Of a DNA stretch of 43,769 bases, positions 1 to 43,769 are shown in pieces; the stretch's first letter is position 1, and each line of letters begins with the position of its first letter. The translations under genes and the position numbers were made by a program. A model generated the notes under the pieces. That model was given only the letters and a program-made list of their open reading frames with translations, made no database searches and had not been told where the DNA came from. Source of the DNA: Parcubacteria group bacterium (GTDB taxonomy: Bacteria > Patescibacteriota > Patescibacteriia > UBA9934 > GWF2-40-263); the NCBI GenBank assembly GCA_013204395.1, contig JABMNZ010000001.1, forward strand, positions 1 to 43,769, in the 5' to 3' direction.

Positions 1-47
1 CCACCAAGGTATAAGCTTGGCGCTCTAACCAACTGAGCTACGGGCCC
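1..47 (-). tRNA. tRNA-Ile(UAU), 5' part only (truncated by window edge)
   Basis: Reverse complement GGGCCCG-TA-GCTC-AGTTGGTTA-GAGC-G-CCAAG-CTTATAC-CTTGG. D-arm and anticodon arm are intact; the 7-nt loop gives anticodon TAT (plus-strand 11-13). Confidence 0.88.
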
Positions 48-59
48 CCTTTCATCTAT

Positions 60-95
60 AGTATAGCATTGACGCGACAAAATGCGTGCTATACT
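60..95. promoter_or_regulatory. Divergent extended -10 promoter pair between tRNA-Ile and the small membrane protein
   Basis: AGTATAGCA (60-68) and TGCTATACT (87-95) are perfect inverted repeats; each reads as TGnTATACT on its outward strand. Confidence 0.55.
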
Positions 96-105
96 ACCCA
101 TCGAT

Positions 106-558
106 ATGGATGCACAAATTACCTCATTTTTCATCATTCTGTCGATTCTTTGGTTCTTAATGTACTGGGTATTGGGTGGAGTATTCTTTGCTGTTATTAC
201 GATTATTCGTCTTGGTAGACTAAGAAAGCTCAGGTTTAGCTGTTTATTTAGCTTATTGGCCCTGATAGCTGGGGTGGTATCAGCCTACTTTGGAATCAAT
301 GGTTCCCAAGATGCTGTTGGTGATTGCCTGGCAACAGCGGTAACACGAGCAGAGAAAGTTACAGCAGTGTTCGGATGTGGTTTTGCATCGATTCTTGGAG
401 CGTTTTTGCTAGGAGCCCTTGCACTTACAATCGGCGGATTCATTATCATGGCCCTTTCAAAATCCAAGACCAAGCCATGGATCACTCTTGAGCCAGAGAT
501 GGAGGGTCCTGAGTCTCAGGAGCCTTCTCAAATCGAGACAAAGAGTAAGTTTTTCTAG
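106..558 (+). CDS. Small multi-TM hypothetical membrane protein
   Basis: ORF 82..558; hydrophobic segments. Start at 106 (MDAQITSFF) preferred because the candidate -10 box at 90-95 lies downstream of the ATG at 82. Confidence 0.6.
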   Translation: MDAQITSFFIILSILWFLMYWVLGGVFFAVITIIRLGRLRKLRFSCLFSLLALIAGVVSAYFGINGSQDAVGDCLATAVTRAEKVTAVFGCGFASILGAFLLGALALTIGGFIIMALSKSKTKPWITLEPEMEGPESQEPSQIETKSKFF

Positions 559-560
559 TA

Positions 561-589
561 TTGACGATAGGTTGCCCGTCCCATACAAT
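561..589 (+). promoter_or_regulatory. Sigma70-type promoter of tRNA-Val
   Basis: TTGACG (561-566), 17-bp spacer, TACAAT (584-589), 12 bp before the tRNA 5' end. Confidence 0.7.
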
Positions 590-601
590 CGCATGCGTTA
601 A

Positions 602-678
602 GGGTTCATAGCTCAGTTGGTTAGAGCGCCACATTGACATTGTGGAGGTCAGAGGTTCAACTCCTCTTGGACCCACCA
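602..678 (+). tRNA. tRNA-Val(GAC), CCA encoded
   Basis: Acceptor GGGTTCA/TGGACCC, D-arm GCTC..GAGC, anticodon arm CCACA-TTGACAT-TGTGG, T-arm AGAGG-TTCAACT-CCTCT, terminal ACCA. Confidence 0.95.
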
Positions 679-680
679 AA

Positions 681-710
681 AACACCCAGGCTAATCCTGG
701 GTGTTTTTTT
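681..710 (+). terminator. Rho-independent terminator of tRNA-Val
   Basis: AACACCCAGG-CTAAT-CCTGGGTGTT followed by a T run. Confidence 0.88.
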
Positions 711-2073
711 GATTCTTGATGTATTTGAGAGCTGCTTCGCGGGTCATGAGTTTGCCGTCTAGTTGCTTGTCTCTTATGTGATCGAGGATGAGACGGACTC
801 CTGGGCCGGCATCGATTCCAGAGGCTAGGATGTCGTTTCCAGAGAGTAGTGGTGCTATGGTCTCGTCGCTGTCTACGAGCCATAGGCCCTCAATATTTTG
901 TCTTCGGTCTCTGGCGCTTTGTGCCACATCTCCCTGGCCGAGAAGTTCCAGACATCGGTTCAAAAGCTCACCTTTTCCGTTCATGAACTTTCTTTCAAAT
1001 GAACTTGCTGGCATGACATCGACGGTCTTAGTCGTTAGGCCCGCGTGCAGCTGTTTAATGAGCCACAGGACCAGATCTGGATTTAGTTTACTGGAAGATC
1101 CTTTTGGCATGGTGTCCAGGCCGGCGAAGCGGATGGCTTCTTTGAGTGTTTGCTCAGATAGGCCGCGTAGTAGCAATGCGATGGTTATGGTTGGTTCATC
1201 TGCACGCACCTCCCATAGGGGGTCTAGATATCGCTCGTCTACTTCTACGATCCGTTGCACTTCAGGGAGCAATGCTGAGAGCACTCCGTGTTTAAGAAAT
1301 TCTTTTATTGCTTTGACTGGCGATCGACTCAGGGCTTTGGTGATTTCAAGGCCAATGATTTCTCTGGGCACGACAAAGACTTGCTTGCCGTCGATTTCAC
1401 GAATGCGATTGATTTCGATGATGTGATCAACGATGGCCTTAGAGGTTGTGTCTTCAATATCAAAATGAAGTTCTGCGGCAAAGCGTAGTCCGCGAAGCAT
1501 TCGTGAGAGATCCTCTTGGAAACGTTCGGCTGGATCGCCTACGGCCCGTATGCGTCTGTCCTCTAGGTCAACTTGTCCATTGAATGGATCAGTGAGCTTG
1601 CGTGTGCGAAGGTCAAAAGCCATGGCGTTAATAGTGAAGTCGCGTCTTGCTAGATCGTCCTCTATTGGGAGAGACGGATCTGACTGGATATCAAAGTCCT
1701 TGTACCCCCCAAGAGCTCCATCTTTTACGGCCTCTGTTCGAGGTAGGGCAATGTCGATAAATTCTATTTGATCTGTAGTGAAACCAGTTGGCAAGAACTT
1801 GTAGACACCAAAGTGTTGCCCCACAAGTGAAAGACCGCCAAATGCACTGAACCAAGTTTCGATTTTTTCTGGAGCAAGACCCTGAATAACAAAATCAAAA
1901 TCAATGGTCCTCATTTTTCGTCCAAGGAGTCCATCTCGGACCGCGCCGCCAACAAGATAGAGATTGGCTTCAGGATGCTCAGACAAAAAATCCTCTACCC
2001 AAAAGAGAGATTCTTGTTCACGGATTAATTGCATGAGTCGTTCCTCCTGAGACATACGCAAGTAGTATATCAA
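691..2073 (-). CDS. CCA tRNA nucleotidyltransferase / poly(A) polymerase family protein
   Basis: Class II polynucleotide adenylyltransferase motifs: YLVGGAVRDGLLGR, IDFDFVIQG, DLARRDFTINAMAFD, GDPAERFQEDLSRMLRGLRFAAEL. Confidence 0.92.
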   Translation of the reverse strand: MIYYLRMSQEERLMQLIREQESLFWVEDFLSEHPEANLYLVGGAVRDGLLGRKMRTIDFDFVIQGLAPEKIETWFSAFGGLSLVGQHFGVYKFLPTGFTTDQIEFIDIALPRTEAVKDGALGGYKDFDIQSDPSLPIEDDLARRDFTINAMAFDLRTRKLTDPFNGQVDLEDRRIRAVGDPAERFQEDLSRMLRGLRFAAELHFDIEDTTSKAIVDHIIEINRIREIDGKQVFVVPREIIGLEITKALSRSPVKAIKEFLKHGVLSALLPEVQRIVEVDERYLDPLWEVRADEPTITIALLLRGLSEQTLKEAIRFAGLDTMPKGSSSKLNPDLVLWLIKQLHAGLTTKTVDVMPASSFERKFMNGKGELLNRCLELLGQGDVAQSARDRRQNIEGLWLVDSDETIAPLLSGNDILASGIDAGPGVRLILDHIRDKQLDGKLMTREAALKYIKNQKNTQD

Positions 2074-3182
2074 ACCAACTGCTTATAGACCTCATGGGTC
2101 TGTTCACACATGCTCTTGAGAGAAAATTCGCCAAGTGTTTTTGCGCGGCCGGCATCACCCATTTGTTTGCGCAGATTAGCGTCTGTGATGAGTCGCTTTA
2201 GAGCTTGCGTGAGAGCACTTTGGTGGCCACGTGGCACAAGAAGACCCGCATCGTCGCCAATGGCCTCAGAGACGCCCCCAACGTCTGTAGCGATCACAGG
2301 CAGGCCATGAGCCATGGCTTCTAGGATGGAACGGGGGAGTCCTTCCCAGTTTGATGTGAGAATAAACAGGTCTGAAGATGAGTATTTTTTAAAAAGTTCA
2401 CGACGCTCGAGCCTTGGTGTGATGGAGATCGAGCTCTCGAGCTTGTATTGTGTAATCAACAGTCGAGTTGGGTTTTCCAAAGGGCCGTCTCCAACGATAG
2501 TGAGGTGGAATTTTTCTAGGGTTGCTTCTGGGAGAGCGGCTACGGCACCAATGAGTAGAAGCGGATCTTTTTGATTAACGAGACGACCAACGAAGATGGC
2601 TTCGACACTCTGATTTTTTCCGTCATTGCGAGGGAGTGGAACGACCGAAGCAATCTCCTCCACACCATTGTGAACCGTCTGTAATTTTGTTGGGGTTCCC
2701 ACACCGCTGTTAAGGGCAAGCTCGCGGTCGTAGTTGCTCACACAGATGATGGATGCGGCGTGGCGAGCAGCAAGACGTTCAAGGATGGCCACGACAGATC
2801 GACGCGGTTGAGGAATTCCAGGAGCGAATCCCCATCCGTGGGCGGTGAAGATGGTTGGTACATTACCTCGAAGAGCAAAGCGTCCGACTAGTCCAGCGAT
2901 CGTGCTGTGGCAGCTGACGAGGTCAGGTTTAAAGCGATCGACAGCTTGGGTAAGCGAGCGACCAGCTCGCCAAAGTTTAAGAGGATTCAGTGAGTTGTCG
3001 ATGTCTGGGTTTTCAAAATAAGCAACATCGAGTTCATCCGCGCGCTCAGACAACCATCCACCAGGCCGCGACATAATCGCAACCTCATGCCCCCGCTCAA
3101 TCATAAAACGAGCGAGTTGCATGACATGCGTCTGCGCCCCGCCACCACCCTCTGATTTGGTAATGAAGTAAAGAAGTTTCAG
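2070..3182 (-). CDS. Glycosyltransferase family 4; start extended upstream to a CTG codon
   Basis: GT4 signature (FVGRLVNQKDPLLLIGAV, SNWEGLPRSILEAMAHGLPVIATDVGG). Upstream in-frame extension reads (M)KLLYFITKSEGGGGAQTHV, the expected GT4 N-terminus. Confidence 0.85.
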   Translation of the reverse strand: MKLLYFITKSEGGGGAQTHVMQLARFMIERGHEVAIMSRPGGWLSERADELDVAYFENPDIDNSLNPLKLWRAGRSLTQAVDRFKPDLVSCHSTIAGLVGRFALRGNVPTIFTAHGWGFAPGIPQPRRSVVAILERLAARHAASIICVSNYDRELALNSGVGTPTKLQTVHNGVEEIASVVPLPRNDGKNQSVEAIFVGRLVNQKDPLLLIGAVAALPEATLEKFHLTIVGDGPLENPTRLLITQYKLESSISITPRLERRELFKKYSSSDLFILTSNWEGLPRSILEAMAHGLPVIATDVGGVSEAIGDDAGLLVPRGHQSALTQALKRLITDANLRKQMGDAGRAKTLGEFSLKSMCEQTHEVYKQLV

Positions 3183-3205
3183 ATGTTTTATTCAGATTTA
3201 AGGTG

Positions 3206-3235
3206 ATTGTAGCATGGGGGTAGGGGTGCTACAAT
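3206..3235. promoter_or_regulatory. Palindromic divergent promoter
   Basis: ATTGTAGCA-N12-TGCTACAAT. On + strand TTGTAG (3207-3212), 17 bp, TACAAT (3230-3235); the same arrangement on - strand by symmetry. Confidence 0.6.
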
Positions 3236-3315
3236 TTATATTCTGTGAGTATCTAATAAATAATTGACTGGTTTTTTAGATCTTTGATCGTTATTACCAG
3301 CTCCCAGTATACGCT

Positions 3316-4065
3316 ATGAAATTTGTTCCACAACAATTTAAACATAAAGTTAAAAAGCTAATTGGTTATCAATCTCCGCCAGAGAGATTAATGTATCGTA
3401 TTCCTTTGTATGAGGATTTCTTGAGGATCTCTGGAGGAATTTCCCCCGGGAAGCGTATTTTGGAAGTTGGTCCAAAGGACGGGATGGACACGAAGCGTCT
3501 TGCGTCACTAAAACCGAAAGAGCTCGTTTTTATCGACCTTCCTGAAAAACGTGAAGGGAATCGATTGTGGATGGAGGAAATGAATTATCCACTTTCGTAT
3601 GTAGAAGCAAATTTTTTATACATGACCCCAGAAGAGCGGGAGCGGATGGGCACGTTTGATGTGATTTATTTTACTGGCATTCTTTATCATAATGCCGAGC
3701 AGTTACGTTTTTTGAGACAGCTTTATAAGATGTTGAACCCTGGTGGTTATCTTGTTTTAGAGAGTGCGACATTGCGATCAAACCGAAAGATGAGGAACGG
3801 GGCCTATGTTGAGATTTTTTATCCGAATACGTATAGAAATACAGGATCAGTTACCCATCTTCCAAGTAAGGGTGCGATCAATGCGTGGTTGCAAATGGTC
3901 GGATTCCATGAGGTGACTGAGTCGCGGTGTTATAAGAAGTTTAATAGGAGGATTGTTGGTCAACGTTACGCATGTATTGCCAAGAAGAGCTCCGAAGATG
4001 ATGGAGGAACCTACAAAAGTGATGATGCGTTAAACCCTCCTTATAAATTTGGAGATGCTACTTAG
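3316..4065 (+). CDS. Class I SAM-dependent methyltransferase
   Basis: RILEVGPKDGMDTKRLASLKPKELVFIDLP, FDVIYFTGILYHNAEQLRFLRQLYKMLNPGGYLVLES. Confidence 0.85.
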   Translation: MKFVPQQFKHKVKKLIGYQSPPERLMYRIPLYEDFLRISGGISPGKRILEVGPKDGMDTKRLASLKPKELVFIDLPEKREGNRLWMEEMNYPLSYVEANFLYMTPEERERMGTFDVIYFTGILYHNAEQLRFLRQLYKMLNPGGYLVLESATLRSNRKMRNGAYVEIFYPNTYRNTGSVTHLPSKGAINAWLQMVGFHEVTESRCYKKFNRRIVGQRYACIAKKSSEDDGGTYKSDDALNPPYKFGDAT

Positions 4066-4084
4066 GACAAATGTTATTGTGTCC

Positions 4085-4191
4085 ATAAACTGAGTGAGTT
4101 GCATAACATGTGTCTGCACCTCGCCCCATCTTCAGATTTGATAATGAAGTAAGTTAGAGTGATCGTAGCATTGGGGCATGGGTGCTACAAT
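4085..4191. pseudogene. Diverged duplicate of the GT4 5' end plus its promoter region
   Basis: Aligns with 3105-3235: 'gagttgcat(a/g)acatg(t/c)gtctgc(a/g)cc..cgcc', 'tctgatttg.taatgaagtaa', 'gtgat(t/c)gtagcat(t)gggg..gggtgctacaat'. Confidence 0.75.
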
Positions 4192-4282
4192 CATACCAAG
4201 CAAAGATATGTTTTTATGTAGAATGGACTTTTCTTGCTTACGATTTTCCAACAACTTAACTCTCGACAAGCATATTTAAGTT

Positions 4283-5086
4283 ATGGTTTTTCTTGATCCT
4301 GAGTCTGGGCAACTATTACAATTTAAAGAAAAAGCAACAACTGAGTTTTGGGATCAACAATGGGGTGAGTGTGATCTCAAAGAGAAAGTTACCCGACAAC
4401 GTCGAAATCGCTTGGTAGATGCAGTAACAAAGAAGTACCTTGCTCCAGGCTCTCGAGTGCTTGACGCTGGTTGTGGAATTGGTGCGACGGTCCATGGACT
4501 TGATCTTCTTGGTTACGATGCCGTTGGAATTGATACGGCAGAAAATACGGTTAAATTGATCAATCAGCATTTTCCGAAATTAGAGGTGTCAGTTCAAGAT
4601 GTGCAGTCTACTGATTTTCCAGATGAAAGTTTTGACGGATGTTGGTCACTTGGTGTGATTGAACATGATTTGAACGGTTACGATCAAATTATTATAGAGA
4701 CACATCGTATACTTAAACCAGGTGGATTCCTTTTTTTAACATTTCCGTGCATGTCTCCACTACGTAGAGTAAAAGCGAGGTTTGGTTTGTATAACAACCT
4801 CTTAAAGAATCAAGATTACGATACGTTTTATCAATTCATGCTAGAGCCATCTATGGTTATAGACCGATTAAAGAATTTTGGTTTTGTTATTCGGTCAAGA
4901 ACATATGCTGATGGAACAAAGGGGCTGAAAGATGAGATATCTTTTCTTAAGCCATTGTTGCAGAGGATTTATAATGGAAAGAACATGGTAGCGAAGGTTC
5001 TAAATTTTGCTATTTCAAAAACTTGCGCCCCTTTTGCAGGTCATGGTGTGCTTCTGGTCTGTGAAAAAATAAACAAAGGAGACTAA
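4283..5086 (+). CDS. Class I SAM-dependent methyltransferase
   Basis: RVLDAGCGIGATVHGLDLLGYDAVGIDTAE; FDGCWSLGVIEH; ILKPGGFLFLTFP. Confidence 0.88.
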   Translation: MVFLDPESGQLLQFKEKATTEFWDQQWGECDLKEKVTRQRRNRLVDAVTKKYLAPGSRVLDAGCGIGATVHGLDLLGYDAVGIDTAENTVKLINQHFPKLEVSVQDVQSTDFPDESFDGCWSLGVIEHDLNGYDQIIIETHRILKPGGFLFLTFPCMSPLRRVKARFGLYNNLLKNQDYDTFYQFMLEPSMVIDRLKNFGFVIRSRTYADGTKGLKDEISFLKPLLQRIYNGKNMVAKVLNFAISKTCAPFAGHGVLLVCEKINKGD

Positions 5087-5089
5087 TAT

Positions 5090-5728
5090 ATGAAACTCTT
5101 CCTTTATAAAACTGCAGCTAAGGTTTTTCTTTACATCCACTCATCTGCTTATCACTGGTCAGGTCATTGTGCAGCGCGAGCTGAAGGTGGATTACATCCA
5201 AAACACAGAATAATGAGATACCATGATTTTTTTGTAGATCGTGTGACGGGTGATGATGATGTTCTTGATATTGGATGTAATAATGGGGCACTTGGGTATT
5301 CTGTTGCAAAGGTTGCAAAAAGTGTTGTTGGAATTGAAATCAAGTCAAAGCATAAAAAGAGTTGGGTAGAGAAATACGCTGCTGATAACATTACATATCA
5401 GGTGGGAGATGCAACAACCTTCTCGTTTTCCAAGAAGTTCGACGTAGCGCTCCTTTCAAATGTTTTAGAGCATATCGAAAATCGTCATGATTTTTTAACA
5501 CGAATTAAACCACTCGCATCAACTTTTTTATTTCGTATTCCGATGATTAATCGTGATTGGGTGACCCCGTATAAGAAAGAGTTGGGAATGTATTGGAAAT
5601 GTGACCCAACACATTTCATCGAGTATACATTCGAGACATTTTCAGATGAGTTAGAAAAGGCTGGGTATCAGATAGTTGAGTATTCAATTCAGTTCGGCGA
5701 GATTTGGGCGGTGGCAAAGCCTCTATAG
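5090..5728 (+). CDS. Class I SAM-dependent methyltransferase
   Basis: VLDIGCNNGALGYSVAKVAKSVVGIEI; FDVALLSNVLEHIEN. AAAGGAG about 10 nt upstream. Confidence 0.87.
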   Translation: MKLFLYKTAAKVFLYIHSSAYHWSGHCAARAEGGLHPKHRIMRYHDFFVDRVTGDDDVLDIGCNNGALGYSVAKVAKSVVGIEIKSKHKKSWVEKYAADNITYQVGDATTFSFSKKFDVALLSNVLEHIENRHDFLTRIKPLASTFLFRIPMINRDWVTPYKKELGMYWKCDPTHFIEYTFETFSDELEKAGYQIVEYSIQFGEIWAVAKPL

Positions 5729-5784
5729 AATATGTGTTTACGTACTTTTCTAAATGAAAAAAGTTAATAATCAGTACCATTTTC

Positions 5785-6903
5785 ATGACTTATTCACTGA
5801 AAGAAAAAACTTTAGCGCTGTTTTTTACCCGGGGAGTTTCACTCCAGCGTTGGGACGAGGTGGGTAATCTTTCACGTGAAATTGTCATATACAATAAATT
5901 AGCACCGCACATGAAGCGGATTTATTTTTTTACCTATGGGACCAAGGATGATTTGAAGTATCAGGATCAGCTTGCAGAAAATATTGTGATTGTTCCAAAG
6001 ATGCTTCCATTACCAAGTTTGCTGTATATGTTTGCGCTTCCATTTTTGGCACATGCAGAATGCCGTGACTCAGATATTTTCAAGACAAACCAGATGAAAG
6101 GAGGGTTGGCAGCAATGATCGCTGCTCATGTGTACCGTAAGAAATTGATTGTTCGTTGTGGCTATGAATGGTTGAATAGTTCCATTCGAGCAGGTTCAAT
6201 CTGGTGGAAGTTGTTGATCATTAAACTGATTGAGAAGGTGGTGTATCGAAATGCAAATCACATTATTTTGAGTGCTCATAATATCAAGGATTTTGTACTC
6301 GAGCGATTTAGTGTTCCTGAAAAACTAATAACCGTCATTCCAAATTACATTGACACGGTGCTTTTTTCTCCAAAACAATCTACAAAGCATCAAAAAACGA
6401 TTTACTTTGTTGGTCGGTTAAGCGCGGAGAAGAATCTTTTTAATCTTATTACAGCACTATCTGGTCTTGATTTTAATTTGGTTGTCTTCGGTTCTGGCAT
6501 TCTCGATTCAGATCTTAAACTGCACGCTGAATCTGAGAACGTGCGAGTAGAGTTTCGTGGTAACATTTCAAATGATCTTCTGCCAGAAGAACTGAACAAG
6601 GCAGAAATATTTATCTTACCTTCATTATTCGAGGGTAACCCAAAGGCCCTTTTAGAAGCTATGGCATGCGGTCTACCCGTGATAGCAACAAACGTAGTTG
6701 GGAATCAAGAGTTAATCTCACATAAAGAAAATGGGTATCTATGTGAGACTAGTGTTGAGTCGATTCGAGAGGCTATTGTTGCCGTTACATCTGATACATT
6801 ATTAATGTCTACAATGGGCACAGGTGCGCGCAAGACAATTCTAGAAGGATTTTCTATTGAACATGTTTTGAAATCGGAGATGAATATTTATTCTTCATTA
6901 TGA
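5785..6903 (+). CDS. Glycosyltransferase family 4
   Basis: TIYFVGRLSAEKNLFNLITAL; LPSLFEGNPKALLEAMACGLPVIATNVVGNQELI. Confidence 0.9.
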   Translation: MTYSLKEKTLALFFTRGVSLQRWDEVGNLSREIVIYNKLAPHMKRIYFFTYGTKDDLKYQDQLAENIVIVPKMLPLPSLLYMFALPFLAHAECRDSDIFKTNQMKGGLAAMIAAHVYRKKLIVRCGYEWLNSSIRAGSIWWKLLIIKLIEKVVYRNANHIILSAHNIKDFVLERFSVPEKLITVIPNYIDTVLFSPKQSTKHQKTIYFVGRLSAEKNLFNLITALSGLDFNLVVFGSGILDSDLKLHAESENVRVEFRGNISNDLLPEELNKAEIFILPSLFEGNPKALLEAMACGLPVIATNVVGNQELISHKENGYLCETSVESIREAIVAVTSDTLLMSTMGTGARKTILEGFSIEHVLKSEMNIYSSL

Positions 6904-7976
6904 TTGGAAAGTACCCACAGCTATTGAAAGCGCTTCTATCAAATTGTGTTTCGAATATTTCTGGTAAAGAACTCACTTACATTATCGATGGAAGATCTTG
7001 GGTTATAAAGGAAATTGGAAAATCAATAACAAAATCTCTTTCTCAAAGAAATCAACTGGCCGCCCGTATCAGTTATGATTCGATTGGTATTCGGAATCAG
7101 ATCATTCATTTTGGATCAGTGGGTCATTTCTTCATTCGTGGAGGAGAGGGGGGGTGGCACAAACCACATTCCTCAAATCAATTTATTTTAACCTGGTTTC
7201 ATGTTGCACCAGGGGACCCACGTTTGGCATACATGAAAATAGCCCAAGAGGATTTGGTGGCAATTCATACATCTTGTAACTCAACAAAAAAGACATTGAT
7301 TGAATCTGGTGTGAACCCGCTAAAAGTTCATGTAATTCCACTTGGAATCGATCTTAGTAAATTCCACGCAGCTTCTGATGAGGAGAAAGGCTCTATTCAA
7401 AGATCACTGGAAATTCCAGAGAATCGATTTGTTATTGGATCCTTTCAAAAAGACGGTGAAGGTTGGGGTGATGGTTTGGAGCCTAAGCTGGTAAAAGGCC
7501 CGGATGTTTTTGTTGATACAGTTATTCAAGTAAAAGACTTGAGACCTTTCGTTTTGTTGACAGGGCCATCAAGGGGATATGTAAAGAAGCGACTTTCAGA
7601 AAACGGTATTGATTTTAAACACATTTACATTGATAATTTCTCAGAAATTCCAAGGATGTATAATGCGCTAGATCTCTATATCATCGCTTCGCGTGTTGAG
7701 GGTGGTCCGATGGCTATTTTGGAATCCTGGGCGAGTGGTGTTCCGGTTGTATCGACAAAAGTGGGCATGGTGCCTGATATAGCAGTTGATCGTGAGACCG
7801 CTCTTTTGTGTAATGTTGAGGATGTTGTTTCGTTGGTAAGTAATGTCAAAAAAATATCGAAGGATAAGGTTTTAAGAACACAAATGGTCAAAAAATCCCT
7901 TGAGCAAGTTCAGGAATATTCTTGGGACAAGATATCGGATCGCCATTTTATCGAGTTGTATAAACCATTGGTATGA
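6900..7976 (+). CDS. Glycosyltransferase family 4
   Basis: VHVIPLGIDLSKF; IIASRVEGGPMAILESWASGVPVVSTKVGMVPD. 4-bp overlap with preceding gene. Confidence 0.88.
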   Translation: MIGKYPQLLKALLSNCVSNISGKELTYIIDGRSWVIKEIGKSITKSLSQRNQLAARISYDSIGIRNQIIHFGSVGHFFIRGGEGGWHKPHSSNQFILTWFHVAPGDPRLAYMKIAQEDLVAIHTSCNSTKKTLIESGVNPLKVHVIPLGIDLSKFHAASDEEKGSIQRSLEIPENRFVIGSFQKDGEGWGDGLEPKLVKGPDVFVDTVIQVKDLRPFVLLTGPSRGYVKKRLSENGIDFKHIYIDNFSEIPRMYNALDLYIIASRVEGGPMAILESWASGVPVVSTKVGMVPDIAVDRETALLCNVEDVVSLVSNVKKISKDKVLRTQMVKKSLEQVQEYSWDKISDRHFIELYKPLV

Positions 7977-9061
7977 AAGTAAGTATTAATAGCAAATTCT
8001 TAGATGGTCCATATGGAGGTGGAATGATGTTTGCAATTTTTCTAAAGAAGTTTCTTTCAAAAAAAGAAGTAGGTGTTGTGAATCACTTAAATGACGATGA
8101 CATTGATGTAATCCTACACGTGAGCCCATTCCCTCATCTTATGAAAGCTGCCTCGTATTCATATTTAAATGCCTGGGCTTACAAACTTATACATCCAAGA
8201 ACAGTAATCATTCAAAGAGTGAATGAATGTGATGAGCGGAAAGGTACTTCGTATATCAATCGTCTGCTCTTAAAAGTAAGTCGACGTTCAGATTTTGTTG
8301 TTTTTATCTCCACGTGGTTAAAGAGAAATCTTATTGCAGCTGGATTTGATAAAGACAAACCAAATCAGGTTATATTAAATGGAGCTGATGATTCAGTCTT
8401 TTTTTCATCTTCAAATACTCCAGTTGGGCAGAACAATGAACAATTGAAGTTTGTAACTCATCACTGGAGTTCCAACATGATGAAGGGGCATGATGTATAT
8501 AAACAAATTGATGAATTATTGGGAGACGAAGAATTTTCAAAAATGTTTTCATTTACATATATTGGTAATGTTCCAAGTGGGCTGTCATATGAAAATACAA
8601 GAGTGTTAGCGCCACTGTCTGGTGAGGAGTTGGCAGAAGAATTACGTGCACACGATTTTTACTTAACAGCCACGCTTAATGAACCAGCTGGTATGCACCA
8701 CATCGAGGGTGCCTTGTGCAGGCTCCCATTGCTCTATAGAAATTCCGGGGCATTACCAGAATACTGTACTGGATTCGGCCTGATGTTTGATGAGAACAAT
8801 TTTAAGGAAAAGCTTGTTCAGATGAAAAATGAATTCAGAAACTGGAACGAAAGGATTGGTGATTATTCAAATACAGCAGATCATATGGCACAGGAGTATT
8901 TGAATCTAATTAATCAACTATACCAAGATGCCGATAAGTTTCAGTTGAAACCAAAAACTTTATTTACAGAGATTGTGGCCGTGTTATTTAAAACATTTTC
9001 TAAAGTACACACATTCATTTACAAAGTGATTGTTGTGGTGAAACGTAGATTTTCTGTATGA
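7973..9061 (+). CDS. GT4-like glycosyltransferase (divergent)
   Basis: VFISTWLKRNLIAAGFDKDKPNQVILNGADDSVFF; EPAGMHHIEGALCRLPLLYRNSGALPEYC. 4-bp overlap with preceding gene. Confidence 0.7.
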   Translation: MKVSINSKFLDGPYGGGMMFAIFLKKFLSKKEVGVVNHLNDDDIDVILHVSPFPHLMKAASYSYLNAWAYKLIHPRTVIIQRVNECDERKGTSYINRLLLKVSRRSDFVVFISTWLKRNLIAAGFDKDKPNQVILNGADDSVFFSSSNTPVGQNNEQLKFVTHHWSSNMMKGHDVYKQIDELLGDEEFSKMFSFTYIGNVPSGLSYENTRVLAPLSGEELAEELRAHDFYLTATLNEPAGMHHIEGALCRLPLLYRNSGALPEYCTGFGLMFDENNFKEKLVQMKNEFRNWNERIGDYSNTADHMAQEYLNLINQLYQDADKFQLKPKTLFTEIVAVLFKTFSKVHTFIYKVIVVVKRRFSV

Positions 9062-9701
9062 GTGAGATATATGAACCACAAGTAGGTGTGGAAACTTACA
9101 AGTCAAAAAAATACAACACATCTTCAAGATGGTGGTCTCATGCACTTGTCATTAAAGAGGTGTTGGAAATGAATCCCAAGACTATATTAGAAGTTGGACC
9201 AGGGAATATGATTGTTTTATAAGTTTTATTAATTATGGGATTTGAAATTAAGACAATGGATATTGACGAGCGTATTAAGCCTGATTTTGTTTGTGATGTT
9301 TCCTCAGAAGGTCTTCTGAAATTAAATGCCAATTTTGATTTGGTGATTGCAGCTGAGGTTCTGGAGCACATTAGATATGAAGATTCTCTCAAGGTGCTAG
9401 ACAATCTGAGAAGTATTACTAGTAAGTTGCTCATAACTTTGCCACACACAAATAATGGTGCGACATTTTGGTACATGAAATTAAAAATTCCCATGTTCAA
9501 GATATGGTCTTTTTCAACAAAGTTTTTTTCAGAAGAGAAATACATGAATTTAATGGACAACATTACTGGGAAATTGGAAAAAAAGGATATAGTCTAAAAC
9601 GTCTTTTAAAGGATGTGGAAAACATTGGGTGGAAAGTTGAAAAAACATATATCAATCCAGATAATACATATCACCAAGTTTTTGTGTTATCAAAAAAGTA
9701 A
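9058..9701 (+). pseudogene. Disrupted class I SAM methyltransferase (in-frame TAA plus frameshift)
   Basis: MSEIYEPQVGVETYKSKKYNTSSRWWSHALVIKEVLEMNPKTILEVGPGNMIVL*VLLIMGFEIKTMDIDERIKPDFVCDV...LVIAAEVLEHIRYEDSL continues in the same frame after the TAA; near 9520-9560 the reading moves to another frame giving FNGQHYWEIGKKGYSLKRLLKDVENIGWKVEKTY. Confidence 0.78.
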
Positions 9702-9705
9702 CTCT

Positions 9706-10785
9706 ATGAGTGATCTCGACTGGATATTTGAACTTAAGAATAAAGTCCCAGCTTTTTTAAGGCACCTAGAAGGTCATGAGACACCTGGTTTTTTTAAGTA
9801 CTCATTAACCGGAGACTTATTTGATGAGACTGACAGATGGGGATTGGGAAATACTGTTTTTGCAATAAAATGTTATTACACTTTAAATCTTCTTGAGACA
9901 CTTCCATCTTCACAACTTGATTCGATGATCAAGTTTATTAAGAGTTTTCAAAAGGACGATGGATTTATCTTCGACCCACTCATACGCCGGAGGGCATTTT
10001 TTAGAGAAAAACTGTCCGCTCTAAAACAAAATGATTTTCAGAATTTCTTTCATCAAAAAATTATTCGGGCGGAAACACGTCAGTCCATCTCTTCGCTTTT
10101 ACTTTTAGGTCAAAAACCAGATTATTTTCCGTTAAACATTCCAAATACTCGCAAGGCGATTAACACATATTTATCTAAATTAAATTGGAAAAGTCCTTGG
10201 GGAGCGGGAAGTCATTTTTCTCATTTGTTATTTTTTTTGGCTAACAGTGATTTGCTAAATAAAGAGGAGTTAGTCGATTATTCAATTAACTGGGTCAATC
10301 GGATTCAAGATAAAGATTCAGGTTCATGGTTTAAAGGTGAGCCGTCAGTAGTAGAGAAAATTAATGGAGCAATGAAGGTGCTTACGGGATTCAAAGCGGC
10401 TGATAAAATGAAGATGGCTTATCCTGAGCAAATGATAGATCTTGCATTAGGTGCAAGAAATGATCGACACGCTTGTGATAACTTTAATGTTATCTACGTG
10501 TTAAAGTACGCCAACGAGGCAACAAACGGCTCATATCGTCTAGACGAAATAAAGCAATTCGCACATGACCGTCTTTCTATTTACCATGAGTACTACTGGC
10601 CCGAGCACGGAGGCTTTTCATTTCACAAAGGAAGAGCAAATACGTATTATTACAAAGCAATTATTACAAAGGGACTGCCTGAACCAGATGTTCACGGAAC
10701 TGTGCTCTTTCTTTGGGGAATCTCTCTTATCGCTCAGATTCTAAATATAGATAAGGAACTTGGTTTTAAGGAGTTTGTAACATAA
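9706..10785 (+). CDS. Hypothetical protein, possible alpha/alpha-toroid (prenyltransferase- or six-hairpin-glycosidase-like)
   Basis: Repeated helical motifs: [69 protein letters not shown] at 9706 preferred over the ORF-track start. Confidence 0.5.
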
Positions 10786-10801
10786 CTATACTTCGTCTAG
10801 G

Positions 10802-11821
10802 ATGAATACTTATATGAAGAAAAAAGCTCTTATTTCAGGAATTACTGGTCAAGATGGTTCCTACCTTGCTGAATTTTTACTAGATAAAGGGTATGAGGTT
10901 CATGGAATTGTACGTAGAACTAGTACGTTTAACGGTGAGCGCATTGAACACATTTGCGGGAATTCAAAGGATGAGGCAATGAAGGCGCATCTACATTATG
11001 GTGATCTCGCAGATGCGACCGTTCTGTCACATCTTCTTAAAGAGATTGAGCCAGATGAGGTCTATCACTTGGGGGCACAATCCCATGTTCGTGTGAGCTT
11101 CGATATTCCAGAATATACCTGCGACATAACAGGGCTGGGAACCCTTCGAATGCTTGATGCGATTCTTCGAGTGAATCCAAGTATAAAGTTTTATCAAGCG
11201 GGATCGAGCGAGATGTTTGGTAATCCTGTGAGCGAGCCACCTTTCAATGAAGAGACTCAGTTTTTACCTCAAAGCCCATATGGATGTGCAAAGGTTTTTG
11301 CAAATCACATAACACGTAATTATCGAGAGTCATACGGCATTTTTGCATGTAACGGGATTCTTTTTAATCACGAGTCACCACGGCGTGGAAAGGAGTTCGT
11401 GACACGAAAAATAACACATAGCATCGCGCGCATAAAAGCTGGACTCGATACAAAATTATATCTAGGTAACTTGAGCGCTCAGCGTGATTGGGGTTACGCA
11501 CCAGAATACGTCGAGGCAATGTGGAAAATGCTTCAACAAGATAAGCCTGATGATTACGTGATCTCTACCGGGAAGTTACATTCAGTCGAAGAGTTTGTGT
11601 ATGCGGCGTTTTCACATGCAGGGCTTGATCCAGAACAGTATCTTGATATTGATGAAAATCTTTTTCGACCAAGTGAGGTGCATAAGCTTAGAGGCGATTC
11701 CACAAAAGCAAGAAACGCATTTGGGTGGAATCCACAAGTTGGTTTTGATGAGCTAGTAAAGATAATGGTGGAGGCGGATGAAAAAGCGTTGCTTGAGCGT
11801 ATGGAAGGTAAGGTGCGATAA
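10802..11821 (+). CDS. gmd: GDP-mannose 4,6-dehydratase-like SDR
   Basis: [91 protein letters not shown]. Confidence 0.9.
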
Positions 11822-11825
11822 GCTT

Positions 11826-12788
11826 ATGGGTAAGTGTGCTTTTATTACAGGGGTGTGTGGCCAGGATGGTGGCTACTTGGCGGAATTACTTTTAAAAAAG
11901 GGGTACACAGTGCATGGACTGGCTCATGAAGAGACAGATATTTCCCATGATGGAGTTATTTTACATTTAGGGAATATTCTTGATTCAGAAAGATTGAGAG
12001 AGGTTATAGAGAAGGTTCGACCAGATGAAGTGTATAATTTCGCTGCACAAAGCAGTGTGTATCAATCGTTTCAAGATCCTGTTTTTACAGGGAATGTAAC
12101 TGGATTAGGGGCGTTGAGAGTATTAGAGGCTGTGAGACAGCTAAACCCTGACACGAAATTTTTCCAAGCAAGTTCAAGCGAAGTGTTTGGGTGTCCAGAG
12201 GTGGACATGCTCTGTACTGAGAAAACACCGTTTAACCCGCGGAACCCATACGGGAATGCAAAAGTGTTTGCTCAGCAGTCAGCGAGTCTGTACAGGGACG
12301 CGTTTGGCATGTTTGTGTGTAATGGTATTTTGTTTAATCATGAATCCCCACGTCGTCCTGAGCGTTTTGTTACAAGAAAAATTACAAGTGGAGTGGCACG
12401 TATTAAAGCTGGTAAACAAGATGTTCTGTCACTTGGAAATATAGATGTTAAGCGTGATTGGGGTTATGCACCAGAATACGTCGAAGCAATGTGGAAAATG
12501 CTACAGCAAGAAGAGCCGGGTGATTATGTTTTAGCAACAGGTGAGGCACATACAATTGAGGAGTTCATTAAAGAGTCTTTTCTTGTTGTTGGGATCGAAG
12601 ATTGGGAGAAATGTGTTGAGCTTGATGAAATAAACATGAGACCAAGTGAGACAGCTGTTGTGGTTGGCGACGCATCAAAGGCAAAAGATTTACTTGGATG
12701 GGAACCAAGGGTTGGGTTCAAGGAGTTGGTAAGGATTATGGTTGAAGCAGATTTGAGTGCGATTATAAAAGAGATGGCTGGGCAATGA
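11826..12788 (+). CDS. Second GDP-mannose 4,6-dehydratase-family SDR
   Basis: [82 protein letters not shown]. Confidence 0.88.
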   Translation: MGKCAFITGVCGQDGGYLAELLLKKGYTVHGLAHEETDISHDGVILHLGNILDSERLREVIEKVRPDEVYNFAAQSSVYQSFQDPVFTGNVTGLGALRVLEAVRQLNPDTKFFQASSSEVFGCPEVDMLCTEKTPFNPRNPYGNAKVFAQQSASLYRDAFGMFVCNGILFNHESPRRPERFVTRKITSGVARIKAGKQDVLSLGNIDVKRDWGYAPEYVEAMWKMLQQEEPGDYVLATGEAHTIEEFIKESFLVVGIEDWEKCVELDEINMRPSETAVVVGDASKAKDLLGWEPRVGFKELVRIMVEADLSAIIKEMAGQ

Positions 12789-12827
12789 TTCTCTGGGAGA
12801 AAAATACGACATTGGATATCTTAACAG

Positions 12828-12960
12828 ATGGAACACGAAAGTATTCATATTATTCGTGAGGCTGTTGCTCAGTCGAGGAATTTAGGCATTTTTTCCTATT
12901 GGAAAGGACACTTCCACGTTGCTTTATTTGCCTGTAGAGCGAGTTTTTGACTTGATCTAA
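12828..12960 (+). pseudogene. Remnant of a CysD-like (sulfate adenylyltransferase subunit 2 / PP-loop) N-terminus
   Basis: Frame 1 MEHESIHIIREAVAQSRNLGIF, then after a shift in a T run PIGKDTSTLLYLPVERVFDLI*. Matches my recollection of CysD '(L)EAESIHIIREVAAEF.NPVMLYSIGKDSSVMLHLA'. Confidence 0.65.
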
Positions 12961-13021
12961 CATCTCTTGCAACAGATGGAGATGTCCGTTACTGTTGTAA
13001 TTATTATCTACAAGTTTTTTT

Positions 13022-14083
13022 ATGGAAGAAGATTTGCAAGTCGCGATTGTTGGTTGTGGCCGAGTGGCTCAGCACATAAAGCAATTTTTTATTTCAGGTA
13101 TTTCTGGAGTGAATGTATCGATGGTCTGTGATGTTGTTCAAGAGAAGGCAGATATGCTTTCAGATGAGTTGGGAGCAGAGGCTGTCTATGAGCTTGGAAC
13201 CATTCTTCATAACGCTAAGATTCACACAGTGTTGATACTGACCGAGTCGGGGAATCATGGAGAGCATGCTCGTATGGCCCTTGAGGCTGGCAAACATGTT
13301 ATTGTCGAAAAACCCATTGCACTTCGCCCGCAGGAAGTTTTGGACAATATGAAGTTGGCAGCTGAAAAAGATTTGATGTACGCAGAGATAAAACAGAATC
13401 GTTTTAATCCCGCTATAGTTAAACTTAAAGAAACTTACGATCAGAAAAAATTTGGGAAAATCGTAATGGCAAGTATTCGCCTCGTGTGGTGCCGATATCA
13501 GGAGTACTATGAGGATGGTTGGCATGGAACCTGGGCCATGGACGGTGGGGTTATTAACCAACAAGCGATTCATCATATTGATGCACTTCGTTGGATCTGT
13601 GGTCCGGTAAAAGAGGTTGTAAGCGCGCAGACGAATGCACTGAACAATCTGGAGGCTGAGGACACAACTGTAGCCCTTGTTCGATTCAAAAGTGGAGCGT
13701 TGGGAGTGATTGAAGCAACGACCGCAGCCCGTCCAGATGACAAAGAGGCATCACTCATGATTGTTGGAGAAAATGGGACGGCTGAAGTTGGGGGAGTGGC
13801 TCTGAATCAAATTACACGTTGGGAGATTAAAGGAGATGATGCTGAAAAGGTAATGATGGAACATTCACAGGAGGTGCCAAATGGTTATGGTCTTTCACAT
13901 GGCCCTCTGTTGGAGGAAATATTTTCTCGATTGAAAGCGGGAAACATAGAACCTCCGATTACTGCAGAAGATGCATTGGAGACACTCTCCTTTGTGCATG
14001 CGCTGTACAAGAGTGCTGAAGATCATGCGTGGGTACACCTGGATGAAGCCCCATCTTCAAAATATTTAGGTCGGAGCCTATGA
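13022..14083 (+). CDS. Gfo/Idh/MocA family NAD(P)-dependent oxidoreductase
   Basis: VAIVGCGRVAQHIKQFF; HGEHARMALEAGKHVIVEKPIALRPQE; DGGVINQQAIHHIDALRWICGPVKEV. Confidence 0.92.
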   Translation: MEEDLQVAIVGCGRVAQHIKQFFISGISGVNVSMVCDVVQEKADMLSDELGAEAVYELGTILHNAKIHTVLILTESGNHGEHARMALEAGKHVIVEKPIALRPQEVLDNMKLAAEKDLMYAEIKQNRFNPAIVKLKETYDQKKFGKIVMASIRLVWCRYQEYYEDGWHGTWAMDGGVINQQAIHHIDALRWICGPVKEVVSAQTNALNNLEAEDTTVALVRFKSGALGVIEATTAARPDDKEASLMIVGENGTAEVGGVALNQITRWEIKGDDAEKVMMEHSQEVPNGYGLSHGPLLEEIFSRLKAGNIEPPITAEDALETLSFVHALYKSAEDHAWVHLDEAPSSKYLGRSL

Positions 14084-15120
14084 CATCTTTTCAAACGTAT
14101 GTTGGAAATGCCCAGGACTTAGATCTTTCTGATGTTGATTATTACGCCGCGATTCTTGGGGAGAAGCCCTCCCAGGGTGCGAAGTCACCCTCATTATGGA
14201 ATGCGGCGTTTCGTGCACATGGAATTTCTGCAAAAATGGTCCCGATGGATGTCAGTGTTGATAACCTGGGAAAACTAATTGAGGTCCTCCGTGACGACGC
14301 GCGGTTTATCGGGGGTGCGGTAACCATGCCCTATAAAGAGGTGGTCGGCCAGTACCTTGATGAATTGGAAGACACTGCTCAGGTTATCGGAGCGGTGAAT
14401 GTCTTATATCGTCAAGGAACAAAATTGGTGGGTGCTAATACAGATGGAGCTGGTGCGTTAGCGAGCTTGGAGGCACAGATTGATGGCAGTCTGTCAGGAA
14501 TGACCATATTAATTCTAGGATTAGGTGGTGCTGGTAAGGCCGTTGCTGCATTTCTTGCACAAGCTGTTGGAAAGGATGGAACGATGCTATTAGCGAACAG
14601 AACCCAAGCGAGTTCAGATGAATATGCAGGTCGCCTTCGAGATTGGTGTAACGTGGAGGTTGTTCAATGGCCGGTGGGTGCGGCATCGATTGCTAAAGTT
14701 GATACAATTGTAAACTGCACATCTGTTGGTTTTGAAGGGGAGCGTTCAGGTGCTCAAGGAGTCTATTCACTCGAGGGATTTAGCCCACTTGGTGAACTTG
14801 AATCGGTCCCACACCTAGTGGGTGATTTTCACAAGCAGTCATTTCTTAAAAAAGCCGCTCCAGCGATCGGAAAGAATGTTTCACAGAGCCTAGCGCTTCT
14901 GGCGGAGGCCAAGGTTTCAACATCAGTCTTCGATATTGTCTATCAACCAGTAGTCACAACACTTCTTTCTCATGCAAAACTTGCGGGACTCAGGACGGTG
15001 TCTGGTACTGGCATGAATCTTGAACAGGCAGTGATAGCTTGTCATAAGGCCATAATACATAACGAATTATCTCAATTAACTCCTAGTCAAGTACGAGAGG
15101 CTATGAAGCCCCTCTGGTAA
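14080..15120 (+). CDS. Shikimate dehydrogenase (AroE)-like protein
   Basis: GGAVTMPYKEVV, IGAVNVLYRQGTKLVGANTDGAGAL, LILGLGGAGKAVAAFL, FDIVYQPVVTTLLSHAKLAGLRTVSGTGMNLEQA. ATGA overlap with preceding gene. Confidence 0.87.
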   Translation: MTSFQTYVGNAQDLDLSDVDYYAAILGEKPSQGAKSPSLWNAAFRAHGISAKMVPMDVSVDNLGKLIEVLRDDARFIGGAVTMPYKEVVGQYLDELEDTAQVIGAVNVLYRQGTKLVGANTDGAGALASLEAQIDGSLSGMTILILGLGGAGKAVAAFLAQAVGKDGTMLLANRTQASSDEYAGRLRDWCNVEVVQWPVGAASIAKVDTIVNCTSVGFEGERSGAQGVYSLEGFSPLGELESVPHLVGDFHKQSFLKKAAPAIGKNVSQSLALLAEAKVSTSVFDIVYQPVVTTLLSHAKLAGLRTVSGTGMNLEQAVIACHKAIIHNELSQLTPSQVREAMKPLW

Positions 15121-15123
15121 CCT

Positions 15124-16047
15124 ATGAAAGATCTAAGCGAGAAAGACATTCAAAAAAATCTTCCAAAAGCATGTCGTCTGGGAGAAAAAGAGCCCGTTCA
15201 AGTTGGAGATGTGCTTGTGGGTGGTCCTGAGCCAATCCTTATGGCCGGTCCATGTACGGTAGAAAGTCGTGATCAGGTATTTGCTATTGCCAAGGCTGTG
15301 AAAGATGCTGGAGGTCAGATTCTTCGTGGAGGCGTTTTCAAGCCGCTCACATTTCCTTACGGAGACCCTCTTAGGCTACCGGATTCCGATGATACAACCT
15401 CCTCCCCGCTGGAAAATCCAATTCTTTCAACGGATCAAATGCTCGAACGCGCCGAGAGACGTTTTCAGTATTTTGCCGAGGCTGGAAAAGCTCATAATTT
15501 ACCGATTGTCTCTGAGGTAACATTCGCAGCTGCCGTAGAAATGATGGAGCCGTATGTTGACATGTTTCAAATTGGCTATCGTCACATGTTCAATATGGAT
15601 TTGTTATACCGATTAGCGGAGTCAGACAAACCAATCCTTCTCAAACGCCACTACGGAGAATCTATTCGGTCGCTCTTGGGAATGGTTGAGCACTACTATG
15701 CAAGAGGAAAAACAAATTTGATAATTTGCGAGCGCGGTGTGTCAGTGCCTCATACTCATAACGTTGTCTCACGCGCTGTGCTTGATGTTCAGGCCATTGT
15801 TGCATTGAATGAATATGCCCCAACGATTCCGGTGGTAGCAGACCCTTCTCACTCAACATTCCGACGGTCCTACGTTGTGCCTATGTCCCGAGCAGCTATC
15901 GCGGCTGGGGCTGATGGATTGCTTATTGACGTGCATCCAACACCTGATGACGCCTGGGTTGATCCGCTACAGGCACTAGATTTTGATGGATTTGCTGGTT
16001 TAGCACAAGACGTGAGGAGTGTGGCTCGTTCCATTGGGAGACTGTAG
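15124..16047 (+). CDS. DAHP synthase-like aldolase (type I, AroF/AroG-beta-like)
   Basis: ILMAGPCTVESRDQVFAIAKAVKDAGGQILRGGVFKPLTFPYG; MFQIGYRHMFNMDLL; ILLKRHYGES; IICERGV; VVADPSHSTFRRSYVVPMSRAAIAAGADGLLIDVHPTPDDAWVDPLQAL. Confidence 0.87.
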   Translation: MKDLSEKDIQKNLPKACRLGEKEPVQVGDVLVGGPEPILMAGPCTVESRDQVFAIAKAVKDAGGQILRGGVFKPLTFPYGDPLRLPDSDDTTSSPLENPILSTDQMLERAERRFQYFAEAGKAHNLPIVSEVTFAAAVEMMEPYVDMFQIGYRHMFNMDLLYRLAESDKPILLKRHYGESIRSLLGMVEHYYARGKTNLIICERGVSVPHTHNVVSRAVLDVQAIVALNEYAPTIPVVADPSHSTFRRSYVVPMSRAAIAAGADGLLIDVHPTPDDAWVDPLQALDFDGFAGLAQDVRSVARSIGRL

Positions 16048-16052
16048 AAGAT

Positions 16053-17450
16053 ATGAATCCACTTGTTTCTATTATTATTCGTGCCAAGAACGAGGGGGCG
16101 TGGATTGGCAAAACACTTGAAGCATTATCGAAGCAGACCTATAAGTCGTTCGAAGTCATTGTTGTTGATAATTTGTCTACGGACAATACGGTAAAGATTG
16201 TGGAGCAGTACGGGCATACAGTAGTTCCATTTACTGGTGAGTATCGACCAGGTCTGGCGATTAATGAGGGGATACGTGCCTCACGCGGGTCAATGATTGC
16301 CGTGTTGTCCGCTCATGCTGTGCCCGTGAATGAACACTGGCTTTCTCGTATGGTGGATGCTCTGTTGGAACATGCAGACCATGCGGGTGTTTATGGCCGA
16401 CAGCTTCCTACTGAGGAATCCTCACCATTTGATAAACGTGATTTGGTGATAACCTTTGGACCAGAGCGTCGACTTCAGCGTGTTGACAGTTTTTTCCATA
16501 ACGCCAATTCTCTCTTACATAGACATTTGTGGGAACGGCATCCTTTTGATGAGAGTGTCACAAACATTGAGGACCGTCTTTGGGCAAAGACCGTTCAAGC
16601 GCAAGGAGGTGTCATTGTCTACGAGCCTCGGGCACAGGTATATCATCACCATGGCATACACCAACACGGGAACGTCAAGCGAGCGGAAACAACGGTGAAG
16701 GTGTTGGATGCTCTAGAAAAAAGCGGTGAGGTTGTTGCTGTAGATAATCCGCAAGTATCTCAACTTATCTTGTCGGACGTGCTCACGATAGTTCCCATCT
16801 CACCTGACACAGCACGTAGAATGCTCCGGTGTCCTGCTGGAGGAAAGCGTACGTTTCTTGATGATTGTTTTGTTGAGCTTACCTCCTCGGTTCATGTGGG
16901 TGATGTTGTTGTGGCATCTGACCACTCAGAGGTGATTATGAGAGCTCAAGAAGTAGGTTTCAGAACGTTTTTTTATTCAACGGATGATTTTGATGGACCT
17001 TCCGCCTCTCTCAGCCAAGTCCTAGCAAGATCACTGAAGGAAGTTGAGGACACTTCTTCAAATACATCGAGATATGTACTCTATCTTTCCCCTACACATG
17101 TTTTTCGACCAAAGGGTCTCCTAGATAGATTGATTGAGAAAATAGTTGAAGAAGATGTTGATTCAGTGTTTGCAGCCAAACGAGATTATCGGGCGTGTTG
17201 GGCTGCAACCGGAGATTCATTTGTGCGGTTAGATGAAGGGTTTGTAAAACGTACGGCAAAACATCCGCTCTGGATGGGGTACACTGGTCTTGGATGTGTA
17301 ACAATCACAGATCTTATTAGGCAAGGGAAACGGGTTGGGGATTCTGTGGCACTGGTGCCAGTCGAGGATCCAATTGCTTTGCTGGATTTGCGAGAAGAAC
17401 AAGATTTTGAAACAGCCAGACGTATTTATTCTGTCTATAAACATGTATGA
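16053..17450 (+). CDS. GT2 glycosyltransferase fused to a cytidylyltransferase-like C-terminal domain
   Basis: N-term MNPLVSIIIRAKNEGAWIGKTLEALSKQTYKSFEVIVVDNLSTDNT. C-term YVLYLSPTHVFRPKGLLDRLIEKIVEEDVDSVFAAKRD...DLIRQGKRVGDSVALVPVEDPIALLDLREEQDFETARRI parallels the adjacent CMP-sugar synthetase. Confidence 0.78.
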   Translation: MNPLVSIIIRAKNEGAWIGKTLEALSKQTYKSFEVIVVDNLSTDNTVKIVEQYGHTVVPFTGEYRPGLAINEGIRASRGSMIAVLSAHAVPVNEHWLSRMVDALLEHADHAGVYGRQLPTEESSPFDKRDLVITFGPERRLQRVDSFFHNANSLLHRHLWERHPFDESVTNIEDRLWAKTVQAQGGVIVYEPRAQVYHHHGIHQHGNVKRAETTVKVLDALEKSGEVVAVDNPQVSQLILSDVLTIVPISPDTARRMLRCPAGGKRTFLDDCFVELTSSVHVGDVVVASDHSEVIMRAQEVGFRTFFYSTDDFDGPSASLSQVLARSLKEVEDTSSNTSRYVLYLSPTHVFRPKGLLDRLIEKIVEEDVDSVFAAKRDYRACWAATGDSFVRLDEGFVKRTAKHPLWMGYTGLGCVTITDLIRQGKRVGDSVALVPVEDPIALLDLREEQDFETARRIYSVYKHV

Positions 17451-18190
17451 GTCAAAGTAATATCGTTGCGATTATTCCTGCACGTGGAGGATCAAAGGGT
17501 TTGAGCAAAAAGAATATCCAGTTAATAACCGGACATCCGTTAATCGCATTTGCGATTGAAGCAGCGCGACAATCATCACTTATTCAGCGTGTTGTTGTAG
17601 CGACAGATGATGAAGGAATTGCTCAGGCGGGACGTGACTATGGTGGCGAGGTTCCAGAACTACTTCCAGATGAGTTAACACAGGATTACACTAGGCTTGA
17701 GGATACGTTTGCCTATATGACCAAACGTCTTCTTAAGGAGGATTCAACCATCACACACATTTGTTTTGTTGATCCCACTCGACCAATACGCCCACCAGGA
17801 TTTTTAGATGAGGCATTACAATGCATGTTGGATGGAGGATACGACTCAGTGATTAGTGGTGTGAAGGAGCACAAGTCGATTTGGAGGCAGCGTGATGATC
17901 AGCTTGAGAGACTTGACAGTGGCTTTACCACACGACAGTTAAAGAAGGATAAGCTGTTTGTTTGTTTTAGTGGAATGATCACATGTTCAAGAGCAGCTCT
18001 TATGGCACAGGGTCGTCGGCTTGGGGACAAGGTGAAGATTTTTGAGTTTGATGATTTGAATATGACAGTCGATATTCATACAAAAGACGAGCTTCGGCTT
18101 GCAGAGTTAATTATTCAAGAGTGGGGTCCAGAACGTTACATCGTTCCATCCAGGCCTTCTGGTTCTTATGGCAAAGCTGATTCAATTTGA
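17447..18190 (+). CDS. Acylneuraminate cytidylyltransferase-family protein (CMP-sugar synthetase)
   Basis: VAIIPARGGSKGLSKKNIQLITGHPLIAFAIEAARQS..VVVATDDEGIAQ; CFVDPTRPIRPPGFLDEAL; FDDLNMTVDIHTKDELRLAE. Confidence 0.9.
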   Translation: MSQSNIVAIIPARGGSKGLSKKNIQLITGHPLIAFAIEAARQSSLIQRVVVATDDEGIAQAGRDYGGEVPELLPDELTQDYTRLEDTFAYMTKRLLKEDSTITHICFVDPTRPIRPPGFLDEALQCMLDGGYDSVISGVKEHKSIWRQRDDQLERLDSGFTTRQLKKDKLFVCFSGMITCSRAALMAQGRRLGDKVKIFEFDDLNMTVDIHTKDELRLAELIIQEWGPERYIVPSRPSGSYGKADSI

Positions 18191-19679
18191 CCCACAGACA
18201 AGACGGGTTGCTGACGAAAGAGCAAGGAATCTTTCCAAGACATGGTTTTGTCATCAAGGAATTGATCACACCGTTTATCGTGGTCAATCATTGGGGTCCG
18301 TCATAGAGCTACAAGTTTTTCTGCAGGCAAGAAAGACAGGTCGGCAATTTTGTGGGCGTCTGATTTATGGAAAAAAAATGGTCCGAGCCATTTTTTCTTG
18401 CCTCATGCTTCTTATAAGAGAGAGGAGATTTGTGAAATCGAATTTTCATGTGGGGGCAGATGAGTATGTGTTCGTTCTTACCAAGTCCTCCCCACAAAGT
18501 TCCGTGGTAAAACCATTGTTGCCTGTTATAAGGGGGTTGGTTAAGGGAGGGGCTAAGGTGGTGCTCCTTACAGGTTCACAGGCAACCAAGGCAGAGCTAG
18601 CATGCTTGGTTCCGGGGGGCCGTGTGGTAAACATTGTCTCTTCAGATCACAGAAGATTTTTTGGTCAAGTCAGCTATCTTTGTAGGATCTTTTTTTTCGG
18701 AATCGTGGCGAGTGGGGAGAGGCGGTTTGCGTACGCAAATCTTTTGCACGAGGCACCAGAGCTCCTGTTTGCTGTTAGAGGGCTGGATACTTTGTCTGAA
18801 CAAGCCCACCTTCTTGTTGCCGCTACCGAGCGTCATGTGCACGAACGTTTCATCATGGAGCACATGAAAGCTAGAGGAGTAGCGTTTATCTTATTTCAGC
18901 ACGGGGTCACAGAGGAGACGGTAAAAAATATCATGGTAAATACCCCTTCTCAGGCCGATAAAATTTTTGCGTGGGGGGAGTTATCTAAACAATTTTTTCT
19001 TCACCACGGTGTTTGTGAGGAAAAGATTGTGGTGACTGGATCACCGATATTTGATAATTTCACTGTCCTTAATCGAGATCAACTTGCACCAATTTTTGAA
19101 AAATATCGACTTCCACGAAGACCAACCATTTTTTTCTCCGGTCAAAACTTTCTTCCTGAGAAGAATACGCAGTTGATAAAAATCGTTCTTGAGTCGTTTA
19201 ACAATCTTCTTCACCAAGATACGGATTTCAAGCCACAACTTCTTATCTCACCCCATCCAGCCAGTGCGGCCCAGACAAGCGAGAGTTACTATGAAGCCTT
19301 GGTTCATGAATCAGGTTTGAAATTAGATGAGAATGTGTTTATTCGAAGGATCAGGAACAATATTGAAAAGGTTTTACAGATTTCTGATGTGGTCATTAGC
19401 TCATCTTCAACGCTACATGTCTTTGCTGCACTTTCAAGAAAATCAACTATTTTGTTGAATATTGACGATGTTTCATCTATGGACGCCGTAAACATTGGAG
19501 CAGCTCTTGAGGCGACAAACAAGGAGTCTCTTATCAATCATCTACGAACATTGCTTTATAATAAAGAGGATCACTCTCGTTTAGAAAATCAAGAAAAGTT
19601 TGTTCGACAATATTGTCATTGGCCGCACTATGCAACTGATGACATTATCAAAGATTTACGTGAATTTGTCAGATTATGA
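18168..19679 (+). CDS. GT-B-like surface polysaccharide transferase
   Basis: FILFQHGVTEETVKNIMVNTPSQADKIFAWGELSKQFFLHHGVCEEKIVVTGSPIFDNF; LLISPHP; ISDVVISSSSTLHVFAALSRKSTILLN. Confidence 0.65.
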   Translation: MAKLIQFDPQTRRVADERARNLSKTWFCHQGIDHTVYRGQSLGSVIELQVFLQARKTGRQFCGRLIYGKKMVRAIFSCLMLLIRERRFVKSNFHVGADEYVFVLTKSSPQSSVVKPLLPVIRGLVKGGAKVVLLTGSQATKAELACLVPGGRVVNIVSSDHRRFFGQVSYLCRIFFFGIVASGERRFAYANLLHEAPELLFAVRGLDTLSEQAHLLVAATERHVHERFIMEHMKARGVAFILFQHGVTEETVKNIMVNTPSQADKIFAWGELSKQFFLHHGVCEEKIVVTGSPIFDNFTVLNRDQLAPIFEKYRLPRRPTIFFSGQNFLPEKNTQLIKIVLESFNNLLHQDTDFKPQLLISPHPASAAQTSESYYEALVHESGLKLDENVFIRRIRNNIEKVLQISDVVISSSSTLHVFAALSRKSTILLNIDDVSSMDAVNIGAALEATNKESLINHLRTLLYNKEDHSRLENQEKFVRQYCHWPHYATDDIIKDLREFVRL

Positions 19680-20668
19680 ATTTTATTTGCCCCTCCTGCA
19701 GTTCTACTATTGGGAAACATATTTTTTCGTCAGCCGAACGATTGCATGGGAGAGAGAAGAATACACACAACATTGTTCGCTGCTCGTCATGTGAACTTGT
19801 TTCGCTTAGTCCTCTTTCAAAAAAGGAAGACTACAAAATCCATTACCCAGCAAATTATATCTCACATCGACCCGCTCTAAACGTGGCTACTCCATTGTCT
19901 TTAAGAAAAGAGACATGTGTCCATAGAGTGCGTTCATTTGTCTGGAGTTCTTGGGTGATGGAACAATGGGGTTGGCCTTCACGCGTTTTAGGTCACAGTC
20001 TCTCCGTGTTCCGATGGTTTCGTGCGCGCCCCATTGGATTTTTTGGAAAAGAGAGAACGCTTCTTGATATTGGTTGTGGTGCTGGGGTGTTTTTACGACA
20101 GCAGGCTCAGCTAGGGTGGAGCGTCTTTGGTCTTGAGCCTTCTTATGACATGGTTGAGTCCTGTAGAAAAAAGGGGTTAGACGTTCGTCAGGGGTTCAGC
20201 ATCTCACAGGGATGGACCGAAAAGAAGTTCGACGTAATTTCATTGAATCAGGTTTTTGAACATGTCGACAATCCCCGCGAAGTCCTAATGGATGTGTATG
20301 AGTCTTTGCAGTTGGGTGGTGTGCTTGTCATGAATCTACCAAACTGGAGAAGTGGTGCAGCTCAAATTTTTCGATCCTACTGGTACAATCTAGACACCCC
20401 TCGTCATAACCTACTTGTGACACCTGGTACCCTCAGGGCAATGGTTGTTGAATCCGGTTTTCAAATTAAGGGCATGTACACATTATCAAGCATGAAGGGT
20501 TGGACTGGGTCCATTGAATATTGGTTAAGAGATTTTTTAGGTATTCATGTGTCCGAAGGGGCGATTAGTGGGAGCAAGTTTTTAAACTTGTTACTCAAGC
20601 CAATGGTTAAAGTTTTGGATCTACTCTATTTAGGGGATAATCTTCACGTAATTGCAAAAAAAAAATGA
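19676..20668 (+). CDS. Class I SAM methyltransferase with N-terminal zinc-ribbon-like motif
   Basis: MNFICPSC...VRCSSCELVSLSPLS; TLLDIGCGAGVFLRQQAQLGWSVFGLEPS; FDVISLNQVFEHVDNPREVL. Confidence 0.88.
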   Translation: MNFICPSCSSTIGKHIFSSAERLHGREKNTHNIVRCSSCELVSLSPLSKKEDYKIHYPANYISHRPALNVATPLSLRKETCVHRVRSFVWSSWVMEQWGWPSRVLGHSLSVFRWFRARPIGFFGKERTLLDIGCGAGVFLRQQAQLGWSVFGLEPSYDMVESCRKKGLDVRQGFSISQGWTEKKFDVISLNQVFEHVDNPREVLMDVYESLQLGGVLVMNLPNWRSGAAQIFRSYWYNLDTPRHNLLVTPGTLRAMVVESGFQIKGMYTLSSMKGWTGSIEYWLRDFLGIHVSEGAISGSKFLNLLLKPMVKVLDLLYLGDNLHVIAKKK

Positions 20669-20669
20669 T

Positions 20670-21645
20670 ATGAAATCAACTTGTTGTCTTATTTGTCAGA
20701 GCACTAGTTCGAGTGAGTTGCTTGTGAACTACCAAGATCCGTTTGCAAGAAAAATGGGAATTAAAGAGACACGGTATGTCATCTGTACACCATGTGGTTT
20801 TGTGTATCAAAACCCAATGCTTAGTGAGGAAATCGAAAAATTGTATACGGAGGATTATTACGAGGAAAAGGATTGGAGAGCGTTCGATCAGTATGCACTG
20901 AAGAAAGGAGGAGTACGCCAGGCAGACATTCGATTGGATATCAACACACGTAAATGTGATTGACTCCTCTGTTGAAAAAAGGATTTTGGACATCGGTTGT
21001 AATACTGGGGCACTGCTTTCTCATTTTGTCTTCTGTGGATGGACGTATGATGGGTTCGAGCCGTCCCCGAACATGGTTTCAATTGCGAGAAATCGTTATG
21101 ATCTTACAAATGTTCAAAATACTTTTTTTACAAGAAATGTTTTACCAGATCGTTCGGTTGATTTTATTACTTTGTTACATACACTTGAGCATATTGAGGA
21201 TCCATCCGAGATTCTCGAAGATGTTTCGATGGTTTTAAAAGATGGTGGGCTCTTGTATGTTGAAGTCCCAAACATTTTTGCTCCAAAGAGTTGCTTTTAC
21301 ACATCCTATTTCGCTGCTCCACACATTTATATGTTCTCTCCAAATTCTTTGAAAAGAATCTTGGAGCAGCATGGGTACATCGTGATGTTGGAGGGCACGC
21401 TTCCTCGTGGGATTTGTGCGCTAGCCAGAAAGGGGGTTCGGAAGTCTTCTGGAAAGGGTGATGATGTCAAGAGTATTACAAGTCTCATTCAGGGGTATAA
21501 AAAACAGCATGATCGACGGGCGATGTTGTACCGTCATGTTCTACACACCCTTCCTGTTCGAGCACTTATCAAGTTGCGAATTCCCATTATCAGTAAGTTA
21601 CTAGCGAAGCTGAAGGAACATATACGTATTAACAAGGTGATTTAA
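20670..21645 (+). pseudogene. Zinc-ribbon SAM methyltransferase split by a frameshift near 20940
   Basis: ORF 1 CCLICQ...CTPCGFVYQNPMLSEEIEKLYTEDYYEE...; ORF 2 (20956..21645) VEKRILDIGCNTGALLSHFVFCGWTYDGFEPS. Together they match the layout of the upstream gene. Confidence 0.75.
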
Positions 21646-22896
21646 TTACGAGCGCTTAACAAGTATAAGTCGATAAATTAGGTCAATTAGCTCGGTTACA
21701 AGAACTGAAATGACAATTCCCATAACCCCAAAAAACGGGAGAAGGCACAGCATGCTAACCAGCTTAATCGTTGGGCTTACGATGTTAATAATGTAGAGCT
21801 GTTTTTTTAACATCTGTGAGTGGAAGAATGGGGAAAGAAGCCTGTCGCCTTGCATAAGAAGTTTTAACGAGTAGATCTGAGAGAGTAGAATAGCTGCGGA
21901 GTATTGAGGGAAGAGATAAGAAAAGAGGTGTGGTGCCAGGAGAATGTACCCGACGACTATGGGTAATGAGAATAGTCCTATCTTAAAGATTTTTCCCAAC
22001 AGACGTTGTTTCAAAACCAGCTTCGACCTATTGCTAAACTTTGGAAGAGCAAGGGTGCTAATGGGGTTGAACAGTCGAGAAAGTTCTTTTGTGGGCGCAG
22101 TGGCAAATGCGTAGAGAGCCACTTGAGCCGGTCCCAAAAAGTGCCAGAGTAAAATTTTGTCGAGATGACTTACGATGACGCTGTAACTACCCAGAAAACT
22201 CAATTCTCTTCCAAGGGTTATGGCTTCACGGTCTATGGCTGCCTCTTGAATCTCTTTTTTGAACCGTGTTTTTACATACAAAAACGAACTCACTCTTAGA
22301 ATAGAGTGGGAGACAAAGTACGAGAAGAGAATAACGAGAAAGCTGTCAGTGAGATAAGAGACACTAGCGGCAACGATGACATGGATGATCTGTGTAATTA
22401 TCTGAAGCAGAGCGGTGAGGCGAAAGTTTTGCTTCCCATTAAGGTATGCATTGTATAATGCATGTGGTTGCATGACCGGCGTGAAAATACCGACCATTAC
22501 AAATGCCATTCCCAAAGAGACATTTCCCACAAGGAAATAGTAAACTGCTAGCAAAAATGCTACGCCAGCACTTGCAAAACTCCAACGTAGCTTACAGAGA
22601 TAGGATTCTAAAAAAGTCTTTGAATACCCTGCGGCAACTGCTCTTGTGACAGGGGTGCTCATTTTATCAAGACTGAGAATGGCAAGAATGGCCGTAACGG
22701 AAATTACTGTCGAGTATGCTCCGTACGTTTCTGGCGATAGAAAGTTTGCGTAAGCCACAGATAGGATTAATCCTGCAACTGAAGCTGATGCATAGCCAGT
22801 ATTAATCCAGATACCATTTCGGAGAAGATAAGGCATGTCTGTTCCTAGTTTTCTTCCCAACCAGTTTATAAAGTTTACAAAAGCTGCTCTTATCAT
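21646..22896 (-). CDS. Polysaccharide flippase, Wzx/MATE-like
   Basis: Multi-TM protein of 416 aa: GIWINTGYASASVAGLILSVAYANFLSPETYGAYSTVISVTAILAILSLDKMSTPVTRAVA. Confidence 0.85.
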   Translation of the reverse strand: MIRAAFVNFINWLGRKLGTDMPYLLRNGIWINTGYASASVAGLILSVAYANFLSPETYGAYSTVISVTAILAILSLDKMSTPVTRAVAAGYSKTFLESYLCKLRWSFASAGVAFLLAVYYFLVGNVSLGMAFVMVGIFTPVMQPHALYNAYLNGKQNFRLTALLQIITQIIHVIVAASVSYLTDSFLVILFSYFVSHSILRVSSFLYVKTRFKKEIQEAAIDREAITLGRELSFLGSYSVIVSHLDKILLWHFLGPAQVALYAFATAPTKELSRLFNPISTLALPKFSNRSKLVLKQRLLGKIFKIGLFSLPIVVGYILLAPHLFSYLFPQYSAAILLSQIYSLKLLMQGDRLLSPFFHSQMLKKQLYIINIVSPTIKLVSMLCLLPFFGVMGIVISVLVTELIDLIYRLILVKRS

Positions 22897-24008
22897 AAGC
22901 AGGCGCGAATGAGTGAGAATATCTTTTCTTCAAAGTTTTTCCATGACAGTTGTTCCGTAGCTGTTATCCTCGCGTGTTTTCCGAGATTTCTGGCAAATTC
23001 TGTGTTTTTACAAACAAGAAGAATCTTATGTAGGAGCTCTTGTGAGTTGCCAGGTTCAACGAGTAAACAATTATGTCCATCTTTTAAGTGATAACCATTT
23101 TTTATTGCTTCAGTTTCGGTAACAATTACAGGTTTTTCCAGTGCCATCGCTTGTAGTAGTGTTGTTGTGGCTCCAGAATAAGAATTTTCCTTAACAGGAA
23201 GAACGATTAGTGAAGCACTATCCATGAGATCTTTCATTTTTTCAAAAGCAAGATTTTGAATGATGGAAATATTTTTTGGAAAAGGAGAAAGTTTATGTTC
23301 TAGGACACGTGCATGATGTGCATTCGTTACGATGGTAATCGGTGAGGGTATCTGATGAGCAATACTAATGAGTAATTCAAAATCTCGATGTGGATCAGCG
23401 CCGATACTCACAATATGTTGAGTTGTTTCCTCACTAATTGGTCTAAATAGATCGACCTGAACTCCGAACGGGACAAACGTAACAATGTCCCCCTTGTCTT
23501 TCAGGAGTTCTTTGAGGGTCTGCGCCTCTTGCCATCCATAACAAACAATAGAATCTACATGTTGTGTCAGTGAACTGATAAAAAAGTGTTTATAAATTCC
23601 TCTCATTTTTTTTAGTCTTTTTGGAAGGCCAATGCTTATGTAGAGGATGGGTTTTTTCTCGATGAGGCCGAGTTTCATTAAAAGAATGAGTGGGATTCCA
23701 ACCCGATCTGATGTTGAGATTATGATGTCAGTTTTTGCAATGGAGCGTTTTAGCGTTAGGATTTTGAACCAATCGCCTCCGTACCCACCTATAATTTTTA
23801 TGAATTTATTTAGAAGAAAATTCAACTTGATTCCAATCCATTTTTTTTCTGAGTTGCTCTGGGTCTCTGTGGTCTCTATAACCTGATGTCCAAAAGTATT
23901 TGCGTGATTTGCACCAAACAGGGCGTAATCCATTTTGTAGGATCCTGAGGAGGGATTTTCTATTTCGGACCTAGACCTAGCATTTGCATACAGGTACAGT
24001 AATTTCAT
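22893..24008 (-). CDS. Glycosyltransferase family 4
   Basis: IIQNLAFEKMKDLMDSASLIVLPVKENSYSGATTTLLQAMALEKPVIVTETEAIKNGY. 4-bp overlap with flippase gene. Confidence 0.85.
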   Translation of the reverse strand: MKLLYLYANARSRSEIENPSSGSYKMDYALFGANHANTFGHQVIETTETQSNSEKKWIGIKLNFLLNKFIKIIGGYGGDWFKILTLKRSIAKTDIIISTSDRVGIPLILLMKLGLIEKKPILYISIGLPKRLKKMRGIYKHFFISSLTQHVDSIVCYGWQEAQTLKELLKDKGDIVTFVPFGVQVDLFRPISEETTQHIVSIGADPHRDFELLISIAHQIPSPITIVTNAHHARVLEHKLSPFPKNISIIQNLAFEKMKDLMDSASLIVLPVKENSYSGATTTLLQAMALEKPVIVTETEAIKNGYHLKDGHNCLLVEPGNSQELLHKILLVCKNTEFARNLGKHARITATEQLSWKNFEEKIFSLIRACL

Positions 24009-24257
24009 ATGAGGAATTCAGTTGTAATTCCTGCATATAATACAACCTACAGTCAGGAAAAGACAATTAGCAAAGTTTCAAATAAATCGATGCAAACATT
24101 GGTATCTTCAACACTGACATTGTCTGCGTGAGTGGGGTAGGTTGTGTAATTAGGGTTTTTCTTGACTGTGATATGAGGTTTGGTAACGTAAACTGACTGA
24201 ATGGCAAACAGTGTGTGACTTTTCTAAGATCCGAACTTAAGCAGGGAATTGTATAGC

Positions 24258-26063
24258 ATGAAAATCTCCATCATCATTCCAACACACAATAGCGCTCAAT
24301 GTTTACCCAGGGCATTAAAGAGTGTTCTTTCGCAGTCTTATCAGGACTTTGAAATTCTTGTAGTTGATGATGCTTCAACAGATGAGACTGAGAGCATTAT
24401 GAAGACGTTTGTCGAGTTTGATAATAGAATTCAGTACATCCGTTTGAGTAAAAACTCTGGTGGAGCCGCAAAACCAAAAAATATTGGAATTGGCGCTTCA
24501 ACTGGAGAAATTATCGCGATACTTGATGCTGATGATGAGTGGATGCCAACTAAACTGGAGAAACAACTTGAGTTATTTCAGGAGGATACGAACCTGGGTT
24601 TTGTTGGATGTAATGCAATCATCGTAAATCGATTTGGCAAGGAGAGATTCTTTCAACTTGAAAAACCAGAGAGTATTCTGGATCGGATTCTGGAATCAGA
24701 CTACATGGGGAGTGGAAGTAGTACAGTTTATCGAAGAGAGGTTTTTCAAAAGGTTGGACTCTTTGATGAAGATTTAACCAGAGGACAGGATAGAGACATG
24801 CGGATTCGACTTGCACAATCTTTCAAATTCGATTTTGTTGATGGCGCTCCTCTAATTAAGTATCACCGACGCAAAAAACCTCTTTCTTCAACGTACTCTA
24901 AGGTGCAGGCAGAAAATATAAATAAACTTGAAGACAAGTATAAAAGCCTCTATTTGGGGCGTCCAAAAATCTACAGTGAGAAGTTGCGACATGATGGAAT
25001 AGGCTATATACTTGCTCGTGATCGCAAAAGAGCCTTTGGCGCTTTTGGCAAATCCATCGCACAAAATCCTCTTAACCTGAAAACTTTTTGTTTCGCAATA
25101 ATCTCGTTGTTTGGAAGGCGAGGTTTCGATGTCCTAAAAAATTTAAACGATTTGCGCCTAAGAAACGCCAACGAAACTATGGCTTCACAGAACACACCCT
25201 ATAGTGAAATGGATAAGAACAAGTTTTCATACGGGAAAAATTGGGCGAATTATTCAAAAAAAAAATTGGATAAAAACAGCTTACAAATTGCAGAAGATTC
25301 TTTGATGGATTTTCTTCCAAAAGAAGAATATCAAGGAGCAACATTTATCGACATTGGAAGTGGAAGTGGTATTTTCTCTCTTGCTGCACTAAAACACGGC
25401 GCAAAGGAAATCTTTAGTGTTGATGTGGATGAGAGTAGTCTTTCGACTACAAAAGCAACAAAAGAAAAGTTCGCTCCAGATGCAGAAAACTGGAATATCA
25501 ATTTCGGAGACATTCTCAAGGAATCTACTGTTGAACACCTGAGAGAAAAAGGTGACATTGTTTATAGCTGGGGGGTATTGATGGCTACGGGCGATATGTA
25601 CAAGGCGTTTGATAACATCGTGAAGCTTGTAAAACCCGGTGGTCATCTGATCATCGCAGTGTATAACACCACACCTTCATCAGAATTTTGGTGGCACACA
25701 AAAAAGATTTATAAAAAAGCCCCGTGGATCGTTCAAAAACTTATGGTTTATGCCATGTTTTTATACTGGATGATCAAACGCATGATTGGGAACGTTTATC
25801 TGTTCCTATCAAAGAAGCCTCTCAAAAATATTTTCTACCAACGACGTGGAATGCACATCTACAACGATACCGTAGATTGGCTTGGTGGATTCCCTTATGA
25901 GTACTGCACATTTGAGGAGGGAAAGGACTATATAGAAAAACACGGATTTAAACTCGTGAAAGCTCCAACAAAATTACCGTCGCACAAAAAGACTCTTTGG
26001 AATAGATGTGTATTTGCAAATACAGGTAACCATGAGTGGGTCTTTCAAAAACTCGCTAAGTAA
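24258..26063 (+). CDS. Bifunctional GT2 glycosyltransferase - SAM methyltransferase fusion
   Basis: N-term KISIIIPTHNSAQCLPRALKSVLSQSYQDFEILVVDDASTDET, ILDADDEWMP; C-term GATFIDIGSGSGIFSLAALKHGAKEIFSVDVDESSL, VYSWGVLMATGDMYKAFDNIVKLVKPGGHLIIAVYN. Confidence 0.88.
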   Translation: MKISIIIPTHNSAQCLPRALKSVLSQSYQDFEILVVDDASTDETESIMKTFVEFDNRIQYIRLSKNSGGAAKPKNIGIGASTGEIIAILDADDEWMPTKLEKQLELFQEDTNLGFVGCNAIIVNRFGKERFFQLEKPESILDRILESDYMGSGSSTVYRREVFQKVGLFDEDLTRGQDRDMRIRLAQSFKFDFVDGAPLIKYHRRKKPLSSTYSKVQAENINKLEDKYKSLYLGRPKIYSEKLRHDGIGYILARDRKRAFGAFGKSIAQNPLNLKTFCFAIISLFGRRGFDVLKNLNDLRLRNANETMASQNTPYSEMDKNKFSYGKNWANYSKKKLDKNSLQIAEDSLMDFLPKEEYQGATFIDIGSGSGIFSLAALKHGAKEIFSVDVDESSLSTTKATKEKFAPDAENWNINFGDILKESTVEHLREKGDIVYSWGVLMATGDMYKAFDNIVKLVKPGGHLIIAVYNTTPSSEFWWHTKKIYKKAPWIVQKLMVYAMFLYWMIKRMIGNVYLFLSKKPLKNIFYQRRGMHIYNDTVDWLGGFPYEYCTFEEGKDYIEKHGFKLVKAPTKLPSHKKTLWNRCVFANTGNHEWVFQKLAK

Positions 26064-27924
26064 ACCAAGCCTTGAGCCAGTGCTTAAGCATGATAAGAGA
26101 CCACAGGCGTAGTGAGTGATCACTACGTCTTTGTGTATGTTCTTGTATAAGTTGTTCGATGTGACCACGATTGAATCCGTGACGCAAAAATTCTTCGTCA
26201 AAGAGTTGTTCTTCTACATAAGTTTGCAAAGACCCTCGTAGCCACGTCTCGCGCGGAATGCCAAAGCCACGCTTTTTTTGTTTGACGATTTCTTTTGGAA
26301 GGAGCCCCGTAGCAATTTCTTTGAGCAGGATCTTTCCGCGTTTCCCCTGACGCTTTAGTTCTACTGGCATGGAAGCCGTGAGTTCCATTAGGACGTGATC
26401 TAGAAAAGGTGAGCGTACCTCAAGGGCATGTGCCATTGATGCCATATCGACTTTTACAAGGAGGTCATCTGGAAGATAAGAGGCAATGTCTACAGCAAGA
26501 AGCTGGTCTACTCGTTGAAGAGAATTTGTTTGTGCAAAAAGATTTTTTAATGGAAAAGGTGAGTTTTTAGTGGCTCTTGGGAGAAGTTTGGCGATTGAGA
26601 CTTCGTTAAAAAATCCAAACTGTCGTTGGTAGGTCTCATGAGTCTGAGCGCTATACCACTTCAGAAGTTTTTGGACTTTTCGGAAGATTTTTTTGTTGGA
26701 GAATTTATAAAGACTTTGGCTTACACTGACACCTGGCTTGTGCAGGCCCTGAACAAGGGGGTCAATTTTTTTGAGTGTCTCGTACATCCCCATGAGGTGG
26801 TATCGATTGTAGCCAGAAAAGTTTTCATCACCTCCGTCGCCATTTAAAGCGACGGTCACATGCTCTCGAGTCAGTTCGCTCAGTAGCCAAGTGGGTAGGG
26901 CACTCGAGTCAGCAAAAGGTTCTTCGTAGTGAGCGGCGACGTCTGCAAGAATATCGGTATTGGATGGGTTCACGACGAACTCATGGTGTTGTGTGCCGTA
27001 TCGGTCAGCGATCTGTCGTGCGCGTGGAAGTTCACTGTCTGTATCTCCCTCAAAACCAATAGAGAATGTTCTTACGGGTTCAGAACTATTTTGTGCCATT
27101 AGCGCGGTGATTATCCCTGAGTCGATTCCTCCTGAGAGGTGAGCGCCAACGGGTACATCAGAGATCATACGAAGTCGGACAGCCTCTGTGAGTGTGTCCG
27201 TGACTTGCTCACGCCATTGCGCTGTGGACTGTGAAGGTTTTGTTTTGTAATCCAATTCCCAATAGCGTTCAGTGACCATAGTTCCGTTGGTACTTACGAT
27301 GGCGTAGTGCGCTGGGGGAAGTTTGGCGATGCCTTTGAAGCCGGTCATTGGGCCTGGCACATATCCAAGTTTGAGATAGTCTTGAATGGCATCCCAGTCG
27401 ATTTGTTTTTTAACTCCTGTGCTCAATATAGCTTTCAACTCTGAAGCAAAAACAAACTGCTTATCGTCGATGTAATACTTGAGTGGCTTTTGACCAAGCC
27501 GATCTCGCGCTAAAAAGAGTTCCTGTTTTTCTTTATCCCAAATACCGAAAGCAAACATGCCACGAAGACGTTGTAGACAACTTGTTCCATGTCGAGCAAA
27601 TAGATGTAGCAAGACTTCTGTGTCTGAGTCGGACACGAAAGTTACTCCTTGTGTTACTAGTTCATCTCGAAGCTCTTGATAGTTATAGATTTCTCCATTG
27701 AACGAAATGGTGTAGCGGCCATCCATGATTGACATGGGTTGGTGTCCTCGCGGTGAGAGATCTATAATGGACAGGCGTCGATGGGCAAGGCCACAAGGGC
27801 CGTCAATAAAAACACCAGAGTCATCTGGGCCTCGATGAGCAATAGCATCCCCCATCGACTTCAGTTGAGTTTCCTCTGGCCAATAGGTAGGATTAAAAGC
27901 AAGTTTTCCGGCAATGCCACACAT
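26056..27924 (-). CDS. asnB: Glutamine-hydrolysing asparagine synthetase family amidotransferase
   Basis: MCGIAGKLAFNP (catalytic Cys2), AHRGPDDSGVF, SFNGEIYNYQELRDEL, VPVGAHLSGGIDSGIITALMA. Confidence 0.92.
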   Translation of the reverse strand: MCGIAGKLAFNPTYWPEETQLKSMGDAIAHRGPDDSGVFIDGPCGLAHRRLSIIDLSPRGHQPMSIMDGRYTISFNGEIYNYQELRDELVTQGVTFVSDSDTEVLLHLFARHGTSCLQRLRGMFAFGIWDKEKQELFLARDRLGQKPLKYYIDDKQFVFASELKAILSTGVKKQIDWDAIQDYLKLGYVPGPMTGFKGIAKLPPAHYAIVSTNGTMVTERYWELDYKTKPSQSTAQWREQVTDTLTEAVRLRMISDVPVGAHLSGGIDSGIITALMAQNSSEPVRTFSIGFEGDTDSELPRARQIADRYGTQHHEFVVNPSNTDILADVAAHYEEPFADSSALPTWLLSELTREHVTVALNGDGGDENFSGYNRYHLMGMYETLKKIDPLVQGLHKPGVSVSQSLYKFSNKKIFRKVQKLLKWYSAQTHETYQRQFGFFNEVSIAKLLPRATKNSPFPLKNLFAQTNSLQRVDQLLAVDIASYLPDDLLVKVDMASMAHALEVRSPFLDHVLMELTASMPVELKRQGKRGKILLKEIATGLLPKEIVKQKKRGFGIPRETWLRGSLQTYVEEQLFDEEFLRHGFNRGHIEQLIQEHTQRRSDHSLRLWSLIMLKHWLKAWFT

Positions 27925-29085
27925 ATGCATCAGAGTATACCAAAAAAGATAAAACTATTTTTCCTTACCACCTCTGCCCGCATGGCCGGAGCTGAGAAGA
28001 TGCTTTTTGAGCTTGCAAGTCGACTTGATCGCGATCAGTACGAAGTGACCGTGTGTACCCTTAAAACAGCTTCTGAGGGGCCTCTTTTAGATAAGTTGGA
28101 TGCTGTGGGGGTGAAGACTGTCTCTCTTGATATTGGATCTAAACGTCAGTGGTGGAAACTGTTTGGGCTCTATGGTCTGCTTCGTCGGGAGTGCCCGGAT
28201 ATCCTCCAAAGCTTTCTTTTTTTCGATAATATCGCAGCACGTGTATTCGGTCATCTGGCTCGAGTTCCCGTGATTATCAGTGGTCAGCGGAATGCACGTC
28301 ACGAACCTAAGGTACGTTTTTGGCTAGATCGGCTTACAGAGTCACTGTGTCACAAAATCGTTAGTAATTCTCAGGCGGGTAAAGATAAGTTGGTTGACCG
28401 TCACGGTGTTGAATCAAGTAAAGTTGATGTTATTTACAATGGGGTGGAGCCTGCTTCTAGTCGTAGGGATGTTCGAGAGCTTACTGAGATACCAGAGTCT
28501 TCAATCGTCATGGGTTTTGTTGGGACGCTCTCAAAACAAAAAGGTTTGCATATTCTCATTCCGACCTTGTTGAAACTTTCTCAGAATGTTGATTTGTTAC
28601 TCATTGGAGAGGGGGATGAGCGACATGTTCTTGAGATGCAGATTGACCGGCTTGGTTTGAATGATCGTGTGAAGCTTCTTGGTCATGTAAGTAGTGCAGA
28701 TAGCTACATAGGTTCTCTTGATCTTCTTGTTCTCCCGTCGCTTCGAGAGGGAATGCCTAATGTGGTTATGGAGGCTATGGCTCAGGGGACACTTTGTGTT
28801 GCAACTTCTGTGGGTGGCGTACCTGAACTTATTGAAGATACAAAAACAGGCTTCCTTGCGGAGCCTGGTTCAGTGGAAAGTTTATCTGAGGTGATCGACA
28901 GAGCTCTTTCTCTCTCTGAGCAGGAACGATCAGTGATGCTGCAACGAGCCAGTAAGAGGATTTTAGAAAAGTTTACGTTCAAGATAATGCTCGATAGGTA
29001 CCAAGACCTTTATCGAGAACTTCTGTCAGGTGACAGCCCTAGTTCTTGTGATAATAATCTTTGTACCAAGCCACAAAACTTTTAA
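27925..29085 (+). CDS. Glycosyltransferase family 4
   Basis: LFFLTTSARMAGAEKMLFELASRL; GFVGTLSKQKGLHILIPTLL; LPSLREGMPNVVMEAMAQGTLCVATSVGGVPELI. Confidence 0.88.
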   Translation: MHQSIPKKIKLFFLTTSARMAGAEKMLFELASRLDRDQYEVTVCTLKTASEGPLLDKLDAVGVKTVSLDIGSKRQWWKLFGLYGLLRRECPDILQSFLFFDNIAARVFGHLARVPVIISGQRNARHEPKVRFWLDRLTESLCHKIVSNSQAGKDKLVDRHGVESSKVDVIYNGVEPASSRRDVRELTEIPESSIVMGFVGTLSKQKGLHILIPTLLKLSQNVDLLLIGEGDERHVLEMQIDRLGLNDRVKLLGHVSSADSYIGSLDLLVLPSLREGMPNVVMEAMAQGTLCVATSVGGVPELIEDTKTGFLAEPGSVESLSEVIDRALSLSEQERSVMLQRASKRILEKFTFKIMLDRYQDLYRELLSGDSPSSCDNNLCTKPQNF

Positions 29086-30001
29086 GTCCCTCGGTCAGAG
29101 AAGTTTTTGATTCCCAGCCGAGGAGTTCCTTGGCCAGTGATGTGTCTGCCCAGGTTTCGCGGACGTCGCCTGGTTGCATGTCTAGATAGGTTTTCTCAAA
29201 AGTGATGTCTGTGTAGCCCTCGATCAGTTTGATCATGTCCATGAGGGGCTCAGCGTGGCCTCGACCAAGATTCATAACCGCCCAAGGGTGGTTTTTTTCT
29301 ATGGAGAGAACAATTCCATCAACAATGTCGTCGATATAGGTGAAGTCGCGTTCCATCTCTCCTTGGCCGTATACCTCTATTCCTTTGCCAGCATAGGCCA
29401 AATCCATAAACTTGAAGTAAGCCATGTCAGGGCGACCCCAGGGGCCATATACGGTGAAATAGCGTAGGCAGGTGATGGGAATGTCGTAAAGATGGTGGTA
29501 GGCATGGGCCATGTGCTCTGTGGCACGTTTGGTGGCGGCATACAGGGAGATCGGCTTATCCTCGCAGTCAGACTCTTGGATCGGGATGTTTGTGGCGTCA
29601 CCGTACACAGAAGAGCTGGATGCCATGGAGATACCTTTAACCCCATGACGCCGAGCTAGTTCAAGGATGTGCAATGTTCCCATCAAGTTAGACTCGCCAT
29701 AGGCAAAAGGATTGTCGATGGAGTAGCGCACACCAGCCTGAGCACCTTGGTGGGCAATGTGATCGATCTGGTGTTTTTCAAAAATAGCTTCAAGGGCTGG
29801 CAGGTCGCTGAGATCTGCTCGGTATAGGGTATGAGGGGTGTCTTTAAGAAGCTTTGAGATCCGAGCTTCTTTTAATCCAGGATCGTAATAATCATTAAAA
29901 TTGTCGAGCAGGATAAGCTCGTGACCATCTTGCCCAAGTCGTTTGGCTAGGTGAGCTCCAATGAATCCAGCTCCGCCAGTAATGAGAATCGTTTTTTTCA
30001 T
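29039..30001 (-). CDS. NAD-dependent epimerase, UDP-glucuronate 4-epimerase-like SDR
   Basis: ILITGGAGFIGAHLAKRLGQDGHELILLDNFNDYYDPGLK; HQGAQAGVRYSIDNP; YAATKRATEHMAHAYHHLYDIPITCLRYFTVYGPWGRPDMA. Confidence 0.92.
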   Translation of the reverse strand: MKKTILITGGAGFIGAHLAKRLGQDGHELILLDNFNDYYDPGLKEARISKLLKDTPHTLYRADLSDLPALEAIFEKHQIDHIAHQGAQAGVRYSIDNPFAYGESNLMGTLHILELARRHGVKGISMASSSSVYGDATNIPIQESDCEDKPISLYAATKRATEHMAHAYHHLYDIPITCLRYFTVYGPWGRPDMAYFKFMDLAYAGKGIEVYGQGEMERDFTYIDDIVDGIVLSIEKNHPWAVMNLGRGHAEPLMDMIKLIEGYTDITFEKTYLDMQPGDVRETWADTSLAKELLGWESKTSLTEGLKSFVAWYKDYYHKN

Positions 30002-30018
30002 AAAAGTAGGCTGTTGTT

Positions 30019-30050
30019 ACGTTGCGATATGCGAGTTTCTCCACTACAAT
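30019..30050 (+). promoter_or_regulatory. Sigma70-type promoter upstream of the first ligase-like gene
   Basis: TTGCGA, 17-bp spacer, TACAAT; ATG about 12 nt downstream. Confidence 0.5.
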
Positions 30051-30062
30051 AGCACATATTCT

Positions 30063-32105
30063 ATGACATTTCGTGGAGAAAATAAGTCTCTCTGGATTGA
30101 GAGAATTGCTCGCTATAGTGTGTATCTGGTGCTTCTGGTTCCGCTCCTTTCTTCAGATAAACTATTTTTTCCATATAGCTCAACAAAGGGGTACGTGATA
30201 ATGGCTCTTGTGGAGATTGCGGTTGTGGCAACACTTTGGCTACTTGTTGTGCGTCCACAAAGGCGGATCTCATGGGACCCCATCTCTATCGCCTTAACAG
30301 CCTTTGTTGGGATCCTGGAGCTGGCATCTATTTTTGGTGTGGATCCAACGTTCAGTTTTTGGGCAAGCATTGATCGCATTACCGGTGGGCTCATGTGGCT
30401 TCATATTTTGGCGCTGTATTTCATTGTTCGAATTCTTTTCCAAACGAAAGAAGACTGGGTGAAGTTGTTTACGGTGTCAGTGGGAGTTGGTCTCATTACG
30501 GCTGGAATTCATTTGGCACAACTAGCAGGAATTGAGTTTTCGGTTGGGTCTAATGGGGGATCAACTTTAGGTAACTCATCTTTCTTTGCAGCATACATTC
30601 TTTTTCAAATCGCTTTTGCCGCGTGGATCTGGTTGGAGGGAGCGGATAAGCGCATGCGAACCTATGGTGCTGTTTCGATGTTTGCTTTGATCGGTACACT
30701 TCTTTCTATTTCAACTCATGCATCCATTATTGCTTTCTTCGGTGCGCTTGTTCTTGTTCTTGGTGTGTGGCTTTGGGGGTCGGCAAAGGAAAAAGTATCT
30801 CGCGGAGGTATTGGTTTATTGATTGTCATGGTCGTAACATTCTTTTCTATTGTTGGTTTGGCTTTTGTTCCAGATTCCGTTGTTCAAAATACTTTTACGG
30901 ATTTTTCGACGTCCTCACGGTTTGTTGTGTGGGACATGGCAGTGCAGGCTATAAAGGATCGACCGTTTTTAGGATGGGGTCTTGAGAACTTTCAATATGT
31001 GAGCTTGGAATATTATAATCCTTGTCTTGGGACTGATATTTGTGGGCAAGAGATGTGGTACGACAGGGCTCATAACAAACTCCTAGATGTTGGAGTAGAG
31101 GCCGGAATCATTGGGCTTTTGAGTTACCTGGCGGTATTCGTTGTTACATTACTTGCTCTTGGCAAGATGGTTGTGTCGGCAAGGCATTCACGTGTGGCAG
31201 GTAGGTCCTTGCGAGGAACAGCGGCAATCGCTGTGGGTATTCTCGCCGCATACTTTGTTCAAAACTTAACCGTGTTGGATATTTCGGTCACCATGATGTT
31301 GTGGGTGCTGACACTCGCATGGATCTCATCTGTTGGGTCGTGGGGTAAAAAACCAGAGTCTTCAAAACGGCCAACGTGGATTGTTCCACCGGCCTTACTA
31401 GTCTCGTTCTTTTTACCAGTGATACTTTCTTCATTTGTCATTCATCCAGTACGGGCTAATGCCGCTTTGATGAATGTGGTGCATGCAAAGACTTATGATG
31501 AGCGCTTAACGAATCTTCCTATCGCCCTGGATGGTTCACCTGAGGGAGAAGATTTACGACGAGTTTTTCTTGCTAATGATACGGCCAGAAATATTTGGGC
31601 CACGGATCCAGAGGGGTTGTCAGCACTTGAAGAGCCAGTTAACTATGAGATCGATCTACTTGTTGCATCACTGCTGGATACAATGGAAAATTCACCTAAT
31701 TATCTCCGCGCTCCACTTGCGATAGCACTGCTCGCTCAGGCTCGCGGTAGATTGTATGATGTTGAGCAGTTCGCTCTGGCTGAACAGGTTTTGCTTGATG
31801 CTATCGAACTTAATCCTGTACACCCAAAGCCGTATTGGGCTTTAGCCTCTGTCTATCTTGAACAGGGGAAAGTAGATGAGGCACTGGAACTATTAGATGA
31901 GGTACGCACATTTGCACCTGATCTGGATGGGAGTCATTATAAGTACGTAATGGGGGTGATGTTCTTGCAAAACGATGATATCCTCTCTCAGGTGGCGAAT
32001 GACGCGCTTGCCGATCATCCTGGTATTTTAGCGGATCTTCAACGTCTTTTATCTAATAATATTGAACAAAACAAAGTTCAAATTCTGTATCAATTTCATT
32101 TGTAG
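30063..32105 (+). CDS. O-antigen ligase/polymerase-like (Wzy_C) membrane protein with C-terminal TPRs, copy 1
   Basis: Multi-TM; RFVVWDMAVQAIKDRPFLGWGLENFQ..DRAHNKLLDVGVEAGIIGLLSYL; TPR NPVHPKPYWALASVYLEQGKVDEALELL. Start aligned to paralog. Confidence 0.85.
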   Translation: MTFRGENKSLWIERIARYSVYLVLLVPLLSSDKLFFPYSSTKGYVIMALVEIAVVATLWLLVVRPQRRISWDPISIALTAFVGILELASIFGVDPTFSFWASIDRITGGLMWLHILALYFIVRILFQTKEDWVKLFTVSVGVGLITAGIHLAQLAGIEFSVGSNGGSTLGNSSFFAAYILFQIAFAAWIWLEGADKRMRTYGAVSMFALIGTLLSISTHASIIAFFGALVLVLGVWLWGSAKEKVSRGGIGLLIVMVVTFFSIVGLAFVPDSVVQNTFTDFSTSSRFVVWDMAVQAIKDRPFLGWGLENFQYVSLEYYNPCLGTDICGQEMWYDRAHNKLLDVGVEAGIIGLLSYLAVFVVTLLALGKMVVSARHSRVAGRSLRGTAAIAVGILAAYFVQNLTVLDISVTMMLWVLTLAWISSVGSWGKKPESSKRPTWIVPPALLVSFFLPVILSSFVIHPVRANAALMNVVHAKTYDERLTNLPIALDGSPEGEDLRRVFLANDTARNIWATDPEGLSALEEPVNYEIDLLVASLLDTMENSPNYLRAPLAIALLAQARGRLYDVEQFALAEQVLLDAIELNPVHPKPYWALASVYLEQGKVDEALELLDEVRTFAPDLDGSHYKYVMGVMFLQNDDILSQVANDALADHPGILADLQRLLSNNIEQNKVQILYQFHL

Positions 32106-32108
32106 TCT

Positions 32109-34112
32109 ATGAGTCATCCACACAAAACCGATCATTTACAAACAATTCTTCGCTGGGGAGTTTATCTTGTCCTCACAGCTCCGCTTTTAACCTCGAAGGC
32201 TTTTCTCTTCCCACACACCACTACAAAGGCCTACATAATGATGGCATTGGTGGAGCTGCTAGGCCTCGGACTCATATGGCTAATGTGGCATCGCCCAGAT
32301 GTGCGTCCAATAAAAAGTGCTCTGGGAATCGCACTAAGCATATTCGTGGGGATTGCCCTCCTTGCTTCTGTATTGGGCGTTGATCCGTCATTTAGTTTTT
32401 GGGCGAGTGTTGATCGCGTGACCGGAGGACTCATGTGGGTACACATGCTCGGATTCTTTTGGATTGTGACCACATTGTTTCAAACAAAAGCACAGTGGCA
32501 ACGAGTTATTGCGGTAAGCGTGCTTGTCGGTCTTGGGGCAGCATGTGTTCACCTACTGTCTTTTGCTGGGATTGAGCTAGGATCTGGACAGCGTGGTGGT
32601 TCTACGTTTGGAAACTCATCGTTCTTTGGAACGTACTTATTATTTCAAATTGGTTTGGCGGCCTACCTTGCAATGACCACAAAAGGAAAAATGTGGAACT
32701 ATGGTGTCACTGCCACAGGAATATTGTCACTTGCCTTATTACTTACAACAGCAAATGCCGCAAAGATTTCTTTTGTGGGGGCAGCGATATTGTTCGTAGC
32801 CCTCTTTTTTATCGTGAATGGAAAGACGGTGAGTCGTCGAAAAACTGGTTGGGGCATTTTTATTGCCTTGAGCGCCGCATTCGTACTTACGATTGTTCTG
32901 GCGTTTCAGGAGGGAAGTATTGTCTACGACGAGTTTGTAAAGATTGCCACGGGATCACGTTTTGTGGTTTGGAATATGGCCTGGCAAGCTTTTCTTGAAC
33001 ATCCATTTTTAGGGTGGGGTCTTGAGAATTTCCAGCTTGTCTCTTTAAAGTTTTATGATCCGTGTTTAGGCTCACCTTTGTGCGGAAGTGAGATGTGGTT
33101 TGATCGAGCACACAATAAGGTCTTAGATCTTCTTGTGGAGGTGGGGATTGTGGGACTCATAAGTTATCTCTCAATTTTTACATTGGCTATTTATAGCCTT
33201 TGGAAAAAGAAGAGCGTGGAGATTATTGTTGTGGGATCTGTATTGGCAGCTTATTTTGTTCAGAACCTGACCATTTTGGACACATCAACCATTATGATGA
33301 CATGGGTATTCTTTCTTGCCTTTGCATCTGCTGCTAGCACAAAGGAATTTGATGAAGAAACTGGGTCACCGAATAAAAAGACATTTTCCGTTGCGGTGCC
33401 CGCAGCACTAAGCTTGGTTTGGGTGTTTACGTTTACACTATTTGTTATCCAGCCAATTCAAGGAAACATGGCCATCAAGCAAACACTTGAATCACGGTCT
33501 ATTGATGAGCGTCTTGAGTCCTACGAGAAGGCTGTAACTCTATCTCAGCAGGGAATTGATTTCAGAAGGATTTATCTTGCAAATCAAACAGCGGGTATGT
33601 TGTGGAATGTGCCAGCCGGAGGAGAGGGGGTAAATAAAGAATTTTTGTTGTCAGAAATAGCTCTTATTGAGAAGGCTGTAAATGAGACATTAGCTAACTC
33701 CCCAAATTATTTGCGTGGAAATTTAGAATTATCTTATGTTCTTCAGGGGGCATCTCACACCCTTGATACAGAAATGTTGGATCGTGCTGAGGTTCTCATG
33801 CGAGATGCTGTTGCAAATAACCCAGTGCATCCACAGGCTTATTGGGCTCTGGCATCCGTTTTAATAGACCAGGGAAAAATTGAAGAGGCGGTTGAAGTCA
33901 CACGTTCTGTAACAACATTTGCACCGGACATTTCACGCGCACAAGTTTTTCATATGATAGCGGTTCTGTTCTTGGATGATCGCGAAGCATTGGAACTTGC
34001 TGCTCAAGAAGCTTTAGCTTTGTTCCCATCGATCCAACCTGATGTACAGACTCTTTTAATAGCTGATCCTGTTGCACAGCGTAGTCAGCTGCTTTCCTTC
34101 CTACATTTCTAA
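32109..34112 (+). CDS. O-antigen ligase/polymerase-like (Wzy_C) membrane protein with C-terminal TPRs, copy 2
   Basis: RFVVWNMAWQAFLEHPFLGWGLENFQ..DRAHNKVLDLLVEVGIVGLISYL; TPR NPVHPQAYWALASVLIDQGKIEEAVEV. Confidence 0.87.
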   Translation: MSHPHKTDHLQTILRWGVYLVLTAPLLTSKAFLFPHTTTKAYIMMALVELLGLGLIWLMWHRPDVRPIKSALGIALSIFVGIALLASVLGVDPSFSFWASVDRVTGGLMWVHMLGFFWIVTTLFQTKAQWQRVIAVSVLVGLGAACVHLLSFAGIELGSGQRGGSTFGNSSFFGTYLLFQIGLAAYLAMTTKGKMWNYGVTATGILSLALLLTTANAAKISFVGAAILFVALFFIVNGKTVSRRKTGWGIFIALSAAFVLTIVLAFQEGSIVYDEFVKIATGSRFVVWNMAWQAFLEHPFLGWGLENFQLVSLKFYDPCLGSPLCGSEMWFDRAHNKVLDLLVEVGIVGLISYLSIFTLAIYSLWKKKSVEIIVVGSVLAAYFVQNLTILDTSTIMMTWVFFLAFASAASTKEFDEETGSPNKKTFSVAVPAALSLVWVFTFTLFVIQPIQGNMAIKQTLESRSIDERLESYEKAVTLSQQGIDFRRIYLANQTAGMLWNVPAGGEGVNKEFLLSEIALIEKAVNETLANSPNYLRGNLELSYVLQGASHTLDTEMLDRAEVLMRDAVANNPVHPQAYWALASVLIDQGKIEEAVEVTRSVTTFAPDISRAQVFHMIAVLFLDDREALELAAQEALALFPSIQPDVQTLLIADPVAQRSQLLSFLHF

Positions 34113-34123
34113 AGCGTACTTTT

Positions 34124-36028
34124 ATGATCAATATGCACCTGCCAATAAAATTGGATAGGTACCTGCTATGGGGGGTGCGTGTTGGGGTATATCTTCACCT
34201 CTTGATATTATTTGTTTATTCAAAGGAACTCTTGTTTCCTTTTGGCACAACAAAAGCACACTTGTTCCTTTTGATCGGAGAGCTAACTTTTATTTTATAC
34301 CTGTGGCTCGCTGCTAGAAAAAAAGAATACGCACCGCAGATAGGGGTGGTGGGCAAGTGGCTGTATTTGTTTATTGGGGTACTTTGTTTGGCAACGATTT
34401 TTGGAGTTGATCCTTTAGCAAGTTTTTGGTCAGGAGTTGAGAGGTCCACTGGACTTCTTTTTTGGATCCACCTTGGCATGCTGTACATGGTAATCACTGG
34501 CGTGATGCAATCGCGTCGCGACTGGAATATTTTTCTGGGTGTCATTGCCGCAGCGTCTGTGGTGGTAGCCCTTTGTTTTTTAGGGGAGGAGTTCAAGCTA
34601 TTTGTTATCCCAGCGACTAAGGGGGGATCGACCATTGGAAATTCATCGTTTTTTGGAACTTATTTGATATTAAGCATGACTTTGGTTGGTGTATTGGCAG
34701 CGCGTGTTAACTCTAGGCTACAGCGTATTTTGGCATTGGGAGCTTTGTTTGTTCTTATATTTGCCCTGCTTTTCACATCAGCATACGCGGCAATTTATTC
34801 TTTTTTTGGAGGAGGTGTTTTGTTTGCTGCTTTGGCCCTGTGGCAGAGCGCGCAGTCATCTCGTGGGAAGTACGCAGCCATTGGTATCGTTTCGATTCTT
34901 GGTTTGGTTTTTTTATCTATCTCAGTACTCGCTCTGACACCTGGGAGTTCTGTTAGACAAGCTGTGATAGACATGACTGGTGAGGGGAGATTTGTTGTGT
35001 GGGATATTGCTCTTGATGGAATCGCTCAGCGGCCACTACTTGGGTGGGGGCCAGAAAATGTCCCCGCTGTTGTTGCCGAACATTACAACCCATGTTTTGG
35101 TTCGAGTCGTTGTGATGATGCGTGGTTTGATCGTGTACATAATAAAGTTTTGGATGTGCTTCTTGATGCAGGTGTCCTTGGCCTGATTGCTCTTGTTGGT
35201 TTGTGGTTTGTTGTTGCCAAAGGTTTGATTGCACGTTTAAGGGATGGTGATTTAACTCAACCAATCTTACTAACGGGCTTTGCTGCATATATCGTCCAGA
35301 GCCTTACGGTTTTTGATACGCTCTCATCTTTTCTTATTTGGATAATCGCTCTTGCCTTTGTTGATCAGTTATTTCAAAACAAAAAGATCCTTCCTGTCTC
35401 AATGATTGTTCTAATAGTGGCGACCTTGCTTTTGCCGATAACCTTTTGGTTTTTTGTGATAGGACCGTTTGTTGGCAATTGGTCTTCTGTGGAATTACTT
35501 TCAGCGCCAGATGAGCAGACACGTCTTGCACTCTATGAGATTGCAGCAACAAGATCTGGATATGGTATCGACGTTCGCCGTGCGTTCTTGGCTCAAGAGA
35601 CAGGGAGAGCTCTTTGGAAAGTAAATGCTGAGCAAGCATCTGGATTGTCAGATCTATTTGAAAAAGAAATTGCACTGACACAGCAGGCTAATCTAGATAC
35701 GATTGAACGTGCTCCACATGCTTTGCGAAATTATGTTGAGCTTGCATATGTTTACCATGGGGCATCTAGAAATTTTGACACATACACCCTTGAGGATGCC
35801 GAGCTACTTCTTAAAAGGGGACTTGAGGTTTCACCAATCTCACATGAACTTAATTGGGCACTAGCTTCTGTGTATTTGGGACAAGGGCGCAATGAGGAAG
35901 CGCTGGCTCTTACAGCGTCATCATTGGAGGCGGGCCCGGATGTTCCAAGAGCGCAGGAGCTACATACCCTGGCTCAGCAGATTGCCTCGGGAGAGGCATC
36001 GCTCGCACTTTTGGAGAAGTTCTACTAA
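34124..36028 (+). CDS. O-antigen ligase/polymerase-like (Wzy_C) membrane protein with C-terminal TPRs, copy 3
   Basis: RFVVWDIALDGIAQRPLLGWGPENVP..DRVHNKVLDVLLDAGVLGLIALV; TPR SPISHELNWALASVYLGQGRNEEALAL. Confidence 0.86.
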   Translation: MINMHLPIKLDRYLLWGVRVGVYLHLLILFVYSKELLFPFGTTKAHLFLLIGELTFILYLWLAARKKEYAPQIGVVGKWLYLFIGVLCLATIFGVDPLASFWSGVERSTGLLFWIHLGMLYMVITGVMQSRRDWNIFLGVIAAASVVVALCFLGEEFKLFVIPATKGGSTIGNSSFFGTYLILSMTLVGVLAARVNSRLQRILALGALFVLIFALLFTSAYAAIYSFFGGGVLFAALALWQSAQSSRGKYAAIGIVSILGLVFLSISVLALTPGSSVRQAVIDMTGEGRFVVWDIALDGIAQRPLLGWGPENVPAVVAEHYNPCFGSSRCDDAWFDRVHNKVLDVLLDAGVLGLIALVGLWFVVAKGLIARLRDGDLTQPILLTGFAAYIVQSLTVFDTLSSFLIWIIALAFVDQLFQNKKILPVSMIVLIVATLLLPITFWFFVIGPFVGNWSSVELLSAPDEQTRLALYEIAATRSGYGIDVRRAFLAQETGRALWKVNAEQASGLSDLFEKEIALTQQANLDTIERAPHALRNYVELAYVYHGASRNFDTYTLEDAELLLKRGLEVSPISHELNWALASVYLGQGRNEEALALTASSLEAGPDVPRAQELHTLAQQIASGEASLALLEKFY

Positions 36029-36046
36029 GATGCCGGCAAACAGATA

Positions 36047-37369
36047 ATGAAAAGTATGCATTTACGTGAGAAGAAAATAGTCCTTCTTTTGGGGGATATT
36101 CTGCTGATGTATGGAGCTCTTGTGCTGACCATGTGGATTCGTTTTGGCGATTTGTACACGCATCAGCTTGTTGAGCATATAATCCCTTTTTCTTTTGTAT
36201 ACATACTTTGGCTCGTGGGTTTCTATGTTTTGGGGCTTTATGATCTGTCTACAATACCCTCGTCACAGCGATTTTTAGGCAGGTTTTTTGGAGGATTGAT
36301 ATTAATGATAGCAATTGGTTCAGCATTTTTTTATCTCATTCCCACAACAGCCATTACCCCTAAGACCAATCTTGTCGTTCACGTTGCACTGCTTGGTGGG
36401 CTAGTTCTTCTTTGGAGGAGTGTCTATTTTAGAAAGTTGGCGACATTGAATCCATGGCGCATCGGAATTTTCGGTGAGCCAAAAGAGGTTCAGGATTTGC
36501 ATGCACTTATTCGACTACATAAACATCTTGGTTTTGAGAGTGTGACGTTTTCATTATTGGATGCATCTTTACCAGACAAGATTCGCAAGCACGGACTACA
36601 TGTGGTTGTACTTCCAAGCACGGCTGTTTCAGATCCTGAGTTGCTGCAGGTTATGTATGCGACACTTCCAATGGGCACGGCTTACATGAACTTTGCTCAG
36701 GCATACGAACGATTCTCAAAAAAAATACCTTTGTCAGCAATAGATCAGAGGTGGTTTTTAAACAATGTGGCAGAGCGTCACGATGGTTTGTATCAACAAG
36801 TGAAACGTCTTGGCGACTTTGTTACATCACTACTGCTTCTAACACTTTCATTTCCTGTCTGGGTCTTGATTGCACTAGCCATCAAGATTGAAGATAGGGG
36901 ACATATTTTTTACACTCAAAGGCGAGTGGGAAAGAACAGTAAATTATTTTCAATTATTAAATTTCGTTCCATGCGAAAGGATGCGGAAGTCTATGGGGCG
37001 CAGTGGGCACAGAAGCGAGACGCACGCGTTACGCGTGTTGGAAAGTTTTTAAGAGCGTCACATTTGGATGAATTGCCTCAGTTGATCAATGTGCTACGTG
37101 GGGATATCTCGCTGGTTGGACCACGACCAGAACGTCCAGAGTTTGTCACGCGACTTGAAAAAGAAGTTCCTCACTACAATGTTCGTCATTTAATCACTCC
37201 GGGATTCACTGGGTGGGCACAGATAAATTTCCGTTACGCTCGCTCTGTGATGGACTCACGAGAGAAATTTGAATACGACCTGTACTACATAAAGAACAGA
37301 TCGCTTTTTCTAGATTTACTTATTCTACTGAAAACAGCCCGACTCTTTTTTCCACAGTCTGAGGGATAA
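36047..37369 (+). CDS. Undecaprenyl-phosphate sugar phosphotransferase (WbaP/WcaJ-like bacterial sugar transferase)
   Basis: KRLGDFVTSLLLLTLSFPVWVLIALAIKIEDRGHIFYTQRRVGKNSKLFSIIKFRSMRKDAE; LDELPQLINVLRGDISLVGPRPERPEFV; GFTGWAQINFRY. Confidence 0.93.
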   Translation: MKSMHLREKKIVLLLGDILLMYGALVLTMWIRFGDLYTHQLVEHIIPFSFVYILWLVGFYVLGLYDLSTIPSSQRFLGRFFGGLILMIAIGSAFFYLIPTTAITPKTNLVVHVALLGGLVLLWRSVYFRKLATLNPWRIGIFGEPKEVQDLHALIRLHKHLGFESVTFSLLDASLPDKIRKHGLHVVVLPSTAVSDPELLQVMYATLPMGTAYMNFAQAYERFSKKIPLSAIDQRWFLNNVAERHDGLYQQVKRLGDFVTSLLLLTLSFPVWVLIALAIKIEDRGHIFYTQRRVGKNSKLFSIIKFRSMRKDAEVYGAQWAQKRDARVTRVGKFLRASHLDELPQLINVLRGDISLVGPRPERPEFVTRLEKEVPHYNVRHLITPGFTGWAQINFRYARSVMDSREKFEYDLYYIKNRSLFLDLLILLKTARLFFPQSEG

Positions 37370-37412
37370 AATGAAGGTGTGGATAGCATCAGTTGTCCAT
37401 GCTGCCTTAGAC

Positions 37413-37446
37413 AAAAACAAGACGATATAAAACTCGTCTTGTTTTT
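37413..37446. terminator. Strong (likely bidirectional) rho-independent terminator at the end of the glycan locus
   Basis: AAAAACAAGACGA (37413-37425), 8-nt loop, TCGTCTTGTTTTT (37434-37446); 13-bp perfect stem. Confidence 0.85.
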
Positions 37447-37656
37447 ATACAAAACCTATCCACACACACCAACCATCACCACCCCCCCCAACCACCACCC
37501 ACCAGCGAGGAAAACAAGCACTGGAAAAACTTTGAGTCGGCCTACCTGCGACCGATCTCACAAGTTCTTTCCAGGGATTGTTTTCCCCACGCTAAACCCA
37601 CTACATTTTTTCTCCAACTTTATACACAGTTGTAGCTACAAAGCACTTGTTCATCA

Positions 37657-37665
37657 TGTTATAAT
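37657..37665 (+). promoter_or_regulatory. Extended -10 promoter of the cohesin-like gene
   Basis: TGTTATAAT with consensus TATAAT at 37660-37665, about 66 nt before ATG 37732. Confidence 0.6.
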
Positions 37666-37731
37666 TTCTGCGAATCTTTTGGCGTTACCCGCGCCATCAA
37701 TTTACATTTAACCGCCTAATAATTTTTTTCT

Positions 37732-39246
37732 ATGCAGAAGACCGCCGTCCTATTCCTTGGCCTTGCGATCTCCATCGCAAGCTTCGGCATCTCCACGGTC
37801 CACGCTTCAGGCGCGGCCACGTTCTCGCTGTCTCCAACAAACACTTCGGTGGATACGGGAGACAGTTTTAGTTTGAGCGTACTCATCGATCCTAGTGGGG
37901 AGTCTCTCGACACTGCGCGTGTGGAGATTGAGTTTGACGCAGCCTTACTCGAGGTCACAGCCTTTGATCTTGGAAGTCTGTTCCCATACGTTTCACCATC
38001 AAGCGAAATTGATAATACCGCTGGTGAACTTTCGCAAGGAGCATTTAAGTTCGGAACAGCCGTGACGAGTTCAGGAACATTCGGAACGGTTACGTTTCGC
38101 GCCTTGAGTTCTGGAGCAGCCACAATTTCAGTGACGAGCGACTCACGACTAATTTCAGACGGAGTTGAAAAGATAAACACAAGCTCTCTTGGATCTGCAA
38201 CGATCTCAATCGACGGTGCTGAGGTTGAGGCAATCGCCGATGAAGTAACAACCGATGAGTCTTCGTCTGGTAGTGGGTCTTCATCATCGGCTTCACTAGA
38301 AGAGCAGGCACTTGTCTACTTCGGAGCTTTCTACGCACGCATGCCATCAAATGCTAATGATTGGGCAGCCCTTCACTGTATCGCCTACGGCGGCTGTCAG
38401 GGTGACCCACGAAATGTGGATGCTGAGTCTGCAGCGCTCGTTATATATGGAGCAAAATATGGAGCCATGCCTGCAACTTCAATGGAATGGAATGTAATCC
38501 ATACATTGGCTTATACAGATTTCCTAGGTGAATCAACTCAGGTTGTTTCAGAAGAGACATCTGAGGTTGCTGAAGTGGTTGTAGAAGAAGAGGTGGTTGA
38601 AGAAGAGGTCGCCACCGAAGAAGAGGTAGTGGTAGAAGAGGTTGAAGAAGTAGTAGTAGAAACAGATGTGAGCCTTGAGGCTCAGGCACTTGTCTACTTC
38701 GGAGCTTTCTACGCACGCATGCCATCGTCTAGCAATGACTGGGAAGCACTTCACTGCATCGCCTACGGCGGTTGTCAGGGTGACCCACGAGATCTAGTGG
38801 CAGAACAAAATGCTCTCATCTTGTTTGGTCAGAAGTACGCCAAGATGCCAGCAACGTCTATGGAATGGAATGTGCTTCACACAATTGCTTACACAGACCT
38901 ACTTACCTACGACATGCAGGGAGATGAAGAGGAAGTAGTAGAAGAGATTATTGAAGAAGTCGTTGAAGAGGTAGTAGAAGAGGTAGTAGAGGAAGAGGTT
39001 GTCGAAGAGCTTACAGTTGAGCAGCAGGCGATTGGCTGGTTTGGCCAATTGACTGGTGCACTTCCATCTTCTGATGCCGACTGGACAGCAGTTGATTATA
39101 TGGTGAACGGATACACACCTGAGACACAGGACCTAGAGGCTGAGTCTGCAGCGATAACAACATTTGTAAGCACATTCGGTGCACTTCCTGGATCTGATCA
39201 GGACTGGAACATTGTTGCAGCAATTGCTTACTCAGGAGCCTTCTAA
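37732..39246 (+). CDS. Secreted cohesin-like protein with Glu/Val-rich linkers and three copies of an uncharacterised about 74-aa repeat
   Basis: Signal peptide MQKTAVLFLGLAISIASFGISTVHASG; cohesin-like FSLSPTNTSVDTGDSFSLSVLIDPSGESLDTARVEIEFDAALLEV...; repeats ALVYFGAFYARMPS..DW.ALHCIAYGGCQGDPR. Confidence 0.75.
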   Translation: MQKTAVLFLGLAISIASFGISTVHASGAATFSLSPTNTSVDTGDSFSLSVLIDPSGESLDTARVEIEFDAALLEVTAFDLGSLFPYVSPSSEIDNTAGELSQGAFKFGTAVTSSGTFGTVTFRALSSGAATISVTSDSRLISDGVEKINTSSLGSATISIDGAEVEAIADEVTTDESSSGSGSSSSASLEEQALVYFGAFYARMPSNANDWAALHCIAYGGCQGDPRNVDAESAALVIYGAKYGAMPATSMEWNVIHTLAYTDFLGESTQVVSEETSEVAEVVVEEEVVEEEVATEEEVVVEEVEEVVVETDVSLEAQALVYFGAFYARMPSSSNDWEALHCIAYGGCQGDPRDLVAEQNALILFGQKYAKMPATSMEWNVLHTIAYTDLLTYDMQGDEEEVVEEIIEEVVEEVVEEVVEEEVVEELTVEQQAIGWFGQLTGALPSSDADWTAVDYMVNGYTPETQDLEAESAAITTFVSTFGALPGSDQDWNIVAAIAYSGAF

Positions 39247-39272
39247 GTCACTTGTCAATCGAGCATACGATT

Positions 39273-40124
39273 ATGAGATATACAACACTACCGCTCTTGC
39301 TCGTGGCTTTCACCCTCTTTGCACTCCCATGGGGTGTGGGTGCAGTCTCTTCAACGAGCTACGAAGTGCTTCCGGAGCAAGGATTCCTTTCCACCCATGG
39401 TGGTGAAGCTACATCAACAAGTTATCAGCTTCAGGGAGCCATTGAGTCTATTCCAGGATTCTCAACGTCATCAAGTTATGAATTAGAAAGTGGAGATGGA
39501 TTCGAGTATTTCTGTGGAGATGGATTTATTGATCCGGGTGAGACCTGTGATGGAGCGTCTTTAGATGGTGAGACCTGTAGCTCACAAGGATTCGCTAGCG
39601 GAACATTAACATGTAGCAGCACATGCACACTCGTCACAAGCGCCTGTAACGTCGGAGGTGGCGGAGGTGGCGGCGGCGGAGGTGGCGGAGGCAGTTCATC
39701 TGCAACAAGCGCCCCATCCGTTGATGATTCACTTACAGACATCACCTTTACTTACTCCAGCTCACTTATTCTCTTCGGAGATAAGGAGACTACAGCCGAT
39801 AGCGTTACAGTAGAGGGCAGTGCAAGTTCAGTGACATACCCAACAACAACATCATGGAGCAAGACAGTTACTCTGACTTACGGAACGAATGAGTTTGAGG
39901 TTATTGCCATGAATGGGACAACTCCCTCAGCTGCTACGACCTATGAGATTTACCGGCGTCTCATAGGGGACCTGACTCAAGATGACACGGTAGATGATTA
40001 CGACCTAAGCCGATTCGTCGGTATGTGGGGAGACGATAATAGAGAGGGGGACTTCAATGAGGACAGCACGGTTGATGATTACGACTTCTCAATGCTAGTG
40101 GCTCGATGGAACACCTCAGTATAA
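39273..40124 (+). CDS. Secreted dockerin-containing protein with Cys-rich repeat and poly-Gly linker
   Basis: Signal peptide; CGDGFIDPGETCDGASLDGETCSSQGFASGTLTCSSTCTLVTSAC; 13-Gly tract; GDLTQDDTVDDYDLSRFVGMWGDDNREGDFNEDSTVDDYDFSMLVARWN (two F-hand-like Ca sites). Confidence 0.85.
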   Translation: MRYTTLPLLLVAFTLFALPWGVGAVSSTSYEVLPEQGFLSTHGGEATSTSYQLQGAIESIPGFSTSSSYELESGDGFEYFCGDGFIDPGETCDGASLDGETCSSQGFASGTLTCSSTCTLVTSACNVGGGGGGGGGGGGGSSSATSAPSVDDSLTDITFTYSSSLILFGDKETTADSVTVEGSASSVTYPTTTSWSKTVTLTYGTNEFEVIAMNGTTPSAATTYEIYRRLIGDLTQDDTVDDYDLSRFVGMWGDDNREGDFNEDSTVDDYDFSMLVARWNTSV

Positions 40125-40136
40125 ATAAGTAACACA

Positions 40137-40193
40137 AGGCGGGAACATACCGCACCATGACCACGGTGGTCCTGAAGCGATATGTTCCCGCCT
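40137..40193. repeat. Long intergenic inverted repeat
   Basis: AGGCGGGAACATA (40137-40149) / TATGTTCCCGCCT (40181-40193), 13-bp perfect arm, with an inner GACCAC-G-GTGGTC palindrome. Confidence 0.9.
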
Positions 40194-40229
40194 ACATAGA
40201 ATTAAGAGACGGAGGAAGACGGAAAACCT

Positions 40230-41465
40230 ATGAAACACTTATTCTCTGGATTACTGATTGCGGTCGTTGTGATGTTGCCTGGGATGTCCCTTGCGGCAGG
40301 CAACGCAACAATGAGCTTCGCTGAAGTAACGGTATCCGCTGAACAAGGAGAGTCGTTTGACCTCACAGTCCAAGTTCAACCCAATGGGGAAGCCTTGGAC
40401 ACTGTTCGCTCAATTGTTACCTACGACCCAGCAACTCTCAGTGCGCAGTATGTGACACTGACAGGAGCGTTTGATCGCTCAGCACCTGGGAACTATATCG
40501 ACAATAGAACAGGAAAAGTTTCATGGGGAGGGTTCACACTCGATGGGCCTGTATCAAGCACAACATCGTTCGTTTCCATTAACTTCTTGGCTCTTCAGGA
40601 AGGAACCACAGCAGTCTCAATTAATGGAGACTCTAGGGCCATCTCAGCTGGTACTGAGAACATTGATCCAACAGATCTAGGATCAAGTGTGGTTACTGTG
40701 GGTGCTGCCGCTGTGGCAGATCCAACTCTCTCACTGGTTATTCTAGAGTCTGACTCTCATCCAGATCAGAACGCCTGGTATTCAAATGCCAGTGTGAACC
40801 TAAACTGGATAGAGATAGCTGCAGATAGCAGAATCGCATCGTACCTCTATGACTTCGATCAGTCGTCTTCAACAGACCCTTCTACGGCATTGGCCGCAGG
40901 ATCCACTGAGATGACTCAGGAGGTCACAGAAGATGGAATCTACTACTTCCATATAAAGGGAGTACAGACAGACGGTCGTGAGACAGACGTTGTACATCAC
41001 CGCGTTCAAGTAGATACAACAGACCCAAATCCTATAGAGCTCTCTGTACAAGATGCAAAGCTCTTAGAAGGGGAGTCAGCCTGGTTCACCTTTGCAACCA
41101 CTGACGACACAGCAGGTGTCCTGCAGTATCAGATCGCTCTGAACTCGAGTGATTTCAAGGTCCAGTCAAGCCCGCTTGAAATGGAAGACCTGGATCCAGG
41201 TACGTACTTTTTCCGAGTTGTGGCCCTGGACAGAGCAGGGAATACAGCCTATGGGAGCACTTCTGTGCGAGTGTATCCAGAAGGAACAGATGTTGATCGG
41301 CCAGAGGGCTATGAGCCAGCTTCAGAGATAACAGCAGTGGTAAGTTCCTTATCTGGCAGTGATGATGAAACGGCGTCGAGTACTCAAACATTAATAACTC
41401 TCGTTTTGGGAGTCCTAATAGCGCTTGGTCTAATCTATGCAATCGCCAGGCGTAAGAAATCTTAA
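40230..41465 (+). CDS. Cohesin-like cell-surface protein with C-terminal TM anchor
   Basis: Signal peptide MKHLFSGLLIAVVVMLPGMSLAAG; MSFAEVTVSAEQGESFDLTVQVQPNGEALDTVRSIVTYDPATLS...; C-term TLITLVLGVLIALGLIYAIARRKKS. Confidence 0.78.
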   Translation: MKHLFSGLLIAVVVMLPGMSLAAGNATMSFAEVTVSAEQGESFDLTVQVQPNGEALDTVRSIVTYDPATLSAQYVTLTGAFDRSAPGNYIDNRTGKVSWGGFTLDGPVSSTTSFVSINFLALQEGTTAVSINGDSRAISAGTENIDPTDLGSSVVTVGAAAVADPTLSLVILESDSHPDQNAWYSNASVNLNWIEIAADSRIASYLYDFDQSSSTDPSTALAAGSTEMTQEVTEDGIYYFHIKGVQTDGRETDVVHHRVQVDTTDPNPIELSVQDAKLLEGESAWFTFATTDDTAGVLQYQIALNSSDFKVQSSPLEMEDLDPGTYFFRVVALDRAGNTAYGSTSVRVYPEGTDVDRPEGYEPASEITAVVSSLSGSDDETASSTQTLITLVLGVLIALGLIYAIARRKKS

Positions 41466-41493
41466 CTAAGCCCTTATGGATTCAGGAATTGAC

Positions 41494-41574
41494 TGAGTGA
41501 TTTGGTGACGAAGCGACCGTGTGTACCCACACATGGGCTTTGGCCATCTGTGGTTTTGTCACCAGAATCACTCA
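41494..41574. repeat. Long intergenic inverted repeat / hairpin
   Basis: TGAGTGATTTGGTGAC (41494-41509) pairs with GTCACCAGAATCACTCA (41558-41574) with one bulge. Confidence 0.8.
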
Positions 41575-41624
41575 ACAACTCTGAACCCATTTCATAAAAA
41601 ATGCCTAAATAACGCACCTAACGT

Positions 41625-43769
41625 ATGCGAACCGCCAAATTATTACTGCACACGTTAGTAGGGATCTCGATGGTTTTTTCGACACTCGCCATCGCCCTAC
41701 TCGCAGCTCCGTCCTCTGCCTTAGCGCAGGCCCCTACCTCTATTGGGTATAACGGAAGACTTTTTAATGCATCAGGTACTGCACTGTCTGGTACCTACTA
41801 CTTCTGGTTCAACTTGGACGACGCTCTGACCGCTGGGAACGAGGTCGCAGCTGACATCCAGGGACTGAACTTCCTTGCAACTCCAACTGCAGCGATTACC
41901 GTCACAAACGGTTTCTTCTCGTTGCAGATCCCATTGTCTACTGACCTTGGAGATTTTGTAGAGGATCTTTATCTTGAGATGCAAATAAGTGCAACGACCT
42001 TAATTGGGGCCGCTGAAACACTTACCCCTCGAACACAGATGTTCAAGACGCCTTATTCCATCATCACTCAAGGAATTGAGAATGGAACAAGCGACCCTGC
42101 TTCAAACGTTTCGTTTGAAGGACGCATGTACTACAACACCTCAACTGATGAGGTGATGGTTCGACGTAATGGTGCATGGGTACAGCTTTCTTCAACACTT
42201 GACGATGGTTATGACGCATTTGGAGCAAGCGCACAGATAATCACTGTTGATGACGCTACTACCGGACTTTCATTTGACATCAATACTGTTGCAAATCTTG
42301 ATTTTGACATGCAGAGTTCCGGAGACGTGACTTTTCAGGATTCTGGAACCGCGTGGGCAACCTTAGGAATTGATGGATCTGATGATTCATTTATCACGGT
42401 TGATACAACAGCGGGAATTTCTCTAGACGCTGATGCCGCTTCAAACTTTAATACTTCAGCTGGAAACCTAACCTTAAATGCAGAGGATGCAGCTTTGGAC
42501 CTTGATGGTTCAAGTTCTGTAACCATTGATTCTGCCGTAGGTGGTGTATCTGTTGATGGAGCCGCTGCTTCAAACTTCACCACATCTGCTGGTGCTTTGA
42601 CCCTGACGTCTGCCGCGGCAGCAACATGGTCAACAGGAGCCGGTGCACTTTCAATAGACGGTGCTAGTGGTATCAATCTTATTGGAAACTCTAGCGAAGT
42701 TGATATCACAACAACTGGTGCACTTGATCTCAATAGTGCTGCCGGTACATGGGATTCATCCGCTGGACTTGCCTTTACCGGTGCTACCGCCTCTACCTTC
42801 ACAACAGCCGCTGGCGATCTCACACTGACAGCCTCTGCTGCCTCTGTGAATCTTGTTGGTATAGAAGCTGTTGGTACAGCCATCTTCCTCGATGCAAATG
42901 GTGTCAGTGGGGCTGGTGTAACTATTGATACGTATGGTTCTGGTGCAAACACATCAGGAATTGTCACTACCAATACATCAGAATTCGAAGTGAACTCTTA
43001 TGGATTGAGTGGGGCTGGTGTTGATATCAACGCTCTTGCTGGAAGCATTACACTCGATACCACTGACGGAGCCATCTCATTAACTGGTGGTGGATCTTCT
43101 GGTGACATATCGATTGCTTCTGCGGCAAGTAATATCACCATAAACACTTCAAGCTCATCAAAGATTATAAATATTGGAACCTCAGCATTCTCTCGTCAGA
43201 TCCTTATTGGTACTGGTGACGATGCTGATACTGTAAAGATTGCCACGAACACGACGGCTGCAGACGTGGTTCAGATTGGTCACGGTGGCGACACGACTTC
43301 AATTGAAATGGATGCTGGATCGGGCGGAATTGTCGCTGATACAACAGCTGGTGGAACCATCTCCCTTGATGCTGCCGGCGCAGCCTCAAACTTTACGTTA
43401 ACATCAGATGGAGTCGCAGAAGATTTGACCATTGCCCTGGCGGGTGCAACGGATTCATCTCTCGTACTTAGTTCAACTGGAACTGCTGAAGATGCTTTGC
43501 AGATCACTACAACAGCTGGTGGAATGAACATCACCGTTGGTGGAACAGCTGCTGGAGAAGATCTAGACATCACTGCAACGGGTACAGCAACAGAGATTCG
43601 AGTTACCACAGCTTCTACACAAGCCGACGCGTTCCGTTTGAACGCTTCTGCTGGTGGAATTGACATTGATGGTAACAACTCAACATTAACTGTTAACAAT
43701 GCCGCAGACGGGGCAGCAGACGACATCACCATTCAGCTTACTGGTGCACAAGACTCGTCTGTACATATC
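41625..43769 (+). CDS. Large secreted repetitive (beta-solenoid/tail-fibre-like) protein, 3' truncated by window
   Basis: Continuous 715-codon frame: MRTAKLLLHTLVGISMVFSTLAIALLAAPSSALAQAPTSIGYNGRLFNASGTALSGTYYFWFNLDDA... then repeats such as FTTSAGALTLTSAAAATWSTGAGALSIDGA. Not in the ORF track, presumably because no stop lies inside the window. Confidence 0.88.
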   Translation, partial: MRTAKLLLHTLVGISMVFSTLAIALLAAPSSALAQAPTSIGYNGRLFNASGTALSGTYYFWFNLDDALTAGNEVAADIQGLNFLATPTAAITVTNGFFSLQIPLSTDLGDFVEDLYLEMQISATTLIGAAETLTPRTQMFKTPYSIITQGIENGTSDPASNVSFEGRMYYNTSTDEVMVRRNGAWVQLSSTLDDGYDAFGASAQIITVDDATTGLSFDINTVANLDFDMQSSGDVTFQDSGTAWATLGIDGSDDSFITVDTTAGISLDADAASNFNTSAGNLTLNAEDAALDLDGSSSVTIDSAVGGVSVDGAAASNFTTSAGALTLTSAAAATWSTGAGALSIDGASGINLIGNSSEVDITTTGALDLNSAAGTWDSSAGLAFTGATASTFTTAAGDLTLTASAASVNLVGIEAVGTAIFLDANGVSGAGVTIDTYGSGANTSGIVTTNTSEFEVNSYGLSGAGVDINALAGSITLDTTDGAISLTGGGSSGDISIASAASNITINTSSSSKIINIGTSAFSRQILIGTGDDADTVKIATNTTAADVVQIGHGGDTTSIEMDAGSGGIVADTTAGGTISLDAAGAASNFTLTSDGVAEDLTIALAGATDSSLVLSSTGTAEDALQITTTAGGMNITVGGTAAGEDLDITATGTATEIRVTTASTQADAFRLNASAGGIDIDGNNSTLTVNNAADGAADDITIQLTGAQDSSVHI

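Follow-up and report, generated by a model that had tools for sequence, protein, structure and literature searches.

The six tightly packed genes at 13022-19679 of the window (the whole stretch of DNA analysed, 43,769 nucleotides) lie inside a glycan locus and are likely to constitute a dedicated module for the biosynthesis of a CMP-(3-deoxy-2-ulosonic acid) and its transfer to a cell-surface glycan. The host genome is 1.10 Mb in size and 97.7% complete, and its named orthologues belong to Candidatus Uhrbacteria. It is through this operon that the organism probably makes an unusual acidic surface sugar. Many bacterial surfaces are dominated by acidic 3-deoxy sugars, whose known synthases fall into the KdsA and NeuB groups. 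If the ultra-small Patescibacteria have a synthase derived from DAHPS, it would add another route to such sugars. The initial annotation had proposed a 3-deoxy-ulosonate or a shikimate-like acid, derived from PEP and activated with CMP. The ulosonate part is upheld by the altered aldose site of the synthase, by its linkage to the cytidylyltransferase and by the lack of chorismate synthase (AroC), while the shikimate-like carbocycle is not supported, as no member of the DHQ-synthase family was found in the genome. The features are as follows.

13022..14083, + strand: Gfo/Idh/MocA oxidoreductase, WlbA-like, 353 aa (Pfam; PDB 3q2i/3q2k)
14080..15120, + strand: AroE-like dehydrogenase, 346 aa (Shikimate_dh_N, 6.9e-19)
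15124..16047, + strand: DAHP-synthase-like (type I-beta) synthase, 307 aa, aldose site altered
15340..15354, + strand: KPLTF motif, residues 73-77, replacing KPRTS
15745..15762, + strand: VPHTHN loop, residues 208-213, replacing the GIRTFE loop
16053..17450, + strand: GT2 glycosyltransferase with a putative pseudo-cytidylyltransferase domain, 465 aa, cytidylyltransferase-like part at about residues 240-465
17447..18190, + strand: NeuA/PseF-type cytidylyltransferase, 247 aa, RGGSKGL..KN retained (CTP_transf_3, 1.3e-19)
18168..19679, + strand: GT-B-type transferase, 503 aa, HP motif in ISPHPA (NF046086/TIGR04396)
19676..20668, + strand: SAM methyltransferase, following the GT-B gene in the operon, with orthologues in all five loci
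20956..21645, + strand: second SAM methyltransferase

The coordinates and spacings first given for the six reading frames were all borne out, with 4-bp overlaps at 14080/14083 (MocA/AroE-like) and 17447/17450 (GT2 fusion/cytidylyltransferase), gaps of 3 bp at 15120/15124 (AroE-like/DAHPS-like) and 5 bp at 16047/16053 (DAHPS-like/GT2 fusion), and a 23-bp overlap at 18168/18190 (cytidylyltransferase/GT-B). Beyond the GT-B gene the operon runs on into the methyltransferases (19676-21645). The gene order is conserved in related genomes. It is the same in the host and four other genomes, which together cover two families and five genera, and the arrangement is thus not due to chance. The first five genes show 42–88% protein identity across the four other genomes, and the DAHPS-like protein is the most conserved member (65–88% identical across the five, mean 72%). 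A sixth genome from another class, G438, has only the DAHPS-like, cytidylyltransferase and GT-B genes, adjoining a radical-SAM gene, and lacks MocA and AroE. Linkage of the synthase to the cytidylyltransferase, which the initial annotation had set as a test, was found in all six genomes with the variant synthase; this sample consists mostly of related genomes.

The DAHPS-like synthase and its aldose site

The DAHPS-like protein matches Pfam DAHP_synth_1 (PF00793) at 1.2e-39 and TIGR01361 at 222 bits, under the cut-off of 268 bits. It is nearer to DAHPS than to KdsA (255 vs 78 bits, the latter far under the 242-bit cut-off for KdsA identity), its best fold match is 1vs1 and it is a member of the type I-beta family. 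The phylogeny that had been called for placed the variants in a 100/100 clade with a long stem within type I-beta, and the KdsA-like proteins fell outside that group. The branch joining the G438 enzyme to the other variants had a support of only 92/66 and was flagged for long branches, so that the placement of this enzyme also leans on shared motifs and gene context.

The PEP-binding residues R68, K73, R153, K174 and R204 are retained, as are metal residues at C44, H243, D269 and D280, the last but one being a change from Glu to Asp (roles in type I-beta DAHPS assigned after PMC6362186). The change at D269 was considered as a signature of the variants and was dropped, since some canonical CPR enzymes have the same change. 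The retained PEP and metal residues are the evidence that the enzyme would condense PEP with an aldose. In DAHPS the motif residues R67/T68 serve E4P, and R60 and K65 serve PEP (PMC6362186). The E4P arginine of KPRTS is Leu in 5/5 Uhrbacteria variants and Ala in the G438 enzyme (1/1), and Arg in all 58 other homologues collected. In addition, the loop after KPLTF exceeds its canonical counterpart by about 25 residues, and the VPHTHN loop has a 3-residue insertion and has lost the Arg of the GIRTFE loop. Loss of the E4P arginine together with the rebuilding of two active-site loops makes erythrose-4-phosphate an improbable substrate, and going by sequence the aldose may be unphosphorylated, as for NeuB. 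The remodelled loops, which are the low-confidence parts of the predicted structure, carry His, Lys and Arg residues, through which phosphate might be held in another manner.

It could be argued that the enzyme still uses E4P, and that DAHP is dephosphorylated and CMP-activated to give a seven-carbon 3-deoxy-heptulosonate residue. The overall closeness to type I-beta DAHPS would favour this, and the five Uhrbacteria have a transketolase N-terminal domain, which may provide them with E4P. Such a route may also exist elsewhere, as in the genome G172 a DAHPS with a canonical motif (KPRSS) adjoins a KdsB-like cytidylyltransferase and AroC is lacking. Nevertheless it appears unlikely, as the E4P arginine is lost in all six variants, no sugar phosphatase is found among the operon genes and G438 has no transketolase match.

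Proposed activation and transfer

In the proposed CMP-ulosonate module the product of the synthase would be converted to a CMP-sugar acid by the NeuA-type enzyme, to judge from its family and motif. The cytidylyltransferase has the N-terminal CTP motif RGGSKGL..KN. The DxD metal motif, Asp209/Asp211 of the meningococcal cytidylyltransferase, is DxH in 6/6 genomes, His standing in the place of the metal Asp211. Because of this replacement the activity of the enzyme is not certain. NeuB (PF03102) was found in none of the five Uhrbacteria genomes, host included, when the six variant genomes were examined, and the NeuA-like enzyme is there left without its usual ulosonate supplier. G438 does have a separate NeuB beside a cytidylyltransferase with an intact DxD, and its variant DAHPS-cytidylyltransferase pair thus looks like a second ulosonate route.

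The initial domain calls were right in outline, except that the C-terminal half of the GT2 fusion, beyond the N-terminal GT2 part, is degenerate and has no CTP-binding motif. This half gives a weak PseF-like match and a profile-profile match to the cytidylyltransferase family (E 8e-21), and the RGGSKG..KN motif is missing in 5/5. It is, by its sequence, a cytidylyltransferase paralogue that has degenerated. Speculatively, the fusion protein could be a partner subunit, or a CMP-sugar binder coupling activation to transfer. The GT-B protein would transfer the CMP-sugar acid and the methyltransferases would decorate the sugar. The GT-B protein is distantly related to the BFO_1060/TIGR04396 surface-carbohydrate families, its matches to NF046086/TIGR04396 all being under the cut-off. 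Its predicted structure, of low confidence (pLDDT 56), has a generic GT-B fold from which the donor type is not readable, and no confirmation of BFO_1060 as a nonulosonic acid transferase was found in the open-access literature.

The redox pair and the missing shikimate genes

The MocA protein, whose orthologues are 58–76% identical, retains the EKP lysine and the GG...IHHID motif. Its matches to PDB 3q2i/3q2k are at 4e-57/5e-57 and the following match is at 1e-19, which by sequence makes it closest to the WlbA structures and not to AHBA enzymes. WlbA is a UDP-GlcNAcA 3-dehydrogenase, a nucleotide-sugar enzyme. At the shikimate dehydrogenase site the AroE-like protein retains Lys, Asn, Asp and Gln, including the catalytic Lys and Asp (VTMPYK, NTDG). 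The carboxylate-binding SxS is replaced by GA(K/R)SP in 5/5, with loss of the first Ser (GAKSP in this genome). The two enzymes probably oxidise a single carbon, either in the aldose precursor or in the product, and then reduce it again, so setting the stereochemistry; this is the weakest step of the proposed pathway. They might instead modify a different sugar in the glycan, independently of a sugar acid made by the DAHPS-cytidylyltransferase pair. The nature of WlbA and the retention of DAHPS, cytidylyltransferase and GT in G438 without MocA and AroE would fit two unrelated pathways, but the adjacency of MocA, AroE and DAHPS in 5/5 Uhrbacteria loci despite changing neighbours makes them rather improbable.

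The initial annotation had noticed no other shikimate genes nearby, and for two of them the absence extends over the genome: the host has neither AroC (found in 14/14 control genomes) nor DHQ synthase (AroB, PF01761; found in 11/14). AroC was missing from 6/6 variant genomes as against 16/27 genomes with canonical enzymes. The host has one gene of the DAHPS/KdsA family, and in a genome without AroC and AroB it does not serve a shikimate pathway. Both the ordinary shikimate and the aminoshikimate/AHBA readings were rejected on the missing AroB and AroC and the ancestry of the MocA protein. The production of a cyclitol or aminoshikimate-type acid by the DAHPS-, AroE- and MocA-like enzymes, the aminoshikimate type having been raised at the outset, finds some favour in the shikimate-site residues kept by the AroE-like protein, but it is very unlikely because the DHQ-synthase family needed for ring closure is missing; the nearness of the MocA protein to 3q2i/3q2k and the retention of the DAHPS-cytidylyltransferase pair in G438 without AroE or MocA also speak against it. 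A leftover or incomplete ordinary shikimate pathway has only the family names in its favour and is hardly credible given the missing AroC and AroB, the altered substrate site and the glycan-operon setting in six genomes.

Relation to known routes

The CMP-ulosonate module resembles KdsA/KdsB (Kdo) in the proposed PEP and aldose condensation on a DAHPS/KDO8PS fold, CMP activation and transfer, but its synthase is nearer to DAHPS, its cytidylyltransferase is NeuA/PseF-like rather than KdsB-like, and KdsC/KdsD-type genes are absent from the operon. With NeuB/NeuA, PseI/PseF and LegI/LegF it shares the NeuA/PseF-type cytidylyltransferase, the surface glycan and probably the lack of a phosphatase step; unlike them, it uses a DAHPS-family synthase, in five genomes without NeuB, and adds AroE-like and WlbA-like enzymes. 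The synthase has the TIM barrel (PDB 1vs1, 1zco), PEP residues and metal site of type I-beta DAHP synthase, but differs in KPRTS to KPLTF, the loop insertion of about 25 residues, GIRTF to GVxVPHTHN and the lack of a shikimate pathway. The MocA protein has the sequence and motifs of WlbA, whereas neither an aminotransferase nor an acetyltransferase accompanies it in the operon. In the open-access literature no paper was found that joins DAHPS with a CMP-ulosonate or describes Uhrbacteria glycans.

Tentatively, a DAHPS scaffold could have been adapted to condense an unphosphorylated aldose, opening a route to a CMP-ulosonic acid distinct from those of Kdo and the nonulosonic acids, in which the WlbA-like and AroE-like enzymes would set the stereochemistry, the GT2-pseudo-cytidylyltransferase would tie activation to transfer and the residue would be one not yet described. 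A DAHPS-derived synthase of this kind would warn annotators that a 'DAHP synthase' label in ultra-small Patescibacteria need not imply aromatic biosynthesis, and would provide a set of enzymes open to direct assay for the surface chemistry of uncultured, probably host-dependent bacteria. A contig scan with two exact 7-residue patterns, which is insensitive, returned only three orthologues. Plasmids gave only homologues of 36–39% identity among the matches listed, and viral contigs gave one DAHPS, with the canonical KPRTD.

A conserved operon within a glycan locus

The source genome has a size of 1.10 Mb and is 97.7% complete, and the window is the whole of its contig C1. The six ORFs that the initial annotation had described at 13022-19679 were found exactly as stated, surrounded by a glycan locus which contains many glycosyltransferases and methyltransferases together with a Polysacc_synt flippase and a Bac_transf initiating transferase. 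Other features of the locus in the window are as follows.

602-678: tRNA-Val adjoining a poly(A)-polymerase-like gene, on the border of the glycan locus
9613-10785: 390-aa protein
24249-26063: GT2-methyltransferase fusion protein
29961-36028: Wzy_C proteins (O-antigen ligase/polymerase), three in a row, each with TPR repeats at its C-terminus
37732-39246 and 40230-41465: two proteins with cohesin domains, closing the glycan locus

It was proposed in the same annotation that the gene order be compared with that of related genomes, and the order was recovered in four of them. MocA (a WlbA-like Gfo/Idh/MocA oxidoreductase), AroE-like, DAHP-synthase (DAHPS)-like, GT2/cytidylyltransferase (CT)-like, CT, GT-B and methyltransferase genes follow each other in genomes G037 (locus L018), G005 (L019), G015 (L020) and G389 (L090), the last of which belongs to a different family from the source genome. 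All the DAHPS-like orthologues in named records are from Candidatus Uhrbacteria. The module is sparsely distributed, being present in 4 of the 381 genomes sampled from the class and in 1 of 86 in the order of G389; the profile searches covered Patescibacteria as well as plasmid and viral collections. All five glycan loci, as well as G438, a genome of another class, keep the 390-aa protein, which has no match in Pfam, NCBIfam or PHROG. It was also observed that a homologue of the poly(A)-polymerase-like gene forms the border of the locus in G015.

Pairwise identity of the encoded proteins across the five loci
DAHPS: 65-88%
CT: 57-75%
MocA: 58-76%
GT2 fusion: 48-77%
AroE: 42-65%
GT-B: 28-56%

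An altered synthase and the aromatic pathway

By its sequence and predicted fold, the DAHPS-like protein is a type I-beta DAHPS. When the residue roles described for the PEP, metal and erythrose-4-phosphate (E4P) sites of DAHPS (PMC6362186) are applied to it, the PEP residues (R68, K73, R153, K174 and R204) and the metal ligands (C44, H243, D269 and D280) are found to be kept, and the E4P arginine of the KPRT motif is replaced by Leu75. This position is Leu in all five orthologues and Ala in G438; it is Arg in 58 of the 58 other homologues collected with a readable motif, some of which are near-duplicates. About 25 extra residues form a loop after the altered motif, and GIRTFE is changed to GV(A/S)VPHTHN. 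The loop and the VPHTHN stretch are the low-confidence segments of the structure model. The initial annotation had suggested a phylogeny of the protein and a search of the genome for other shikimate genes. The tree places the five orthologues inside the I-beta enzymes, as a clade with 100/100 support and a long stem. A canonical-motif DAHPS was also seen on IMG/VR contigs of 33 and 173 kb (L157/L158:4998-5693).

The genome search identified only one gene with PF00793, which is the DAHPS-like gene of the operon. Chorismate synthase and DHQ synthase were both absent from the source genome in searches which gave matches in the control genomes. A DAHPS-family gene occurs in 33 of the genomes compared; of these, 16 of the 27 with a canonical DAHPS also have chorismate synthase, as compared to none of the 6 with the variant that lacks the E4P arginine. 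Ten patescibacterial genomes (G106, G094, G216, G261, G290, G387, G428, G432, G509 and G613) contain a DAHPS outside the variant clade and no chorismate synthase.

Linkage of the synthase to CMP-sugar activation

G438 has a second type of variant DAHPS (motif KPATF, CERGVTAPYTHD), followed by a CT and then by a methyltransferase/GT-B fusion; a radical SAM/SPASM gene adjoins this locus. MocA, AroE and the GT2 fusion are absent from the variant locus of G438, and thus the smallest common set consists of the DAHPS-like protein, the CT and the GT-B protein. G438 also carries a separate NeuB with a CT as its neighbour, which argues that the variant DAHPS-CT pair is not simply the nonulosonic acid route of this genome. 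No NeuB was found in the five Uhrbacteria genomes.

The CT of the operon is of the NeuA/PseF-like kind and its CTP motif is intact. All six variant-linked CTs have His in place of the second metal Asp known from the meningococcal enzyme, and DxD is kept in both the other CTs checked, one from genome G594 and the other being the NeuB-linked CT of G438. In another of the genomes compared, G172, a KPRSS DAHPS (canonical motif; CERGISTF) directly adjoins a KdsB-like CT (L092:9118-10749), and chorismate synthase was not found in this genome. It is possible that this represents a second, independent pairing of DAHPS and CT.

Proposed mechanism and the accessory proteins

The gene order and its conservation, the missing pathways and the residue changes are the demonstrated part of the mechanism of the operon. 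The DAHPS-like enzyme would condense PEP with an aldose other than E4P, which could be unphosphorylated, to give a 3-deoxy-ulosonic acid. The acid would then be activated with CMP, and the activated form would be transferred and methylated.

The GT2 protein shows homology to the CT family in its C-terminal half (profile-profile E 8e-21), but the CTP motif is missing from this half in all five proteins. One may speculate that this pseudo-CT has a role in the module. The MocA protein matches 3q2i (4e-57) and 3q2k (5e-57) in PDB, with all other entries at 1e-19 or worse; we take these two to be WlbA structures, their database names being dehydrogenase and oxidoreductase only. The WlbA-like and AroE-like pair could conceivably set the stereochemistry. 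In the AroE-like protein the catalytic Lys and Asp are present, but the SxS motif that binds the carboxylate has lost its first Ser. Its closer relatives of solved structure include a 5-ketofructose reductase (7cok), and thus a change of substrate in the AroE-like family has precedent.
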